From positions 2,691,501 to 2,755,500 of the forward strand of contig NZ_CP113061.1 of assembly GCF_026625745.1 (NCBI RefSeq): a DNA stretch of 64,000 nucleotides. The letters run 5' to 3'. This DNA comes from Asticcacaulis sp. SL142 (lineage in GTDB: Bacteria > Pseudomonadota > Alphaproteobacteria > Caulobacterales > Caulobacteraceae). The notes under the pieces were generated by a model. The model searched no databases. It saw only the letters and a list, made by a program, of their open reading frames with translations, and was not told the DNA's origin. This document shows, piece by piece, positions 1-64,000 of the stretch (position 1 is its first letter; the number at the start of each line of letters is the position of its first letter). The translations under genes and the position numbers were made by a program.

Positions 1-644
1 TCGCCGCCACCGGTATTTTGCTGGCGGGCTGTACGACCACCGACCCAAATACAGGTCAGGTGGTGCGTGATAACACCAAAACCAATGCCATCATTGGCGC
101 TGCGGTCGGGGCTGCGGCGGGTTATGCCACCAACACCAATAAGGGTGAGCAGGGCCGCAAAAACGCGATCATCGGTGCCGGTATCGGTGCGCTCGGTGGC
201 GCGGCGGTTGGCAACTATATGGATAAGCAGCAGGCTGAACTGCGTAAAAAGCTGGCTAATACCGGCGTGACGGTCGATCGTAATGGCAATGTCATTACCC
301 TGAACATGCCGTCCGACGTGACCTTCCCGGTCAATGGCGATCAGGTTGATACCCGTTTCTACAAGGTTCTGGACGATGTTTCGGGTGTGCTGAAGGATTA
401 TCCGTCGACCTATATCGATGTGATCGGTCACGCCGATTCGACCGGCGCTGATGATTACAATCAGGCCCTGTCGGAGCGTCGCGCCAATTCAGTGGCCAAC
501 TATATGTCGAGCCGCGGCGTAGCTTATCAGCGTATCTATGTGGCCGGTGCCGGTGAAACCCGTCCGATCGCCTCAAACGATACCGAATCGGGTCGCGCCC
601 AGAACCGTCGCGTCGAAGTGACCCTGCGTCCGGTTGAGCAGTAA
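1..644 (+). CDS. OmpA-family outer-membrane lipoprotein (5' end outside window)
   Basis: The reading frame is open from the window edge, so the start codon lies upstream. The first visible residues end in a lipobox (LLAGC, with the Cys codon at 30-32), which predicts a lipid-anchored outer-membrane protein. A glycine-rich, glycine-zipper-like stretch follows (about 85-225). The C-terminal half is an OmpA-like peptidoglycan-binding domain with the motif NQALSERRANSV and the terminal NRRVEV. This order matches the YiaD type of OmpA lipoprotein, which ties the outer membrane to peptidoglycan. The family call is firm; the exact physiological role is not visible from the sequence. Confidence 0.85.
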   Translation, partial: AATGILLAGCTTTDPNTGQVVRDNTKTNAIIGAAVGAAAGYATNTNKGEQGRKNAIIGAGIGALGGAAVGNYMDKQQAELRKKLANTGVTVDRNGNVITLNMPSDVTFPVNGDQVDTRFYKVLDDVSGVLKDYPSTYIDVIGHADSTGADDYNQALSERRANSVANYMSSRGVAYQRIYVAGAGETRPIASNDTESGRAQNRRVEVTLRPVEQ

Positions 645-676
645 TTTCTAAATACCTCTGATCTATAACAGGCGGC

Positions 677-1516
677 ATGACATCCTCATGCCGCCTGTCT
701 TTACTTGGAGCCGAAGTTGACGTTCTCACCCCCGATGAGGTGATGTCGGCCATTGCGCAGTCGGTGACCGCAAAACGCCGGATGGTGATCGCCAATCACA
801 ATCTGCACAGTCTTTATCTATTTCATCGCCGCTCAGACATGCGCGCCTTTTACGCTAAGGCCGACCTGATCGAGATCGATTCTACGCCGATGATCCTGTG
901 GGGGCGGTTGCTTGGCAGGTGCGTATCGCGGGCCCATCGCTGCACCTATCTCGATTTTCGCGAAAGCTTCTGGGCGCGGGCGCAAAGTGAGGGCTGGCGG
1001 GTCTGCCATGTCGGCGGAGCGCCGGAGCATAACCCGTTATCGAAGGCGGCGATTTTGAACCGCTACCCTGATGTGCATCTCGATATGCACACCGGTTATT
1101 TTGATGTGACGGGCGCTGATAATGAGCGGCTTTTGGCCGAGCTGGCGGCCCATAAGCCCGATGTTTTGCTGGTCGGCATGGGGATGCCGCGTCAGGAACT
1201 GTGGATTCTCAATAATCTGGAGCGACTGCCGGAGTGCGCAATCATGCCGATCGGGGCGGCCTTCGATTATGAAGCGGGCGTCATGTATACGCCGCCGCGC
1301 TGGACCGGGCAGATCGGCATCGAATGGCTTGTGCGCTTTTTCCATGAACCGAAGCGTTTGTTCAGTCGCTACTTCCTTGAGTCCTGGGTGCTTATCCCCC
1401 ATGCTATGAGGGATGTTTTTACGCGCTCAGAGGCCGCGCAGGCTCGCCGCATTAGCGGCGGCGGGCGGTCGCCCTTGCCGAAGCGTAAAACGCTTCGGAA
1501 GCGAAAGCCGCGTTAA
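677..1516 (+). CDS. WecG/TagA/CpsF-family glycosyltransferase
   Basis: A 279-residue protein matching the WecG/TagA/CpsF family, which transfers N-acetyl-aminosugars such as ManNAc or its uronate to lipid-linked acceptors at the inner face of the membrane. The signature GMGMPRQE is near residues 167-174, and WTGQIGIEW lies further on. The C-terminal 35 residues are rich in Arg, Lys and Gly, suiting a peripheral membrane protein. It starts 33 bp after the OmpA gene and ends 54 bp before pseB, so it probably serves the surface-glycan pathway encoded next door. The donor and acceptor sugars cannot be read from the sequence. Confidence 0.85.
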   Translation: MTSSCRLSLLGAEVDVLTPDEVMSAIAQSVTAKRRMVIANHNLHSLYLFHRRSDMRAFYAKADLIEIDSTPMILWGRLLGRCVSRAHRCTYLDFRESFWARAQSEGWRVCHVGGAPEHNPLSKAAILNRYPDVHLDMHTGYFDVTGADNERLLAELAAHKPDVLLVGMGMPRQELWILNNLERLPECAIMPIGAAFDYEAGVMYTPPRWTGQIGIEWLVRFFHEPKRLFSRYFLESWVLIPHAMRDVFTRSEAAQARRISGGGRSPLPKRKTLRKRKPR

Positions 1517-1570
1517 CTACGCCTTAAGCGCACCACCGCATCATGCGCACATGTAACTGGAGTTTCGACC

Positions 1571-2623
1571 ATGTCCGCACCGTTATACCGTGATTTTGCC
1601 CCTCAGATGGACCCCGTTCAGGGCAAGGTGGTTCTCATCACAGGCGCCACCGGATCATTCGGGCGTAAGATGGTCATGACGCTGCTGCGCGACTATGACC
1701 CGAAGAAGGTCATCATTTTTTCGCGCGATGAGCTTAAACAATATGAAATGCGCGCCGAATTGGAAGAGATGTTTCCCAAGGAAAAAATATCACGCCTGCG
1801 TTTTTTCTTAGGGGATGTGCGTGATCGTTTGCGACTGGTTACAGCCTTTCGCGGGGTCGATGTTGTCATCCATGCCGCCGCGCTGAAACAGGTGCCGGCG
1901 GCGGAATATAACCCGTCCGAATGTATTGCCACCAACGTCAATGGGGCGGAAAATGTCGTCTCGGCCTGCCTTCAAACCGGTGTGCATCGGGTGGTCGCAC
2001 TTTCGACCGATAAGGCCTGTTCACCAATTAATCTTTATGGTGCTACCAAGCTGGCGTCTGACAAGATTTTCGTGGCCGCCAACAATATGGCGGGCGATAC
2101 CGGCATCCGGTTCTGCGCGGTAAGGTATGGCAATGTCATCGGCTCACGCGGGTCGGTGGTGCCGCTGTTTAAGCGCCTGATCGCCAATGGCTCCAAGACC
2201 CTGCCGATCACCGATCCACGTATGACACGGTTCTGGATCACGCTCGATCAGGGCGTTAATTTTGTGCTGTCGTCGTTGGAACTGATGCAGGGCGGGGAAA
2301 TCTTCGTGCCCAAGATTCCGGCGACCCTGATGACAGACCTTGCGACCGCTATGGCCCCTGAGCTTGAGCAGCCCACAGTCGGCATCCGGCCGGGGGAAAA
2401 GCTGCATGAGGTCATGATATCGGCCGATGATGCGCGCTCGACCTATGAACTGGATGACCGCTATATCATTGAGCCGGAATTTGCCGAATATACCCGCAAA
2501 AGCTTTGCCAAGGTGCGCGGGGCAAAGCATGTGCCGGAAGATTTCTACTATGCCTCGGATGTCAATCCTGAGCGGCTGGACATCGACGGCATCAAGGCGC
2601 TTTTGGCCGCCTACACAGGGTAG
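1571..2623 (+). CDS. pseB: UDP-N-acetylglucosamine 4,6-dehydratase (inverting), PseB/FlmA
   Basis: First enzyme of CMP-pseudaminic acid synthesis: it converts UDP-GlcNAc to the 4-keto-6-deoxy-L-altro sugar nucleotide. The 350 residues are those of a short PseB/FlaA1-type extended SDR. The Rossmann motif TGATGSFG is at residues 24-31, STDKA near 144, and the catalytic YxxxK pair near 156 and 160. DPRMTRFW and RPGEKLHE are typical of this subfamily. A good ribosome-binding site (ctggag) precedes the ATG. pseC begins 5 bp after its stop. The Caulobacter counterpart is called flmA. Confidence 0.93.
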   Translation: MSAPLYRDFAPQMDPVQGKVVLITGATGSFGRKMVMTLLRDYDPKKVIIFSRDELKQYEMRAELEEMFPKEKISRLRFFLGDVRDRLRLVTAFRGVDVVIHAAALKQVPAAEYNPSECIATNVNGAENVVSACLQTGVHRVVALSTDKACSPINLYGATKLASDKIFVAANNMAGDTGIRFCAVRYGNVIGSRGSVVPLFKRLIANGSKTLPITDPRMTRFWITLDQGVNFVLSSLELMQGGEIFVPKIPATLMTDLATAMAPELEQPTVGIRPGEKLHEVMISADDARSTYELDDRYIIEPEFAEYTRKSFAKVRGAKHVPEDFYYASDVNPERLDIDGIKALLAAYTG

Positions 2624-2628
2624 GGGCG

Positions 2629-3834
2629 ATGTTGAGCCAGCCCTTTTTGGTCTATGGCCGCCAGTCGATTGATCAGATTGACATCGATCACGTCATTGAG
2701 GCGTTGCAATCCGATTTCCTGACCACCGGGCCGTGGGTGGAACGCTTTGAGCGCGAACTGGCAGCCTATGTCGGCGCAAAAGAGGCGGTGGTGGTCGCCA
2801 ACGGCACGGCAGCGCTGCATCTGGCCATGTTGGCTTTGGGGGTGGGGTCGTCAGATGTTATCATTGTGCCGTCGATTACCTTTGTCGCCTCGGCCAATTG
2901 TGCGGCCTTTTGCGGGGCGCGGGTGGTGTTTGCCGATGTTGATCCGCTGACCGGCCTGATGACCGATGAGACGTTTGAGGAGGCGCTAAAGATTGTGCAG
3001 CGTGACTATAGCGAACTGCGTTTTAGAGGCGTGGTGCCGGTGCATTATGCCGGTCGTCCGGTGACGCTCGATCAGATCGCAGGTCGGTGTGCTGAGTTGG
3101 ATGCTTTTGTGGTCGAAGATGCCTGCCATGCGCTTGGCACCGTCGATAAAGGCGTCATGACCGGCGCGTGCGAATATTCACAGATGGCGTTGTTTTCTTT
3201 CCATCCGGTCAAGACCCTGACCACCGGCGAAGGCGGGGCGATCATGACTAATGACCCCGAACTGGCGCGTAAACTGCGCAGCCTGCGCAGCCACGGCTTA
3301 GAGCGCGATCCGACGCGATTTACCGGACTTGGCTTTGGTGACGACCGCGATAGCGGCGGTTGGGTCTATGAGATGCAGGCGCTGGGCTATAACTACCGTC
3401 TGCCCGATTTAAACTGCGCGCTGGGGGTGTCGCAACTTAACAAGATGCCGCACTTTGCCGCTCGTCGCCGCCGGTTGGTTGAACTCTATCAGGCGGCACT
3501 CGCTTCGGCGCGCCTGCCGGTAAGCTGGACAGCACCCGCGCCGGAGAGCGATCCGGTGTTTCACCTGATGGCGGTGCAGATTGATTTCCGCAGTCTCGGC
3601 AAAACCCGCACTGAGGTGATGGCGCAGTTAAAAGCACGCGGCGTCGGCACGCAGGTGCATTATATCCCCGTTCATCGCCAACCCTATTGGCAGCAGCACG
3701 CGCTCGGACAACGCGATTTGCCGAGAGCCGATGCCTATTATAGCCAGACCCTGTCCCTGCCGCTCTATCCCGATATGACTGACGCAGATCCGGCGGCGGT
3801 GATTGCCATCCTGAAAGAGGTGTGCGGCCTATGA
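2629..3834 (+). CDS. pseC: UDP-4-keto-6-deoxy-GlcNAc C4 aminotransferase, PseC/FlmB
   Basis: PLP-dependent DegT/DnrJ/EryC1-family aminotransferase of 401 residues, predicted to aminate C4 of the PseB product with glutamate as donor. The cofactor-binding lysine lies in SFHPVKTLTTGEGG (about K195), and VEDACHALG holds the aspartate that contacts the PLP pyridine nitrogen. Its position directly after pseB and before pseI, with an ATGA overlap into pseI, makes the PseC assignment much more likely than another sugar aminotransferase. The Caulobacter equivalent is flmB. Confidence 0.92.
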   Translation: MLSQPFLVYGRQSIDQIDIDHVIEALQSDFLTTGPWVERFERELAAYVGAKEAVVVANGTAALHLAMLALGVGSSDVIIVPSITFVASANCAAFCGARVVFADVDPLTGLMTDETFEEALKIVQRDYSELRFRGVVPVHYAGRPVTLDQIAGRCAELDAFVVEDACHALGTVDKGVMTGACEYSQMALFSFHPVKTLTTGEGGAIMTNDPELARKLRSLRSHGLERDPTRFTGLGFGDDRDSGGWVYEMQALGYNYRLPDLNCALGVSQLNKMPHFAARRRRLVELYQAALASARLPVSWTAPAPESDPVFHLMAVQIDFRSLGKTRTEVMAQLKARGVGTQVHYIPVHRQPYWQQHALGQRDLPRADAYYSQTLSLPLYPDMTDADPAAVIAILKEVCGL

Positions 3835-4880
3835 GTTATGAAATCGAGATCGCCGGACGCAAGATCGGGTCGGCTCATTCGCCCTACATAATCTGCGAAT
3901 TATCGGGCAATCATAACGGCTCGCTGGAACGTGCATTGGCGCTGGTCGATGCGGCGGCGGAGACCGGCTGCGACGCCATCAAGCTTCAGACCTATACCGC
4001 CGACACGATTACCATGAAGTCCGATCGGCTTGAGTTTTTCATCGGCGGCGGGCCGTGGGAAGGCTACGCCCTGTGGGACCTCTATAACGAAGCCCATACC
4101 CCCTGGGACTGGCACGAAGCCCTGTTTGAACGGGCAAAATCGCGCGGTGTGACCATGTTTTCGTCGCCCTTTGATGAAACCGCGGTTGATCTGCTGGAGG
4201 GGCTGGGGGCGCCGGCCTATAAAATCGCCTCGTTTGAGATGATCGACCTGCCGCTGATTGCCTATGCTGCGTCTAAGATGAAGCCGTTGATCCTGTCGAC
4301 CGGCATGGCCAATCTGGCCGAGATCGACGCAGCGGTGGCGACGGTGCGCAAATACGGCAACGGTCAGTTTGTCCTGCTGCATTGCGTCAGCGAATATCCC
4401 GCCGACATCAACGATGCTAATGTGCGTGTGGTGCCTGATCTGGGGGCGAAATTTCAGTGCCCGTCGGGCCTGTCTGATCATACCTTTGGCACGGCGGCCT
4501 CGGTTGCTGCGGTGGCGCTCGGCGGCTGCGTTATTGAAAAGCATTTCACCCTGGCGCGGGCCGATGGCGGGCCGGATTCGAGTTTTTCGCTGGAGCCTGC
4601 CGAATTCACCGCCCTTGTGCGCGACTGCAAGGACGCGCATCGGGCCTTGGGGAGTGTGCATTACGACACCCTGGGGTCTGAGCGCGGCTCAAAGACCTTC
4701 CGGCGCTCGCTCTATGTGGTCGCCGATGTCAAATCCGGTGAATTGCTGACCAAGGACAATGTCCGCTCGATCCGTCCGGGTCTGGGCTTGCCGCCGGTCA
4801 GACTATGGGACGTGCTGGGCAAACCAGCCGCCCGTGATCTGATGCGCGGAGAGCCCTTATCAGACGATATGGTGGGTTAG
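3831..4880 (+). CDS. pseI: Pseudaminic acid synthase, PseI (NeuB family)
   Basis: Condenses 2,4-diacetamido-2,4,6-trideoxy-L-altrose with phosphoenolpyruvate to give pseudaminic acid. The 349 residues hold an N-terminal NeuB-type TIM barrel (CELSGNHNG, AIKLQTYTADT, FSSPFDETAV, LSTGMA, GLSDHT) and a C-terminal SAF/antifreeze-like domain (RRSLYVVADV to PLSDDMVG). I chose the ATG at 3831 because it overlaps the pseC stop as ATGA; an in-frame GTG at 3822 would add three residues. The motif details favour PseI over the sialic or legionaminic acid synthases. Its 3' end meets the end of a minus-strand gene with a 4-bp overlap. Confidence 0.92.
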   Translation: MSYEIEIAGRKIGSAHSPYIICELSGNHNGSLERALALVDAAAETGCDAIKLQTYTADTITMKSDRLEFFIGGGPWEGYALWDLYNEAHTPWDWHEALFERAKSRGVTMFSSPFDETAVDLLEGLGAPAYKIASFEMIDLPLIAYAASKMKPLILSTGMANLAEIDAAVATVRKYGNGQFVLLHCVSEYPADINDANVRVVPDLGAKFQCPSGLSDHTFGTAASVAAVALGGCVIEKHFTLARADGGPDSSFSLEPAEFTALVRDCKDAHRALGSVHYDTLGSERGSKTFRRSLYVVADVKSGELLTKDNVRSIRPGLGLPPVRLWDVLGKPAARDLMRGEPLSDDMVG

Positions 4881-5545
4881 TTTCTTTTGAAAAAATTCAG
4901 AACATCAATTGGTCGAGTTGCAGTAAGAATTTTTTCGAGCTTTCTAATAGTGTCGCTGTGCTCATGTCCGACGACACCCAAACTACGGTGATAACGAAAC
5001 GGAGATTGTTTCACTTCCGCGGCTTCAAGGGCTAATTTTGCGTGATATTTTGATTTTGGGATGTTCTTTAAATCAGCGTGAATTAGGCCGAGAGCGGCGT
5101 TCCATTTGAAATGTGCATCTGGAAAAGGTGATTTTAATTCAATCGAATCCAAGAATGCCAAAACGCTTTCATACTCATGTTTGATGGCGCGAGTGGCTAT
5201 CAAATAAGGATACATGGTCGCGGACGTGCCTTGAAATTTGGGGTTCTCTCTTTCAATCTGTAGAGAGATTTTCATGCAGTTAATGGCGTCGTCATATTTT
5301 TCCACAGCCAGATAGACATCTCGCCTGACATCCCACGCCCGCCCATCATGATATATTGTGGATTTGGTCTCGAAATAAATATCAATGAGTTCCAGAGCTT
5401 TATCAGGGAACTTATCCTTGAGATAAACAGCTTGGATGACCAGATATTGATCACGCTGGCTGCGACTGCGCTTTAATTTTGCGAAAAAGGCAGCCTCGAT
5501 ATCCTCCTCCCAAGTTTCATTTCTGTACCAATCTTCGCTACTCAT
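4877..5545 (-). CDS. TPR-like protein of unknown function in the pseudaminate locus
   Basis: A 222-residue acidic/basic mixed protein with no signal peptide or membrane segment. It looks alpha-helical and repetitive, with alternating helix pairs (YLVIQAVYLKDKFPDKALELI, ... YDDAINCMKISLQIE, ... IHADLKNIPKSKYHAKLAL) of the tetratricopeptide kind. I do not recognise a named family. Base composition is visibly more AT-rich than in its neighbours, suggesting separate acquisition. Its start overlaps the pseF stop as ATGA on the minus strand, so it is probably cotranscribed with, and translationally coupled to, pseF. A scaffolding or partner-binding role in glycosylation is only a guess. Confidence 0.75.
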   Translation of the reverse strand: MSSEDWYRNETWEEDIEAAFFAKLKRSRSQRDQYLVIQAVYLKDKFPDKALELIDIYFETKSTIYHDGRAWDVRRDVYLAVEKYDDAINCMKISLQIERENPKFQGTSATMYPYLIATRAIKHEYESVLAFLDSIELKSPFPDAHFKWNAALGLIHADLKNIPKSKYHAKLALEAAEVKQSPFRYHRSLGVVGHEHSDTIRKLEKILTATRPIDVLNFFKRN

Positions 5546-6234
5546 CGGCGTTTCAACACCTCAAACGCAACCTCGGCTACCTCCCAGTCTTCGGGAGTGT
5601 CGATATCGTGGACCAGATGGCGGGGCAGGATGACCGGCACGGAAACCGGTGAAAAGGCGATATGGCCCTCAAGCCAGGCCTCGGTCTTACCCCAATAGAA
5701 CTGGGCGGCGTCATGATAGGCGGGCTCTAAATCCTGCGAACGCTTAGTTAGGTTCTCCGGCCAGAACATATCGACGCTGCCGTCCGGCGTGCGCTTCAAG
5801 GCGCGCTGGATGGGAAAGGCAAACGATGTGACGGAAAACGCAAAGGATTTGTTGTGCGCCAGCAATGTGTCATGACCCTCAATCAGGCTTTCAACCTGAA
5901 TGAACGGGGCGGTCGCGTAGATGCAACAGGCCAGATCAAACTCGATACCTTGCGCCTTAAACCAATTGATCGCATGGACCACGACGGCCCCCGTGCCGGT
6001 GTGGTCATCAGCCAGTTCGGGCGGTCTCAGGAACGGGATTTCTGCGCCGAAACTTTGCGCGACCTCAGCGATTTCAGCATCGTCGGTCGAGACGATTACC
6101 CGTTCAAACAGGCCGCTGTCGATGGCCGCACGGATCGAATAGCTGATCATCGGCTGACCATGAAACGGCTTGATATTCTTACGCGGGATACGCTTTGAGC
6201 CGCCGCGGGCGGGGATAATGGCAATAGCGCTCAT
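5542..6234 (-). CDS. pseF: Pseudaminic acid cytidylyltransferase, PseF
   Basis: Activates pseudaminic acid with CTP to CMP-pseudaminic acid, the donor for glycosyltransferases. The protein has 230 residues, normal for the family. It opens with the CMP-sialic-acid-synthetase nucleotide-binding motif IIPARGGSKRIPRKN, followed by MISYSI and STDDAEIAEVA. DIDTPEDW near the C-terminus is also typical. The start overlaps the stop of the upstream PhyH-type gene by 4 bp, placing it in the minus-strand unit ACP-PhyH-pseF-TPR. NeuA of sialic acid is the main alternative, but the pathway context supports PseF. Confidence 0.9.
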   Translation of the reverse strand: MSAIAIIPARGGSKRIPRKNIKPFHGQPMISYSIRAAIDSGLFERVIVSTDDAEIAEVAQSFGAEIPFLRPPELADDHTGTGAVVVHAINWFKAQGIEFDLACCIYATAPFIQVESLIEGHDTLLAHNKSFAFSVTSFAFPIQRALKRTPDGSVDMFWPENLTKRSQDLEPAYHDAAQFYWGKTEAWLEGHIAFSPVSVPVILPRHLVHDIDTPEDWEVAEVAFEVLKRR

Positions 6235-7154
6235 CGCAGAAAAATCCGGTTGATATAGGGATCATAGCCGCCGGGATTATCCATAATGGGGGCTTTCGGG
6301 CAGTGCGGTGAGGCATAGAGATTATACTGGATGGCCAGCAGCAGGCGCGGCTTATTGACCGGCAACTGGCCCTTGTGAAAGCCATACACGTCCTCAAGAA
6401 ACCACGATCCGGCGGGGCCGGTAATGGCCGTGAGGCGATCCGCCCCAAACGCCTCCGTAATGGCCGCATCGGTCTGGGCCTTGCCGGTCTCAAGTGCGCG
6501 GTCATGGTGTGAGCCGCGCACAAACATATGGGGGCCCGCCTCGTCGTCAACGTCGGTCAGGTAGTAGAACAGCTTGATGTTTTGCACACAGTCGTAATCG
6601 CGGTGAAAGCGCTGCACCCCCTTGGCGGTATGGCGTTCAGGGTACGACCAGAAAGCCCCGATATTATCGACCACTGGCTTGCAGCCTAACCGCAATTCCA
6701 TCGCCTGCAACACGTCTGGCCGGTTCATCAGATCGAGCATGTGGGGGGCGCGCAGGGTTTCCTCCGGCGTGTAATAACCCATATTGATCTCATCTGCGGG
6801 CGGTGCGTCCCAGCCGAACTTACCTACCTGCGGGCGGAACGGATCATGGCAGGGGGTGGCCTTGAAGTAGTCCACCACCTCATTCAGCACATCGCCCGGT
6901 ATGGCCGGTTGCACCGGGGTCAGACCGTCCTGTTGCAGAGTTTGGCACAGGGTTCGTGCCCTATCGGACGGGGCGAATTCGGGGGTTTTAGGTTTAACCG
7001 CGCCGATGAGGGCCGCCACGCCGCCGCGTTCAGGCAAACCCAGCGTCGGCAGAAGGTCATATGCCATATTGCGGGAGTCAATCGCGGCGCGCTCGGAAAA
7101 CCGTTTCAGGGACGGCACGCGAGTCCTTAGCCGTTCTGAAAAGGTCGGGGTCAT
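6231..7154 (-). CDS. Phytanoyl-CoA dioxygenase (PhyH)-family Fe(II)/2-oxoglutarate oxygenase
   Basis: A 307-residue protein resembling the PhyH family of non-haem iron, 2-oxoglutarate-dependent hydroxylases. The iron ligands appear to be the HxD pair in FHRDYD and the distal histidine in YGFHKGQLP, followed by the arginine in KPRLLLAIQYN that would hold 2-oxoglutarate. It lies 1 bp after the acyl carrier protein gene and overlaps pseF, so it is in one operon with both. This suggests a carrier-bound acyl chain or a sugar as substrate. Family call is good; the substrate is inference. Confidence 0.82.
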   Translation of the reverse strand: MTPTFSERLRTRVPSLKRFSERAAIDSRNMAYDLLPTLGLPERGGVAALIGAVKPKTPEFAPSDRARTLCQTLQQDGLTPVQPAIPGDVLNEVVDYFKATPCHDPFRPQVGKFGWDAPPADEINMGYYTPEETLRAPHMLDLMNRPDVLQAMELRLGCKPVVDNIGAFWSYPERHTAKGVQRFHRDYDCVQNIKLFYYLTDVDDEAGPHMFVRGSHHDRALETGKAQTDAAITEAFGADRLTAITGPAGSWFLEDVYGFHKGQLPVNKPRLLLAIQYNLYASPHCPKAPIMDNPGGYDPYINRIFLR

Positions 7155-7155
7155 T

Positions 7156-7377
7156 TTAAAGCCCTGCGAGGTCTGCCAGGTCGTTGAGGGTTTTGGCCTG
7201 TTTCAGTTTTTCATTATCGACGATCCGGTCGAGGTCTGAATCGACCATGGCCACGAACGAGATAACGGCCAGGCTGTCCCAGTTGCCGAGGGCATCCAGC
7301 GTTTCATCACCTGTAAGGCCGGTGGCTTCGGTTTCCAGAATCTCCGCTACAGCGGCGAAAAAAGCTTGCTTGTCCAT
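7156..7377 (-). CDS. Acyl carrier protein, specialised
   Basis: A 73-residue acidic protein with the acyl/peptidyl carrier fold. The phosphopantetheine attachment serine is S35 in GNWDSLAVI, so it should be modified by a phosphopantetheinyl transferase encoded elsewhere. It is clearly not the housekeeping AcpP, whose site reads GADSLD. It opens the minus-strand unit that runs through the PhyH oxygenase to pseF, and it faces a divergent KAS III-like gene across a 146-bp promoter region. It probably carries the acyl intermediates of this cassette. Confidence 0.88.
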   Translation of the reverse strand: MDKQAFFAAVAEILETEATGLTGDETLDALGNWDSLAVISFVAMVDSDLDRIVDNEKLKQAKTLNDLADLAGL

Positions 7378-7523
7378 GTACGGTACTCCGGTAGTGCGTT
7401 GCGCGAATCATGAGGCTGAACGTTGCGGTCTGGTCACAGGGAATATGGTTTTCGTCAATATTTGCTTAAAACTTGCTAACTAAGGTTAACGCGACATCGT
7501 CCCAAACCCTACGGAGGGCCGGC
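7378..7523. promoter_or_regulatory. Divergent promoter region between the ACP and KAS III-like genes
   Basis: This 146-bp gap must contain promoters for both the minus-strand ACP-PhyH-pseF-TPR unit and the plus-strand KAS III-to-pseG unit. It is more AT-rich than the flanking genes. TTGCT occurs twice with an 11-bp period (7462 and 7473), which could mark a regulator site on one face of the helix. I could not assign -35/-10 boxes with confidence. Confidence 0.4.
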
Positions 7524-8588
7524 ATGACTTCAGCCCGTTTAAGCGGCATTGGTATCAAGGGTGTGCGGGTGTGCGTGCCTAAGGATATCCGCCGTCTTGA
7601 GGACGAAGGCCTTTTTCCCGAAGCGAAAGACCGCGACCGTCTGACCGGCTCGATCGGGGTGATAGAGCGCCGGGTGGCGGCTGAGGGGGTGACGACCTCT
7701 GATCTGTGCGAACGGGCGGCGGTAAACCTGCTGGCCGAACTGGGCTGGGCCAAGGATAGCATCGATGTGCTGATCATGGTCACTCAAAGTCCTGATTTCG
7801 TTATTCCGGCGACCGCCTGCACCCTGCAAACGCGGATGGGCCTTGGCAACTGTCTGGCCTTTGATATCAATCTGGGCTGTTCGGGGTATCCCTACGGTTT
7901 GTGGACGGCAGCCAGCTTGCTAAAGACACTAACGGTTGAAGGCAGGCCTGCGCGCGCGCTGGTTCTGGCCGGGGATATTTCGACCGTAAAACTGCTCAAA
8001 GACGATAAGGCGACCGTGCCGCTGTTTGGCGATGCCGGTTCAGCCACGGCGCTGGAGGTCGATGACGCTGGCGGTATCTGGCACGGTGTGTTCGGCACAG
8101 ATGGTTCCGGTGCTGAGCACATTATGGTCAAGGCGGGCGCTATGCGGCGCTCATTAGTGCCGACCGATGAACCCAAATCGCCCGAAGACCAGGCGGCCCT
8201 TTATAAGGAATCGCGTCTGCATCTGAACGGGGCGGAAGTGTTTAACTTCACCCTGCGGGCCGTGCCGGCGCTGGCCAAAGAGTTGTTTGAGACGGCGGGT
8301 ATTACGGCCGATGATGTCGATTATGTCGTGCTGCATCAGGCCAATGCCTTCATGCTCAACCACCTGCGCAAGAAAATCGGCCTGCCCGAAGAGAAGGTGC
8401 CGATTGCGCTGGGGTCATACGGCAATACGTCCTCGGCCTCGATCCCGCTGGCTATGGCATCGCACCTGTCGAATGAACTGACAAAGCCGCAGCGGATTGT
8501 CATGATGGGCTTTGGGGTGGGGTGGTCGTGGGGGGCGATCAAGCTTGATATGGCCGCGATCCCGGCGCCCCAGATCGATGAATACTGA
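7524..8588 (+). CDS. 3-oxoacyl-ACP synthase III (FabH)-like protein, copy 1
   Basis: A 354-residue thiolase-fold condensing enzyme. The complete KAS III triad is visible: Cys in NLGCSG (about C118), His in VLHQANA (about H271) and Asn in YGNTSSASIP (about N301), so it should be catalytically competent. The ATG at 7524 follows a strong Shine-Dalgarno (ggaggg at 7514-7519); an upstream in-frame TTG at 7473 is unlikely. It begins a tightly spaced plus-strand unit. It may condense a starter acyl-CoA with malonyl-ACP or act as an acyl transferase onto the neighbouring ACP. A second KAS III-like gene lies about 2.7 kb downstream. Confidence 0.87.
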   Translation: MTSARLSGIGIKGVRVCVPKDIRRLEDEGLFPEAKDRDRLTGSIGVIERRVAAEGVTTSDLCERAAVNLLAELGWAKDSIDVLIMVTQSPDFVIPATACTLQTRMGLGNCLAFDINLGCSGYPYGLWTAASLLKTLTVEGRPARALVLAGDISTVKLLKDDKATVPLFGDAGSATALEVDDAGGIWHGVFGTDGSGAEHIMVKAGAMRRSLVPTDEPKSPEDQAALYKESRLHLNGAEVFNFTLRAVPALAKELFETAGITADDVDYVVLHQANAFMLNHLRKKIGLPEEKVPIALGSYGNTSSASIPLAMASHLSNELTKPQRIVMMGFGVGWSWGAIKLDMAAIPAPQIDEY

Positions 8589-8590
8589 AT

Positions 8591-9685
8591 ATGTTTGACG
8601 GGCTCTATAGCGGGTTTACCTCTGACGTTTATCTCAGGCCCGACGTGTTCGAGGCTGAGATGGAACGGGTGTTTGCCCCGTCCTGGCTGTGTCTGGGCTT
8701 TACCGATGATCTGCAAAGCCCGAACGATTTCATTACCCGTCAGATCGGTAAGACCAATATCGTCGTGCAGAATGTCAAAGGCACATTACGGGCCTTTCGC
8801 AATGTCTGCACCCACCGGTTTTCACGCATTCAGTGCGAGGCGAAAGGTAACCGCCCGCTGACCTGCCCCTATCATGGCTGGTCGTTTGATGGTAACGGCA
8901 CCCCGGTCGGCGTGCCCCATAATGCCAAAAGTTTTGACCTGAGTGACGATGACCGGCAGGCTTTGCGGCTGGAGGCATTTGCGCTTGAGACCTGCGGTCG
9001 ATTTGTGTTTGTGCGCATGGCCGCGGACGGGCCGGATCTGCGCGGGTTCTTGGCTGGGTTTTATGACATCCTAGAACATCTGAGCGATACCTGCCCGGAG
9101 CGGTTCGACAGCCACCAGGCGTCGTGGGATTTTAACTGGAAGCTGGGCATGGACAATGCCGCCGAAGGGTATCATGTCCCGCTGGTGCACCCCGAAAGTT
9201 TCGCGGCCATGTTAAAGCCCGATCTGCGCCTGACGGCTGAGGGTGAGCACGGTTATTTTCTGGGCGATTTTCGCGAACAGTCGGTGAAATGGTGGGCCGG
9301 CGTATCCAAGGCCATCGGATTGCAGACCACGCCGCGCTATCCCGAATATGCCTGTTTTCTGGTCTTTCCCAATATGGTTATCAATATGAGCTGGGGCGGG
9401 TTCTATTCCGCCCTGATGTTTGATCCGATCGGGGTGGATGCCACCGCGGTCAATGCCGGGCTGTTTCTGGGCCGCAATAAGGGCGGGGCTGCCCGTGAGA
9501 TGATCGTGGCGCAGCTAAAAGACTTTTCCGATAAGGTGCGGGCCGAGGATCACGGCATCTGTGTCAAGGTGCATCAGGGGCTGACATCGATGGCCACACC
9601 GCGCGCGCCGCTGCTGGGTAAGATGGAAGATGCTTGCGCCCATTTTCATGCTGTCTATGCCAACCGAATGAAGGGGGCCTTATGA
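8591..9685 (+). CDS. Rieske non-haem iron oxygenase, alpha-subunit type
   Basis: A 364-residue protein with an N-terminal Rieske [2Fe-2S] domain (CTH near residue 73 and CPYHGW about 20 residues later) and a C-terminal catalytic domain. The mononuclear iron site is in DNAAEGYHVPLVHPE, with two histidines in the expected spacing. Such enzymes hydroxylate or otherwise oxidise aromatic, aliphatic or amine substrates and need a reductase and ferredoxin, neither of which is encoded nearby. It starts 2 bp after the KAS III-like gene and overlaps the SDR gene as ATGA, so its substrate probably belongs to the same pathway. Confidence 0.88.
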   Translation: MFDGLYSGFTSDVYLRPDVFEAEMERVFAPSWLCLGFTDDLQSPNDFITRQIGKTNIVVQNVKGTLRAFRNVCTHRFSRIQCEAKGNRPLTCPYHGWSFDGNGTPVGVPHNAKSFDLSDDDRQALRLEAFALETCGRFVFVRMAADGPDLRGFLAGFYDILEHLSDTCPERFDSHQASWDFNWKLGMDNAAEGYHVPLVHPESFAAMLKPDLRLTAEGEHGYFLGDFREQSVKWWAGVSKAIGLQTTPRYPEYACFLVFPNMVINMSWGGFYSALMFDPIGVDATAVNAGLFLGRNKGGAAREMIVAQLKDFSDKVRAEDHGICVKVHQGLTSMATPRAPLLGKMEDACAHFHAVYANRMKGAL

Positions 9686-10473
9686 GCGATCTGATGCCGG
9701 TTCAAAATCCCGTGCGTGAACCGTTCAATCCGATGTCACTGGAAGGGCGCACTATTCTGGTGACGGGTGCCTCAAGTGGTATCGGTAAGGGTACGGCCAT
9801 CTATCTGGCCAAGCTGGGCGCGCGGGTCATTGCGTCGGGCCGTAATGCCGAAAGATTGCAGGAAACGCTGAATGAGATGCCGGGTGAGGGCCATGTCGGG
9901 CGGGTGCTCGACCTGGCGCAGCATGAGCTGATCGTGCCGTGGATGAAGGAAACCTGCGCGCTTTATGGCCCCTTAAATGGTCTGGCGCACTGTGCCGGTA
10001 TTCAGTCGATGCGACCGCTGCAAACGGTTAATCTTGACTATATCCGTGAGGTGTTTGACGCCAATCTGACGGCGGCGCTGGTGCTGGCGCAGGCCATGCG
10101 GCTCAAGGGGTGCCATACGCCGCAGGCCTCATTGGTGTTTGTGGCCTCAACCTCGGCCTTGCGCGGCGCATCCGGCAATTCGGTCTATGCGGCCTCAAAA
10201 GGCGGTATGGCGGCCATGACGCGCAGTCTGGGGATTGAACTGGTTCGTGACGGGTTGCGGGTCAACTGCGTCGCCCCGGCGCTGGTGGATACGCCCATCG
10301 CCCATGCCTATCGTAAGCTGACCGAGGATGGCTATCAGCGCCTGACCGCCGCCCATCCGTTGGGGATTGGCTACCCCGAAGATGTCGCCGCGGCTGTGGC
10401 GTTTTTGCTGGCCGACACGTCGCGCTGGATCACCGGCTCGATTATGGCGGTCGATGGGGGCCTGCTGGCATGA
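9682..10473 (+). CDS. SDR-family oxidoreductase (FabG-like)
   Basis: A 263-residue classical short-chain dehydrogenase/reductase. The cofactor motif TGASSGIG is near residues 29-36, the catalytic serine lies in VASTSAL, and the YxxxK pair is in YAASKGG. The C-terminal ITGSIMAVDGG is typical of FabG-like members. The ATG at 9682 overlaps the Rieske stop (ATGA) and is preferred over an upstream start at 9634. In this cassette it could reduce a 3-oxoacyl-ACP made by the KAS III-like enzymes to the 3-hydroxyacyl form; this role is inferred from context. Confidence 0.88.
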   Translation: MSDLMPVQNPVREPFNPMSLEGRTILVTGASSGIGKGTAIYLAKLGARVIASGRNAERLQETLNEMPGEGHVGRVLDLAQHELIVPWMKETCALYGPLNGLAHCAGIQSMRPLQTVNLDYIREVFDANLTAALVLAQAMRLKGCHTPQASLVFVASTSALRGASGNSVYAASKGGMAAMTRSLGIELVRDGLRVNCVAPALVDTPIAHAYRKLTEDGYQRLTAAHPLGIGYPEDVAAAVAFLLADTSRWITGSIMAVDGGLLA

Positions 10474-11309
10474 CCGCCGTGGCTACCCCTAAAGCCCCGT
10501 CTCGGCGCATCAGTTTGTCGCTGAATAACGATCATAGCTGTGCGCCGCTCAGCTATCTGGAGATGGGACGTGTAGACGGGCCGGTGCTGGTCTTCCTGCA
10601 TGGATTGGGGGCGGATTGTCTGGCCTGGCATTACTGTCTGCCCGCGTTTATGGCGCGCTACCGGATCATTGCCCTCGATCTGCCGGGGCATGGCCGATCG
10701 GGTGTTGATGTGGGTGATGGCGATGTTGCCTTTATGACGGGCTGGCTGGACGAAGCCCTGGCCCTGCTTAAGGTGTCATCGGCCCATGTGGTTGGCCATT
10801 CGATGGGGGCCAAGCTGGCCTTGGGGCTGGCCCATCGTCACCCTGAGCGTGTGCAATCCATGACCTTGATTGCCCCCGCAGGTCTTGGCGGGCCTTTCCA
10901 CTATGAGACCATGGACGCCTATCTTGCGGCGCCATCGCTAAAGACCGCTCATGATCTGGCGCGGTTTCTGGTGACTGAGCGCCATGCCCAGATGGTTCCC
11001 GCCCTGGCGCAGGCCCTTTATGAGGCGGTCAGCGATCCCGGACGGCAGGCAGCCTTTGTTAAGCTACTTGAGACGGCCAAGACCTTTGGCGTGGCGCTGT
11101 CGCCGGAATGGCGGGACTGGTCGCGGCTGCGCTGCCCCATACAGTTTATCTGGGGCGATCAGGATCGGCTGACCCCGTTAAACGAAGCGGCCTATCTGCC
11201 GCCGGATGCGGTGGTCCATGTCCTGCCGGACGTGGGTCATCTGCCCCATGTCGAGGCGGCGGCAGGCGTTGTGGCGCGCTTAAAAGCCTTTCTGGAAACG
11301 GCAGTATAG
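10470..11309 (+). CDS. Alpha/beta-hydrolase fold protein
   Basis: A 279-residue alpha/beta hydrolase. The nucleophile elbow is GHSMG (around residue 110), the oxyanion-hole motif LHGLGAD lies near the N-terminus, the acid is likely in WGDQDRLTP and the catalytic histidine in VGHLPH. It overlaps the SDR stop as ATGA and is followed after 10 bp by the second KAS III-like gene. A thioesterase that frees the acyl group from the carrier protein, or an acyltransferase, would fit the context, but the fold alone does not tell which. Confidence 0.85.
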   Translation: MTAVATPKAPSRRISLSLNNDHSCAPLSYLEMGRVDGPVLVFLHGLGADCLAWHYCLPAFMARYRIIALDLPGHGRSGVDVGDGDVAFMTGWLDEALALLKVSSAHVVGHSMGAKLALGLAHRHPERVQSMTLIAPAGLGGPFHYETMDAYLAAPSLKTAHDLARFLVTERHAQMVPALAQALYEAVSDPGRQAAFVKLLETAKTFGVALSPEWRDWSRLRCPIQFIWGDQDRLTPLNEAAYLPPDAVVHVLPDVGHLPHVEAAAGVVARLKAFLETAV

Positions 11310-11319
11310 GGATGCGATC

Positions 11320-12342
11320 ATGGCCACCTTTGTAACCCGCGCCCCGGCCCTCAGAGGCATAGTCACGGCCATGCCGTCGCATCAGGAATCTAACCATGAT
11401 CTGTCGGGGCTATTTGGCGAAGAGATGGTGGGTAAGATCATCGGGGCGACGGGTATTGAAACCCGTCCGGTGTCAGACGGCCTTTTAATCAGCGATATGG
11501 CGGTGGCCGCCGCGCAAAATCTGATGGACGGTCTGGGCTGGGACAAGGACAGCATCGATCTGCTGGTTTTGGTGACCCAGACGCCGGACTATCCGTTACC
11601 GGCGACCTCCTATGTGGTGCATGGCCGACTGGGCCTGCCCATGACGACGGCGACCCTTGATCTGCGGCTGGGCTGTTCGGGGTTTGTCTATGGTTTGAGC
11701 GTCATCTCGTCGATGATGGCGGCGGGCGGCCTCAAGCGGGCGCTACTTATCGGCGGCGATGTCATCAACACCATGATCGCCGATGATGACAGGGCGCTAA
11801 GGTTGCTGTTCGGGGATGCGGTGGCGGCGACGGCTTTGGAAGCGTCAGATGACGATCACCAGATTGGCTTTGATCTGGGGGCCGATGGGTCGGGTGCGCC
11901 ACATCTGATCTCGGAAACCGGCGGGGTGGCCCATCCCGGCGATCCGCGCCTTTATATGGATGGGGCGCGGGTATTGTCGTTTTCCCTGCGTCAGGTAGCC
12001 CCGTCTGTAGCGCGGGCGCTAGCGGCGGTGAATATGGCGGCTGATGACATGGATCATGTTATCCTACATCAGGCCAACGCGATGATGATTCAGTCTTTGG
12101 CCAAAAAAATCGGCCTGCGTGATGAGCAGGTGGTGGAGGTGGTCAGAGACTATGGCAATACCGGCCCGGCCTCGATCCCGCTGGCGATGTGCGAGACGTT
12201 CCATCAGGTGACGTCGCAGGCTCCGGTCAATCTGCTGCTCAGTGGGTTCGGTGTAGGCTGGTCATGGGCGTCCGCCGTCTGGCGCACACCAAAGCCTTGC
12301 TATTGCGATATTCTCCGCCTGCCGCATAAGGATCAGCTTTAA
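11320..12342 (+). CDS. 3-oxoacyl-ACP synthase III (FabH)-like protein, copy 2
   Basis: A 340-residue KAS III-like condensing enzyme related to, but clearly different from, the copy at 7524. The triad is intact: Cys in RLGCSG (about C119), His in ILHQANA (about H250) and Asn in YGNTGPASIP (about N280). Having two such enzymes with one ACP suggests two distinct condensations, or a heteromeric enzyme; neither copy looks decayed. Its stop overlaps the pseG start by one base (TAATG), binding the acyl cassette translationally to the pseudaminate pathway. Confidence 0.87.
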   Translation: MATFVTRAPALRGIVTAMPSHQESNHDLSGLFGEEMVGKIIGATGIETRPVSDGLLISDMAVAAAQNLMDGLGWDKDSIDLLVLVTQTPDYPLPATSYVVHGRLGLPMTTATLDLRLGCSGFVYGLSVISSMMAAGGLKRALLIGGDVINTMIADDDRALRLLFGDAVAATALEASDDDHQIGFDLGADGSGAPHLISETGGVAHPGDPRLYMDGARVLSFSLRQVAPSVARALAAVNMAADDMDHVILHQANAMMIQSLAKKIGLRDEQVVEVVRDYGNTGPASIPLAMCETFHQVTSQAPVNLLLSGFGVGWSWASAVWRTPKPCYCDILRLPHKDQL

Positions 12343-13355
12343 TGGCGCGTTTGTGGATCAGAACCGAAGCGTCCGCCGCTATTGGCCTAGGCCATTTCAT
12401 GCGCTGTTTCGCGATTGCCGAAGCCGCTAGCGCGCACGGGTGGAAGGTGAGCTTCATCCTTAATGAGGCATCAAGCGCTGCCCAAAAACAGATGGCGGCC
12501 ATCGGGGCCAACTGGGTTAAGGTGCAAAGCCGGATTGGCTCTCAGGCGGACGGGGTGGCGCTGCGTACCCTGATTTCCAGCCATCACTGGCTGATCATCG
12601 ACAGCTATAGCGCGACGCCTGACTATATCGCCGCCATGTATGATCATACCAAAGTGCTGGTCATGGATGATTTGGCGCAACTGAGCCATATCCGCGCCCA
12701 CATGGTCGTCAACGCGGCGGCGGCGGCCAAAACCCTGCCTTATGACGACATTGCCCCGCAGGCGGTGGCCTGCCTTGGGCCGCGCTACGCTCCGATCCGT
12801 GCAGAGTTTAGCCGCGAATATCCAAAGTTCGATCAGGAGGGCTTTATTGCCCTCATGTTTGGCGGGTCAGATCCTAAGAACCTTACCGGTCAGGCGCTCA
12901 GTGATCTCTACCATGAGATGTTCCCCATGATCGGCCAGCGCGTCCCGATCCGCCTGATCGCGGGGCCTGTCAATCCGCACATTGAGGCGTTATCGACCCA
13001 GATCGCCGGTATGGAGCAGGTGTCTTTGCATATGGCACCTGACAGTGTGGCTGAAACGCTTAACGGTGCGTCGCTGGTCGTGACGGCGGCGGGCGGCAGC
13101 GTCGGGGAAATTGCCGCTCAAAGCCTGATGGCACTGGTGCTGATTGTGGTTGATAATCAGGTCATGTCGCTGAAATCGTCACCCTATCCGGTCATGGATG
13201 CCCGCGGTGGATTGCCCGATGATTTCGCCCAGTGGGTCGCGACCTTTCTGATGCATCCGGAAATTTGTCAGGAAACGGCCACCCGCGCCAAAGCCCTGAT
13301 TGACGGCCAAGGGCCGCGCCGGATCGTTGAGATCATGACGGAGCTTAGTCTTTAA
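12342..13355 (+). CDS. pseG: UDP-2,4-diacetamido-2,4,6-trideoxy-L-altropyranose hydrolase, PseG/FlmD
   Basis: Removes UDP from the diacetamido-trideoxy-altrose nucleotide to release the free sugar used by PseI. The 337 residues have a GT-B-like fold as in MurG. The N-terminal RTEASAAIGLGHFMRC corresponds to the family's GxGHxxR-type signature, with the catalytic histidine in it. MFGGSDPKN and AAGGSVGEIAA are the expected C-terminal nucleotide-binding motifs. Its start overlaps the preceding KAS III-like gene, and a repeat element begins at its stop codon. Caulobacter flmD is the equivalent. Confidence 0.9.
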   Translation: MARLWIRTEASAAIGLGHFMRCFAIAEAASAHGWKVSFILNEASSAAQKQMAAIGANWVKVQSRIGSQADGVALRTLISSHHWLIIDSYSATPDYIAAMYDHTKVLVMDDLAQLSHIRAHMVVNAAAAAKTLPYDDIAPQAVACLGPRYAPIRAEFSREYPKFDQEGFIALMFGGSDPKNLTGQALSDLYHEMFPMIGQRVPIRLIAGPVNPHIEALSTQIAGMEQVSLHMAPDSVAETLNGASLVVTAAGGSVGEIAAQSLMALVLIVVDNQVMSLKSSPYPVMDARGGLPDDFAQWVATFLMHPEICQETATRAKALIDGQGPRRIVEIMTELSL

Positions 13356-13412
13356 GCGCGTCCCAATAAGTGTTGAGCGGTTTTTGCCCAATATTGAAAA
13401 AAGTGATGCGCG
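13354..13412. repeat. Intergenic palindromic repeat, copy 1
   Basis: Starts within the pseG stop codon with AAGCGCGTCCCAATAAGTG, continues AGCGGTTTTTG and ends GATGCGCG, so its outer ends can pair (GCGC with GCGC). It belongs to the family also seen at 31685, 46987, 48561, 55850 and 59804. It lies just upstream of the pseH-like gene and would form a hairpin in the mRNA. Confidence 0.65.
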
Positions 13413-13430
13413 ACATTTGAAAGAAAAACT

Positions 13431-14009
13431 ATGTTTGACCATATGGCCTTTCGTGAGCCGACCGCCGATGACGCCCAGATGATCCTCGACTGGCGTACAG
13501 CGGATCATGTCGCCCCCTATATGCTGACCACGGTCGACTATGACCTCGATAAGCAGCGGGCCTGGATCGAGCGCAGCAACGCCCGCGCCGACTACCATCA
13601 CCGGCTGATCCTGATCCATGGCCGGCCGGTCGGTTATACGTCGATCACGATTGTCGATATGGACAACCGCATCGGCGAAATCGGAATCTATATGGGTGAG
13701 CGCGACGTGCCGGGCGACCTGACCATGTATAATTTTGTGCCGACCCTGAACCATGCCTTTTACGCGCTGCGGCTCACCAAGCTGGTCAACCATATTGCCG
13801 ACTGGAATCCGCGCGTCATCAAGGTCCAGAAATATAACGGCTACCGTCAGATTGGCGTCGAGCCGGGTAAGGTTGTTAAGGACGGCATTGCCCGCGACCT
13901 TTATGTGTTTGAACAAACCGCACAAGAATGGGCGCAGTTTCGGCGCAAATATCCGGATAATCGTGACTGGGACGGGGTTGCGCGGCCTGATCCAGCGGGA
14001 ACCGATTGA
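13431..14009 (+). CDS. pseH: GNAT-family N-acyltransferase, PseH/FlmH-like
   Basis: A 192-residue GNAT protein. The start FREPTADDAQMILDWRT and the later YMLTTVDYDLDKQRAWIE resemble the PseH group, which transfers acetyl from acetyl-CoA to the C4 amino group of the PseC product. VNHIADWNPRVIKVQKYNGYRQIG is the typical acetyl-CoA-binding and C-terminal region. It completes the six-enzyme pathway in this window (PseB, C, H, G, I, F). Given the ACP cassette beside it, the donor might instead be a longer or modified acyl group; this cannot be decided from the sequence. Confidence 0.78.
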   Translation: MFDHMAFREPTADDAQMILDWRTADHVAPYMLTTVDYDLDKQRAWIERSNARADYHHRLILIHGRPVGYTSITIVDMDNRIGEIGIYMGERDVPGDLTMYNFVPTLNHAFYALRLTKLVNHIADWNPRVIKVQKYNGYRQIGVEPGKVVKDGIARDLYVFEQTAQEWAQFRRKYPDNRDWDGVARPDPAGTD

Positions 14010-14055
14010 GATTTAACGGCGCAGGCCTATATAGGTATCACATAGGAGAGCAAAT

Positions 14056-14526
14056 ATGGCCCGTTCATCGTTAGGCTTTGATCTGACCCCGCCGACAGAG
14101 GCGCAGTATAAGTCGCTGGCGGCCAAACTCGATCCCGAAGCCGTGCGCATCCTGCTCAATCACGGCACGGAACCGCCGTTTTGCGGCAAGTTTGATGAAT
14201 ATGAGGAGGAGGGCATCTACGCTTGCGCTCTGTGTCACCTGCCGTTGTTCCGGTCGCGTGCCAAGTTCCACTCCGGTTCGGGCTGGCCGAGCTTTTATGA
14301 AGGCATTGATGAGGATCATATCCGCAATATTCAGGATCGCTCCCACGGTATGGTGCGCACAGAAATCCGTTGCGGGCGCTGCGATGCCCATCTGGGCCAT
14401 GTGTTTGATGATGGTCCGCGTCCGACCGGCCTGCGCTATTGCATGAATTCGGTCGCTATGAATTTTGTACCGGACGGCGAAGCCTTGCCCGATATGCTGG
14501 AGCGCGATGATCCGTCGCAGGTGTGA
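14056..14526 (+). CDS. msrB: Peptide-methionine (R)-S-oxide reductase MsrB
   Basis: Repairs methionine R-sulfoxide in oxidised proteins. The 156 residues include the zinc-binding pairs CALC and CGRC, the family motif HSGSGWPSF and the catalytic cysteine in RYCMNS (about C129). A second, resolving cysteine is present in PFCGKF. No signal peptide is visible, so it is cytoplasmic. A good ribosome-binding site (aggaga) precedes the ATG. It is 46 bp downstream of the pseH-like gene, probably by chance rather than function. Confidence 0.95.
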
Positions 14527-14634
14527 ATATAATCTGCATACGGATTAAAATATTCCGTTCAGATTCGTGTGAAATTGATCCGTATTCTGATTTATTCTTG
14601 TTGCTAAGTCTCTAAAAGAGCGCATGATTTCATA

Positions 14635-14667
14635 ACAGTCTTGGGAGGACTGTGCCGAATTTTCGGC
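14635..14667 (+). other. Two adjacent stem-loops in the leader of the small secreted protein
   Basis: ACAGTC (14635-14640) pairs with GACTGT (14648-14653) across a 7-base loop, TTGGGAG, that exposes a Shine-Dalgarno-like sequence. GCCGA (14654-14658) then pairs with TCGGC (14663-14667). The hairpins sit 36 bp before the start codon. They may form a structured 5' leader or, less likely, a weak terminator, since no long T-run follows. Confidence 0.45.
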
Positions 14668-14702
14668 TTTCACCCGATAAAACAAAAAACGGGAGTGAAA
14701 TC

Positions 14703-15068
14703 ATGTTTAAGTTAAATGCAGTTCTTGTAGTTGCGGCCTTTGGTGTGCTTGCGACCTCACCAGCTTTTGCCGAATGTGACATCGTGCAGGGGCAGCAGGT
14801 GGGTAAGGCCATCACCCGCGCCACACAAAAAGACTTGTCGGGTGTGATAACGCCAGCTCGTAAGCCGGTCATCGACATCCTGCGCTGTGAAGGCGGCGGC
14901 AGCCGGTTTGAGGCGACCTTTCGTTATTCGCAGATAAACAGCGATGGTCAGACGGTCTGGATCGAAGGCACCGCCAAGGGACAGCACGATGCGGTCACAG
15001 ATATGGAATACCGCAAATCCAGTCCTCAGCTTCAGTCCAAGCTGGAACCCCGCAAAGACCGGTTCTGA
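14703..15068 (+). CDS. Small exported protein of unknown function
   Basis: A 121-residue protein that begins with a clear Sec signal peptide (MFKLNAVLVVAAFGVLATSP, with cleavage likely after SPAFA), so the mature periplasmic protein has about 100 residues. The mature part has cysteines early on and in ILRCEGGG that could form a disulfide. I do not recognise the family. The ATG at 14703 has a ribosome-binding site (gggagtga) and the signal peptide starts exactly there; an upstream in-frame start at 14652 is rejected. Its mRNA ends at a clear terminator just after the stop codon. Confidence 0.75.
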   Translation: MFKLNAVLVVAAFGVLATSPAFAECDIVQGQQVGKAITRATQKDLSGVITPARKPVIDILRCEGGGSRFEATFRYSQINSDGQTVWIEGTAKGQHDAVTDMEYRKSSPQLQSKLEPRKDRF

Positions 15069-15070
15069 AT

Positions 15071-15105
15071 AAAAAAGCGGCCCCGTTTCCGGAGCCGCTT
15101 TTCTT
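15071..15105. terminator. Rho-independent terminator
   Basis: AAAAAAGCGGCCCC / GGAGCCGCTTTTCTT forms a GC-rich stem with T-rich tail. It starts 3 bp after the stop of the small secreted protein and can also work for the convergent aldehyde dehydrogenase gene on the minus strand. Confidence 0.75.
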
Positions 15106-15151
15106 ATGTCTGGGGTTTGGGGTTGTGACCTCAAAACCTTGACCCTAAAGC

Positions 15152-16582
15152 TTAGGCTGAGGTGTAGGCCGTCTTAACGATGGTGTAGAATTCCTTGGCA
15201 TAGGCGCCTTGCTCGCGCGGGCCGTAGGAGGAGCCTTTACGGCCACCGAACGGGACGTGGTAATCAACACCGGCGGTCGGCAGGTTGACCATGACCATAC
15301 CGGCTTCCGAGCGGCGCTTGAAGGTTTCAGCCGACTTGAGCGAGGTGGTGCAGATACCCGCCGACAGACCAAATTCGGTGTCGTTGGCGACCTTGATGGC
15401 TTCTTCGAGGTCCTTGACGCGGATGATCGAGGCGACCGGGCCGAACACTTCTTCTTTGTTGATCGACATGGCCGGGGTGGTTTTGTCAATCAGGGTCGGG
15501 GCGTAGTAGTAGCCCGGCGTACCAAAGGTCAGGTCTTCGCCACCCGACAGGATTTCAGCGCCTTCGGCCTTGGCCTTGGCAACCGCGTCCTGAGCGATCT
15601 TGAGTTGTTCCTGAGAGGCGATCGGGCCCATCTGAACGCCGTCAGCGCGGCTGTCGCCAACCTTGATCGCCTTGGCGGCTTCGGCCAGCTTGGCAACAAA
15701 GGTGTCGGCAATGCCTTCGGTGACGATGATGCGCGACGAGGCCGTGCAGCGGTGTCCGGACGAGAAGAAGGCCGAGTTGAGCACGGAATTGACCGCGACA
15801 TTGAGGTCAGCATCATCAAGCACGATGACCGGGTTTTTACCACCCATTTCGGCCTGAATACGCTTGCCCTTAGCCACAGCTTGATCACGCACGCGGGTGC
15901 CGGTCGGGACTGAGCCGGTGAAGGAGATAGCGTCACAGCCGTCGATCAGCAGTGGGCCCGCGACCGAACCGCGCGCGAACACGACGTTCAGCACGCCCTT
16001 GGGCAGGCCGGCGCGGGTCAGGATGTCGGCCAGAGCCCAGGCGCAGGCCGGGGTCAACTCAGCAGGCTTACACACAACCGTGTTGCCGAACGCGATGGCT
16101 GGAGCCATTTTCCAGGCCGGAATAGCGATCGGGAAGTTCCACGGGCAAATCAGGCCAATAACGCCGACCGGCTCACGGGTGATCTCGACCTTGACGCCGG
16201 GACGGACGGAATCGAGCACTTCACCGTGGGCGCGCAGGGCTTCACCGGCAAAATACTTAAAGATGTGACCGGCGCGGGTGACTTCGCCGATACCTTCCGG
16301 CAGGGTCTTGCCTTCTTCACGCGACAAAAGCGCACCGAGTTCAGCCTTGCGGGCCAGGATTTCGGTGCCGGCATTGTCGAGCACGTCAAAACGCTGCTGC
16401 GGCGTTGAAAACTGCCAGGTCTTGAAAGCTTCGCGGGCCGCGTCGATGGCCGCCTTAACTTCCGCTTCACCGGCGGTCGAATAGGTGCCGATGATGTCGT
16501 TGGTATCGGACGGGTTGATGTCGTTAAAGGTGTTGCCCGTTACGACCCATTCGCCGTTAATCAGGTTGCCATATGTGGTCAA
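15152..16582 (-). CDS. Aldehyde dehydrogenase, 2,5-dioxovalerate (alpha-ketoglutarate semialdehyde) type
   Basis: NAD(P)-dependent ALDH of 476 residues, resembling the enzymes that oxidise 2,5-dioxovalerate to 2-oxoglutarate at the end of the non-phosphorylative pentose and uronate routes. It has the general-base glutamate in QAEMGGKNP and the catalytic cysteine in SGHRCTASSR (about C279). CPWNFPIAIPAWK and TGSVPTGTRV are the expected NAD-binding motifs. I chose the TTG start at 16582: it is preceded by GGGAGAG and gives the standard N-terminus (TTYGNLINGEW). A palindrome 50 bp upstream suggests sugar-responsive control. Succinate semialdehyde dehydrogenase is the main alternative. Confidence 0.85.
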   Translation of the reverse strand: MTTYGNLINGEWVVTGNTFNDINPSDTNDIIGTYSTAGEAEVKAAIDAAREAFKTWQFSTPQQRFDVLDNAGTEILARKAELGALLSREEGKTLPEGIGEVTRAGHIFKYFAGEALRAHGEVLDSVRPGVKVEITREPVGVIGLICPWNFPIAIPAWKMAPAIAFGNTVVCKPAELTPACAWALADILTRAGLPKGVLNVVFARGSVAGPLLIDGCDAISFTGSVPTGTRVRDQAVAKGKRIQAEMGGKNPVIVLDDADLNVAVNSVLNSAFFSSGHRCTASSRIIVTEGIADTFVAKLAEAAKAIKVGDSRADGVQMGPIASQEQLKIAQDAVAKAKAEGAEILSGGEDLTFGTPGYYYAPTLIDKTTPAMSINKEEVFGPVASIIRVKDLEEAIKVANDTEFGLSAGICTTSLKSAETFKRRSEAGMVMVNLPTAGVDYHVPFGGRKGSSYGPREQGAYAKEFYTIVKTAYTSA

Positions 16583-16921
16583 AGTCCGCTCTCCCGGAGT
16601 GTATGAAAATCTTTTAAGCCGCACACGAAATGTTAGCGCTAACTTAGGGGCTCTGTGGTCGCGCAAAAGCCGCTGTACGTCAACCGTCTCTCGCAAAAAA
16701 GTGAAAAGTCTGGCTAATGTCGGCAGCTACGCAGCCGTGACCTCTATATAGAGAAAAGTCCGACAAATTAAAGGGCTGATTTCAGAAAATCGTATACGAA
16801 ATTGTCACGTAAATCCCATTTTTTGGATTGAAATGTTGGGTAATGCCTTTTGAGATGCGCCGAACTGATAACCTGATACACCACGGTTGCTGAAATCTCA
16901 GGCTTTTTAAAAAGGCGTCCT
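16583..16921. other. Intergenic region between divergent aldehyde dehydrogenase and aminotransferase genes
   Basis: No convincing gene. Besides the palindrome at 16632 it holds a second perfect 12-bp palindrome, CTCTATATAGAG (16742-16753), that could overlap a -10 region. A short minus-strand reading frame (16768-17001) overlaps the aminotransferase start and has no supporting features. Confidence 0.5.
16632..16643. promoter_or_regulatory. LacI/GntR-type operator-like palindrome
   Basis: GTTAGCGCTAAC is a perfect 12-bp palindrome with a central CG-containing core, the typical shape of LacI-family operators that control sugar catabolism in Caulobacter-like bacteria. It is 50 bp upstream of the aldehyde dehydrogenase start. 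No LacI-family regulator is encoded in the window. Confidence 0.55.
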
Positions 16922-18082
16922 ATGGCTATTCCGTTTATCGACCTCGGCACCCAACGCGCGCGTATCGGCGCAAAGATCGAAGCCGGTGTGCTCAAGGTCA
17001 TTGGTCATGGTGCCTATATTATGGGGCCGGAGGTCAAAGCCTTTGAAGCCAATCTGGCGGCCTTTGCAGGGTCGAAACATGCTCTGTCCTGCGCCAATGG
17101 CACGGATGCGATTGAACTGATCCTTTTGGGGCTTGGGATTGGTGCGGGCGACGCCGTGTTCGTTCCGGCCTTTACCTTTGTGGCGACGGCTGAGGTCGTG
17201 CCGATGACGCGTGCCGAGCCGGTGTTTGTCGATATCGACGCCCGCACCTATAATATTGACCCGGTCAAGTTAGAGGCCGCAATCGAAGCGGTGATTACCG
17301 AGGGCCGACTTAAGCCTGCCGCCATTATCGCGGTCGATTTGTTCGGGCAGCCTGCGGATTATCCGGCGCTCAAACTCATTGCTGATAAGTTCGGCCTGCC
17401 GCTAATCTCTGACGCGGCCCAAGGCTTCGGCGGCACGATTGACGGCAAGCAGCCGCTTGAGTGGGCGGTGGCAACCGCGACCAGCTTTTATCCGGCTAAG
17501 CCGCTCGGCTGCTACGGCGATGGCGGGGCGGTGGTCACCAATGATGATGTTTTGGAGGATCGTCTGATTTCCTACCGCGTCCACGGTGGGGCGACGGCGG
17601 CGGATGCGGCGGCAGCTAAGTTTGAGCACGAAACCAAGTACCTTAATGTCCGTATCGGCATGAATTCACGCTTGGATACCATTCAGGCGGCGGTGCTAAT
17701 TGAAAAGCTGGCTATTTTTGCCGAGGAAATCGAGCTGCGTCAGGCCGTGGCCAAGCGCTATAATGACGCGCTCGAAGGCTTTGTGACCAGTGTGCCCTAT
17801 GTGAAGGACGGCTATGTTTCGACCTGGGCGCAATATACCATTGAGCATGAAAATCGCGATGGTTTGCAACTGCATTTGCGCGAAAAGGGCATCCCTACGG
17901 CAGTCTATTATCCGATCCCGCTGCACCAGCAGCCGGGCTATGCGGCCTTCGCTAGCGGCACGCGCGACCTTTCGGTGTCTGAGGCCAAGTCGAAGACCGT
18001 GATTTCCTTACCGTTTTCGCCTTACCTTACGGCAGAAACCCAAAGCGAAATCGTCGAGGCGATAAAATCCTTTAAGGGTTAA
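16922..18082 (+). CDS. DegT/DnrJ/EryC1 sugar aminotransferase, WbpE-like
   Basis: A 386-residue PLP-dependent nucleotide-sugar aminotransferase. It closely resembles WbpE, which aminates C3 of UDP-2-acetamido-3-keto-glucuronate in the diacetamido-uronic acid pathway: FIDLGTQRARIG, ISCANGTDA-like SCANGTDAIELI, and SFYPAKPLGCYGDGGA with the PLP lysine. The C-terminal YYPIPLHQQPGY is also family-typical. No wbpA, wbpB or wbpD homologue is present, so the precise substrate is uncertain. It probably contributes an amino sugar to O-antigen or another surface glycan. Confidence 0.83.
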   Translation: MAIPFIDLGTQRARIGAKIEAGVLKVIGHGAYIMGPEVKAFEANLAAFAGSKHALSCANGTDAIELILLGLGIGAGDAVFVPAFTFVATAEVVPMTRAEPVFVDIDARTYNIDPVKLEAAIEAVITEGRLKPAAIIAVDLFGQPADYPALKLIADKFGLPLISDAAQGFGGTIDGKQPLEWAVATATSFYPAKPLGCYGDGGAVVTNDDVLEDRLISYRVHGGATAADAAAAKFEHETKYLNVRIGMNSRLDTIQAAVLIEKLAIFAEEIELRQAVAKRYNDALEGFVTSVPYVKDGYVSTWAQYTIEHENRDGLQLHLREKGIPTAVYYPIPLHQQPGYAAFASGTRDLSVSEAKSKTVISLPFSPYLTAETQSEIVEAIKSFKG

Positions 18083-18289
18083 AATGCATCGCGGCACGCA
18101 ACAAAATGACTCTGTGGCGGTAAAATTTGTCACCAAAGCCATTTTTGCAGGAAAAATTTTGACGCGGAATTGACAAGGCGTCAGTTTATATGCATGACGA
18201 AAACCGCGTCGCCTTCGCGTGTGCAACCGCGCGTGAATTTTAGGGCGAAGCGCTAATTCTTTCAGGCTTGATACGGGGATATATCGGGA

Positions 18290-19591
18290 ATGACGGCTAC
18301 ACCCGCCACGGATGCGATGGTTGCTGCGGCAAACCCTGAACCGGTTTTAGCATTGCTGGCCCATCAGGCACAGCTCGCGCTCGACCCGGCGGCGACCGTA
18401 TGGGTGCTGATCTCGACTGCCCTCGTGCTACTTATGACCCTGCCGGGTCTGGCGCTATTTTACGGCGGCATGGTGCGTAAGAAAAACCTGCTCGCAACCT
18501 TGGCCCAATCGGTTGCGGCGACCATTCTGGTGTCGGTTTTGTGGATCGTGATCGGCTATAGCCTGTCGTTCGGCGTTGGCCTGAATGAGGGCTGGAACAA
18601 GGTTTTAGGCGGTTTTCAGGTCGCTCTGCTTTATGGGGTCGGCATGGATACGGCCTATAAGGCGCTGCCCGGACTGCCGGAATATCTGTGGGTGGTGTTC
18701 CAGATGACCTTTGCGATCATCACGCCCGCCCTGATTGCCGGGGCTTTTGCTGAGCGGATGAAGTTTTCGGCGTTTTTGCTGTTTGTCGGTCTGTGGCACC
18801 TGCTGGTCTATGCGCCCGTCTGTCACTGGGTATGGGGCGGCGGTTTCCTAGGCGCTATGGGTGTGCTTGATTTCGCCGGTGGTGCGGTGGTCCACGTCAA
18901 TTCCGGGGTCGCGGGTCTGGTTTGCGCCTATGTTTTAGGTCAGCGCCGCGGTTACGGGCGTGATAACATGGCCCCGCATAATCTGGCCTTTACGATGATC
19001 GGCGCGTCCTTGCTGCTGGTCGGCTGGATCGGATTTAATGGCGGTTCAGCCCTGGCGGCAGATTCACTGGCGGCAGTGGCGACGCTTAACACGATACTGG
19101 CGGCCATGACGGGTGCGATCGGTTGGATCATCCCGGAGTGGATTGAGCGCAAGCAGCCGACCCTTTTGGGCATGATCACGGGCTTGGTGGTCGGTCTGGT
19201 GGCCATCACACCGGCAGCGGGGTTTGTCGATCCGCGCGGGGCGCTGCTGATTGGTCTGATTGCAGGCCCGATCTGTTTTGTGGCCTCAACCGCGATCAAG
19301 AAGGCCATGAAATATGACGACAGCCTTGATGCCTTTGGGGTGCATGGTGTCGGGGGTCTAGTGGGTGCGCTGCTGACCGGGATTTTCGCCACGACGTCGG
19401 TGAACGCTCTGGCCGACGGCGCCAATATTGGCAAGCAGGCACTGGGTCTGGTGGCTGTGATTATCTGGTCTGGTGTGGTGACGTTCCTTATTCTGATGAT
19501 TTGCAAATACACCACCGGGCTTCGAGTGACGGAAGAACAGGAAATTGAGGGTCTCGACAGCACGCAGCACGGAGAGACCCAGCACGGATAG
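18290..19591 (+). CDS. amt: Ammonium transporter, Amt family
   Basis: A 433-residue inner-membrane ammonium channel with about eleven hydrophobic segments. The family signature around the first conserved pore histidine is visible in YAPVCHWVWGG, and the second pore histidine in DAFGVHGVGG. The N-terminus (about 35 residues before the first strong helix) could carry a cleavable signal or an extra helix. glnK, often found beside amt, is not adjacent here, but the glutamate synthase genes lie downstream, giving a small nitrogen-assimilation neighbourhood. Confidence 0.93.
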   Translation: MTATPATDAMVAAANPEPVLALLAHQAQLALDPAATVWVLISTALVLLMTLPGLALFYGGMVRKKNLLATLAQSVAATILVSVLWIVIGYSLSFGVGLNEGWNKVLGGFQVALLYGVGMDTAYKALPGLPEYLWVVFQMTFAIITPALIAGAFAERMKFSAFLLFVGLWHLLVYAPVCHWVWGGGFLGAMGVLDFAGGAVVHVNSGVAGLVCAYVLGQRRGYGRDNMAPHNLAFTMIGASLLLVGWIGFNGGSALAADSLAAVATLNTILAAMTGAIGWIIPEWIERKQPTLLGMITGLVVGLVAITPAAGFVDPRGALLIGLIAGPICFVASTAIKKAMKYDDSLDAFGVHGVGGLVGALLTGIFATTSVNALADGANIGKQALGLVAVIIWSGVVTFLILMICKYTTGLRVTEEQEIEGLDSTQHGETQHG

Positions 19592-19980
19592 AAACAAGCC
19601 CCATTTTCCAAAAGGCTTGGGCGTTTATCCTCCCCCTCGCGTTTTGGCTCCGCTTTCGGCAGTCAGGCCGGGCAGAGACCAGAACCGAGGGGGTTCGCAT
19701 GTTTGGGCTATGGTTCTTGAAAAAGATATTCGTTCGCATTCGGATGAAGTCTTTGATGGGAACAAAAGGCAAACTGGTATCCATTGATACTAAGTGGCCG
19801 GATGCTGATAAAAATCTCACCCACGGGTGAAATCTTTATCTAACTTGGTTTTTGTGCTTTTTATTTGTCAGCAATTGCGCTTTCACCCAAACGCTTTTGC
19901 TGAACGTATCAGGCACAGTGAGACAATGGTTTTTGGGGTCGGAGGTGTAAGCGCGTCCGACAGGTTTTGGAGGTTTAACA
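19592..19980. other. Intergenic region between amt and gltD
   Basis: No convincing gene. It holds the stem-loop at 19632-19693 and a short perfect dyad TCACCC-AC-GGGTGA at 19817-19830, about 150 bp before gltD, which could be an operator. The last 15 bases contain a strong ribosome-binding site (ggaggt) for gltD. Confidence 0.5.
19632..19693 (+). other. Long stem-loop between amt and gltD
   Basis: CCCCCTCG (19632-19639) pairs perfectly with CGAGGGGG (19686-19693), and TTTTGG (19642-19647) continues the stem with CCAGAA (19679-19684), including one G-U pair and a small internal bulge. The apical part of about 31 bases is GC-rich. With no T-run after it, it is not a standard terminator. It may be an RNA structure in the amt 3' region or the gltD leader. 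Confidence 0.55.
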
Positions 19981-21430
19981 ATGACGGGCGAAACGAACCG
20001 CTTTGTTGTCGAAGTCCGGCGCACGCCGCAGAAGCATGATGCGAAAACCCGCATTAATAACTTCTCGGAAATTTACGCCGATTTCAAACCGGCCCAGGCC
20101 ACGACCCAGTCTTCGCGCTGCGCCCAGTGCGGCGTGCCGTTCTGTCAGTCGGGTTGTCCTTTGCAGAACAACATTCCTGACTGGCTGCGCATGACCGCCG
20201 AAGGCCGCTACGAAGAAGCCTATCTGCTGTCGTCGGCGACCTCGACCCTGCCGGAAATCTGCGGCCGTATCTGCCCGCAGGATCGTCTGTGCGAAGGCTC
20301 GTGCGTGTTGGAGCAATCGGGCTGGGAAAACGTCACCATTGGTTCGGTTGAGCGTTTTCTGGGCGATATGGCGTTTGAAAACGGCTGGATTGAGCCGATT
20401 GTCCCGGTGCAGGAGCGTGGCCAGAACATCGGTATCATCGGGGCGGGCCCTGCCGGGATTGCGGCGGCGGATCGTCTGCGCACGCTCGGATACAAAGTCA
20501 CCATCTATGATCGCTATGACCGCGCCGGTGGCCTGCTGACCTACGGCATCCCATCGTTCAAGCTTGAGAAAGAAGTCGTGCTGCGCCGTACCGACCGTCT
20601 GGCGCAATCGGGCGTCGAATATGTCATGAACTGCGACATCGGTAACGACGGTGTCGTTTGAGGAACTGCGCGAAAAGCACGACGCGATCCTGATTGCTAC
20701 TGGGGTTTACAAGACCCGCCGCCTGAGCGTGCCCGGTTGTGGCTCGCAGGGTGTGGTGATTGCACTCGACTACCTGACCGCGTCAAACCGCGTAGGTTTT
20801 GGCGATAGTGTACCGGACTATGTGTCGGGCCGCCTGAACGCCGAAGGCAAGAACGTCATCGTCATCGGTGGCGGCGATACGGCTATGGACTGCGTGCGCA
20901 CCGCCACCCGTCAGGGGGCAAAGTCCGTCACCTGCGTTTACCGTCGTGACCGCGCCAACATGCCGGGGTCTGACCGCGAAGTTTACAATGCCGAAGAAGA
21001 AGGCGTGAAGTTCGAATGGCTGTCGGCGCCAATGGCGGTGCTGGGCGATGCCGAGACCGTCACAGGCCTTAAGGTGCAGCGTATGCGCCTGACCACGCCG
21101 GACGCGCAAGGCCGTCAGGGCATCGAAGACATTGCCGGTGCCGAAAACGATCTGCCTGCCGATCTGATCATTGAGGCTCTGGGCTTTGAGCCGGAAAACA
21201 TTCCGGTCATGTTCAATGAGCCGGGCCTTGAAGTCACCAAATGGGGCACGATCAAGACTCTGGCCGGTGAATTCCAGACTCTTGTGCCCGGCGTATTCGC
21301 GGCCGGTGATATTGTGCGCGGTGCATCTTTGGTGGTGTGGGCTGTCCGTGAAGGTCAGGACGCCGCCGCCGATATCCACCACTACCTGCAAACCCAATTG
21401 GCGCTTTCTCTGTCGGAGGCGGCCCAATGA
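19981..21430 (+). pseudogene. gltD: Glutamate synthase small subunit gltD, interrupted by a +1 frameshift
   Basis: Two adjacent reading frames together give a full GltD of about 483 residues. The first (19981-20661) has the N-terminal Fe-S cysteines (CAQCGVPFCQSGCP, CGRICPQ) and the FAD motif GAGPAG. The second (from 20651) has the NADPH motif GGGDTAMDC and the C-terminal FAD region (VFAAGDIVRG). One extra G at 20650/20651 shifts the frame; without it the protein reads IGNDVSFEELREKH, as expected for the family. No other damage is visible and gltB downstream is intact, so a sequencing error or a very recent mutation is likely. The intact product transfers electrons from NADPH to GltB. Confidence 0.88.
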
Positions 21431-24400
21431 GCATGAAGCAAAATATGTCTTACGAATTTGATCTCGAACGCTACCTTGAGCAACGCCAGCGCCTGATCGA
21501 CGGCCACGCCTATGATCCGGCCTCGGAAATCGATTCCTGTGGTGTCGGTGTCGTCTGCTCAATCGATGGCAAGCCGCGCCGTGACGTGGTTGAACTGGCC
21601 GTCAAGGCCCTCAAAGCCCTGTTTCACCGCGGGGCCGTCGATGCTGACGGTAAGTCCGGCGACGGTGCGGGGATTATGCTCAGTGTCCCGCAGGCCTTCT
21701 TTCAGGAGCAGGTCCGTAACATCGGCCATAACCCGCGCTCCGGCCCGGTTCTGGTCGGCCAGGTTTTCCTGCCGCGTTCCGACCTTGGGGCTCAGGAAGC
21801 GGCGCGTACCATAGTCGAGTCTGAAATCCTGCGCTCAGGGTTTTATCTCTATGGCTGGCGTCAGGCCCCGGTCGATGTCGCCCAGCTTGGCACCCGCGCC
21901 GCCTCGACCCGCCCGGAGATCGAGCAGATCATGATGGCGGCCCCAGAGGGCTTAGAGGGTGAAGCGCTGGAGCGCGCCATGTTCTTGTGCCGCCGCCGGA
22001 TCGAAAAGCGTGTCGATGAAGCGAACCTTGATTGCTATCTGTGTTCGTTCTCATCCAAGACCCTGATCTATAAGGGCATGTTCCGCGCCGAACTGGTCGA
22101 TGATTTCTATCTCGACCTGAAAGACCCGCGTTTTGAATCGTCGGTGGCCATCTTCCACCAGCGTTTCTCGACCAACACCTTCCCCGAATGGAAGCTGGCC
22201 CAACCGTTCCGGATGCTGGCCCACAACGGCGAAATCAACACCCTGCGCGGCAATGTCAACTGGATGAAGTCGCACGAAATCCGCATGGCGGCTTCGACCT
22301 TTGGCGATGAAGCCTCCGACGTGAAGCCGGTCATCCAACCGCGTGGCTCAGATTCGGCAGCGCTGGATAACGTGTTTGAGGTTCTGGTGCGCGCGGGCCG
22401 TTCGGCCCCGATGACCAAGGTTCTGCTGATACCGGAAGCCTGGTCGAAGCAGGAAGTGACCATGTCGGCGTCGCACCGGGCGCTCTATGCCTATGCCAAC
22501 GCGGTCATGGAACCGTGGGATGGCCCGGCTGCCGTCTGCGCCACCGATGGCCGCTGGGTTGTCGCCGGCAAAGACCGCAACGGCCTGCGCCCCTTACGCG
22601 TGACGGAAACCAAGGACGGGCTGCTCATCATCGGCTCCGAAGCCGGTATGACGGGTGTGTCCGAAGAGCGCGTGTCGCGCCGTTCGGGCATCAACCCCGG
22701 CCGGATGATTGCGGTCGATCTGGAAGAAGGTAAGCTCTATTCCGAGACCGAAATCCTTGATGCCCTGGCAGCCAAGCACGACTATACTGACTGGCTGGAA
22801 AACATGGTCGATGTCGATAAGATCATCGAGCCCGGCCCTGAGCCGCGCGCCTATCACGGCGAAGAACTGGATCGCCGTCAGATCGCCGCGGGATTTACGG
22901 TCGAAGACCTCGATACCGTGCTTGACGCCATGGTCAAGGACGGCAAGGAAGCCATCGGCTCGATGGGCGACGACACGCCTCTGGCGGTGCTGTCGAACGA
23001 GTGGCGGCCTTTGTCGCACTATTTCCGTCAGAACTTCGCGCAGGTTACCAACCCGCCGATCGACCCGCTGCGCGAAGAAGCGGGCATGTCGCTCAAGACG
23101 CGCTTTAAGAACCTCGGCAACATATTGGCCGAAGACGAAGCCCAGACCAATGTGCTGGTCATGGACTCGCCGTTCATGACGACGGGCATGTATGACCGCC
23201 TGCTGGAAACCTCAAACGTCGGTCAGGTTGCTCAGCTTGACTGCTCGTTCCCGTTACCGGACGTGGCGGCAAAGCCCGGTGCGGCCCTGCGGGCGGCGCT
23301 GGATCGTCTGCGTGATGAAGCGGTTGAGGCGGTGAAGGCCGGTGCCGCCATGATCGTGCTGTCGGATAAGGCCTCTGGCCCCGCCCGCATGGGCGTGCCG
23401 ATGATTCTGGCCGCCGCCGGGGTTCATGCCCGTCTGGTGCAGGAAGGCTTGCGTTCGTTTGTGTCGATCATCGTCCGGTCGGCTGAGGCCATGGATTCCC
23501 ATGCCTTTGCCGTACTGGTCGGGGTGGGTGCGACGGCGGTCAACCCGTACCTTTCTCTGGAACTGATGCAGACGCGTCTTGAGGCGGGCCGTTACGGTCA
23601 GATCACCTCCTACAAAGCCTTCATGAACTACAAAAAGTCCATCGAGGCCGGTCTGATGAAGATTCTGGCCAAGAAGGGCATTTCGATCATCTCGTCCTAT
23701 CGCGGCGGCTATGAGTTCGAGGCGCTGGGCCTGTCGCGGGCGCTGGTGGCCGAATTCTTCCCCGGCGTGACCTCGCGTATCTCAGGCATCGGTCTGGCCG
23801 GTATCGAGACCAAGCTTTCGGAACTGCACCAAAAAGCGTGGGCGTCCAAGCGCGCCCTCGTGCCGATTGGTGGTTTCTATAAGCTGCGGGCGGCGGGTGA
23901 GACCCACTATTATCAGCCCAAGCTGATCCACCTCTTGCAGGACGCGACGACGCGCGGCGACTATAAGACCTTCAAGACCTACTCCAATCTGGTCGGGAAG
24001 ATGTCGAAGGATACGCCGACCGCACCGCGTGACCTGCTCGACTGGGCGCCGAAAGCCGCACCCGTGGCCATCGATGAAGTTGAATCGGTCAACGAAATCC
24101 GCAAGCGCTTTGTGACGCCCGGCATGTCGCTGGGGGCGCTGTCGCCCGAAGCCCATGAGACGCTCAACATCGCCATGAACCGCATCGGCGCGCGCTCGGT
24201 CTCCGGTGAAGGCGGTGAGGACCCTGAACGCTATGTCCGTCGTCCGAACGGCGATAACCCGAACTCGGCCATCAAGCAGATCGCGTCGGGTCGTTTCGGC
24301 GTGACCGCGGAATATCTGAACCAGTGCCGCGAAGTCGAAATCAAGGTCGCGCAAGGGGCAAAGCCCGGTGAGGGCGGTCAGCTTCCGGGCTTTAAGGTCA

Positions 24401-25959
24401 CGGAATTCATCGCCCGTATGCGTCACTCGACGCCGGGGGTTGGCCTGATCTCGCCACCGCCGCACCACGATATCTATTCGATCGAAGACCTGGCGCAGTT
24501 GATCTACGACATCAAGCAGATCAACCCCGACTGCCGCGTGACGGTCAAGCTGGTGTCGCAATCGGGTATCGGCGCGGTTGCTGCTGGTGTGGCGAAGGCC
24601 AAGGCCGATGCCATTCTGGTGTCCGGTCAGGTTGGCGGCACAGGGGCTTCGCCCCTGACCTCGATCAAGTTCGCCGGCCTGCCGTTTGAAATCGGCCTCA
24701 GCGAAGCCCATCAGGTGCTGACGCTCAACAACCTGCGCGGACAGATCCGTCTGCGCTCAGACGGCGGGATGCGTACCGGCCGCGATATCGTCATCGCCGC
24801 CATGCTGGGCGCCGAAGAGTTCGGCATCGGTACGGCATCGTTGGTGGCTATCGGCTGCCTGATGGTGCGTCAGTGTCAGTCCAACACCTGCCCGGTCGGT
24901 GTCTGTGTGCAGGACGAACGCCTGCGCGCCAAGTTCACCGGCACGCCGGAAAAGGTTATCAACCTGTTCACCTTCATTGCCGAAGAAGTGCGCGAAATTC
25001 TGGCCTCGCTCGGTCTTCGTTCGCTGGATGAGGCCGTGGGTCGCACCGATCTGCTGCGTCAAATCTCACGCGGCGGCGCGCACCTCGATGACCTCGATCT
25101 CAACCCGCTACTGGTGCGAGTCGAGCGTGACCCGAATGCGCTGATCACCCTGCCGCATGAAATCAATGCGGTCGCTGATACGCTGGATGCTCAGATCGTC
25201 AAGGACGCTGCGCCACTGCTGGAGCGCGGTGAGAAAATGTCCCTGACCTATGACGTGCGCAACACCATGCGCGCGGTCGGCACCCGCACGTCGTCAGCGC
25301 TGGTTCGCCGGTTCAAGGACACGCTGGCCGATGGTCACCTGACCCTGCAACTGCGTGGCTCGGCAGGTCAGTCGCTGGGGGCCTTCGCGGTCAAGGGGCT
25401 GTTTATCGATCTGGTCGGGGAATCCAACGACTATGTGGGTAAGGGCCTGTCGGGGGCGACCATCTCGATCCGTCCGCGTCACTGGCAGGAAAAGCAGGCT
25501 TTGGCCGGCAACACCATCCTTTATGGGGCAACGTCGGGTAAGCTGTTTATCGCCGGAACCGTCGGTGAGCGCTTTGCGGTGCGTAACTCAGGCGCGACTA
25601 CGGTTGTCGAAGGGGCGGGCGCGCACGGCTGTGAATATATGACCGGCGGTAAGGTCGTCATCCTCGGTTCGGTCGGTGCCAACTTCGGCGCGGGCATGAC
25701 CGGCGGTGTCGCCTATGTCTGGGACCCGGACAAGTCGTTTGCCAACTATATCAACCCGGAAGGCATTACTTTGCGGTCAGTGCCGGATGAGGCGGAAGCG
25801 GAGTTGAAGGGACTGATAGAGGAGCATTTCAAAATGACCCTCTCGCCCCGCGCTGAGGCTCTGCTCGATGATTGGGACAACAGCCTCAAGGCCTTTGTTC
25901 AGGTTATGCCGAATGAGATACTGGCACTTCAGGCCCGCCTCGAAGCCAAAATCGCATAA
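21427..25959 (+). CDS. gltB: Glutamate synthase (NADPH) large subunit GltB
   Basis: Makes two glutamates from glutamine and 2-oxoglutarate. The 1510 residues match the bacterial alpha subunit. C38 in DSCGVG is the amidotransferase nucleophile exposed after removal of a 37-residue propeptide. The N-terminal glutaminase domain runs to about residue 430, and the FMN-binding synthase domain is at roughly 830-1200. The [3Fe-4S] cysteines sit in CLMVRQCQSNTCPVGVC near 1144-1160, and the GXGXG beta-helix domain is C-terminal. Its ATG overlaps the gltD stop (ATGA), showing translational coupling with the interrupted gltD. Confidence 0.97.
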   Translation: MSMKQNMSYEFDLERYLEQRQRLIDGHAYDPASEIDSCGVGVVCSIDGKPRRDVVELAVKALKALFHRGAVDADGKSGDGAGIMLSVPQAFFQEQVRNIGHNPRSGPVLVGQVFLPRSDLGAQEAARTIVESEILRSGFYLYGWRQAPVDVAQLGTRAASTRPEIEQIMMAAPEGLEGEALERAMFLCRRRIEKRVDEANLDCYLCSFSSKTLIYKGMFRAELVDDFYLDLKDPRFESSVAIFHQRFSTNTFPEWKLAQPFRMLAHNGEINTLRGNVNWMKSHEIRMAASTFGDEASDVKPVIQPRGSDSAALDNVFEVLVRAGRSAPMTKVLLIPEAWSKQEVTMSASHRALYAYANAVMEPWDGPAAVCATDGRWVVAGKDRNGLRPLRVTETKDGLLIIGSEAGMTGVSEERVSRRSGINPGRMIAVDLEEGKLYSETEILDALAAKHDYTDWLENMVDVDKIIEPGPEPRAYHGEELDRRQIAAGFTVEDLDTVLDAMVKDGKEAIGSMGDDTPLAVLSNEWRPLSHYFRQNFAQVTNPPIDPLREEAGMSLKTRFKNLGNILAEDEAQTNVLVMDSPFMTTGMYDRLLETSNVGQVAQLDCSFPLPDVAAKPGAALRAALDRLRDEAVEAVKAGAAMIVLSDKASGPARMGVPMILAAAGVHARLVQEGLRSFVSIIVRSAEAMDSHAFAVLVGVGATAVNPYLSLELMQTRLEAGRYGQITSYKAFMNYKKSIEAGLMKILAKKGISIISSYRGGYEFEALGLSRALVAEFFPGVTSRISGIGLAGIETKLSELHQKAWASKRALVPIGGFYKLRAAGETHYYQPKLIHLLQDATTRGDYKTFKTYSNLVGKMSKDTPTAPRDLLDWAPKAAPVAIDEVESVNEIRKRFVTPGMSLGALSPEAHETLNIAMNRIGARSVSGEGGEDPERYVRRPNGDNPNSAIKQIASGRFGVTAEYLNQCREVEIKVAQGAKPGEGGQLPGFKVTEFIARMRHSTPGVGLISPPPHHDIYSIEDLAQLIYDIKQINPDCRVTVKLVSQSGIGAVAAGVAKAKADAILVSGQVGGTGASPLTSIKFAGLPFEIGLSEAHQVLTLNNLRGQIRLRSDGGMRTGRDIVIAAMLGAEEFGIGTASLVAIGCLMVRQCQSNTCPVGVCVQDERLRAKFTGTPEKVINLFTFIAEEVREILASLGLRSLDEAVGRTDLLRQISRGGAHLDDLDLNPLLVRVERDPNALITLPHEINAVADTLDAQIVKDAAPLLERGEKMSLTYDVRNTMRAVGTRTSSALVRRFKDTLADGHLTLQLRGSAGQSLGAFAVKGLFIDLVGESNDYVGKGLSGATISIRPRHWQEKQALAGNTILYGATSGKLFIAGTVGERFAVRNSGATTVVEGAGAHGCEYMTGGKVVILGSVGANFGAGMTGGVAYVWDPDKSFANYINPEGITLRSVPDEAEAELKGLIEEHFKMTLSPRAEALLDDWDNSLKAFVQVMPNEILALQARLEAKIA

Positions 25960-26098
25960 CCCTACCTGCGAGGGGCTGCAAAATGTCATCTTGCTGCGCG
26001 CCGATGCTCACGTACCCATGTACGCTGCGCTTCGGTGCTCACAAGCTAACACTTTTCGCCGCCTCACAGCGGGTTATTGGTTCAGGTATTTAGAAAGT

Positions 26099-26135
26099 AA
26101 AAAAGCGGTTCGTTAACAGCGAGCCGCTTTTGTTT
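26099..26135. terminator. Rho-independent terminator
   Basis: AAAAAAGCGGTTCG, loop TTAACAG, CGAGCCGCTTTTGTTTT: a 12-bp stem with T-rich tail, 140 bp after the gltB stop and upstream of the DUF1579-like gene. Confidence 0.8.
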
Positions 26136-26169
26136 TATGGTGGAGGTAATCAGAGCAGAGGAGGCCGCC

Positions 26170-26646
26170 ATGAACGTCGATATCCAAACTGAGCATCACT
26201 GGCTGGAGAGGATGACCGGGGACTGGGAGATCATCCCTGATATGTCTCTGGCCGAAGCGGAACGCATAACCGAGTGGATCGAGCGCGGGCGGATGCTGCA
26301 CAGGGTATGGCTGGTGGTCGAAGGCCACGGGCAGATGCCCGGCGGCGGTGAGGCGACAACCCTGATGACGCTAGGTTTTGATCGCGCCAAGGGCCGGTTT
26401 GTCGGCTCATGGGCAGGGTCGATGATGGATCATTTGTGGGTCTATGACGGCCACTGGAATGAGGCCCACAAATCCCTGTCGCTCGATTGCGAAGGGCCTG
26501 ACTGGGAAAATCCCGGCCAGACCCTGAAATATCGTGATATTTACACGCTTAATGATGACAATACCCGTACCCTGACGGCTATGGTTCAGACGGCAGACGG
26601 TGAGTGGAAGCGGCTGATGCAGAACCACTACAGACGAGTGGGTTAG
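26170..26646 (+). CDS. DUF1579-like protein
   Basis: A 158-residue soluble protein resembling the DUF1579 family (HHWLERMTGDWE at the start, then alternating beta-strand-like segments such as TTLMTLGFDRAKGRFVGSW and YRDIYTLNDDNTRTLT). This family has a lipocalin-like beta-barrel look and no established function. The ATG at 26170 has a strong ribosome-binding site (agaggagg); an in-frame ATG 33 bp upstream is less likely. It converges with cysH, overlapping its end by 4 bp. Confidence 0.78.
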   Translation: MNVDIQTEHHWLERMTGDWEIIPDMSLAEAERITEWIERGRMLHRVWLVVEGHGQMPGGGEATTLMTLGFDRAKGRFVGSWAGSMMDHLWVYDGHWNEAHKSLSLDCEGPDWENPGQTLKYRDIYTLNDDNTRTLTAMVQTADGEWKRLMQNHYRRVG

Positions 26647-27389
26647 ATACCGTCGCCGCCGAAGATCGGCTTATGGATACCGCATTCGGTCTTGTCACTC
26701 CCGGCCCAGCGGCCAGCGCGCGCGTCCTCACCGACCTCGACCGGCTTGGTGCAGGTAAAGCAGCCAATCGACGGATAGCCCTGTTCGACCAAAGGGTGCG
26801 GGGGCAGGGCGTTGGCTTCGATATAGTCAGCGATATCGTCCGCCGTCCAGTTAGCCAGCGGATTTACCTTGAAATTGCGGCCATCCCACTCAACGATCGG
26901 CATATTGGCGCGGGTCGCTGCTTGGTGGCGCTTACGGCCGGTAATCCAGGCGGTGTAGTCGTCGGTGATCTTATTCAGCGGCCGAACTTTGCGCAGGGCG
27001 CAGCAGGCATCGGGGGCCAGTTTCCACAAATTACCTTTTGGGTCGAAATCCTGTTCCTCAGTCTTATCGGCTTTGAGGTTGATCAGGTTGGTAAGCCCCA
27101 GAATCTTGGCCAGTTGATCGCGGTATTGCAGGGTCTGAAAAAAGTGCCGGTCAGTATCCAAAAAAATTACCGGCAGGTCTTTGTTGATCTGCGACACCAG
27201 ATGCAGCATGACTGCGGAATCCGCGCCAAACGATGACGACAGGGCGATGGAGCCGATAAACTCATGCTCTATCGCATCGCGCAGGATGTCGGCGGCGGCC
27301 CAATTTTCATAACGGGCCGACAGTTCCGCCGCGCGGATAGCCTCAGGTGAGGCGACCTGTTCGGCAATATTGTTGATGATCATAGTCAT
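26643..27389 (-). CDS. cysH: Phosphoadenylyl/adenylyl-sulfate reductase CysH
   Basis: Reduces activated sulfate to sulfite in assimilation. The 248 residues contain the nucleotide-binding SSSFGADSAVMLH, the cysteine pair in DACCALRK, a later CFTC, and the catalytic ECGIH near the C-terminus. The CC plus CxxC arrangement points to the [4Fe-4S] type that prefers adenylyl sulfate (APS). It is last in the minus-strand cysG operon. I prefer the ATG at 27389 to an in-frame TTG at 27395. No cysD, cysN or cysC is in the window. Confidence 0.9.
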   Translation of the reverse strand: MTMIINNIAEQVASPEAIRAAELSARYENWAAADILRDAIEHEFIGSIALSSSFGADSAVMLHLVSQINKDLPVIFLDTDRHFFQTLQYRDQLAKILGLTNLINLKADKTEEQDFDPKGNLWKLAPDACCALRKVRPLNKITDDYTAWITGRKRHQAATRANMPIVEWDGRNFKVNPLANWTADDIADYIEANALPPHPLVEQGYPSIGCFTCTKPVEVGEDARAGRWAGSDKTECGIHKPIFGGDGI

Positions 27390-27410
27390 GATCAAAACGC
27401 TTTCTACGGA

Positions 27411-27932
27411 TTAAGCTTCCGTGAGCTTTTGGCGTAACGCCCAGATCGGTTGGCGGGCATCGGCCGCACTTTGGTACGCATTTTCAAAACGATCCGTGGC
27501 CGCCTTAATGGCCTCTTCGGGATCGGCGTCCTTGAGTACAAATTCGTTGAACCCGCAGCGCAGCATAAGGAACAACTGATCCCGCAACACATCACCGACT
27601 GCGCGGATTTCGCCCTGATAGTTCAGGTCAGAGCGCAATATACGGGCGGTCGAATAGCCGCGGCCATCGCGGTAGCCGGGGAAATTAACCTCAACCAATG
27701 CGATCTTTTCCATATAGGGAGCGAGTGCGCGAATATCATCCCCCGGATTGACGCGCACACCGTACCTGCCGTTCAGGCCCGGCAATTCGGTGAGCGCGCG
27801 CTCAAAGCCCAACACATAGGGGCCATCGGCGCCGACAACATCGTCGTCATTAAGCAGGGCCCAACCGTCAAGAATACGGGTGCCGTCCTTAGCGATCAGG
27901 GTGGGGGGGGCAGATGAATTAAGCTGGCTCAT
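27411..27932 (-). CDS. DUF934 family protein of the sulfite-reduction operon
   Basis: A 173-residue protein of the DUF934 family, which is regularly encoded between sulfite reductase and cysH in proteobacteria and is thought to be an accessory to sulfite reduction. Motifs visible are FERALTELPGLNGRYGVRVNP and GRGYSTARILR. The ATG at 27932 lies 14 bp inside the upstream sulfite reductase gene; the longer frame up to 28139 is a shadow of that gene. A catalytic role has not been established for the family. Confidence 0.85.
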   Translation of the reverse strand: MSQLNSSAPPTLIAKDGTRILDGWALLNDDDVVGADGPYVLGFERALTELPGLNGRYGVRVNPGDDIRALAPYMEKIALVEVNFPGYRDGRGYSTARILRSDLNYQGEIRAVGDVLRDQLFLMLRCGFNEFVLKDADPEEAIKAATDRFENAYQSAADARQPIWALRQKLTEA

Positions 27933-29562
27933 GGAGTGCCTCGGCAAAGGTTTCACGGCCCAGACGCTCAACGACATCGATGAAGCGTTCCGCAGGCGAC
28001 GTGCGAAGTTGAAGATAAAGGCGCACGACTCGCTCGATGGCGGCGGGTACGGCTTCCGCCGGCAGGCCCTTACCGGTGATGACGCCCAGCGCTGCCTTTT
28101 CATCGGCGCGGCCGCCGAGCAGGATCTGATAGAACTCAATGCCCTGCTTATCGACGCCTAAGATCCCGATATGGCCGACATGGTGGTGGCCGCAGGCATT
28201 GATGCAGCCAGAGATCTTGATCTCCAGTTCACCGATCTCATCGGTCAGATCGGCATCGGCAAAGCGCTTGGAAATTTCCTGCGACAGCGGGATCGAGCGG
28301 GCATTGGCCAGGGTGCAGTAATCCAGCCCAGGGCAGGCGATGATATCGCTGATCTTCTTGGCATTGGCGGTCGACAGATTGACGCGGTCCAGTTGCTGGT
28401 ACAGGGCATAAAGATCGGCCTTAGCCACATGCGGCAGGATGACGTTCTGGTCATGGGCCACGCGCAGTTCGCCGTAGGCAAAGCTGTCCGCCACATCGGC
28501 CATGACGTCCATCTGTGCGGACGAAGCATCGCCCGGCGGCAGGCCCACCGGCTTGGTCGAGATGGTCACGCTGACGTGGTCATCGCGCTTATGGGCATGG
28601 GTGTTGTTACGAACCCAGCGGGCAAAGGCCGGATCGGCCGCTTTGGCGCGGTCTAGGGCGGGGGCGTCAAATGCCTTATCGGCAAAGGCCGGATCGGGGA
28701 AGAACGAACGGATACGGTCGATCTCATAATAGGGCGCATCAATGGCGGCCTGATCGAGGGTGTTCCACTCTTCTTCGACCTGACGGGCATACTCATCAGG
28801 CCCAAGCGCCGACACAAGAATCTTGATGCGCGCCTTATAGATATTATCGCGGCGGCCATAGCGGTTATAGACCCGCAGGCAGGCCTCAAGATAACTCAGC
28901 AGTTTTTCGCCCGGTACGCCCGACTTGATCAGGTGGCCCAGATGCGGGGTGCGGCCCATGCCGCCGCCAACATAGACCTCAAAGCCCTTGGGCGTCAGGT
29001 GCAGGCCGATATCGTGGACGCGGATGGCGGCGCGGTCCTTGGTGGCACCGGTGATGGCGATCTTGAACTTACGCGGCAGGAAGGTAAATTCCGGATGGAT
29101 GGTCGACCACTGACGGATCAGTTCGGCCCACGGGCGCGGATCGTCGAGTTCGTCCTTAGCCGCACCCGAAAACTGATCGGTCGTGGTATTGCGGATGCAG
29201 TTGCCGGAGGTCTGCATGGCGTGCATTTCGACTTCGGCTAATTCTTCGAGGATTTTGGGCGTATCGGCCAGCTTGATCCAGTTGAACTGAAGGTTCTGAC
29301 GGGTGGTGAAATGGCCGAAATCGCGGTCATAGGTGCGCGCGATATGGGCGAATTTGCGCATCTGAACCGACGACAGAACGCCATAAGGAATGGCAATCCG
29401 TAACATATAGGCGTGCAGTTGCAGATAAAGCCCGTTCATCAGACGCAACGGCTTGAACTGATCTTCGGACAATTCCCCGCTCAGGCGGCGGGCCACCTGA
29501 TCCGAAAATTCGGCGTTACGTTCACGAACGAGGGCGTGATCGAATTGGTCGTAAACATACAT
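27919..29562 (-). CDS. cysI: Sulfite/nitrite reductase haemoprotein (CysI-like)
   Basis: Siroheme and [4Fe-4S] enzyme of 547 residues, predicted to reduce sulfite to sulfide. The four cluster cysteines are visible in CPGLDYC and GCINACGHHHVGHIGILG. Arginines and lysines of the active site lie in RNTTTDQFSG and similar segments. No CysJ flavoprotein is encoded next to it, so electrons may come from ferredoxin. The genes around it (DUF934, cysH, cysG) indicate sulfite rather than nitrite. It starts 2 bp after the DUF2849 gene. Confidence 0.92.
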   Translation of the reverse strand: MYVYDQFDHALVRERNAEFSDQVARRLSGELSEDQFKPLRLMNGLYLQLHAYMLRIAIPYGVLSSVQMRKFAHIARTYDRDFGHFTTRQNLQFNWIKLADTPKILEELAEVEMHAMQTSGNCIRNTTTDQFSGAAKDELDDPRPWAELIRQWSTIHPEFTFLPRKFKIAITGATKDRAAIRVHDIGLHLTPKGFEVYVGGGMGRTPHLGHLIKSGVPGEKLLSYLEACLRVYNRYGRRDNIYKARIKILVSALGPDEYARQVEEEWNTLDQAAIDAPYYEIDRIRSFFPDPAFADKAFDAPALDRAKAADPAFARWVRNNTHAHKRDDHVSVTISTKPVGLPPGDASSAQMDVMADVADSFAYGELRVAHDQNVILPHVAKADLYALYQQLDRVNLSTANAKKISDIIACPGLDYCTLANARSIPLSQEISKRFADADLTDEIGELEIKISGCINACGHHHVGHIGILGVDKQGIEFYQILLGGRADEKAALGVITGKGLPAEAVPAAIERVVRLYLQLRTSPAERFIDVVERLGRETFAEALHEPA

Positions 29563-29564
29563 TC

Positions 29565-29864
29565 TCAGAACACTTCCGGGCGGTTGAATTGCTTAGCGGT
29601 ATCAAAGGTTGTCTGGCCGATGGTTGGGCCGTTGGCGCGCACAAATTCGCGCACATGTTCACGCTGCACCGGAGTGCCGTCATCAGTGACGGGGATCAGA
29701 TAGGGGGCAACCACTTCGGTCTCGCGGGCTATCCACTCGGACTTCAGCGCTTCGCCGGCGGCGTCTTCAAGGTGCGTGGCCAGGGCGGCATCTTCAACCC
29801 ACTGGCCGTCAGCATACCACAGCACCAGGCCGTCGGTTAATCGGTTGGCGGTCAGGAGCTTCAT
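29565..29864 (-). CDS. DUF2849 protein of the sulfite-reduction operon
   Basis: A 99-residue acidic protein of the DUF2849 type, seen in alphaproteobacteria between the siroheme synthase and sulfite reductase genes. It has no signal or membrane segment. Its start overlaps the cysG stop as ATGA and the sulfite reductase follows after 2 bp, so it is made with them. A role in electron transfer to, or assembly of, the reductase is suggested only by position. Confidence 0.85.
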   Translation of the reverse strand: MKLLTANRLTDGLVLWYADGQWVEDAALATHLEDAAGEALKSEWIARETEVVAPYLIPVTDDGTPVQREHVREFVRANGPTIGQTTFDTAKQFNRPEVF

Positions 29865-31237
29865 GCGGGAACCTTTATCGTTGGTTGGGTCATCGCCTCA
29901 GCGTTGACCCAGTGTTCGGAACTCAAGGCCGTGACTTCGCCGATGATGACGAGGGTCGGGCCCTTGGGTGGATTGGCGGCGAGGGTGGCGGCCAGTTGAT
30001 TAAGTTGCGTGGCCGTGCGCACCTCATCGGGGCGCGTGCCGTTTTCAATGATAAGCGCCGGTGTCGAACCCGCGCGGCCATGCTCCATCAGACGGGCACA
30101 GACACGGGGCGCGGTCGCCACGCCCATATAGATCACCAGCGTATGATGCGCCAGTGACAAGGCGGCCCAATCCAGTTGCAGATCGTTATGTTGCGCGTCA
30201 CCATCTTTGGCGTGCCCTGTAATAAACGTAACGCTCTGCGCATGGTCACGGTGGGTCAGGGGCACACCGGCAGAGGCGGCACAGCCCAGCGCCGCCGTAA
30301 TGCCGGGGGTGACGTGAACTTCGATACCGGCGGCCTTTAGCGCTTCGACCTCTTCGCCGCCACGGCCGAACACGAACGGGTCGCCGCCTTTGAGGCGCAC
30401 GACGCGCTTGCCCAGGTTAGCCTGTTCGACCAGCAGGGCATGAATCTGATCCTGCGGCACAGAATGGTTTGAGCGCTGCTTGCCGACATAGAGCCGCTCA
30501 CTGTCACGGCGGGCCAGATCCATGATCGCATCCCCGACCAGCCGGTCATAAACAATGACATCGGCCTCACTCAGCAGGCGCAGGGCCTTAAGCGTCAGCA
30601 GTTCCGGATCGCCGGGGCCAGCCCCGACCAGATGAACGACGCCGGTGCGGGGTTTGGGGGCTCTGATCTCAGCCAATGCGGCGGTCAGCGCCTCATCAAT
30701 CTTGCCCGAACGCGCCAAGGTCGTGGCGGGGGCGGTCAGGATGTACTCCCAGAACCGGCGGCGGTCATCGACATTGCTGAAGGCTTCGCGCAAGTGTGGC
30801 GACAGTTTGAGCGCAAACTCGGCGACATGAGTCTCGGACGGGGGGACGGCAGCCTCAATTTTGCGGCGGGTTTCGCGCGCCAGAACCGGGGCTGTGCCGC
30901 CGGTGGCCACGCCAATCGATAACGATCCGCGATCAATAATGGCCGGGATATGAAAATCACTCAGGTCGGGCTGATCGACGACATTGACCGGGATTTTCAA
31001 CGTGTGGGCCAAGGCCGCCCCACGCTCCGCTGAGGTACGATCTTCAAACGCCACCAGAATCAGCGAAGCGCCATGCAAATCATCGGCGGTGGGCCATGCG
31101 GTGTGGTCTATGTCATAAATCAGCAGTTCCGCCGGTGTGCGCTCCACCAGATTAAGTTTGCGCGCAAGCGTCACCCCTGCGCCAATCAGCGCAACCTTAC
31201 GGCCTTCCAGCGGCCAGGACAGGGGCAAAGCGATCAT
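29861..31237 (-). CDS. cysG: Siroheme synthase CysG (bifunctional)
   Basis: Makes siroheme, the cofactor of the sulfite reductase in the same operon. The 458 residues have the two-part order of E. coli CysG. The N-terminal CysG-B/Met8-like precorrin-2 dehydrogenase and ferrochelatase has VALIGAGVTLARK, and the C-terminal SUMT methyltransferase has VHLVGAGPGDPELLTLKA and VVRLKGGDPFVFGRGGEE. It is the first gene of the minus-strand operon cysG, DUF2849, cysI, DUF934, cysH. Confidence 0.95.
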   Translation of the reverse strand: MIALPLSWPLEGRKVALIGAGVTLARKLNLVERTPAELLIYDIDHTAWPTADDLHGASLILVAFEDRTSAERGAALAHTLKIPVNVVDQPDLSDFHIPAIIDRGSLSIGVATGGTAPVLARETRRKIEAAVPPSETHVAEFALKLSPHLREAFSNVDDRRRFWEYILTAPATTLARSGKIDEALTAALAEIRAPKPRTGVVHLVGAGPGDPELLTLKALRLLSEADVIVYDRLVGDAIMDLARRDSERLYVGKQRSNHSVPQDQIHALLVEQANLGKRVVRLKGGDPFVFGRGGEEVEALKAAGIEVHVTPGITAALGCAASAGVPLTHRDHAQSVTFITGHAKDGDAQHNDLQLDWAALSLAHHTLVIYMGVATAPRVCARLMEHGRAGSTPALIIENGTRPDEVRTATQLNQLAATLAANPPKGPTLVIIGEVTALSSEHWVNAEAMTQPTIKVPA

Positions 31238-31325
31238 AACATCCTCAACAGGTGTGGGCTTAAGCCATCATACCTTAGTGTGGACTTTTAATCTCTAGCC
31301 ATGGGCTGGAAAAGCGATGGTTTTT

Positions 31326-31380
31326 ACCCTCTGGGATTAGAGGGGCTAAATAACAGTAACTTATTGCGAATTATGCGCAA
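31326..31380. promoter_or_regulatory. Dyads upstream of the cysG operon
   Basis: CCCTCT-N6-AGAGGG (31327-31344) and TTGCG-N7-CGCAA (31364-31380) lie 90-145 bp upstream of cysG. The second has the spacing of a LysR-type operator. They may be binding sites for a sulfur regulator, but no motif known to me matches exactly. Confidence 0.35.
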
Positions 31381-31381
31381 A

Positions 31382-31663
31382 TCAGCGTGTGGCATTCAGC
31401 AAATAGTCGAAGTCTGACGTGGAGCCGAAGGGGCGGCCATCAGCCTTGCCCGTTTCGGTTGTCAAGCAGAAGTGGTGCTGAAGCGGATGGCGGCCAAATG
31501 CGCGCGCATCATCCGGTCCTTCGGCCAGCGGTAAGGCGACTTTAAGCGGATGTTGTGCGGATTTACGCTGGCACAGGGCGCAGGTGCAGTGTTCTTTGCT
31601 GCCGCTCAGATCCGACAGGTCAAAATTAATGTCGCCGAAATGGGCAGCGCCTAGGTGGAGCAT
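31382..31663 (-). CDS. Degenerate GFA-like protein
   Basis: A 93-residue protein with the outline of a glutathione-dependent formaldehyde-activating (GFA) domain but missing most zinc ligands. Its start (LHLGAAHFGDINFDL) lines up with LHSGSCHCGKISFEV of the gene 137 bp upstream, so the first CHC site is lost. The second site survives as CTCALC. The third pair is lost (HFCLTT). It is likely a diverged duplicate of the 31800 gene. It may still be folded, but zinc-dependent activity is doubtful. Confidence 0.6.
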   Translation of the reverse strand: MLHLGAAHFGDINFDLSDLSGSKEHCTCALCQRKSAQHPLKVALPLAEGPDDARAFGRHPLQHHFCLTTETGKADGRPFGSTSDFDYLLNATR

Positions 31664-31684
31664 GATACGCCTCCGATATTTACA

Positions 31685-31730
31685 AAGCGCATCCCTAAAA
31701 GTGTTATCGGTTTTAGGCTAAGATGCGCGC
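31685..31730. repeat. Intergenic palindromic repeat, copy 2
   Basis: AAGCGCATCCCTAAAAGTGTTATCGGTTTTAGGCTAAGATGCGCGC: the ends GCGCAT/ATGCGC pair and the inner CCTAAAA/TTTTAGG pair, making a long hairpin in the gap between the two GFA-like genes. It matches the copies at 48561 and 59804 closely. Confidence 0.8.
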
Positions 31731-31799
31731 ACATTAAACAGTACACAGATATAGTGCAGTGCAAATAAAGGAACAATTAGGCCCTATTGCGGCTGAGGG

Positions 31800-32147
31800 T
31801 TAATGCCCAGCACCGTTCCGCTTATTGATGGTCAATTTTTCGAGATCGACATCGGGCAGGCAGCGTAGGTTAACCGCAACCATTGCCTTGCCATCCGGGG
31901 CTGTGCCTTCGCCGTAGGGTTCGACGCCGCAGACCTTGCAGAAATTATGAGCGATTTTCATTGTGTTGAACCGATAGGTTTCGATATCGGCCGGATCGGT
32001 TTTGAGGTGAAGCGCATCCTTAGCCACAAAGGCCAGCAGGCTGCCGCGCCTGCGGCAATAGGAGCAATTGCAGTCAATAGCGTCCTTGAAATCGCCCTCG
32101 ACCTCGAAGCTGATCTTCCCGCAATGGCAGCTTCCGGAATGTAGCAT
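31800..32147 (-). CDS. GFA-family (glutathione-dependent formaldehyde-activating-like) protein
   Basis: A 115-residue zinc protein of the GFA family. All three cysteine sites are present: SCHCG, CNCSYC and FCKVCG. Members of this family form a Mss4-like beta fold, but most, including probably this one, have no proven role in formaldehyde handling. It has no signal peptide. A good ribosome-binding site (aggagg) precedes the ATG at 32147. The smaller gene downstream looks like its decayed duplicate. Confidence 0.85.
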   Translation of the reverse strand: MLHSGSCHCGKISFEVEGDFKDAIDCNCSYCRRRGSLLAFVAKDALHLKTDPADIETYRFNTMKIAHNFCKVCGVEPYGEGTAPDGKAMVAVNLRCLPDVDLEKLTINKRNGAGH

Positions 32148-32216
32148 GGTTTCCTCCTGTTTTGCCGGAGGTTAGCGAATCTGAAAGCTGTGGGCAAATC
32201 TCGTTTGTGTGGTTTG

Positions 32217-32263
32217 CCCCCTCCACCCCTTCGGGGTCCCCTCCCCCGTAAACAGGGGAGGAG
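32217..32263. repeat. Double hairpin, repeat-like intergenic element
   Basis: ACCCC (32225-32229) pairs with GGGGT (32233-32237), and CCTCCCC (32240-32246) pairs with GGGGAGG (32255-32261). The paired hairpins, CT-rich on one side, look like a small repetitive extragenic element. Confidence 0.5.
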
Positions 32264-32268
32264 AAAAT

Positions 32269-32299
32269 AAGCCCCTCCGGTGGTGCCGAAGGGGCTTTG
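32269..32299. terminator. Rho-independent terminator
   Basis: AAGCCCCT, loop of 13 bases, AGGGGCTTTG. It lies 32 bp after the end of the ferredoxin-NADP reductase gene (minus strand) and could serve it; its T-run is short. Confidence 0.65.
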
Positions 32300-32330
32300 A
32301 TAACTAACGGGTGCAGGGTCTGTGACCCTG

Positions 32331-33449
<1,119 letters not shown>

Positions 33450-33573
33450 TCAAAGGGCAAAGTGATTTTCCAAACGGCCTTCAGGATTTGGCAATCACTC
33501 TGTAAGATTAGTATTTTTAAACCGTGGCGAACCCTATATAGGTAGCCGGGATAGATTTGTTGATGGATGCGTT

Positions 33574-34536
33574 ATGTCTCGCGATCGTTTGCCGCCATTG
33601 TCGGCGCTTCGGGTATTCGAAGCTGCCGCCCGCCACGAAAGCTTTAAGCACGCGGCCGAAGAACTGTTTGTGACCCCCGGTGCGGTCTCTCAGCAGATCC
33701 GTCTGCTTGAGGATCATGTCGGGGTTGAGCTGTTCGTGCGCGATGGCCGGCGGGTTGTGCTGTCCGATGCGGGCAAGGCCTCGGCCCTGATCCTCAAGGA
33801 AGCGTTCGAGAAGATGTTCGAGGCGACGCGCCTGATGAAACAGGTGCAGCAAAAGGGCCGGGTGACGATTTCGGTGGCACCCAGTTTTGCCGCCAAATGG
33901 TTGATGCCGCGCCTGAGCGATTTCAACGCCGAAAACCCTGATGTCGATGTCTGGGTCAGCGCCGATATGACCACGACCGATTTCGCCACCTCTGATGTCG
34001 ATTTGGCCATCCGCTACGGCCACGGCAACTATCAGGGGGTTAATGTCGAGCATCTGCTGGAAGAGGGGGTTTTGCCGGTCTGCTCGCCGCTGTTGTATGA
34101 CGCCGCCCCGATCCGCAAGCCCGAAGACCTGGGCAATCATGTTCTTCTGCACGATGTCGGCTTTGAGACTGATCCGACCTGCCCCGACTGGCCGATGTGG
34201 TTCAAGGCCCATAAGGTCGAGGGTGTCGATGCGTCGCGCGGCCCGCGCTTTAACCAGAGCCATATGGTCATTGAGGCTGCCGTCGCCGGTCGCGGCGTGG
34301 CATTGGCCAAGCGCACCATTGCCGAGGCCGACCTCAAAGCCGGACGTTTGCAAGCCCTCTTTGGTGAGGATTTCAGCCCGATTTCCTACGGCTATTACCT
34401 GGTATGGCCGCAGTCGCGCGAGCCGTCGCAGGCTCAGACACGGTTTATGGACTGGTTGCGCGCGCAGGCCAGAGACGAGGGCAACCCCTCGCTCGGCGGC
34501 TTTGATAAGCCTGTGTTCGCGGCGCAAGATATCTGA
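33574..34536 (+). CDS. LysR-family transcriptional regulator, GcvA-like
   Basis: A 320-residue LysR-type regulator with the helix-turn-helix at residues about 20-60 (ALRVFEAAARHESFKHAAEELFVTPGAVSQQIRLLE) and a substrate-binding C-terminal domain. The N-terminus resembles GcvA, the activator of the glycine cleavage system, but gcvA-like regulators control many different genes. It is divergent from the ferredoxin reductase gene and convergent with cysK, so either could be its target. Effector unknown. Confidence 0.87.
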   Translation: MSRDRLPPLSALRVFEAAARHESFKHAAEELFVTPGAVSQQIRLLEDHVGVELFVRDGRRVVLSDAGKASALILKEAFEKMFEATRLMKQVQQKGRVTISVAPSFAAKWLMPRLSDFNAENPDVDVWVSADMTTTDFATSDVDLAIRYGHGNYQGVNVEHLLEEGVLPVCSPLLYDAAPIRKPEDLGNHVLLHDVGFETDPTCPDWPMWFKAHKVEGVDASRGPRFNQSHMVIEAAVAGRGVALAKRTIAEADLKAGRLQALFGEDFSPISYGYYLVWPQSREPSQAQTRFMDWLRAQARDEGNPSLGGFDKPVFAAQDI

Positions 34537-34541
34537 CATTT

Positions 34542-35555
34542 TTAGTCCAGCCACGCCGGCACCGGCAGGTTTTTGCTGCGCAAAAATTCCGGGTTGTAAA
34601 TCTTTGAGGCATAGCGATTGCCGTAGTCGCACAGGATAGTGACGATGGTCTTGCCGGGGCCTAGGTCCTTGGCCAGACGGATGGCACCGGCGATATTGAG
34701 CGCGGTTGACCCACCCATCACTAGACCTTCGTTTTGCACCAGATCAAACACGATCGGCAGCCATTCTTCGTCCGAAATCTGATAGGCATGGTCGATCACA
34801 GCACCCTCAAGGTTCGCGGTAATGCGGCCTTGGCCCACGCCTTCGGTGATGGACGAACCTTCGGACTTCAACTCGCCGCTGGTGTAGTAGCTATAAAGGG
34901 CCGCCCCCAGCGGATCGGCCAGACCAATCTTGATGTCTGGGTTTTGGTCTTTCAGGTACAGGCTCATGCCCGCCAGCGTGCCGCCCGATCCGACCGCGCA
35001 GATAAAGCCGTCGATCTTGCCGTCGGTCTGCGCCCACACTTCGGGGCCGGTGGCGTCGATATGGGCCTGACGGTTGGCGACATTGTCAAACTGGTTGGCC
35101 CAGATGGCGCCTTCCGGGGTTTTGGCGGCTAACTCTTCGGCCAGACGGCCGGAATAGCGCACATAGTTGTCAGGGTTGGAATAGGGCACGGCATCGACTT
35201 CGATCAGCTCCGCGCCGAGCAGTTTGATGGCGTCCTTCTTTTCCTGAGACTGGGTGCGCGGGATCACGATGACGGTTTTATAGCCCAAAGCGTTGGCAAC
35301 GGTCGCTAAACCAATACCGGTATTGCCCGCCGTGCCTTCGACGATGGTGCCGCCGGGACGCAGCAACCCCTTGGCCTCGGCATCGCGGATGATCCACAGG
35401 GCGGCGCGGTCTTTGATCGACTGGCCGGGGTTGAGGAACTCGGCCTTGCCCAGAATCTCACAGCCGGTCGCCTCCGACGCCGCCTTCAGGCGGATCAGGG
35501 GCGTGTTACCGATCAGGTCGATGACGGAGGCTGCGGGCTTTTGCGAGTGTGACAA
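34542..35555 (-). CDS. cysK: Cysteine synthase family PLP enzyme (CysK-like)
   Basis: A 337-residue fold-type II PLP enzyme. The N-terminal IDLIGNTPLIRL and the PLP lysine in NPGQSIKDRAA are those of O-acetylserine sulfhydrylase, and EGTAGNTGIGLA is the substrate-binding loop. The start is TTG at 35555, preceded by a good ribosome-binding site (aagggag). Sulfide from the nearby sulfite reductase would be its second substrate. Its C-terminal part resembles the CysK2/long CysK group; cystathionine beta-synthase activity is an alternative I consider less likely. Confidence 0.88.
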   Translation of the reverse strand: MSHSQKPAASVIDLIGNTPLIRLKAASEATGCEILGKAEFLNPGQSIKDRAALWIIRDAEAKGLLRPGGTIVEGTAGNTGIGLATVANALGYKTVIVIPRTQSQEKKDAIKLLGAELIEVDAVPYSNPDNYVRYSGRLAEELAAKTPEGAIWANQFDNVANRQAHIDATGPEVWAQTDGKIDGFICAVGSGGTLAGMSLYLKDQNPDIKIGLADPLGAALYSYYTSGELKSEGSSITEGVGQGRITANLEGAVIDHAYQISDEEWLPIVFDLVQNEGLVMGGSTALNIAGAIRLAKDLGPGKTIVTILCDYGNRYASKIYNPEFLRSKNLPVPAWLD

Positions 35556-35807
35556 GACGGCGCTCCCTTTGAGGGTGATGGTTTTTCGAGTGTCTCTTTA
35601 ATCAAAGGCTTTATCCAGCCCAAGCGATAGTTTCTAATGGCGGGGTTTAGTGGTTCTGTGGCCTTAAGACAAGCGCATTGAAAACCGTTCGCAGGAAAAC
35701 CTGCCACGGTTCAGGCATTTTTACGCATCGGTTCAGCAAAAATGATTGTTCTTCGCGCATCGCCTCCCCTATAGCTTGGCGAAACAAACAGAGGAACCAT
35801 AAGGCTC

Positions 35808-36780
35808 ATGGCCGTCTTTACGCCCGTATCTTTGGAAGAGGCCACAGCCTATCTCAGCCAGTATGATATCGGCGACCTGATCCACCTTGAAGGGATCGAA
35901 GAGGGGGTGTCCAACACCAATTTCAAGGTCGAAACGACGACGGGTCTTTATGCCCTGACCTTGTTTGAGGCGGCAACGCCCATCGATGATCTGCCCTATT
36001 TTATGGACTATACCCTGCATCTGGATCGCAAGGGCTATCCGGCACCTGGGCCTGCAATCATGACCTCCGGTGAGACCATTGGTGAGGTGTCGGGGCGCAA
36101 AGCCGCGCTCATCAAATGGCTGCCCGGACGCTGGCCACGCAATCCCGATACCCGCCATGCGGCCTCAGCCGGTGAATATCTGGCCAAGCTGCATAAGGTG
36201 GGGGCGGATTTTGCCCAAACGCGCGAAAATTCGATGGGGATTGCGGCTTGGCCGCACCTGATCGCGCGCTGCGAACCCAAGGCCAGTCAATCGGCACGGG
36301 CGATGGCGATCTTAGAGGATTTCCGCAAGGAACTGGATTTCCTGAACGGGGTGTGGCCCAAGCCCGGCGCGCTGGAAAGCGGCGCTATCCATGCCGATTA
36401 TTTTACCGACAATGTGCTGATGGACGATGACGGCAATGTCACCGGCGTCATCGACTATTACTATGCCTGCACGGATTTCTACGCCTACGATCTGGCGGTC
36501 AGCCTCAATGCCTGGGGCTTTACGCCGGGCGGGCAAGCCATGCCGGATATGATTTCGGCCTTTGCCAAGGCCTATCACGCTGAGCGGCCCTTGAGCGATG
36601 CCGAGGTTGAAGCCTTGCCGCTGTTTGCGCGCGGATCAGCCGTGCGCTTTACCCCTGACGCGGCTTTATGACCTGCTCAATCACGACCCATCATGGGTAG
36701 TCAAACCGAAGGACCCGGAAGCCTTTTACCGCCGCCTGGATTACCACCGAGCGATTAAGGATGGCTGGGCGTATTTCTGA
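35808..36780 (+). pseudogene. thrB: Homoserine kinase thrB (type II), interrupted by a +1 frameshift
   Basis: A homoserine kinase of the aminoglycoside-phosphotransferase-like ThrB type, about 323 residues once corrected. The main frame (35808-36671) has the ATP-binding N-lobe (EGVSNTNFKVET) and the catalytic segment IHADYFTDNVLMDDDGNVTGVIDYYYA. At 36652-36655 a run of four C replaces the expected three; removing one C gives RFTLTRLYDLLNHDPSW and the usual C-terminus ending YRRLDYHR to 36780. The rest is undamaged, and thrC is intact nearby. A base-calling error is as likely as a real mutation. The enzyme phosphorylates homoserine for threonine synthesis. Confidence 0.87.
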
Positions 36781-36792
36781 TCATAAATTGGC

Positions 36793-37128
36793 TTAAGGTT
36801 TAATAGTCCAATCGGTAAAGGCCTCTGATAAGTCCTTCATGAATGCCGTCTTTGTTATTAAATCAAACTGTATAAGTCCCATAACGGCTTTATCTTCATT
36901 ATCGTATATTTTGACCCAACTTGTTTGATCGCTTAAAATGAAATTTTCAGAGAAGTTGTCAAAATAGCGAAAATCGAAACTAGGTGTTTGATATATAAAT
37001 TTTTCAGGGCTGTAATTATAGATTAGCCTGAATGAGGATTCTTCGATCTTGGCCCACCGAATAGCATCATCTCTATCTTCAAATAATTTGTAACGTGGTC
37101 TTTCCGGAAACTTCAGCACAACGAACAA
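36793..37128 (-). CDS. Small low-GC protein of unknown function
   Basis: A 111-residue reading frame, markedly AT-rich compared with the genes on either side. It encodes an aromatic-rich protein (YNYSPEKFIYQTP, FRYFDNFSENF) with no signal or membrane segment. I chose the TTG at 37128 because AAGGAG lies 7 bases before it; a longer frame to 37170 would run into the thrC end. The gene sits just downstream of thrC on the same strand and converges with thrB. No family recognised; probably an ORFan. Confidence 0.55.
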   Translation of the reverse strand: MFVVLKFPERPRYKLFEDRDDAIRWAKIEESSFRLIYNYSPEKFIYQTPSFDFRYFDNFSENFILSDQTSWVKIYDNEDKAVMGLIQFDLITKTAFMKDLSEAFTDWTIKP

Positions 37129-37141
37129 ATTGTTACTCCTT

Positions 37142-38521
37142 TTAACCCACAAACCCCTTAACCGCAGCAAGGGCGGCGGCGTAGTCGTTTTTGATCGGGG
37201 TTATGGTTTCCTTGCGGCCATAAAGTACCTGAATAGCTTCGGGGATTTCGGGGGCGAAACCTAAAGCCTCAGTCACAAATTCCGGGAACTTGGCGGCATG
37301 GGCGGTCGACAGGGCAATGATCGGCTGGCCGGATTTGCGTTCCAAAGCGGCAGCCACCGCCACGGCGGTATGAGGACAGATGACCTGACCCCAGGCATCA
37401 TAGGCGTGCTTGATCGTTGCCTTTGTGGTGGCTTCCGTCACGGTTGACGCCGAAACCTCAGCCTTTAAGGCCGCCTGCATGTCCGCCGATAAAGTAACGT
37501 CGCCATCGGCGGCAAACGTGTCGAACAGGGCCTTTGTGGCGGTACCATCACGGCCCGACGCCTCAAACACCAGACGCTCAAAGTTCGACGGGGCCTGAAC
37601 ATCCATGGAAACGCTGGCGGTCGGGGTGGCCTGATGGCGGACATAGCGGCCGGTATTGATGGCCTGACTAAGGGCATCATTGGAGTTCACAGCGGCGTGC
37701 AGATGGCCGACATTGGCGCCGATCTTGCGCCCGGCCCAGCCGGCAAAGGCATCACCGAAATTGCCGGTTGGCACCACAAATTCAGGATGATCGGCACCTG
37801 AGGCTGCCGCGGCGGCCAGATAGTACGGCACCTGACCCAGCAGGCGGCCCCAATTGATCGAATTGACGCTGGAGATCAGGCCGGTTTCTTTGAGTGACAC
37901 CTCACCCAAAAGCTGCTTCACAAAGCGCTGGCAGTCGTCGAAATCGCCTTCGACGCCGATATTGAGGACGTTGTCAGCTTCAACCGTTGTCATCTGCAGG
38001 CGCTGCACCGGTGAGACGCGGCCCAGCGGATGAAAAACCACCAGACGCACATGCTCAGAACCCGCAAAGGCGCGCACGGCGGCAGCGCCCGTATCGCCGG
38101 ACGTGGCCGTAACCAGTGTCAGCTTCTCGCCGCGCTGAGACAGGGCGGCATCGGTCAGGGGGGCGATCATCTGCATGGCCATGTCTTTGAACGCCAGGGT
38201 CGGGCCGTGCCACAGTTCCAGAATCCACAGATTGTCCTCAACCTGCGTCAGCGGCGTTTCGCCATTCCGCAAAAACGCGGCCCTGGTCTTGGCGGCAGCG
38301 GCTTTTACGGCCTCCGCCCCCAGCACATCGACGCCGAACAGGGTCAGCAGCTTTTCGGTCAGGACCCCGTAATCGCCCTTGGCGGCGGTGTTAAGCTCTG
38401 CGGTATCAAGGCTCGGCCAGCTTTGCGGCACATAAAGACCGCCATCGGGGGCCAGACCATCCAGAAGCGCGCCCGCAAAGGTGCGATGGTCGTTAAAGCC
38501 GCGCGTACCGATATAGTTCAT
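37142..38521 (-). CDS. thrC: Threonine synthase ThrC
   Basis: Converts O-phosphohomoserine to threonine. The 459 residues match the ThrC type found in proteobacteria and fungi: the opening YIGTRGF-, GLYVPQ, then GPTLAFKDMAMQ with the PLP lysine, and TSGDTGAAA. The ATG at 38521 gives the normal N-terminus (MNYIGTRG); the longer frame to 38599 adds 26 unsupported residues. thrB is nearby but in convergent orientation, so the two are not in one operon. Confidence 0.95.
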   Translation of the reverse strand: MNYIGTRGFNDHRTFAGALLDGLAPDGGLYVPQSWPSLDTAELNTAAKGDYGVLTEKLLTLFGVDVLGAEAVKAAAAKTRAAFLRNGETPLTQVEDNLWILELWHGPTLAFKDMAMQMIAPLTDAALSQRGEKLTLVTATSGDTGAAAVRAFAGSEHVRLVVFHPLGRVSPVQRLQMTTVEADNVLNIGVEGDFDDCQRFVKQLLGEVSLKETGLISSVNSINWGRLLGQVPYYLAAAAASGADHPEFVVPTGNFGDAFAGWAGRKIGANVGHLHAAVNSNDALSQAINTGRYVRHQATPTASVSMDVQAPSNFERLVFEASGRDGTATKALFDTFAADGDVTLSADMQAALKAEVSASTVTEATTKATIKHAYDAWGQVICPHTAVAVAAALERKSGQPIIALSTAHAAKFPEFVTEALGFAPEIPEAIQVLYGRKETITPIKNDYAAALAAVKGFVG

Positions 38522-38748
38522 CGTCAAAAGCCTGTACCTTTGGTCTTCGTCGGGGGTGAAATTCGCCCATCCAGCCGGATTTAAAGCCGCAACCCGCAAA
38601 ATGGTTCCAATGGATACCGTTTTGAGGGCAAGTTTTTCGATTTTAAGCGAAAAGGCTTCACTTAAGGGCTGTCACGAATTAGAAGTCCCGCAACCGATTT
38701 TAAGTCGGGCACGCCCTAACACTTTAAGCTGTCTGAGAAAAGACATTT

Positions 38749-39906
38749 ATGACCGTCATGGCCGCAAAAACCGAAGTCCTGACCCTGCCTGAGCCCCTGC
38801 TCAAGGCCCGCCGTCTGACGGTTAAGATCGGCTCGGCTCTGGTGGTCAATGCCGAGACGGGTGAGGCCGACATCGACTGGATGCGCGGTATGGCGCAGGA
38901 TGTGGCCGCCCTGATGCGTGAGGGCAAGCAGGTCATGATCGTCTCTTCCGGTGCCGGTGCTTTGGGTCGACGCTATCTGGGCCTCAAAGGCTCGCGTTTG
39001 CGACTCGATCAGAAACAGGCAGCCGCCGCGGTCGGGCAACCCCGTCTGATGCAGGCCTGGGAAGGCGTGTTCAACGAGCTGGGTCTCAAGACCGCGCAGG
39101 TGCTGCTGACCCGCGAAGATACTGAAAAACGCCGTCGCTGGCTCAATGCGCGCGCGACGATCGAGACCCTGTTTGATCTGGGGTGCGTGCCGATCGTCAA
39201 TGAAAACGACACGGTCGTGACCGAAGAAATCCGCTATGGCGACAATGACCGATTGGCCGCGCGAGCCGCGCAACTGGTGCAATCTGAAGCGCTGATTTTG
39301 CTGTCGGATATTGATGGACTCTATACAGCTGATCCGCGTAAAAATCCTGACGCCCGCCATATTCCGCTGGTCGAAAAGCTTGATGCCGAAATCGAGGCCA
39401 TGGCCGGTGGGGCCAATACGTCGGCTGGTGTGGGCACGGGCGGCATGGCGACCAAGATCGCGGCGGCCCGGATTGCGGGCTCGGCGGGCTGTTCGACCAC
39501 CATTGCTTACGGAGCCATGCTGCGGCCTTTGTCGGCATTGGCGTCGGGGGCTAAGTTCACCCTCATCCGGGCGCAAAGTTCGGTCACCGCCGCCTACAAG
39601 GCGTGGATTGCGGGCACGGTCGTGCCGGCAGGTGAGGTCGTGCTCGATGACGGGGCGGTGGCCGCGCTGAAATCCGGCAAGAGCCTGTTGCCTTCGGGTA
39701 TCGTTGAGGTGCATGGCAGCTTTGACAAGGGCGACAGCATCTCCATATTGGGTGTGGACAGGGCCGAGCATGCGCGTGGCATTGTCGCCTATGGGGCTGA
39801 CGAAATCCGCCTGATCAAGGGGCGACCGTCGAAAGAGATTGAAGGGCTGTTGGGTTATACGGCCGGTGACGTTATTATTCACCGCGATAATATGGCGATG
39901 GTTTGA
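38749..39906 (+). CDS. proB: Glutamate 5-kinase ProB
   Basis: First step of proline synthesis: glutamate to gamma-glutamyl phosphate. The 385 residues have an amino-acid-kinase domain (KIGSALV, VSSGAGALG, PIVNENDTV, GTGGMATKIAAA) and a C-terminal PUA domain of about 90 residues, as in E. coli ProB. The first residues before RLTVKIG are somewhat longer than usual. The gene starts the unit proB, a small membrane protein, proA. obg, which often precedes proB, is not there. Confidence 0.95.
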   Translation: MTVMAAKTEVLTLPEPLLKARRLTVKIGSALVVNAETGEADIDWMRGMAQDVAALMREGKQVMIVSSGAGALGRRYLGLKGSRLRLDQKQAAAAVGQPRLMQAWEGVFNELGLKTAQVLLTREDTEKRRRWLNARATIETLFDLGCVPIVNENDTVVTEEIRYGDNDRLAARAAQLVQSEALILLSDIDGLYTADPRKNPDARHIPLVEKLDAEIEAMAGGANTSAGVGTGGMATKIAAARIAGSAGCSTTIAYGAMLRPLSALASGAKFTLIRAQSSVTAAYKAWIAGTVVPAGEVVLDDGAVAALKSGKSLLPSGIVEVHGSFDKGDSISILGVDRAEHARGIVAYGADEIRLIKGRPSKEIEGLLGYTAGDVIIHRDNMAMV

Positions 39907-39913
39907 GGCTTAG

Positions 39914-40216
39914 ATGTCTAACGGCTTATACTTCTCGCTTTTGCTTATCCCGCTAATTGCGATGTTCGGCGCGCTTTGGTTGCCCAAAAAGTGGTTTAAG
40001 TATTGCCTCATTACGTTCATAGCCTGTTTTCCGTTTATCGCATTTGGGCTTTGGGTGTTGTGGGATATCAGCATAAATTCAGTTGTAGTGGATCGCGCTA
40101 TTTTTCTGCCGATAGCGATTCTTGCGATGGTTAATGCTTTCTGGCTATTTGCTAGTTTTATGGGCGGGATAATTTATTATGTTGTTAAGGTTGTAGTCAG
40201 GAATAAGTCACTATGA
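39914..40216 (+). CDS. Small membrane protein between proB and proA
   Basis: A 100-residue, very hydrophobic protein with about three transmembrane helices (roughly residues 5-23, 28-50 and 62-90). Its base composition is clearly more AT-rich than proB and proA. It begins 7 bp after proB and overlaps the proA start by 4 bp (ATGA), so it is translated with the proline genes despite looking foreign. I do not recognise the family, and a role in proline synthesis is not implied. Confidence 0.7.
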   Translation: MSNGLYFSLLLIPLIAMFGALWLPKKWFKYCLITFIACFPFIAFGLWVLWDISINSVVVDRAIFLPIAILAMVNAFWLFASFMGGIIYYVVKVVVRNKSL

Positions 40217-41478
40217 GCGAAATGCCTTTGAAAGACCTGATGGCCTATATGGCCAAAGCCGCCAAGGCAGGCGCTGAGGCTTTGCGTCTGGCCGGGCCGG
40301 AAGTTCGCACCAAGGCTATCCTTGAGGCCGCCAAGGCCATCCGGGCGCGCAAAGGTGAAATCCTAGCCGCCAACCAAGCCGATCAGGCCGCTGCCGCCAC
40401 TAAGGGCATTACCAAGGCGATGATTGAGCGCCTGGTGCTCAATGACGACCGCGTTGAGGCGATGGCTAAGGGGCTGGAAGAGGTCGCGGCACTTCCCGAT
40501 CCGGTCGGGCGTGAACTGGCGCGCTGGAGCCGCCCGAACGGGCTTGATATCGCCCGCGTGTCTACCCCCATTGGGGTCATCGCCATCATATACGAGTCTC
40601 GCCCCAACGTGACGGCAGACGCCGCGGCCCTGTGCATCCGTTCGGCCAATGGTGCGATTTTGCGTTCAGGCTCTGAGGCGCTGGCGTCGGCGCTGGCGAT
40701 TTTTAAGGCCATTGAAGACGGTCTTGAGGCAGCGGGCTTGCCCAAGACCGCAATCCAGCTTGTGCCGGTGTCGGATCGTGATGCGGTCGGGCTTATTCTT
40801 GGCGGGCTGGACGGGGCGGTGAGTTTGATCATTCCCCGCGGTGGTAAGTCCCTGGTGGCGCGCGTGCAGGCCGATGCGCGGGCGCCCGTATTGAGCCACC
40901 TCGAAGGGCTCAACCACACCTATGTCCATGCCGATGCTGATCCCGATAAGGCGGTGGCACTGACGCTGAACGCCAAGATGCGGCGGGTGTCGGTGTGTGG
41001 CTCGACGGAGACCTTGCTGATCGACAAGGCGGTGGCGGCTGACCTGCTGCCGAAGATCGCGCAAGCCCTGGTGGATGCCGGTTGCACCCTCAAGGGCGAT
41101 GCGGCCGCACAGGCTATTTTCGCGATGGAGGCGGCGACCGAAGAGGATTGGAAAACCGAATATCTCGATACCGTTCTGTCGGTGCGGGTGGTCGATGATA
41201 TCCATCAGGCGATGGATCACATCAAGACCTACGGCACGGAACATACCGAATGCATCATCACTGAAAATGCTGAGGCCGCAGAGCTGTTTCTGAACTCGGT
41301 CGACAGCGCCATCGTGCTGTGGAACGCCTCGACCCAGTTTGCTGATGGCGGGGAGTTTGGGCTGGGGGCTGAGATCGGTATTGCCACCGGACGGATGCAC
41401 GCGCGCGGGCCTGTGGGGGCAGAACAACTCACCACCTTCAAATACCAAGTACGTGGAACCGGCCAAACTCGTCCCTGA
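40213..41478 (+). CDS. proA: Gamma-glutamyl phosphate reductase ProA
   Basis: Second step of proline synthesis, reducing gamma-glutamyl phosphate to the semialdehyde with NADPH. The 421 residues show the ALDH-like motifs of ProA: RVSTPIGVIAIIYESRPNV, IPRGGKSLV, HLEGLNHTYV and the catalytic cysteine in RRVSVCGSTETLL. The C-terminal FGLGAEIGIATGRMHARGPVG is the family signature. Its ATG overlaps the stop of the small membrane protein. Confidence 0.96.
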   Translation: MSEMPLKDLMAYMAKAAKAGAEALRLAGPEVRTKAILEAAKAIRARKGEILAANQADQAAAATKGITKAMIERLVLNDDRVEAMAKGLEEVAALPDPVGRELARWSRPNGLDIARVSTPIGVIAIIYESRPNVTADAAALCIRSANGAILRSGSEALASALAIFKAIEDGLEAAGLPKTAIQLVPVSDRDAVGLILGGLDGAVSLIIPRGGKSLVARVQADARAPVLSHLEGLNHTYVHADADPDKAVALTLNAKMRRVSVCGSTETLLIDKAVAADLLPKIAQALVDAGCTLKGDAAAQAIFAMEAATEEDWKTEYLDTVLSVRVVDDIHQAMDHIKTYGTEHTECIITENAEAAELFLNSVDSAIVLWNASTQFADGGEFGLGAEIGIATGRMHARGPVGAEQLTTFKYQVRGTGQTRP

Positions 41479-41518
41479 TTTTCGGGCTAAATCGCCCCTG
41501 AGTGCGTTGCAAAGCTTA

Positions 41519-41538
41519 GGCTGTATTCATATACAGCC
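41519..41538. other. Perfect stem-loop after proA
   Basis: GGCTGTAT, loop TCAT, ATACAGCC, 40 bp after the proA stop, flanked by two AGCTTAG repeats that frame the hairpin. A possible transcript end, though without a T-run. Confidence 0.5.
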
Positions 41539-41647
41539 GTAGCTTAGCGTCTGCTCAGGAACCATTTTTCCTCGAAAATGTCGCTCCGTTACTGTTTTAC
41601 CACGTCTCGACCTTGGGTTTAAAGTTTGTGTCAGACGTGACCTGAGA

Positions 41648-41665
41648 TTGTCATAAGCTTGTCGC
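41648..41665 (+). promoter_or_regulatory. Candidate Pho box upstream of phoR
   Basis: TTGTCAT (41648-41654) and TTGTCGC (41659-41665) are two half-sites with the 11-bp period of a PhoB-binding box, 86 bp before the phoR start. This would give autoregulation of the phoR-pst-phoB operon under phosphate limitation. The second half-site is imperfect. Confidence 0.5.
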
Positions 41666-41750
41666 AGAATCGGGTTAGGCGAAGTTTACGGATTTTTCGT
41701 TTCATTTGGCGTACTGTGATCCGTGTAAAGACAATCTCCTCGGATAGGTC

Positions 41751-43238
41751 ATGCCGGACTATAAACCGCCCGCCAAACATTATGTCCCGCTGGGCGCGAT
41801 CCTTGCGTTTGCGGGCCTTATTATCATGGCCGCTATTCCTGATTTCCAGCCCTACACGGCCTGGGCGTCGCTGATCCTTGTGGCGTATGGCCTGATCAGT
41901 TGTTACTCGCGTCTTCAGACCTATCTTGAGGTGCAGGCGGCCAAGCCCGCTCAGGAAATCCGCGTCAAGGTTCAGCCCGAAGGCCCATCGTTTCAGGAAG
42001 TGCTGCGCGCCATGCCGGACCCGGTCATGGTGGTCTCTGGTCTTGAGCCCGATGACATCGCCGGGCGCTGGGTGGTGTTTGCCAATAAAGCCGCCATGAA
42101 GCTGTTCCGCATGGAGCGCGAAGGCGGGCTGTTGGTGTCCTATATCCGTAATCCCGAACTGCTCGAAGCGGTCGATGAGGCCCTGTTTGGTAATGTCAGC
42201 CGCTCGACCCTGTTTGATGAAACCGGCGGGGCGCAGGACCGGTTCTGGCAGTCATGGACATCGCCCCTGCCGGTTGAGGGTACGGGTAAGCGTCTGGCGC
42301 TGATGGTGATGCGCGATGAAACCGATGTGCGCCGCATTGAGCGCATGCGCGCGGATTTTCTGGCCAATGCCAGCCATGAACTGCGCACGCCGCTGGCCTC
42401 CCTTTCAGGCTTTATCGATACCCTGCGTGGTCATGCCAAGGACGACGAAGGGGCGCGCGATAAGTTCCTTAATATCATGGCCGCTCAGGCCGACCGCATG
42501 GGACGACTGATCAATGACTTGCTGTCACTTAGCCGGATTGAAATGAATGAGCATGTCCCGCCGACGGGTGAGGCCGATATTCCGCTGGCGGTCAAGGATG
42601 TGGTCGATTCCCTGACCATACTGGCGCAGGAAAAGGGCGTGGCCATTTCGGTCACCGCCCCTAAACCCGGCCTGTTTCCCGTCATTGGTGACCGCGATCA
42701 AATATTGCAGGTCGTCCAGAACCTGACCGACAATGCCCTGAAATATGCGCCCGAAGGCTCGGTGGTTGAGATTGAGGTTCTGCTCGATCAGGCCTTGCCG
42801 CAGGTGTCGGCTCCGGCGGAGGGGCAGGCCTCGCGTCTGATGTTGTTGCGCCCCGACCGGCAGTTGAACGATGTCTACACCGTCGTGCGGGTGCGCGATC
42901 ATGGTCCCGGTATCCGGCGTGAGTTCCTGCCGCGTCTGGCGGAGCGCTTTTACCGCGTCGAAGGCCAGAAAAGCGGCAATAAGCTGGGCACGGGACTGGG
43001 TCTTGCTATCGTCAAGCACATCATCAGCCGCCACCGTGGCGGGCTGGTGGTCGAAAGCGTGGCAAGCGAAGCCCAAGTTGGTGCGGAAAGCCAGAAATCA
43101 GAACGTGTGGCGGCCTTGCCGGTCAATGAGGTCAGAACCTTTACGGCATTCAGCGCCTATTTCCCGCAAAAGTCGGTTTACGGACAAATTCCGGTTGGGC
43201 CGCGCCTGTTGGATGATGACTTGAAACACACAGGTTGA
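41751..43238 (+). CDS. phoR: Phosphate-regulon sensor histidine kinase PhoR
   Basis: A 495-residue membrane sensor kinase that partners PhoB. Two closely spaced transmembrane helices occupy about residues 8-55, followed by a PAS-like domain (AMPDPVMVVSGLEPDD), the dimerisation domain with H209 in SHELRTP, and the ATPase domain (DNALKYAPEG, VRDHGPGI, GTGLGLAIVKH). A 60-residue tail follows. The short N-terminal loop shows that it does not sense a periplasmic ligand directly but takes its signal from the Pst/PhoU complex, whose genes follow. Confidence 0.95.
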   Translation: MPDYKPPAKHYVPLGAILAFAGLIIMAAIPDFQPYTAWASLILVAYGLISCYSRLQTYLEVQAAKPAQEIRVKVQPEGPSFQEVLRAMPDPVMVVSGLEPDDIAGRWVVFANKAAMKLFRMEREGGLLVSYIRNPELLEAVDEALFGNVSRSTLFDETGGAQDRFWQSWTSPLPVEGTGKRLALMVMRDETDVRRIERMRADFLANASHELRTPLASLSGFIDTLRGHAKDDEGARDKFLNIMAAQADRMGRLINDLLSLSRIEMNEHVPPTGEADIPLAVKDVVDSLTILAQEKGVAISVTAPKPGLFPVIGDRDQILQVVQNLTDNALKYAPEGSVVEIEVLLDQALPQVSAPAEGQASRLMLLRPDRQLNDVYTVVRVRDHGPGIRREFLPRLAERFYRVEGQKSGNKLGTGLGLAIVKHIISRHRGGLVVESVASEAQVGAESQKSERVAALPVNEVRTFTAFSAYFPQKSVYGQIPVGPRLLDDDLKHTG

Positions 43239-43273
43239 GCTTAGTTTCGGCCTTTTCGGACTAATCACGGCCA

Positions 43274-43304
43274 TTTGTGACGCATGTTATAAAACTGTCA
43301 CAAA
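43274..43304. promoter_or_regulatory. Inverted repeat upstream of pstC
   Basis: TTTGTGAC (43274-43281) and GTCACAAA (43297-43304) form a perfect 8-bp inverted repeat; the right arm is part of CTGTCACAAA, close to half a Pho box. It is 89 bp before pstC and may mark an internal phosphate-regulated promoter. Confidence 0.45.
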
Positions 43305-43392
43305 AAGTACTTAAAGGGCGCACCAAGACAGTCTATAGGCCGTCTTATCCGGGTGTAAGTCCGGCATACGCAATTTCAGGGTTTCCCAGTTT

Positions 43393-44823
43393 ATGACCGG
43401 CTATCTCTTTCTCGCGCTGATCGTTTTCTCAGTCGCCAGCTTTATGTTTGGCCGGTCACTGGCGCGGCGTAAGGCGGCGGCCCAAGGCGTGCGCGGTCAT
43501 TCGCTGCCTGCCTTTTCAGGCTGGTTTGTGGCGATCTGGAGTTTTATCCCGGCGGCCCTGATCCTGTTTGTTCTGGTCGTGTTTGGCGGGCGGGTTGAAA
43601 ACGCGATCGTGCAGGCTGATGTGCCCGCCGCCGTTCAGCAATTGCCGGAGCTTAATCAGGGCCTGTTCTTTCAGGATGTGCGCGCCACTGTAAACGGCGG
43701 CATGGCCAGCACCACGGTTTATGACGGCGAACTGAAAGCCGCTTTTGACCATAAGGTCGCTCAGGCCAAAAGCGTTGATAACACCATCACGCTTGGGGCC
43801 TATGCCCTGACGGTTGTGTTGGCACTGGCGGGGGCCGCCTTTGCCTACAGTCGCCTGTCGCCGCAGTTTCGGGCCCGCAATAGTGTCGAGCGCTGGGTGT
43901 CGGCTTTTCTGGTCGCCTGTTCGGTTGTAGCGATCCTCACCACCCTGGGGATCATCCTGTCGCTGTTGTGGGAATCCTTGCGCTTCTTTCAGTCGGTATC
44001 GCCGCTTGATTTCCTGTTTGGCACCCATTGGTCGCCGCAGATCGCCATGCGCGCCGATCAGGTCGGCTCCTCCGGCGGGTTTGGGGCTGTGCCGTTGTTT
44101 GTCGGCACCTTCCTGATCATGATCATTGCGATGTGTGTGGCCGCACCGGTCGGGCTCTATTCGGCCATTTATTTGTCGGAATATGCCTCACCGTTCATGC
44201 GCGCCTGGATCAAGCCGGTGCTGGAAATTCTGGCCGGCGTGCCGACCGTGGTCTACGGCTTTTTTGCCGCGCTTGTGGTCGGGCCGAGCTTTCGTGAGTT
44301 TTTCAACTGGCTGGGCGCGTTCATGCCGGGTACGCCGATGGGCGAATATCTGATGAACGTGCAAAACCAGATGGCGCTGGTGGCCGGTGTGGTCATGGGC
44401 ATCATGCTGATCCCGTTTGTGTCGTCCCTGTCCGATGACATTATCAACTCGGTGCCGCAATCCTTACGCGACGGGTCGCTGGCCATGGGGGCGACGCGCT
44501 CTGAGACGATCAAGAAAGTCGTTCTGCCTGCCGCCTTGCCGGGTATCTCAGGTGCCATGCTGCTGGCAGTGTCGCGGGCGGTCGGGGAAACCATGATCGT
44601 GACCATGGCCGCTGGTTTACAGGCCAAGACCACGCTTAATCCGCTTGATACCGTCACGACCGTCACCGTGCAGATCGTCACGCTTCTGACCGGCGATCAG
44701 GAATTCGACAGCCCCAAGACACTTGCTGCCTTTGGTCTGGGTCTGACCCTGTTTGCCGTGACCCTTGCTCTTAACCTGATCGCTCAGCGCATCGTCCAGA
44801 AATATCAGGAACAATATGACTGA
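43393..44823 (+). CDS. pstC: Phosphate ABC transporter permease PstC
   Basis: Membrane subunit of the high-affinity phosphate transporter. At 476 residues it is longer than E. coli PstC. The extra N-terminal region has two hydrophobic segments (about 1-20 and 45-65) and a periplasmic loop, then comes the ABC permease domain from about residue 170. The EAA-like cytoplasmic loop is in LAMGATRSETIKKVVLPAALPGI. It overlaps pstA by 8 bp. pstS, the periplasmic binding protein, is not in the window. Confidence 0.94.
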   Translation: MTGYLFLALIVFSVASFMFGRSLARRKAAAQGVRGHSLPAFSGWFVAIWSFIPAALILFVLVVFGGRVENAIVQADVPAAVQQLPELNQGLFFQDVRATVNGGMASTTVYDGELKAAFDHKVAQAKSVDNTITLGAYALTVVLALAGAAFAYSRLSPQFRARNSVERWVSAFLVACSVVAILTTLGIILSLLWESLRFFQSVSPLDFLFGTHWSPQIAMRADQVGSSGGFGAVPLFVGTFLIMIIAMCVAAPVGLYSAIYLSEYASPFMRAWIKPVLEILAGVPTVVYGFFAALVVGPSFREFFNWLGAFMPGTPMGEYLMNVQNQMALVAGVVMGIMLIPFVSSLSDDIINSVPQSLRDGSLAMGATRSETIKKVVLPAALPGISGAMLLAVSRAVGETMIVTMAAGLQAKTTLNPLDTVTTVTVQIVTLLTGDQEFDSPKTLAAFGLGLTLFAVTLALNLIAQRIVQKYQEQYD

Positions 44824-46144
44824 TTCCGCTCAATCATCTCTGGCTGAAACGCGCGCGGCGGCACAGCCCGACCTGAAGACCCCAGATCTTAAGACAAAGG
44901 TGGCGAAGCGCCTGAAATCGCGCCACGCGGCCGAGCTGCGCTTTCGCGCCTATGGCATACTGGCGGTATCCGTGGCGGTGCTGTTCCTCGGCATACTGCT
45001 GGAGCGCATCATCCATCAGGGCTACACCGCCTTTGTCACCCATTCGATCACGACCGAGGTCTATCTCGACCCCAACCGTATTGACCCGACCGATATCATG
45101 GGCGCCAATTACGACCAGATGATCACGGAACAGGTCATGGCGAAGATGGGCGTGAGTGATGATGAATACGGCACGACATCAGGCGAATATAAAGAAATCC
45201 TGTCGCCGGATCTGGGCTTTAAGGCGCTGGAGGCCCTGCGTGACAATCCAAAGCTGCTGGGTCAGAAAATCAGCCTGACGTCACCGATCGCCGCCAATGC
45301 CGACCTTTACTATAAGGGTGAAATCACGCGCGACGTCGTTGAGGCGGATCGCAATGTTTCCGATCAGCAAATGGTGTGGATGGACGCTCTGAAAAGCAAG
45401 GGCTTGGTCACCAGCCATTTCAACACCTATCTGTTCACCAATACCGACTCGACCCAGCCGGAACTGGCGGGGCTTCTGGGGGCGATCATGGGCTCGGCCA
45501 TGATGCTGCTGGTGACGGCGGTGCTGGCCATTCCGATCGGTGTCGGAGCGGCGCTGTTCCTTGAAGAGTTTGCGCCCAAGAACCGCTGGACGGCCCTGAT
45601 CGAGGTCAATATCAACAACCTGGCGGCCGTGCCGTCGATTGTTTATGGTCTTTTGGGCTTGGCGGTGTTTATCAACTGGCTGGGTATGCCGCGCTCATCG
45701 CCGCTGGTCGGCGGTGTGGTGCTGGCGCTGATGGCTCTGCCGACCGTGATTATCGCCACCCGCTCATCCCTGCGCGCCGTGCCGCCGTCGATCCGCGAAG
45801 CCGCGCTCGGTATTGGCGCGTCAAAGACTCAGGCCGTGTTCCACCATGTGCTGCCACTGGCCATGCCGGGCATCATGACCGGCACCATTATTTCTCTGGC
45901 CCACGCTCTGGGGGAAACCGCGCCGCTTCTGATGATCGGCATGATCTCCTTTGTGCCGGGTCTGCCGGAAAGTGTCACCTCAGCCGCCTCGGTTTTGCCG
46001 GTTCAGATCTTTATCTGGGAAAACGCCTCTGAGCGCGCCTTCCACGAACGAACGGCGGCGGCCATCATCGTGCTTTTGGTATTCATGATCATCATGAACC
46101 TGGCGGCGATCCTGCTGCGTCGTCGCTTTGAAAGACGGTGGTAA
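44816..46144 (+). CDS. pstA: Phosphate ABC transporter permease PstA
   Basis: Second membrane subunit of the Pst transporter. It has 442 residues, with an enlarged N-terminal domain (DUF3333-like: one helix near residues 44-62, then a periplasmic part ending about residue 205) before the permease core. The EAA loop is in [23 protein letters not shown]. This long PstA pairs with the long PstC upstream, a form seen in alphaproteobacteria. Confidence 0.94.
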
Positions 46145-46146
46145 TC

Positions 46147-46986
46147 ATGAAACTCTATACGCGCCCGCTTTACGCCCCTGATACGTCCATCGGTAAACCC
46201 AGAGACCCGTCCATGACCACGACCGCTACAACCCCGAAGTTCGTCGCCCGTGACGTTAAGGTTCACTATGGTGACAAGCAGGCCCTGCACGGTATCGACA
46301 TCGATATCCTTGATAAGTCGGTGACCGCCTTTATCGGCCCGTCGGGTTGCGGTAAGTCGACCTTCCTGCGTTGTCTCAACCGCATGAACGACACCATCCC
46401 CAGCGCCCGTGTTGACGGCACTATCCTGCTTGACGGCGAAGACCTGAACGACCGTAAGGTCGATCCGGTGGTCCTGCGCGCTCGTGTCGGCATGGTGTTC
46501 CAGAAGCCGAACCCGTTCCCTAAGACCATCTATGAGAACGTCGCCTACGGCCCGAAAATTCATGGCCTGGCGACCTCGAAAGAAGAGATGGATCACATCG
46601 TCGAAAGCTCGCTCAAAAAAGCGTCGCTGTGGAACGAAGTCTCTGATCGCCTGCACCAGCAGGGCACCGGCCTGTCCGGCGGCCAGCAGCAGCGTCTGGT
46701 GATTGCCCGCGCTATTGCGGTCGGCCCCGAGGTCATCCTGATGGATGAACCCTGTTCGGCGCTTGACCCGATTGCGACGGCCAAGATCGAGGAACTGATC
46801 GATGAGTTGCGTCAGCAGTTTTGCATTGTCATCGTTACCCACTCAATGGCTCAGGCAGCCCGGGTGTCGCAAAAGACCGCCTTCTTCCATCTCGGCAATT
46901 TGGTCGAGGTTGGTAACACCGAAGATATCTTTACCAATCCTAAAGACCAACGCACTCAGGATTACATTACTGGGCGTTTTGGTTAA
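46147..46986 (+). CDS. pstB: Phosphate ABC transporter ATP-binding protein PstB
   Basis: ATPase subunit of the Pst transporter. Walker A is GPSGCGKST, the ABC signature LSGGQQQRL, and Walker [14 protein letters not shown]; the substrate-group motif CLNRMND is typical of PstB. I take the ATG at 46147, just after the pstA stop, giving 279 residues. An ATG at 46213 would give a more standard N-terminus, and a GTG at 46138 overlaps pstA, so the start is uncertain. Confidence 0.95.
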
Positions 46987-47036
46987 GAGCGCGCATTTAT
47001 ATCCCAAAACCGGCCCCACTTTTGGGAATGCGCTTT
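46987..47036. repeat. Intergenic palindromic repeat, copy 3 (inverted)
   Basis: Starts right after the pstB stop as GAGCGCGCATTTATATCCCAAAACC and continues CACTTTTGGGAATGCGCTTT. This is the reverse complement of the family consensus, with the same CCCAAAA/TTTTGGG inner stem and GCGCAT/ATGCGC outer ends. It separates pstB from phoU within the operon. Confidence 0.75.
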
Positions 47037-47052
47037 GGTCAAGGAGTGAGAC

Positions 47053-47745
47053 ATGAACCCGCATACCGTTAAGACCTATGGCGAAGAACTGGATCAATTG
47101 TCGGCTGAGGTCATCCTTATGGGGGGGCTGGCTGAGGCTCAGGTGGCTGATGCCGTCGAAGCCGTCGCCCGCCGCGATGTCGCCCTGGCCCAGAGCGTCA
47201 TTCAGCGCGATCAGCGCCTTGATGAACTGGAAAAAGACATTGAGCGCAAGGCCATCCGCCTGATTGCGCTGCGTCAGCCGATGGCGTCCGATCTGCGACG
47301 GACTGTCGCCGCCATGAAGATCGCCACGTCCTTGGAGCGCACCGGCGATCTGGCCAAGAATATCGCCAAGCGCTCACTGGTTATTTCCGAGTCCGAGCCG
47401 ATGTCGGGCCTGACCCGCTCGATCGAGCGTATGGGCAAGCTGGTGTCGTCGCGTCTGCGTGATGTCCTGGATGCCTATAAGGGCTCAAAGCTGGATATAG
47501 CCCAGGCCGTCTGGTCGTCGGATACTGAAGTCGATGAACACTACAACGCCATGTTCCGCGAACTTCTGACCTACATGATGGGCGATCCGCGCACCATTTC
47601 GGCCTGCACGCACGTCCTGTTCATGGCCAAGAATCTGGAACGCATCGGCGACCATGCCACCAATATGGCCGAGCACATCCACTACGAGGTGACCGGCGAA
47701 GACTACATGAACGAACGCCCCAAACTCACGACTATGGAACCATAA
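47053..47745 (+). CDS. phoU: Phosphate transport regulator PhoU
   Basis: A 230-residue all-helical protein with two PhoU repeats, each with the metal-binding-type motif (LERTGDLAKNIAKR about residue 95 and LERIGDHATNMAEH near 196). It links the Pst transporter to PhoR and restrains the Pho response when phosphate is plentiful. It is downstream of pstB in the usual order, with a strong ribosome-binding site (aaggagtg). Confidence 0.96.
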   Translation: MNPHTVKTYGEELDQLSAEVILMGGLAEAQVADAVEAVARRDVALAQSVIQRDQRLDELEKDIERKAIRLIALRQPMASDLRRTVAAMKIATSLERTGDLAKNIAKRSLVISESEPMSGLTRSIERMGKLVSSRLRDVLDAYKGSKLDIAQAVWSSDTEVDEHYNAMFRELLTYMMGDPRTISACTHVLFMAKNLERIGDHATNMAEHIHYEVTGEDYMNERPKLTTMEP

Positions 47746-47749
47746 CCAT

Positions 47750-47793
47750 CCGGTGAAAGTCCCTCGGCTAACGCCTCAGTGTACCTTCACCGG
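47750..47793 (+). other. Stem-loop between phoU and phoB
   Basis: CCGGTGAA (47750-47757) pairs with TTCACCGG (47786-47793), enclosing a 28-base loop. It starts 4 bp after the phoU stop and has no T-run. It could slow or process the transcript so that phoB is expressed differently from phoU. Confidence 0.45.
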
Positions 47794-47870
47794 GTTAAAC
47801 GGTGAAAATATTTCTTGGGGCGGCCCGGCGAAATATTTCCGGATTTGTATCTGATGACGGAATTAAAAGT

Positions 47871-48560
47871 ATGAAGCCCTACATCATTATTGCCGAAGAC
47901 GAAGACGCTTTATCGACGCTTTTGCAATATAATCTTGAAAAAGAAGGTTATGAGGTCGCGCAGGCCGTCGATGGCGACGAAGCCCTGATGATGATCGAAG
48001 AGCGTATGCCTGATCTTCTGGTGTGCGACTGGATGATGCCGAAGGTGTCGGGCATCGAGGTCTGCCGCCGCCTGCGCGCCCAGACCGAAACGCGCAATCT
48101 GCCCATCGTCATGCTGACCGCCCGTTCCGAAGAAAGCGACCGTATCCGCGGCCTCGATACCGGCGCCGATGACTATGTGGTCAAGCCGTTTTCGATGGTT
48201 GAACTGATCGCGCGCATCCGGGCGGTGCTGCGCCGTATTCGCCCCGGTCTCAGCGAAGACCGCGTCCAGTTCGGTGAAATCTCGGTTGACCGTCTGTCGC
48301 ACCGCGTTCAGCGCGGGGGCCGTGATGTCCATCTGGGGCCGACCGAATACCGCCTGCTCGATTACCTGATGCAGCACCCCAAGCGTGTCTTTTCGCGGGA
48401 GCAGCTTCTGGATGCCGTCTGGGGCAATGATGTCTATGTCGAGGCCCGCACGGTTGACGTCCATATCGGTCGTCTGCGCAAAGCCCTGAATGATGGTGCT
48501 GAAAAAGACCTGATCCGCACGGTGCGTTCGGCGGGTTACTCGCTGGATTTGCAGGCCTAA
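47871..48560 (+). CDS. phoB: Phosphate-regulon response regulator PhoB
   Basis: A 229-residue OmpR/PhoB-type regulator. The receiver domain has the acidic pocket in AEDED, the phosphorylated D53 in VCDWMMP and the lysine in VVKPFSM; the C-terminal winged helix has RTVDVHIGRLRKAL and TVRSAGYSL. I take the ATG at 47871 (MKPYIIIAED) as start; the frame is open to 47802, but that stretch has no homology to the family. It would bind Pho boxes such as the one proposed upstream of phoR. Confidence 0.96.
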   Translation: MKPYIIIAEDEDALSTLLQYNLEKEGYEVAQAVDGDEALMMIEERMPDLLVCDWMMPKVSGIEVCRRLRAQTETRNLPIVMLTARSEESDRIRGLDTGADDYVVKPFSMVELIARIRAVLRRIRPGLSEDRVQFGEISVDRLSHRVQRGGRDVHLGPTEYRLLDYLMQHPKRVFSREQLLDAVWGNDVYVEARTVDVHIGRLRKALNDGAEKDLIRTVRSAGYSLDLQA

Positions 48561-48603
48561 AAGCGCATCCCAAAAAGTGTACAGCGGTTTTTGGGATGCG
48601 CTT
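48561..48603. repeat. Intergenic palindromic repeat, copy 4
   Basis: AAGCGCATCCCAAAAAGTGTACAGCGGTTTTTGGGATGCGCTT: a nearly perfect palindrome (AAGCGCATCCCAAAAA with TTTTTGGGATGCGCTT) that begins immediately after the phoB stop and ends 10 bp before the convergent retropepsin-like gene. It is the most symmetrical copy and could also act as a bidirectional terminator. Confidence 0.85.
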
Positions 48604-48612
48604 AACTAACCC

Positions 48613-49611
48613 CTAAGCGCGTACGATTTCCACTACCGGCTTTGGGTTGGGCGGGGCCGTCGCCAGTTCAAATCGTATTTCCTGGGCGCGGAAGTCGATA
48701 GACACTGCCCTGAACTGACGCAGAAAATCCATGCCGACCAGCAGGGCCGGTTTCTGGCTGAGGCTCCAGCTTTCAAACAGGGAAATTTCGGCAATCGCCA
48801 CCGCGCAGTCGCTGAAGATGAGGTCCTGCATGCGTATGCGGTTGATCGGCATTAGTCGGCCTGTGATGTCACCGCCGGTTACCCCGGTCAGAACGACCGG
48901 CCCCAGATCGGGCCTGTGGCCATGTCGCGCTACCAAAGCGTTTCTGAGTGCTATATTGCCCATAGACAGTTCTGCGCCGCTGTCGATGATGGCGGCGGCG
49001 ATAACCCCGTCTACCCGACAGTCGGTAATGCGCAGGCGTCCGGCGGACCCCGTGGCCTGGATGCGCGCCGTGCGCGGTGAATATATGCGCTGGGGCGAAA
49101 ATCGCGGCCGCTCAATGCGGATGTTGCGTTTGCCAAAATCGAAGGTGATGCGGCTGTTGCTGATGATATCGAGGCCTAAGTACCCGTCCGCTCCCAGCAA
49201 TGTCTTGGGCAAGACCGGCAGGTTAAGGTCTTTGTGGGTGAACGGCCCCAGCGCCAGCTTTTTCACATTTACGGTTTGGGCGGGCACGCTATGGCTAAGG
49301 CCGCGCATAATAACCATGCGCCCGGCACGAAGGCCTAAGCGGCTGGCGACGTCATCGGCAAGCACGGTTTGCTCGGCCGCCGTATCGACCACAAACTGAT
49401 AGGGGCCGGTCTCATTGATCTGCACAGCCAGCGTCAACTGGTTGGCGAAGGTGGAGCGTGCCGCAAGCCGGGCCTCATCCATCTCCGGGTCGGTATCTGT
49501 GCTCTGTCCGAAGGCCTGTTGTCTGACACAAGTTGAGGCGGCCAGCGCGCTCGCCACCGCACCGGTCTGAACGAGCCGTCGGCGCGTCAGATGCGAATTG
49601 AAATCCGCCAT
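48613..49611 (-). CDS. Retropepsin-like aspartic protease family protein, Tat-exported
   Basis: A 332-residue protein with a twin-arginine signal (TRRRLVQTGAVASALAAS), so it is exported folded. It holds two retroviral-type aspartic protease motifs: VVDTAAEQTVL near residue 75 and IIDSGAELSMG in the second half. Both catalytic Asp are kept, so one chain would form the two-lobed enzyme. ATG at 49611 gives a compact Tat signal; a GTG at 49620 adds three residues. The target is unknown. No protease partners or substrates are encoded nearby. Confidence 0.82.
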   Translation of the reverse strand: MADFNSHLTRRRLVQTGAVASALAASTCVRQQAFGQSTDTDPEMDEARLAARSTFANQLTLAVQINETGPYQFVVDTAAEQTVLADDVASRLGLRAGRMVIMRGLSHSVPAQTVNVKKLALGPFTHKDLNLPVLPKTLLGADGYLGLDIISNSRITFDFGKRNIRIERPRFSPQRIYSPRTARIQATGSAGRLRITDCRVDGVIAAAIIDSGAELSMGNIALRNALVARHGHRPDLGPVVLTGVTGGDITGRLMPINRIRMQDLIFSDCAVAIAEISLFESWSLSQKPALLVGMDFLRQFRAVSIDFRAQEIRFELATAPPNPKPVVEIVRA

Positions 49612-49759
49612 AGTGTTCACCGCCCCTGTAGGCCCCCGTTTTTATATACGGGCTGCACACAGTTTAATACGGGACGGCATTTGCCGCAATTGCAAGAGGT
49701 TTATATGGTCGCGCTTATCTATCCATCAAATGATTCCATTTGATGGGAAAACGCTCTGG

Positions 49760-50662
49760 TTACGGATCGATAAAATAGGTTGTCGAGCAGTATTCGCAGG
49801 TGATATGCACCTTGCCGTCCGGCTCGATCATGTCGTTCTGTTCTTCGGGAGAGAAGGATTGCACCAGACTTTCCACCCGCGCCTGCGAGCAGCGGCATTG
49901 CTGGTAGACCTCCTTAAAGGTCGACAGCCGCACCCCGTCCTCATGGAACAGGCGGTACAGCAGGCGCTCAGTCTCCAGCGAAAAATCGGTCAGTTCATCT
50001 TCGCCCAGGGTGGCAAACAGGGCGCGGATATGGTCGAAAGCTTCGCGGGTTTCGCCGCGGCTAAGGTCACCGGCAATGGCCTGAATCATAGCGCCACCGG
50101 CGCGCCAGACCGGGCCAACGCCTGAGTCTTCGCGCGATACGGCCAGCTTGATCTGGGTCGGGATTTGTTCGGACTGGGCGAAATAATGTTCCGCACAAAG
50201 GGACAAACTGTCGCCCTCAATCGGGGTCACCCCCTGATAGCGATCCATTTGGCCGTCGGGATCGAGCGTCATGATAAACGTCCCCTTACCGATTAAGGCG
50301 CGGGCCCCCAGACTGGTGAACTCCGTGGCATTGGCGGCAATCAGTTCTTTCAGTTCATCCTCATCGTAGCGGCAGAACGCGCGCAAGCCCCCGCGGGTAT
50401 CGTAATCGGCCACGACATAGCGCACACAGCCTTCGCCTTGCGCCTGCATGATCAGGCGGCCCTCGAACTTCAGCGCCGAGCCGACCAGCACCGCCAGCGC
50501 GCAGGCTTCGGACACCAGATGGGCGATTTCATCGGGATAGTTATGAGCGCTCAGGATAGTGTTCAGGCTGTCGCCCAAACGCACGACGCGGCCATGGACC
50601 GGCAAGGTATCGATAATAAATCGGGCGGAAAAGTCCTGATAGGGTGGGGTGTCGTTACTCAT
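49760..50662 (-). CDS. hslO: Redox-regulated chaperone Hsp33
   Basis: A 300-residue Hsp33. The redox-switch zinc site is intact: CRC in QQCRCSQARV and CEYC in ITCEYCSTTY near the C-terminus. Oxidation releases zinc and activates the holdase that prevents aggregation in the cytoplasm. The N-terminal part (FSARFIID, RGRVVRL-like HGRVVRLGDS, HNYP) is the substrate-binding domain. Start ATG at 50662 preferred to the extended frame at 50692. Confidence 0.95.
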   Translation of the reverse strand: MSNDTPPYQDFSARFIIDTLPVHGRVVRLGDSLNTILSAHNYPDEIAHLVSEACALAVLVGSALKFEGRLIMQAQGEGCVRYVVADYDTRGGLRAFCRYDEDELKELIAANATEFTSLGARALIGKGTFIMTLDPDGQMDRYQGVTPIEGDSLSLCAEHYFAQSEQIPTQIKLAVSREDSGVGPVWRAGGAMIQAIAGDLSRGETREAFDHIRALFATLGEDELTDFSLETERLLYRLFHEDGVRLSTFKEVYQQCRCSQARVESLVQSFSPEEQNDMIEPDGKVHITCEYCSTTYFIDP

Positions 50663-50899
50663 GAAACCTGATCTTATGGAGCCACTGCGCAAACGCAGCG
50701 TCGAATTTAGGGAATTTGGCTAAGTCTTGAAACGGAACGGCATAGATAATCAAGGGTTTTGCCAAAAAAAGAGGGGGCGGCACGTATTAATCACTAAGGG
50801 CGGTTGTTTTGCGGGGGGTTTTGTCCTATTTGCGCAGGCGAAAATCAACATGATATTGCCATGCTGATGTCTGTCTCGCGCCGCATGTAACGGCCCTTT

Positions 50900-52864
50900 G
50901 TGAGTACAATTGTTATGACCACAATTCTTGAAAATCCGATAGTTGACAAAATTCAGGCGGCGGTTCTGCCGACCATAGTTCTGGATTTTGACTCAACCTT
51001 CACTCAGGTTGAGGCGCTGGATATACTGGCCGAGCAGTTGTTTTCTTCCGATCCGGCCCGTCTGACCGACATTACGGCGATTAAGGATCTGACCGATCTG
51101 GCCATGTCGGGGGAAATCTCATTCGCCGAAGCCTTGCAACGCCGCGTTCAGATTCTAAAGCCGACGGTGGAGGATCTGGCGGGTCTGGTCGAAACCCTTA
51201 AAGGGCTGGTCAGTGCCTCGGTCGCCCGCAACAAAGAAGCCTTCCTGCGCCATCCGGGCAAGTTCCGCATTATTTCTGGCGGTTTCCATGACTTTATCGC
51301 CCCCGTGGTGGCCGAGTATGGCATCCGGCCTGAGCATATTCTCGCCAACCGTCTGGTGTTCGGCGATGACGGTATCGCGGCGAGCGTTGATCAGGGCAAT
51401 CCCCTGTCCAAAGACGGCGGTAAGGTTGTGGCCCTGCAAGGCTGGGACATCACCGGGCCTGTGGTCATGGTCGGCGATGGCTGGACCGATTTTGAGGTCT
51501 ATAAGGGCGGGGCAGCCGATCGATTTTATGCTTTTGTGGAGAACGTAAAGCGCGAAAAGGTCGTGCAGGCCACCCACGGCATTGAAGCCGCGCAGGTCGT
51601 CGTGTCGTTCGATGAGGTGCTGCATAACGAAGGCTTTGAAGGCCGCTATTCCTTCCCACGCTCGCGCCTTAAGGTGCTGCTGCTCGAAAACGTCCACCCG
51701 ACCGCCATTCAGGCTTTCCGCGAAGAAGGATATGACGTCACGACCGTTAAAGGTGCGCTCGATGAAGATGACCTGATCGCCGCCATTCAGGGCGTGCATA
51801 TCTTAGGCATCCGCTCCAAGACCACCGTGACGCAAAAGGTGCTCGATGCCGCCGATAAGCTGCTGGCGGTTGGGGCGTTCTGCATCGGCACCAATCAGAT
51901 CGACCTTAAGGGCTGCTCGAAAAAGGGTGTTGCGGTCTTTAACGCCCCCTATTCCAACACCCGCTCTGTGGTTGAAATGGTCATGGGCCTGACCGTCATC
52001 CTGACCCGCAATATCTACGATAAGTCGATCCAGATGCACACTGGCAAGTGGGATAAGTCTGCGACCGGCGCCCATGAAGTCCGCAATAAAACGATCGGCA
52101 TCATCGGCTACGGCGCCATCGGTTCACAGTTGTCGATCCTGGCCGAAGCGTTCGGGATGCGGGTCATCTATTATGATGTCGCGGAAAAGCTGACGCTCGG
52201 CAATGCGCGCCGCTATCGCTCGCTGGATGCCCTGCTGTCTGAGGCCGATGTCTTAAGCATCCACGTCGATGGCCGGGCCGAAAACAAGAACCTGATGGGG
52301 GCCACGCAATTTGCCAAGATGAAGGACGGCGCGTTGTTTATCAACCTGTCGCGCGGTCATGTGGTCGATATTGAGGCGCTGGCGGCGGCGCTGAAATCGG
52401 GCAAGATTTACGGGGCGGCGGTCGATGTTTTCCCTGAGGAGCCGCGCACCAATGACGACCCGTTTGTAAGCCCGCTGACCGGCATCAAGAACCTGATCCT
52501 GACGCCGCATATCGGCGGTTCGACCGAGGAAGCGCAGGAAGCGATCGGGGAGTTTGCCTCTGAGCGCCTGCTGAATTTCCTGAACCGGGGCGATACGACC
52601 TTCTCGGTCAATATGCCAAACGTGCAGTTGTCCGAAGTCGAAGGCCGTCACCGCTTCCTGCATATCCATCAGAACGTGCCGGGGGTTATGGCGGCGATCA
52701 ACAACATCATCGCCAAGTATAACCTTAACATTCTGGCTCAGCACCTGAAGACCAATGAGTCTCTGGGCTATGTGATTGTCGATGTCGATCGCGGCTATTC
52801 AAAAGAAGCGCTGGAAGAACTCAAGGCCGTAACTGGCACTTTGAAGTTCCGGTCGTTGACCTGA
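50900..52864 (+). CDS. Bifunctional phosphoserine phosphatase / D-3-phosphoglycerate dehydrogenase fusion
   Basis: A 654-residue fusion. Residues about 22-240 form a HAD phosphatase resembling SerB: nucleophile D29 with D31 in LDFDSTFTQ, ISGGF, a lysine in KDGGK, and GDGWTDFEV. Residues about 255-654 are SerA: NAD motif GYGAIGSQL, arginine in NLSRGHVVD, glutamate in FPEEPRTND, histidine in TPHIGG, and a C-terminal ACT-like domain (HIHQNVPGVMAAINNI) that would bind serine. One protein would thus catalyse the first and last steps of serine synthesis. The GTG at 50900 or an ATG at 50915 may be the start. Confidence 0.87.
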   Translation: MSTIVMTTILENPIVDKIQAAVLPTIVLDFDSTFTQVEALDILAEQLFSSDPARLTDITAIKDLTDLAMSGEISFAEALQRRVQILKPTVEDLAGLVETLKGLVSASVARNKEAFLRHPGKFRIISGGFHDFIAPVVAEYGIRPEHILANRLVFGDDGIAASVDQGNPLSKDGGKVVALQGWDITGPVVMVGDGWTDFEVYKGGAADRFYAFVENVKREKVVQATHGIEAAQVVVSFDEVLHNEGFEGRYSFPRSRLKVLLLENVHPTAIQAFREEGYDVTTVKGALDEDDLIAAIQGVHILGIRSKTTVTQKVLDAADKLLAVGAFCIGTNQIDLKGCSKKGVAVFNAPYSNTRSVVEMVMGLTVILTRNIYDKSIQMHTGKWDKSATGAHEVRNKTIGIIGYGAIGSQLSILAEAFGMRVIYYDVAEKLTLGNARRYRSLDALLSEADVLSIHVDGRAENKNLMGATQFAKMKDGALFINLSRGHVVDIEALAAALKSGKIYGAAVDVFPEEPRTNDDPFVSPLTGIKNLILTPHIGGSTEEAQEAIGEFASERLLNFLNRGDTTFSVNMPNVQLSEVEGRHRFLHIHQNVPGVMAAINNIIAKYNLNILAQHLKTNESLGYVIVDVDRGYSKEALEELKAVTGTLKFRSLT

Positions 52865-52865
52865 T

Positions 52866-52897
52866 AAAAAGGCCTCCCGATCGGGAGGCCTTTTTTT
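52866..52897. terminator. Bidirectional Rho-independent terminator
   Basis: AAAAAGGCCTCCCGATCGGGAGGCCTTTTTTT is a perfect palindrome with A and T runs on both sides. It ends both the SerB-SerA fusion gene (plus) and the PilZ gene (minus), whose last bases it touches. Confidence 0.93.
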
Positions 52898-53357
52898 AAT
52901 CCAAAAAGAAAGTGTCGTCGTCTTTCGGGGGGGCGGGTTGGTTCAGTCTTTGCCACATCTCATAGACCGCGCGGGGTACTTTAGGTGAAGGCATCTTGCC
53001 CGGCGTCAGTTTTTCGATGAAGTCGAATTTCAGACCCATCTTATGCGCCATGGTCCAGACCGACCGCCCTCGCCGCAGAATATGCGCATCCAGATCGATC
53101 AGCCAGACTTCGGCCGGGATTTCGCCGATCTCTTCAAACAGAACCTGCGCGCCGGAGGCCGACTGGTCAAGGATAGTACAGTGAATGGTTTGCTGGCTGT
53201 TCAAAAACAGCAGACAGCCACGGTCGTTACACTCAAATCGCGGTTCGTTCCGGCGGTTGGTGAACATTTCATAGGGCTGAATGATTTCGACCTTGGGTGA
53301 CGCGACCGGGGCGCCGGCGCGATGTAGAGAAGAGACGGGACCAGACGGTGTGGCCAT
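52896..53357 (-). CDS. PilZ-domain protein (probable cyclic-di-GMP binder)
   Basis: A 153-residue protein with a PilZ domain. The cyclic-di-GMP contact motifs are visible as RRNEPR (RxxxR) and DQSASGAQV (the D-S-G motif), followed by the beta-barrel strands (EVWLIDLDAHILRRGRSVWT). About 35 residues precede the domain, ending at EMFTN-. PilZ proteins relay cyclic-di-GMP to motility, stalk or envelope functions in Caulobacterales. The ATG at 53357 is preferred to a GTG at 53369. Confidence 0.87.
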   Translation of the reverse strand: MATPSGPVSSLHRAGAPVASPKVEIIQPYEMFTNRRNEPRFECNDRGCLLFLNSQQTIHCTILDQSASGAQVLFEEIGEIPAEVWLIDLDAHILRRGRSVWTMAHKMGLKFDFIEKLTPGKMPSPKVPRAVYEMWQRLNQPAPPKDDDTFFLD

Positions 53358-53369
53358 GATAGATTGCAC

Positions 53370-53912
53370 CTCGTTGAAACGAACAGGGGACTGAACGCAA
53401 CGCCTTAATATACTGATTTTTTAAGCTTACTGCGCTGCGTTCGCGACCCTGAGCCTGATTTGGGCGGATCATGTAACCAGCGTTTGGCAAGAGAATACCT
53501 TGCCCTGTTGCGGTGCACCTTAATCCGGGTTTCTTTACAAACCGTGTCCAAAGCCGTCAGTGATCACGTTTTTTAGAAAAATGTCATTACAACAGTACCT
53601 CTTGACATTTCCTGCGGTATGCCTCATGTGAGCGTCTTCGCATCCGCGAAATCTATTTGTCAGGCCGCGTGAGGTAAGGCTTTTTAAAATTACACCACAT
53701 GTTTGTGTGTGCCGTATCGCCTGACAGACTTATAACCTTATCGCCATGTTAATGGCGGTCACAATCAAAAAATACGATGGCTCGTGACACGCGGAGCCTC
53801 GCCCATAAACCGCCCGGCCTTAAACATTACAGGCGCGGGCAGGGCTGTTTGCGTGTCTGCGCTTGTGCGTGAGACTTCTAAGCGGCCTCACCCCAGAAAG
53901 CGTTGTCTCTCC
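53370..53912. other. Long intergenic region and leader upstream of the DEAD-box helicase gene
   Basis: No convincing gene in 543 bp, though the helicase frame is open back to 53784. A TTGACA hexamer at 53602-53607 is a possible -35 box, with no good -10 box 17 bp on. AT-rich blocks alternate with GC-rich ones. A long untranslated leader that responds to cold or folding would fit an RNA helicase gene. Confidence 0.4.
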
Positions 53913-55829
53913 GTGAGCACTATTAATTCCACCACTTTTAAAGACCTTGGCCTGACGTCGTCCCTGTTGATGACCCTTGAAAAAGAAGGCTACATCAACC
54001 CGACCCCTATTCAGGCGCAATCGATCCCGATCGTCCTTAAGGGCCATGATTTGCTGGGTATCGCCCAGACGGGTACAGGTAAGACGGCGGCGTTTGCCCT
54101 GCCGATCCTGCACCACATCCTCACCAACCGCATCATTCCGGCCCCGCGCACCGTGCGCGTGCTGGTGTTGTCGCCGACCCGCGAACTGGCGACGCAAATC
54201 GCCGAAAGCTTTAAGACCTATTCGCGCGGTATGGGTCTTCAGATCGCGACTATTTTTGGCGGCGTGAAGTACGGCCCGCAATATAAGGCCCTGCTGAACG
54301 GCCTTGATATTCTGGTGGCGACACCGGGCCGTCTGATTGACCATCTGGACCAAAAGACGGTTGACCTGCGCGGGGTTGAATTCCTGGTCCTCGACGAAGC
54401 CGACCAGATGCTGGATCTGGGCTTTGTCAAGCCAATCCGCCAGATCGCCGCCAAGCTGCCGCATAAGCGCCAGAACCTGTTCTTCTCGGCGACCATGCCG
54501 AAGGAAATCGTCGGTCTGGTCAACGAACTGCTGACCGATCCTAAGCGGGTCGAAATCGCTCCCGAAGCCACCACGGCTGAGCGCGTGACGCAACAGGTCA
54601 TCTTCGTTGAACAACTGCGAAAGCGCGCCCTGTTGTCTGAGCTTTATGCCGAAGACGCCCTGACCCGCACGCTGGTCTTTACGCGTACCAAGCGTTCGGC
54701 TGATCGCGTGACCGCCTATCTGCAAGCCGGTGGGATCGAAGCCGCCGCCATTCACGGTGACAAAAATCAAGGCCAGCGCGAGCGCGCCCTTCAGGCTTTC
54801 CGTGATGGCCGTGTCCGCGCGCTGGTCGCCACGGATATTGCGGCTCGCGGTATCGACGTTGACGGCGTGACCCACGTCATCAATTTTGAGCTACCTTACG
54901 TGGCCGAAGCCTATGTCCACCGCATTGGCCGTACCGCCCGTGCCGGCAAGTCGGGTATCTCGATTACTTTGTGCGCCGATGATGAGCGTAAGTTCCTGAA
55001 AGATATCGAGCGCGTAACTCGCCAGCGCATCCCGTCGTTTGACCGTCGTAAGGATCAGGCTTTGAAGCTGCTGGACGAAGCCATTCTGGCGTCGGGCAAC
55101 ACCGAAAAGCCGAAAACGCCTGAGCGTATTGCTGTTGCCCGTCACATCGACGGCGATGCCGAGCGTGTTCAAAAGCGTCAGCGCAACCGTCCGGGCCGCA
55201 ATGAGCGCCGCGACATGCGTGAAGGTACGCGTGACGGGGGCCGTCCTGAGCGCGCTGAGCGTCCGGCGGCTTTCGATCCGATGGCGGCCGAGCGTGAAGC
55301 TTCTGCCCCTAAGCGCGACTTCACCGAAAAGAAGTCCTTCAGTGAACGCAAGTACGGCGACAAAAAACCCTTTGGTGCGAAAAAGCCATTCGGTGACAAG
55401 AAGCCTTTTGATCGCGACTCTTACGCCAAAAAGCGTTTTGACGAATCGTCGGATGCATCCCGTGCTGAGCGCGCAACATCTGAGCGCCCTGCCTTTGAAC
55501 GCCCCGCGTTTGAACGTCCTGCCGGTGAGCGTTCGGAGCGCCGCGATGAGGGCAAGCGTCCCTATGCTAAGGCCGATGGTAACCGCAATGATGGTGCCAA
55601 AATCCCGTTTGGTGACAAGAAGCCGTTCGGGGATAAAAAGTCCTTTGGTGCCAAAAAGCCGTTTGACCGTAAGCGCACGGAGAGCGCTGACGGCCATAAG
55701 GCCCGCGATCCCCACGCCTACAAAGGTCGTGATGGCGCCAAGCGTGGCCCGGCACCAGCCGTTGCGGAACCCAAGGTAAATCGTGCGGATGGGGCTCAAT
55801 TCAAGCGCCGCCAGAAACAAGCCAGCTAA
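53913..55829 (+). CDS. DEAD-box ATP-dependent RNA helicase with repetitive basic tail
   Basis: A 638-residue RNA helicase of the RhlE/DeaD kind. Core motifs: Q motif near INPTPIQAQSIP, Walker A with K57 in AQTGTGKTAAF, PTRELA, DEAD at about 161-164, SAT, and HRIGRTARAG; the core ends about residue 385. The last 250 residues form a disordered basic tail with repeats of KKPFG(D/A)KKPF and ERPAFERPA that would bind RNA and could drive condensate formation. I take the GTG at 53913 (gtgagcact) because the core starts there. It probably works in ribosome assembly or RNA turnover. Confidence 0.92.
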   Translation: MSTINSTTFKDLGLTSSLLMTLEKEGYINPTPIQAQSIPIVLKGHDLLGIAQTGTGKTAAFALPILHHILTNRIIPAPRTVRVLVLSPTRELATQIAESFKTYSRGMGLQIATIFGGVKYGPQYKALLNGLDILVATPGRLIDHLDQKTVDLRGVEFLVLDEADQMLDLGFVKPIRQIAAKLPHKRQNLFFSATMPKEIVGLVNELLTDPKRVEIAPEATTAERVTQQVIFVEQLRKRALLSELYAEDALTRTLVFTRTKRSADRVTAYLQAGGIEAAAIHGDKNQGQRERALQAFRDGRVRALVATDIAARGIDVDGVTHVINFELPYVAEAYVHRIGRTARAGKSGISITLCADDERKFLKDIERVTRQRIPSFDRRKDQALKLLDEAILASGNTEKPKTPERIAVARHIDGDAERVQKRQRNRPGRNERRDMREGTRDGGRPERAERPAAFDPMAAEREASAPKRDFTEKKSFSERKYGDKKPFGAKKPFGDKKPFDRDSYAKKRFDESSDASRAERATSERPAFERPAFERPAGERSERRDEGKRPYAKADGNRNDGAKIPFGDKKPFGDKKSFGAKKPFDRKRTESADGHKARDPHAYKGRDGAKRGPAPAVAEPKVNRADGAQFKRRQKQAS

Positions 55830-55849
55830 AATCTGAGTTTTGCTTGATC

Positions 55850-55913
55850 GCGATATTATAGCCGAAAACCGCTCACACTTTTGGCTTCGCCGAACTTTGT
55901 TTCGGCATATCGC
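55850..55913. repeat. Intergenic palindromic repeat, copy 5 (inverted variant)
   Basis: GCGATAT (55850-55856) pairs with ATATCGC (55907-55913). The inside reads CCGAAAACCGCTCACACTTTTGGC, the reverse complement of the family's core (CCAAAAGTG..AGCGGTTTTCGG). It is the most diverged copy. Confidence 0.65.
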
Positions 55914-55927
55914 TAAAACCGACTAAG

Positions 55928-55961
55928 AAAAGCCCGTGGCATATCATGTCACGGGCTTTTT
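55928..55961. terminator. Rho-independent terminator
   Basis: AAAAGCCCGTG, loop GCATATCATGT, CACGGGCTTTTT: a strong stem with T-run, about 100 bp after the helicase stop and beyond the repeat copy. Confidence 0.88.
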
Positions 55962-56030
55962 CATTATTTTCACAGTTGTGTGATGAGCTTATTTTTCGTT
56001 TAATGCGGCCTTGATGGGGTTTTGATTTTT

Positions 56031-57989
56031 ATGCGGGTCACAGATCGAATGAACGCCGGTAGTTGCTATGCGCGAATCCTTGCAGGCGTTGGGGCGGGCA
56101 TTGGGATGGCGTTGGCCATGCTGTTCGTTGTCGCGGCCTGCTCACCCAAACCGGACGAGGGCAGCGCTGCCCCTCTGGCGATTGCCGCCAAGGCGGTGGA
56201 TTATCATTCCTACGCCAAACCGCTTGAGGCGCGGGTGCGCCATGTCGATCTGGATCTGACAGCCGATTTTGACCGTAAGGTGTTGTCCGGCACAGCCGCG
56301 CTGTCGCTTGAGACCGAGCCTGATGCCCGTCAGGTCATCCTCGATACCAAGGCGCTGAACATTCTGGGTGTCACCGATGCCGCTGGTGCGCCGCTGAAAT
56401 ATGCGCTCGGTAAGGCTGATCCCGTTCTGGGGGCCCCGCTGACGATTGAGCTGCCGCAGGGTGCGCAAAAGATCATCGTGCGTTATGAGACGACCGCTAA
56501 GACCGAAGCCCTGCAGTGGCTGGCACCGTCTCAAACGGCGGGCAAGCAGCAGCCGTTCCTGTTTTCGCAAGGGCAGGCCATCCTGACCCGGTCCTGGCTG
56601 CCGACGCAGGACAGCCCCGCCATTCGCCAGACCTACAGTGCCCGCATCGTGACCCCGCGGGCGCTCAAGGCCGTGATGAGCGCCGATATGCTGACGCCCG
56701 AAGGCGAAGATGTCATCGATGCGCCGGGTAAAAAAGCCTATCGTTTCAAGATGGACGAAGCCATCCCGCCTTATCTGATCGCGATTGCTGTGGGCGAGAT
56801 TGATTTCCGGCCATTAGGTAAGCGCACCGGTGTCTATGCCGAAAAAGTCACCGTCGAGGCCGCCGCTGATGAGTTTGTCGATGTCGAAAAAATGGTTGGG
56901 GCCGCCGAGAAACTTTACGGGCCTTATCGCTGGGGACGCTATGATATTCTGGTTCTGCCACCGTCGTTTCCTTATGGCGGCATGGAAAACCCGCGCCTGA
57001 CCTTTGCCACGCCGACGATCCTTGCGGGGGATCGCTCACTGGTATCTCTGGTCGCCCACGAACTGGCTCATTCGTGGTCGGGCAATCTGGTGACTAATGC
57101 CACCTGGAATGATTTCTGGCTCAACGAAGGCTTTACGGTCTATTTTGAAAACCGCATCATGGAAGAGCTTTATGGCAAGGACCGCGCCGCCATGCTGCGC
57201 ACGTTAGGCTATAAAGACCTTCAGGATACGGTGAAGGGCTATATGGATGATAAGCATCCGGAATTGACGGCCCTTTATATCGACCTCAAGGGTAAGCATC
57301 CCGACGACGGGTTTTCGGAAATCCCTTATGAAAAGGGGGCCTCGTTCTTGCGGGTGATTGAGGACGCCGTGGGGCGCCGCCGGTTTGATGCTTACCTGAA
57401 GGGCTATTTCAACCGCTATGCCTTCCAGAGCATGACATCTGAGGCGTTTATCGAAGACCTGCGCGAAAATCTGCTCAAGGGCGACAAGGCGCTGGAAGAC
57501 AAGATCAATGTGCGGGCATGGATCTATGATCCGGGCCTGCCCGCCAATATTATTGTCCCGAAATCCGATGCGTTCGATAAGGTCGATGCGCAAGCGGCGG
57601 CCTTTATCGGCGGTACGGCACCGGCTGAATTACAGACCAAGGACTGGACGACGCAGGAATGGCAAAGGTTCCTCAATCAGATGCCGGAGACCCTGACGGT
57701 AGCGCAGATGGTAAGCCTTGATGAGGCGTTTAAATTCTCAGCCAGCCATAATTCCGAAATCCTGTTCCTTTGGCTGAAACTGGCGATTGCCCATCATTAC
57801 GAACCGGCCATGCCAGTACTTGAAACCTTCCTGACCTCGCAGGGACGGCGCAAATTCATTACGCCGCTGTACCGCGATCTGATGGATCAGCCGGGCTGGG
57901 GGCAGGCTATGGCGCGTCGGGTCTATACTGACGCGAGGGCCGGTTACCACGAAGTTACCCGTGCCAGCGTCGATAAGGTCGTAAACTAA
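56031..57989 (+). CDS. M1-family zinc metallopeptidase lipoprotein (leukotriene-A4-hydrolase-like)
   Basis: A 652-residue M1-type aminopeptidase. A lipoprotein signal (hydrophobic stretch ending FVVAAC) predicts lipid anchoring in the envelope. The substrate-binding motif is GGMEN, the zinc site is HELAHSW (first His near 343) with the third ligand in NEGFTVYFE, and a C-terminal helical domain follows as in leukotriene A4 hydrolases. I take the ATG at 56031; an ATG at 56049 would leave a shorter signal. It would trim N-terminal residues from peptides in the periplasm. Confidence 0.92.
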   Translation: MRVTDRMNAGSCYARILAGVGAGIGMALAMLFVVAACSPKPDEGSAAPLAIAAKAVDYHSYAKPLEARVRHVDLDLTADFDRKVLSGTAALSLETEPDARQVILDTKALNILGVTDAAGAPLKYALGKADPVLGAPLTIELPQGAQKIIVRYETTAKTEALQWLAPSQTAGKQQPFLFSQGQAILTRSWLPTQDSPAIRQTYSARIVTPRALKAVMSADMLTPEGEDVIDAPGKKAYRFKMDEAIPPYLIAIAVGEIDFRPLGKRTGVYAEKVTVEAAADEFVDVEKMVGAAEKLYGPYRWGRYDILVLPPSFPYGGMENPRLTFATPTILAGDRSLVSLVAHELAHSWSGNLVTNATWNDFWLNEGFTVYFENRIMEELYGKDRAAMLRTLGYKDLQDTVKGYMDDKHPELTALYIDLKGKHPDDGFSEIPYEKGASFLRVIEDAVGRRRFDAYLKGYFNRYAFQSMTSEAFIEDLRENLLKGDKALEDKINVRAWIYDPGLPANIIVPKSDAFDKVDAQAAAFIGGTAPAELQTKDWTTQEWQRFLNQMPETLTVAQMVSLDEAFKFSASHNSEILFLWLKLAIAHHYEPAMPVLETFLTSQGRRKFITPLYRDLMDQPGWGQAMARRVYTDARAGYHEVTRASVDKVVN

Positions 57990-58046
57990 AACTCTTTTAA
58001 AGGTTTTGGGTTAGGGTCGCGGTTTAAGCTTCGGACCTAACTGCCC

Positions 58047-59804
58047 ATGCGCGATGCTATTTTTATCGGAATTGCCCAATCCCGCGTCAAGGGATTAAAG
58101 ACCCGCTTGGGTTTGGCGGCGTTTCTGGGCGGCACAGCCATGTTGCTGGAGCCCTCCATCTGGCCGGTTGTGTGGTTTCTGGTCTATTTCGCCTCTCAGA
58201 TTATCGACAATAATCTGTTTAAGGCCGCGCTGAAAAATCCGAAAAAACAGGGCGACGAAGCCAAGTTTATTATCGCGATTGCCTTAAGCACCCTGATTTT
58301 TTCCGCCATGGCCGCCTATACGTGGATTTTTGGCGGCGAAGAGGGCCGGATTTTCGCGGTTATTTCGATCTGCGGCGCTTTGCTGCATGTGACCCTGCAA
58401 CTCTATAACCGCCGCAGCTACCTGTTTGCGGGTCTGTTGCCGCACGCGCTTTATCTGCTGTTCCTGCCGTCGGTGACAGCGGTGATCGAACCGGGGCACA
58501 ACTCATTCACCCTGTTTATCGTCAATGTCGGCACGTTCGTATTTCTGGGCAATCTGGCCTGGGCGGTGCGTCAGAACAATCAGAGCCTGCTGGATCTTAA
58601 GGTGGCCAAGGACGAGGCACAGGAAGCCCGAAAGCTGGCGGAGAATGAGAGTGCCGCCAAGACTAATTTTCTGGCGGTTATCACCCACGAAATCCGCACG
58701 CCTATGAACGCTGTGCTGTCGGCGGCCAATTTGCTGAAGCGCACCCCGCTGAATGAAGAACAAAGTGACCACGTCAAAATGCTCAGCAATGCCTCTGAGG
58801 TTCTGATGGGTCTGCTGAATGATGTGCTCGATATCTCGAAAATCGAAGCGGGTAAGATGTCGATTGAGCGGGCGGCGATTGACCTTAAGGATCTGGTCGC
58901 GGGCGTCGGTCAACTGTGGTCGCCGCAGGCTCAGGCCAAGAATGTGCGGTTGGTGCTTGAGATAGAGGATGATTTGCCGTCTCAGATCATGATCGATCCT
59001 CTGCGGCTGCGTCAGATATTGTTTAATCTCCTGTCCAACGCCGTCAAGTTCACTGCCAAGGGGCTGATCATTGTGCGGGTCTATCGTATGTCAGATGCGC
59101 AAGGACATAATGAACTGCGTTTTGATGTCGAGGATCAGGGCATTGGCATCGCGGGCGATCAGTTGGAGCGTATTTTCTCAAGCTTCGAACAGGCCGATGC
59201 CGGGACGACGCGCCGTTATGGCGGAACCGGTCTGGGGCTGGCGATTTCGCGCAAACTGGCCCAGCTTATGGGAGGTGATATTTCGGTGCGCTCCAGCCTT
59301 GGCCATGGGTCGTGTTTTTCACTTAGCCTGCCGTATGACAGTCTGCTGCTGACGGCGATCGACATGCCGGAGGGCTTTGATGCGGATGAGGTTGATGAGG
59401 CACCCGCAGAGGGGCCGCGCACCATCCTGATTGTCGATGACCATGAGGTCAACCGCCGGATTGTGTCGTTGTTTGTGCAGCCTCTCGGCTGGCGCTGGGT
59501 GATGGCTGAAAACGGTCAGCAGGCGGTTGATCTGTGCCGCTCGGAAGCCTTTGACATTATCCTTATGGATATGCAGATGCCGGTCATGGGCGGTATCGAG
59601 GCGACGAAACTGATCCGTAATCAGGACGGCCCCAATCAGGATACGCCGATTGTGGCCTTAACCGCCAATGCCATGGAGCATCACCAAAAAGCCTGGGCCG
59701 AGGCCGGGGTAGAGGATTTCCTCGCTAAGCCGATCGACCCGGATTTGCTGATCAACACGCTGATTGCCAAATCGCGGATCAATCCGCTGCGGGCGGCGGC
59801 GTAA
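58047..59804 (+). CDS. Membrane hybrid histidine kinase with C-terminal receiver
   Basis: A 585-residue hybrid sensor kinase. Five or six transmembrane helices fill the first 180 residues with hardly any periplasmic loops, so it probably senses within the membrane or cytoplasm. Then come the dimerisation domain with H214 in THEIRTPMN, an ATPase domain (NLLSNAVKFT, VEDQGIGIA, YGGTGLGLAIS), and a receiver domain with D508 in LMDMQMPVMGG and K in LAKPIDPD. A phosphotransfer protein would be needed downstream and is not in the window. The signal is unknown. Confidence 0.92.
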   Translation: MRDAIFIGIAQSRVKGLKTRLGLAAFLGGTAMLLEPSIWPVVWFLVYFASQIIDNNLFKAALKNPKKQGDEAKFIIAIALSTLIFSAMAAYTWIFGGEEGRIFAVISICGALLHVTLQLYNRRSYLFAGLLPHALYLLFLPSVTAVIEPGHNSFTLFIVNVGTFVFLGNLAWAVRQNNQSLLDLKVAKDEAQEARKLAENESAAKTNFLAVITHEIRTPMNAVLSAANLLKRTPLNEEQSDHVKMLSNASEVLMGLLNDVLDISKIEAGKMSIERAAIDLKDLVAGVGQLWSPQAQAKNVRLVLEIEDDLPSQIMIDPLRLRQILFNLLSNAVKFTAKGLIIVRVYRMSDAQGHNELRFDVEDQGIGIAGDQLERIFSSFEQADAGTTRRYGGTGLGLAISRKLAQLMGGDISVRSSLGHGSCFSLSLPYDSLLLTAIDMPEGFDADEVDEAPAEGPRTILIVDDHEVNRRIVSLFVQPLGWRWVMAENGQQAVDLCRSEAFDIILMDMQMPVMGGIEATKLIRNQDGPNQDTPIVALTANAMEHHQKAWAEAGVEDFLAKPIDPDLLINTLIAKSRINPLRAAA

Positions 59805-59851
59805 AGCGCATCCCAAAAAGTGTGTAGCGGTTTTTGGAAAAGATGCGCGTC
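59804..59851. repeat. Intergenic palindromic repeat, copy 6
   Basis: AAGCGCATCCCAAAAAGTGTGTAGCGGTTTTTGGAAAAGATGCGCGTC: starts at the hybrid kinase stop and is nearly identical to copy 4 in its left half. The GCGCAT/ATGCGC ends and CCAAAAA/TTTTTGG inner stem are kept. Confidence 0.85.
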
Positions 59852-59865
59852 TTAATAAAGCACGT

Positions 59866-60882
59866 TTAGCGCTTAACGTCGAAGCCATCCTCACTCAGGA
59901 AAGCGTTCAGATCGGCGGTGTTCGCCAGACTGAAATCGCCCGGAATCGCGTGCTTGAGGCAGCCACAGGCGATACCCAAATCAAGCGCGTCCTGATCGGT
60001 TTTGCCACTTAAAATACCGTGCAGCACACCGGCGGCAAAGGCATCGCCGCCGCCGATGCGGTCAATGATGCCCGCAATGTCATAGGTCTTGGTCTCAAGG
60101 CTCTCAGATCGCGTGAACATCAGTCCGGCCAGACGGTTGTGATCGACATTGACCTGCGTGCGGCGGGTGGAGATCAGGCGCATCAGGTCGGGGAAGGTTG
60201 CAAAGGCATGGTCGGCGGCGGCGCGGTTGCGCGCCATTGAGCCGTCTTCGCCGTCAAATTTGGTTTTGAACACCAGTTCGATATCGCGGTAGCCTCCAAA
60301 GATCAGATCGGCATGGGACATCAACTGCCTGATCAGGGTGGGGGCGTCGCCGCCCCACGCTTCCCACAATTTTGGGCGGTAATTGCAGTCGAACGAGACC
60401 TTGACCCCTAACGCCTTAGCCGCCTTCATGCCCGCCAGAGCGGCGTCGACGCAGTTCTGACCAAGGGCCGCGGTCACGCCGGAGACATGCAGCCACTCGG
60501 AATCCGCCAGCAATGCGGTCCAGTCCAGCTTTGAAAAATCCGCCATCGCAAAGGCAGAACCGGCGCGATCATAAAGAATATCCGAGGGGCGGTGAATGGC
60601 ACCGGTGGTCAGGAAATAAAGCCCCATCCGGCCGGGGGCCGTGGTGACATCAGAGGTATCGACACCCCATTTACGCACCTCCTGAACGGCAGCCAGACCC
60701 AGATCGTTGTCAGGGATGACGCTGATCATTTTGGCTTTGTGGCCAAGGCGCTGCAAGCCGACGGCGACATTGGCTTCGGCACCCCCGATGAACGGCACCA
60801 GACCCGGCAGGCCATAAAGCGGGTCAACCCCTGTCGTCGTCAGCCTGACCAGCAATTCCCCAAAGCACGCAAAGGCCTTCAT
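59866..60882 (-). CDS. kdgK: PfkB-family sugar kinase, 2-dehydro-3-deoxygluconate kinase (KdgK)-like
   Basis: A 338-residue PfkB/ribokinase-family kinase. The N-terminal motif GGAEANVAVGLQRLG and the C-terminal DRIGGGDAFAAGVLHG, with the catalytic aspartate, are intact. Sequence flavour (FGELLVRL, NYRPKLWEA) matches KdgK, which phosphorylates 2-keto-3-deoxygluconate from uronate, pectin or alginate breakdown. The large TonB receptor upstream on the same strand and the dioxovalerate-type dehydrogenase at 15152 support sugar-acid use. Other substrates remain possible. Confidence 0.85.
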   Translation of the reverse strand: MKAFACFGELLVRLTTTGVDPLYGLPGLVPFIGGAEANVAVGLQRLGHKAKMISVIPDNDLGLAAVQEVRKWGVDTSDVTTAPGRMGLYFLTTGAIHRPSDILYDRAGSAFAMADFSKLDWTALLADSEWLHVSGVTAALGQNCVDAALAGMKAAKALGVKVSFDCNYRPKLWEAWGGDAPTLIRQLMSHADLIFGGYRDIELVFKTKFDGEDGSMARNRAAADHAFATFPDLMRLISTRRTQVNVDHNRLAGLMFTRSESLETKTYDIAGIIDRIGGGDAFAAGVLHGILSGKTDQDALDLGIACGCLKHAIPGDFSLANTADLNAFLSEDGFDVKR

Positions 60883-60964
60883 AATGTTCAGTTTCCCTCG
60901 TTCCTTATGGGTTTGTGTGTAGTGCGCAAAGCCGTGTCTGTGAAGCGCTTTTGGCCGGTCTCAT

Positions 60965-61001
60965 AAAAAAAGAGCTTCGGGCCGGGAAGGCCGCGAAGCT
61001 C
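60965..61001 (-). terminator. Rho-independent terminator of the TonB receptor gene
   Basis: On the minus strand GAGCTTCG-CGGCC, loop TTCCC, GGCC-CGAAGCTC is followed by a run of T. It is 110 bp past the receptor stop and separates it from kdgK. Confidence 0.85.
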
Positions 61002-61110
61002 GGGTCAGGTGTGCTGTGAAGGTAACAACACAAAGGACAGTTTCAGGCAGATCAGGCGTACTCTACTCAGGTGCGCCGGCACCTGCCTCCGGCGCACACA
61101 AACGGATGGC

Positions 61111-64000
61111 TTAATATTTGTACCGGAAACCGAGGTAGTAGGACCTGCCTGAGTGTGAATAGTCGTAGAGCAGGTCCTGTCCGGTGTTACCTTGGGGCGT
61201 ATTGTAAGCAATATAGCCGTCATCATATTCATCGGTGATATTGATGGCTTCGGCGACCAGCGTAAGGTGCTTATTGACCTTATAGCTGAACTGGGCGTCG
61301 ACATTGGTTGTTTCATTTTTGCCGCGGTAATCTGAGCCATTGCCGGGGACAAGTTGGGAGATGTAGCCATCGCGGTAAGCCACGGCCACACGGCCTGAGA
61401 ATTTGTCATCCTCATAATAGAGGGTGGTGTTCCATGAGGTTGGCGACAGGTTGACCAGATCGGCGGTTGTATAGGTATTGGTTACATTGCCACCCGAACC
61501 GGTCGTATTGGTTATATACTCAATTTCCGACTTGACCTGTGTATAGTTCACGATCCCGCCGAAGTTACTGAGGAAGCCTGGCAGGAAGGTGAAGCGACGT
61601 TGCAGGCTGATTTCAAACCCTTCGAGATCGCCGCCGTCAGTATTGCGAGCCGCATAGACCAGCCAGTTAAAATTCGGGTCATTATAGGGCGCCGCCAGAC
61701 CGGCCGTGAGAGCGGGCTCAAGACCAAGACTTTCTATTGTCTGATATTGGGCGACGATCTGGATATAGCTCTTGATCTCTTTCTTGAAGAGGCCAATCGA
61801 GAACAGGCTGTCAGCATCAGGATACCACTCAAAGCTGGCATCATAGGTATTGGCCCGGATCGGATCCAGGAAAGGATTGCCGAATGGTGTGCCCGCAGAG
61901 CCGATGGTGCCGGCGGTTGAACCCGAAGTATTGATCGATCCGCCGGGTGACAGGAATTGCAGGGTCGGTCGCGACATGGTTTTAGCCGCCGCAAAGCGGA
62001 TGATGACATTCTCCAGCGGTTCAACGGCAATATTGGCGCTGGGCAGGGTGTCCTTATAGCTGCGCTGAACTTCAGTGGTGCGGGCGGTTGTGCCTACACC
62101 GCTGAGGCCTATGGCCTTTAACTCAGTCTCTACTTCCCGTACACCGACATTACCTCGTACCGGAATATTGCCAAATTCAGTGTCGAAGTCGAGTTGAACA
62201 TAATACGCCGTGTCATCTTCGTGCGCTTCACGGGTATTGGCGCGTGAGTTGGAGTTGGTGTTGTTGACCGTAAAGTTGCCGTAGCTGTTGACGCAATTGC
62301 AGTTGAAATTGAACGTCGAACGGATCAGGTCCAGATTAGGGATCAGGAAGTTGACCCCGGCCTGGCTTGCGGATTGGGAGAACTTACCAAGATCGGCATT
62401 AATGGCGGCGATCAGACCGGCGGATGTTGTCGCGGAAGCATTTTCATCGCGGCTGTTAGCGTTGGTGGTGACCCGACCGAACTCCGTTGAGAAAAAGTCA
62501 AAAGTCTTTTTCGATGCGCCAAACTTAAGGGCGAGAATGTCATTGATTTCCCACTTCAGATCAACCCTGGCCGTGGCAAACTCGTTTTCGATCTTTTGGG
62601 GACGCAGTCGGATTAGAGACTGGTCGCCCAAAGTATTGCTGCCGGAATAGGTCCAATAGCAGGCCTGATTAGTGTTACAATTTGTAGTGCTGGTACCGTA
62701 GTTGAATACGGGGTTGCGGCTGTCGGTGTAGTCGTAGGAATAGCCGTCAACATCATAGGATTCAAAGGTGAAGGTGGTCTGTTCAGGGTTGTCGGTCAGG
62801 GACTGAGACTTACCGATCAGGAAGGTCGCCTTCAAGCGCTCATTTATGGTCTGTTCCCATGTCAGGTTCAATTGTTTGAAGGTGGTTGAGAGCTCGTCAT
62901 AACGCTGCTCGGCGCGGACATCGACATTATCAAAGGTACCAGCAATCAAGGTACCCTCATCATCAATGGTGTAATCGCGCACGACCGTACGCGGCAGACC
63001 TTGTCCCGTGCGACTGAACGAGATCGCTTCGATTTCATATTCCTGACGATCCGCACCAAACTTTGCGTACATGCCGTCAACCGTAATCAGGGTGTCGGGG
63101 TTGGGGCGCATCTGGAAGGCACCGGTGACACCGAGGCGCTTTTGGTCGATGCTAAAGCGGTTGTAACGTGGAATACGCGGATAGAGCGCGTTGGAAATTT
63201 CGAGCGCGGTCGGGTTGGTAATGGTGCCGGTCGCGGGAATGGCGGTTACGGTTGTCGCCGTCCCAAGTTGATAACCGGCAAAGCGTCCGGATGTCGACGG
63301 GCTGAACGCATTAGCCCAGCGGGTGGTGTTGGGACCTTCCTCCTGAACCGTGCGCTCAGAATAGGCAACCGACAACAAAGCGCCCAGCTTACCATCCGCC
63401 CAGCGGTTGGAAATCAGGAATGTGCCACGCGGCGCGGTGTCTTCGGACAGGTCATTATATCCGATCTGACCGCCTACGGCCATGGTGAAGCCTTTGTAGT
63501 CAAAGGGGCGGGCGGTTTGTAGGTCAACCGTGGCTCCCAGTGAGCCTTCTTCAACGTCGGCCGTCATGGACTTACGCACGGTCAGACTGTTGAACAGTTC
63601 CGAGGCGAAGACGTTGAAGTCAAAGCCGCGGCCGCGGTTTGCCCCACCGGACGCATCCTTACCGCCAGCCGTTGCCTGGGCTTCGAGGCCGTTGACCCTC
63701 ACGCGGGTAAAGTCCGGGCCTAACCCGCGAACAACGATGGAGCGACCTTCGCCGCCGTCACGGTCAATAGCAATGCCTGGCACCCGCTGCAGGGATTCAG
63801 CCAGATTGTTATCCGGGAAATCGGCGATGTCGTCGGCCTTAATCACATCGACAATCGCGTTTTCTTTTTTCTTGGCGTTGATAGAGGTTTGCAGTGAGCC
63901 GCGAAAGCCGGTGACGACGACGGTTTCGACATCCTCTTCGGCTGGCGGTGCCGGGTCTTGCGCAAAGGCAGTGGTACTGACTGCCGCCGCCATCAGGACA
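61111..64000 (-). CDS. TonB-dependent receptor (5' end outside window)
   Basis: At least 960 residues of an outer-membrane active transporter. The visible N-terminus is the end of a signal peptide (AAAVSTTAFAQ), and the frame stays open to the window edge, so the start lies beyond. The plug domain has VETVVVTGFRGSLQ, NLAESLQRVPGIAIDRDGGEGRSIVVRGLGPDFTRVRVNG and is followed by a 22-strand-type barrel ending in YYLGFRYKY. This is the Caulobacter/Sphingomonas type of receptor that takes up oligosaccharides as well as iron complexes. kdgK downstream favours a carbohydrate ligand such as a uronate oligomer. Confidence 0.93.
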   Translation of the reverse strand, partial: VLMAAAVSTTAFAQDPAPPAEEDVETVVVTGFRGSLQTSINAKKKENAIVDVIKADDIADFPDNNLAESLQRVPGIAIDRDGGEGRSIVVRGLGPDFTRVRVNGLEAQATAGGKDASGGANRGRGFDFNVFASELFNSLTVRKSMTADVEEGSLGATVDLQTARPFDYKGFTMAVGGQIGYNDLSEDTAPRGTFLISNRWADGKLGALLSVAYSERTVQEEGPNTTRWANAFSPSTSGRFAGYQLGTATTVTAIPATGTITNPTALEISNALYPRIPRYNRFSIDQKRLGVTGAFQMRPNPDTLITVDGMYAKFGADRQEYEIEAISFSRTGQGLPRTVVRDYTIDDEGTLIAGTFDNVDVRAEQRYDELSTTFKQLNLTWEQTINERLKATFLIGKSQSLTDNPEQTTFTFESYDVDGYSYDYTDSRNPVFNYGTSTTNCNTNQACYWTYSGSNTLGDQSLIRLRPQKIENEFATARVDLKWEINDILALKFGASKKTFDFFSTEFGRVTTNANSRDENASATTSAGLIAAINADLGKFSQSASQAGVNFLIPNLDLIRSTFNFNCNCVNSYGNFTVNNTNSNSRANTREAHEDDTAYYVQLDFDTEFGNIPVRGNVGVREVETELKAIGLSGVGTTARTTEVQRSYKDTLPSANIAVEPLENVIIRFAAAKTMSRPTLQFLSPGGSINTSGSTAGTIGSAGTPFGNPFLDPIRANTYDASFEWYPDADSLFSIGLFKKEIKSYIQIVAQYQTIESLGLEPALTAGLAAPYNDPNFNWLVYAARNTDGGDLEGFEISLQRRFTFLPGFLSNFGGIVNYTQVKSEIEYITNTTGSGGNVTNTYTTADLVNLSPTSWNTTLYYEDDKFSGRVAVAYRDGYISQLVPGNGSDYRGKNETTNVDAQFSYKVNKHLTLVAEAINITDEYDDGYIAYNTPQGNTGQDLLYDYSHSGRSYYLGFRYKY

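Follow-up and report, generated by a model that had tools for sequence, protein, structure and literature searches.

The window, meaning the whole 64,000-nucleotide stretch of Asticcacaulis sp. SL142 DNA that was analysed, holds a pseudaminic acid locus in which PseB, PseC, PseI, PseF and PseG all score above their curated NCBIfam cut-offs and a PseH-like GNAT scores below (Table 1). A sequence-only reading had placed a PhyH-type oxygenase, a stand-alone acyl carrier protein (ACP), two KAS III-like synthases, a Rieske oxygenase, an SDR and an alpha/beta hydrolase (ABH) between pseF and pseG, and Pfam and NCBIfam searches found all of them as placed. It had also described the genes as closely joined throughout. 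This holds for seven junctions, with gaps or overlaps of -4 to +10 bp (leftward side: PseF/PhyH -4, PhyH/ACP +1; rightward side: KAS1/Rieske +2, Rieske/SDR -4, SDR/ABH -4, ABH/KAS2 +10, KAS2/PseG -1), but not for ACP and KAS1, which are divergently oriented with a 146-bp gap between them. The cassette is therefore two operons, ACP-PhyH-PseF leftwards and KAS1 to PseG rightwards; the GNAT gene lies 75 bp past PseG. A recent foreign island is unsupported, the cassette genes having a GC content of 0.545-0.618 against 0.575 for the window.

Table 1. Genes and promoter sites of the pseudaminic acid locus and its embedded cassette (window positions)
Feature	Position	Strand	Basis
CtrA-type site TTAA-N7-TTAA, 5' of pseB	1513..1527	+	exact match
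PseB	1571..2623	+	TIGR03589 508.4 bits (cut-off 407.75)
PseC	2629..3834	+	TIGR03588 466.9 bits (cut-off 423.5)
PseI	3834..4880	+	TIGR03586 490.9 bits (cut-off 340.25); genome's single match at E<=1e-20
PseF	5542..6234	-	TIGR03584 342.4 bits (cut-off 205.7)
PhyH-type Fe(II)/2-oxoglutarate oxygenase	6231..7154	-	PF05721 24.2 bits (cut-off 22)
Stand-alone acyl carrier protein (ACP)	7156..7377	-	PF00550 PP-binding 30.1 bits (cut-off 20.8); DSL motif in translation
CtrA-type site, 1 mismatch, divergent ACP/KAS1 promoter	7455..7469	+	
KAS1, KAS III-like synthase	7524..8588	+	Pfam ACP_syn_III and C-terminal domain; C/H/N triad
Rieske oxygenase alpha subunit	8591..9685	+	Pfam Rieske 63.4 bits, Ring_hydroxyl_A 90.2 bits
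SDR, FabG-like reductase	9682..10473	+	adh_short_C2 161 bits; S/Y/K motif in translation
Alpha/beta hydrolase (ABH)	10470..11309	+	Abhydrolase_1 101 bits; GHSMG motif in translation
KAS2, second KAS III-like synthase	11320..12342	+	Pfam ACP_syn_III and C-terminal domain; C/H/N triad
PseG	12342..13355	+	TIGR03590 170.1 bits (cut-off 153.55)
PseH-like GNAT without CoA-pyrophosphate motif, proposed acyl transferase	13431..14009	+	TIGR03585 48.5 bits (cut-off 93.1)

Several components of a viosamine-type acyl route are present, namely a KAS III with a C/H/N triad that is distinct from the housekeeping FabH, a dedicated ACP and a FabG-like SDR. Residues C119, H271 and N301 of KAS1 are invariant in 21 aligned KAS rows, and the triad recurs in KAS2. 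Both cassette KAS III proteins fall under the FabH cut-off (TIGR00747, 202 and 194.5 bits, cut-off 292.1). Housekeeping fatty-acid synthesis is ruled out as the role of the cassette, a separate FabH (408 bits) being encoded elsewhere in the genome. The Rieske protein has all the ligand residues expected of a Rieske non-haem iron oxygenase: C73, H75, C92 and H95, presumably the Rieske C/H ligands, and H195, H200 and D320, presumably the 2-His-1-carboxylate set, are invariant in 13 aligned rows, as is E192. Among solved structures biphenyl dioxygenase scores slightly highest, over the N-terminal part; carnitine monooxygenase, whose substrate is a 4-carbon acid, is second (residues 10-337), and salicylate 5-hydroxylase likewise covers most of the protein. 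No electron-transfer partner for this enzyme was seen within the locus. In PhyH, H184-x-D186, H260 and R270, residues with presumed functional roles, are invariant in 13 aligned rows, and a PDB sequence search with the protein gave no match at E 0.01. ABH matches many hydrolases, with no specific function indicated.

When the same gene set was sought beside pse genes in related genomes, as the earlier reading had proposed, the core of ACP, KAS1, Rieske and SDR was found in 18 of 25 Asticcacaulis genomes, next to pseF in every one and followed by pseG in all 17 whose contig extends that far. Because the core is kept at the same site in so many genomes (Rieske identity 42-97%), the cassette is more than a chance assembly. 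Within these 18 genomes ACP is universal, ABH is present in 15, and PhyH and KAS2 are each present in 14. PseF occurs once above cut-off in 25/25 genomes of the genus; PseI gives one match in 24 (that of G080 only 36% identical) and three in G099. At the pseF-pseG site of the seven genomes without the cassette, six carry either a gene of WbqC type or a canonical PseH; the seventh locus has no replacement there, and its genome (G149) encodes PseH elsewhere. Protein distances are correlated between KAS1 and SDR (r 0.95) and between KAS2 and GNAT (0.99), while those of ACP follow the pse proteins poorly (0.51 with PseG, 0.58 with PseF).

The distribution of the oxygenases bears on where they act. 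The genomes with a Rieske match at E<=1e-40 are the same 18 that have ACP and KAS1, so the Rieske enzyme goes with the acyl genes; this argues against the idea, which we regard as decidedly unlikely, that Rieske and PhyH oxidise the sugar, or the acyl group after transfer, rather than an ACP-bound chain. The match to carnitine monooxygenase points the same way, biphenyl dioxygenase and salicylate 5-hydroxylase matching as well. In favour of that idea, PhyH distances track PseF and PseG (r 0.92 and 0.97), but those of ABH track PseF too (0.95); and one locus lacking the KAS/ACP cassette, L103, has a PhyH-family gene at pseF-pseG.

The structure model of the GNAT (pLDDT 90.8) has H. pylori PseH with acetyl-CoA as best PDB match (4ri1, TM 0.75/0.81), and FdhC, in a structure that contains CoA and a 3-hydroxybutanoylamino sugar, ranks 49; a PDB sequence search gave weak matches only. 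The cassette GNATs of all 18 cassette genomes, at 45.6-63.4 bits, fall short of the PseH cut-off. The CoA-pyrophosphate motif [RQ]xxGx[GA] is missing from 36/36 cassette-type GNAT rows (one genome represented twice) and found in 10/10 canonical-type rows, these labels being assigned from the best query match. Canonical PseH above cut-off is missing from 14/18 cassette genomes; it occurs in 7/25 genomes of the genus, and the four of these with the cassette (G042, G099, G104 and G129) have it elsewhere, so that in those four the role of the GNAT may differ or two sugars may be made. By these sequence features the GNAT is likely to be the transfer enzyme for the acyl group, and its donor may be ACP, of which the absence of a CoA motif is by itself no proof.

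A different assignment would leave the GNAT as an N7 acetyltransferase that depends on acetyl-CoA and has an unusual loop, and place the acyl group elsewhere on pseudaminic acid, as an O-acyl group or at N5 after deacetylation. The missing motif, the lack of any other PseH above cut-off in the 14 genomes and the related GNATs that accompany cassette genes in other genera make this unlikely, even though the four genomes with a canonical PseH would suit it and ABH could be an O-acyltransferase (its match to OlsI is weak, 44 bits against a cut-off of 385). Also in its favour, C. jejuni flagellin is described as bearing, in addition to Pse5Ac7Ac, forms with di-O-methylglyceroyl, acetamidino and O-acetyl groups (PMC3068675).

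The promoters provide a further tie between cassette and pse genes. The CtrA consensus is TTAA-N7-TTAA (PMC9437464). An exact site lies 5' of pseB in all ten mapped loci that hold pseB (nine with the cassette, one without), and a site with at most one mismatch precedes KAS1 in 18/18 cassette genomes, compared with 22/188 other upstream regions (gap of at least 60 bp). Across the window, sites with one mismatch are only mildly enriched (14 against 8.2 expected; 5/100 shuffles reach 14). These sites suggest that CtrA may bind and control the pse and cassette promoters.

Related modules occur in other genera. Sets adjoining PseB, PseC, PseG and PseI are found in two Herbaspirillum, and four other Alphaproteobacteria have sets adjoining some pse genes. 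Conservation of the cassette away from pse genes had been named in advance as evidence against a pseudaminic acid role; this is the case in part, in Azospirillum, where GNAT and Rieske genes of a related module, mostly also with SDR and KAS1, lie in loci with no PseF above cut-off and no ACP match in the stretches examined. The Azospirillum module would be compatible with a cassette product that is a separate small molecule or lipid, the cassette having no more in common with the pse genes than neighbourhood and promoter type. That reading is very improbable, given the fixed site inside the pse locus, the overlaps with pseF and pseG, the relatives found beside pse genes in Herbaspirillum and in other Alphaproteobacteria, and the CtrA-type sites in both promoters. 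Six other Caulobacteraceae loci (L106-L111) have KAS/ACP/SDR/Rieske clusters of the same enzyme types, with KAS and SDR 39-48% identical to those of the window, but differ in gene order, in a Rieske protein just 26-30% identical, in an aminotransferase resembling PseC at 25-30% identity (5/6), and in the replacement of the GNAT by another gene (a hexapeptide transferase in L111, the one tested).

Comparable systems are known from published work, described here from excerpts of the papers cited. In Pseudomonas syringae pv. tabaci 6605, the viosamine island (vioS, vioR, acp, vioB) is a flagellin amino-sugar island with KAS III, 3-oxoacyl-ACP reductase and ACP, and has homologues in the P. aeruginosa PAK island; its sugar carries 3-hydroxybutyryl on the 4-amino group and the modified sugar is lost in a vioR mutant (PMC3927599). 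The reductase and transferase genes are backed by mutants, and the roles of KAS III (vioS) and acp were predicted from homology; the sugar is dTDP-viosamine rather than pseudaminic acid, and neither Rieske nor PhyH is among the seven tabulated genes (PMC3927599). By family assignment, the cassette locus has a GNAT and PseC where that island has a VioB-type transferase and VioA. Group II flagellar glycosylation islands of Aeromonas combine pse genes with ACP, 3-oxoacyl-ACP reductase and an AMP-dependent synthetase, but have luxC and luxE, name no Rieske or KAS III in the text available, and have additional genes splitting pseBC from pseFGHI (PMC7874193). The Flm pathway of Caulobacter crescentus also makes pseudaminic acid, with CtrA-dependent flmA, flmG and neuB promoters; it differs in that FlmH is assigned the N-acetyl step, FlmC has no homology to PseF, and no acyl cassette is described in the excerpts (PMC7591256). 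The K-antigen of Sinorhizobium fredii HH103 contains a derivative of pseudaminic acid whose C5 bears acetamido and whose C7 bears 3-hydroxybutyramido, but is a capsule, not flagellin (reference title in PMC4270759). Finally, sfmABCDE of Shewanella oneidensis, a flagellin-modification operon, encodes a protein resembling PseI as well as a predicted 3-oxoacyl-ACP reductase, without KAS III, ACP or Rieske in the operon as described there (PMC3765264).

The suggestion of an undescribed system thus needs qualifying: the acyl route is of a known kind, as the ACP, KAS III and ketoreductase N-acyl route of the P. syringae island and the pse-adjacent genes for ACP, a reductase and an AMP-ligase in Aeromonas attest, and what appears new is its combination with pseudaminic acid and Rieske/PhyH oxygenases. 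No literature joining 'pseudaminic' and 'Rieske' was found; among the matches listed there was no co-mention of Rieske with flagellin glycosylation islands and nothing on Asticcacaulis glycans. Nor was there one of dihydroxybut- with pseudaminic acid, so a 3,4-dihydroxybutyryl group is something that we infer. Excerpts of reviews PMC3958885 and PMC13317340 name no further acyl cassette, and neither fabH nor acpP, of which the earlier reading had put similar genes in the Campylobacter flagellin glycosylation locus, was found in those of the Campylobacter paper PMC3068675.

The best explanation is that the cassette probably builds and attaches an oxidised short fatty-acid group that replaces one of the usual acetyls of pseudaminic acid. 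The earlier suggestion that it serves this sugar, perhaps with the GNAT as transferase, stands as a reading of compared sequences: the gene set with its intact motifs, the linkage to pse genes, the missing CoA motif, the lack of canonical PseH in most cassette genomes and the CtrA-type sites all favour it. We put the probability at about 0.6 that an ACP-based route yields a hydroxylated short acyl group and that the GNAT transfers it to the 4-amino group, the product being Pse5Ac7-acyl. KAS1 (joined by KAS2 in many genomes) would join an acyl-CoA, probably acetyl-CoA, to malonyl-ACP, and the SDR would reduce the 3-oxo group to give 3-hydroxybutyryl-ACP or a close analogue. Rieske, and PhyH where present, would hydroxylate the chain further (e.g. 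to a 3,4-dihydroxybutyryl-type group), after which the GNAT would move it from ACP onto the PseC product, at the 4-amino group. The remaining steps to CMP-Pse5Ac7-acyl would fall to PseG, PseI and PseF; flagellin would be its most likely destination, with CtrA exerting control.

More tentatively, and with rather less confidence than an even chance, this may be a new mode of nonulosonic acid N-acylation, in which the GNAT does without CoA and draws its acyl group from a dedicated ACP; on that ACP a small fatty-acid-synthesis-like line with Rieske and 2-oxoglutarate oxygenases would build an oxidised chain. The module, which occurs in Alpha- and Betaproteobacteria, would be exchanged whole where PseH acts, the alternatives being the acyl cassette, a WbqC set and plain PseH, and would so tune the sugar. 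One genus with three alternative gene sets for one step would constitute a natural experiment. Flagellar sugars are important in filament assembly, phage binding and immune recognition. If the proposal is true, the cassette would connect primary metabolism genetically with a tailored nonulosonic acid and provide a way to make N7 groups other than acetyl, and the motif-less GNAT together with KAS1 would be a genome marker predicting unusual pseudaminic acids.

The sequence-only reading had placed an acyl-synthesis cassette between pseF and pseG, and this gene order was confirmed; what it had overlooked is that the genes form two operons diverging from a 146-bp gap. With pseB, pseC and pseI running rightward at the left end, the leftward operon comprises ACP, PhyH and PseF, with a TPR-like open reading frame (ORF) beyond PseF, and the rightward operon comprises a KAS III-like synthase (KAS1), Rieske, SDR, an alpha/beta hydrolase (ABH), a second synthase (KAS2) and PseG, with the GNAT and MsrB next. 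NCBIfam cut-offs were passed by PseB, PseC, PseI, PseF and PseG; the GNAT, a PseH-like protein and the proposed acyl transferase, scored 48.5 bits and did not reach the PseH cut-off of 93.1. The TPR-like ORF gave no Pfam match, has a GC content of 0.423 vs 0.575 for the window, is absent from the gene calls in four close relatives (L022-L025), and is possibly a foreign insert. Elsewhere in the window, two overlapping ORFs look by eye like a single glutamate synthase small subunit in two pieces, as though a frameshift had split it.

Features of the locus, their junctions and their occurrence in cassette genomes (window coordinates unless a contig or locus is named)
Feature	Coordinates (strand)	Junction (bp)	Cassette genomes
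TPR-like ORF	4877-5545 (-)	4-bp overlap with pseF
PseF		PseF/PhyH -4
PhyH		PhyH/ACP +1	14/18
ACP		ACP/KAS1 divergent, 146 between	18/18
KAS1		KAS1/Rieske +2	18/18
Rieske		Rieske/SDR -4	18/18
SDR		SDR/ABH -4	18/18
ABH		ABH/KAS2 +10	15/18 (L031 cut before ABH)
KAS2		KAS2/PseG -1	14/18 (L031 cut before KAS2)
GNAT	13431-14009 (+)
Glutamate synthase-like ORFs	19981-20661, 20651-21430 (+)
Tandem Rieske pair	L038:9851-12038 (-)
Second PseI/PseF-like site	G099:C219:68574-73499

The C/H/N triad is retained in KAS1 and KAS2 and is invariant in 21 aligned rows, a DSL motif is present in the ACP, and PhyH retains HxD...H and Arg, and the Rieske protein its cluster and iron ligands (13 rows each); the conserved KAS, PhyH and Rieske residues are presumably the catalytic ones. 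A separate FabH scored over its cut-off elsewhere in the genome.

A Rieske search (E<=1e-40) across 249 genomes drawn from the family Caulobacteraceae gave matches in 18, every one in Asticcacaulis, a genus represented by 25 genomes in the collection. The cassette adjoins pseF in all 17 relatives that carry it and is followed by pseG in all 16 whose contig reaches far enough (that of L031 ends past SDR, with ABH and KAS2 beyond view). PseF scored over its cut-off in 25/25 genus genomes, seven of which lack the cassette. Presence of the cassette required 2 changes on the PseF tree, which has good support for 5 of its 22 inner branches, vs 6.3 with shuffled labels, and protein-distance correlations between cassette and pse genes ran, for the pairs computed, from r 0.51 (ACP-PseG) to 1.00. 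Comparison across genomes gives good support to the proposed tie of the cassette to pseudaminic acid.

A second ACP and a second SDR occur in 9 of the 18 cassette genomes (Pfam on one of each, L034), and an AMP-binding ligase in 7 (Pfam on one, L034). Such variable content, which extends to PhyH, ABH and KAS2, suggests that the acyl group probably differs from species to species. One genome has a tandem pair of Rieske genes, with 45% and 42% identity to that of the window, and another (G099) a second site that weakly matches PseI and PseF and may serve another nonulosonic acid.

In four of the seven cassette-less genomes (L099, L100, L101 and L104) pseF is adjoined by a WbqC-sized gene, called by Pfam in L099 only (205 bits), by eye in L100, and by size and place in L101 and L104. 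Accompanying it are an amine-oxidase-like gene (L099, L101, L104) and a methyltransferase-like gene (L100, L101, L104), each identified by Pfam in one locus and by size or eye in the rest. Canonical PseH adjoins pseF in two loci (L102, L103), and no gene was called between pseF and pseG in L105. Genome-wide, PseH scored over its cut-off in 7/25 genus genomes: G089, G094 and G149, which lack the cassette, and G042, G099, G104 and G129, which carry it, so that 14 of 18 cassette genomes are without a canonical PseH. The four genomes that have both speak against simple replacement of PseH; msrB is next after canonical PseH in three, and the contig ends in the fourth.

The AlphaFold model of the GNAT (pLDDT 90.8) best matched H. 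pylori PseH (4ri1), with FdhC, whose solved structure contains CoA and a 3-hydroxybutanoylamino sugar, at rank 49. The CoA-pyrophosphate motif is present in 10/10 canonical-type GNAT rows and missing in 17/17 genus cassette GNATs, 11/11 from the Rieske scan and 8/8 from the class sample labelled cassette-type, rows L231 and L128 being one genome counted twice. The motif loop is one residue shorter in cassette-type rows (two in L235), as it also is in canonical-type row L236. Gln133 does not vary across 22 aligned rows, is His in both canonical rows compared, and is not conserved in class-sample rows L232, L233 and L235. These differences fit a change of acyl donor and are not proof of ACP use.

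Scanning the genome collection with the Rieske alignment gave at least 80 loci, 10 in Asticcacaulis; 19 of the other 70 were mapped. Among the matches listed, two Herbaspirillum loci hold PseB, PseC, PseG and PseI with Rieske, KAS1, SDRs, ACP and GNAT; both also carry a second ACP and an AMP ligase, and one a cytidylyltransferase (Pfam). Seven Azospirillum loci, likewise among the matches listed (L122, L124, L126, L128, L135, L136, L139), combine GNAT and Rieske, with KAS1 in six, an SDR called in five and PhyH in three; their fetched stretches gave no ACP match and their genomes no PseF over the cut-off; outside the genus, 12 genomes were searched for it and 11 lacked one. The Azospirillum GNATs adjoin further Rieske-type ORFs, one of them short, with a Rieske domain called by Pfam in L128. 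The cassette lies with pse genes in the genus and in Herbaspirillum, and the loci outside the genus show the acyl module to be portable and not tied to pseudaminic acid.

The GNAT profile (E<=1e-10) found 15 matches in 385 genomes of the class, and 11 of the 14 other loci were fetched. Among the seven other loci below 1e-30, pse-like genes lie in the fetched stretch in L229, L230, L232 and L233 and were not found there in L228, L231 and L234. Six other Caulobacteraceae (L106-L111) have a distantly related KAS/ACP/SDR/Rieske cluster, beside a PseC-like aminotransferase in five; L111 has a hexapeptide transferase (Pfam).

The CtrA consensus is given in a section of PMC9437464 as TTAA-N7-TTAA. 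An exact site lies upstream of pseB in 10/10 mapped loci holding that gene, and a site with at most one mismatch upstream of KAS1 in 18/18 cassette genomes (3 exact), with PseG (5/24) and PseF (0/25) as controls. Other upstreams have such sites in 33/437, none exact, and, where gaps are at least 60 bp, in 22/188, again none exact (Fisher p 3.5e-15 and 4.9e-17 with this restricted set, values too small because the genomes are kin). The whole window has 14 one-mismatch sites vs 8.2 expected, a mild enrichment (5/100 shuffles had as many). In C. crescentus flmA, flmG and neuB are driven by CtrA, according to a portion of PMC7591256. By this analogy, the putative sites suggest that expression of the cassette probably accompanies the flagellar programme.

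Among studied systems the viosamine island comes nearest: as excerpts of PMC3927599 describe it, the 4-amino group of the sugar bears 3-hydroxybutyryl, the modified sugar is lost on deleting vioR (reductase), vioA, vioB or vioT, and vioS (KAS III) and acp have predicted roles. Fatty-acid genes also occur in Aeromonas and Enterobacteriaceae islands, as described in parts of PMC7874193 and PMC4875605. Pse has been produced in E. coli K12 by means of Flm enzymes (PMC7591256). For Pse5Ac7Ac the oxonium ion is at m/z 317 (PMC3068675); the calculated value with 3-hydroxybutyryl replacing one acetyl is 361, rising to 377 and 393 when one or two further hydroxyls are present. The literature searched held nothing pairing 'pseudaminic' with 'Rieske'. 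The cassette appears to be a previously unreported variant of an already known type of acyl route.
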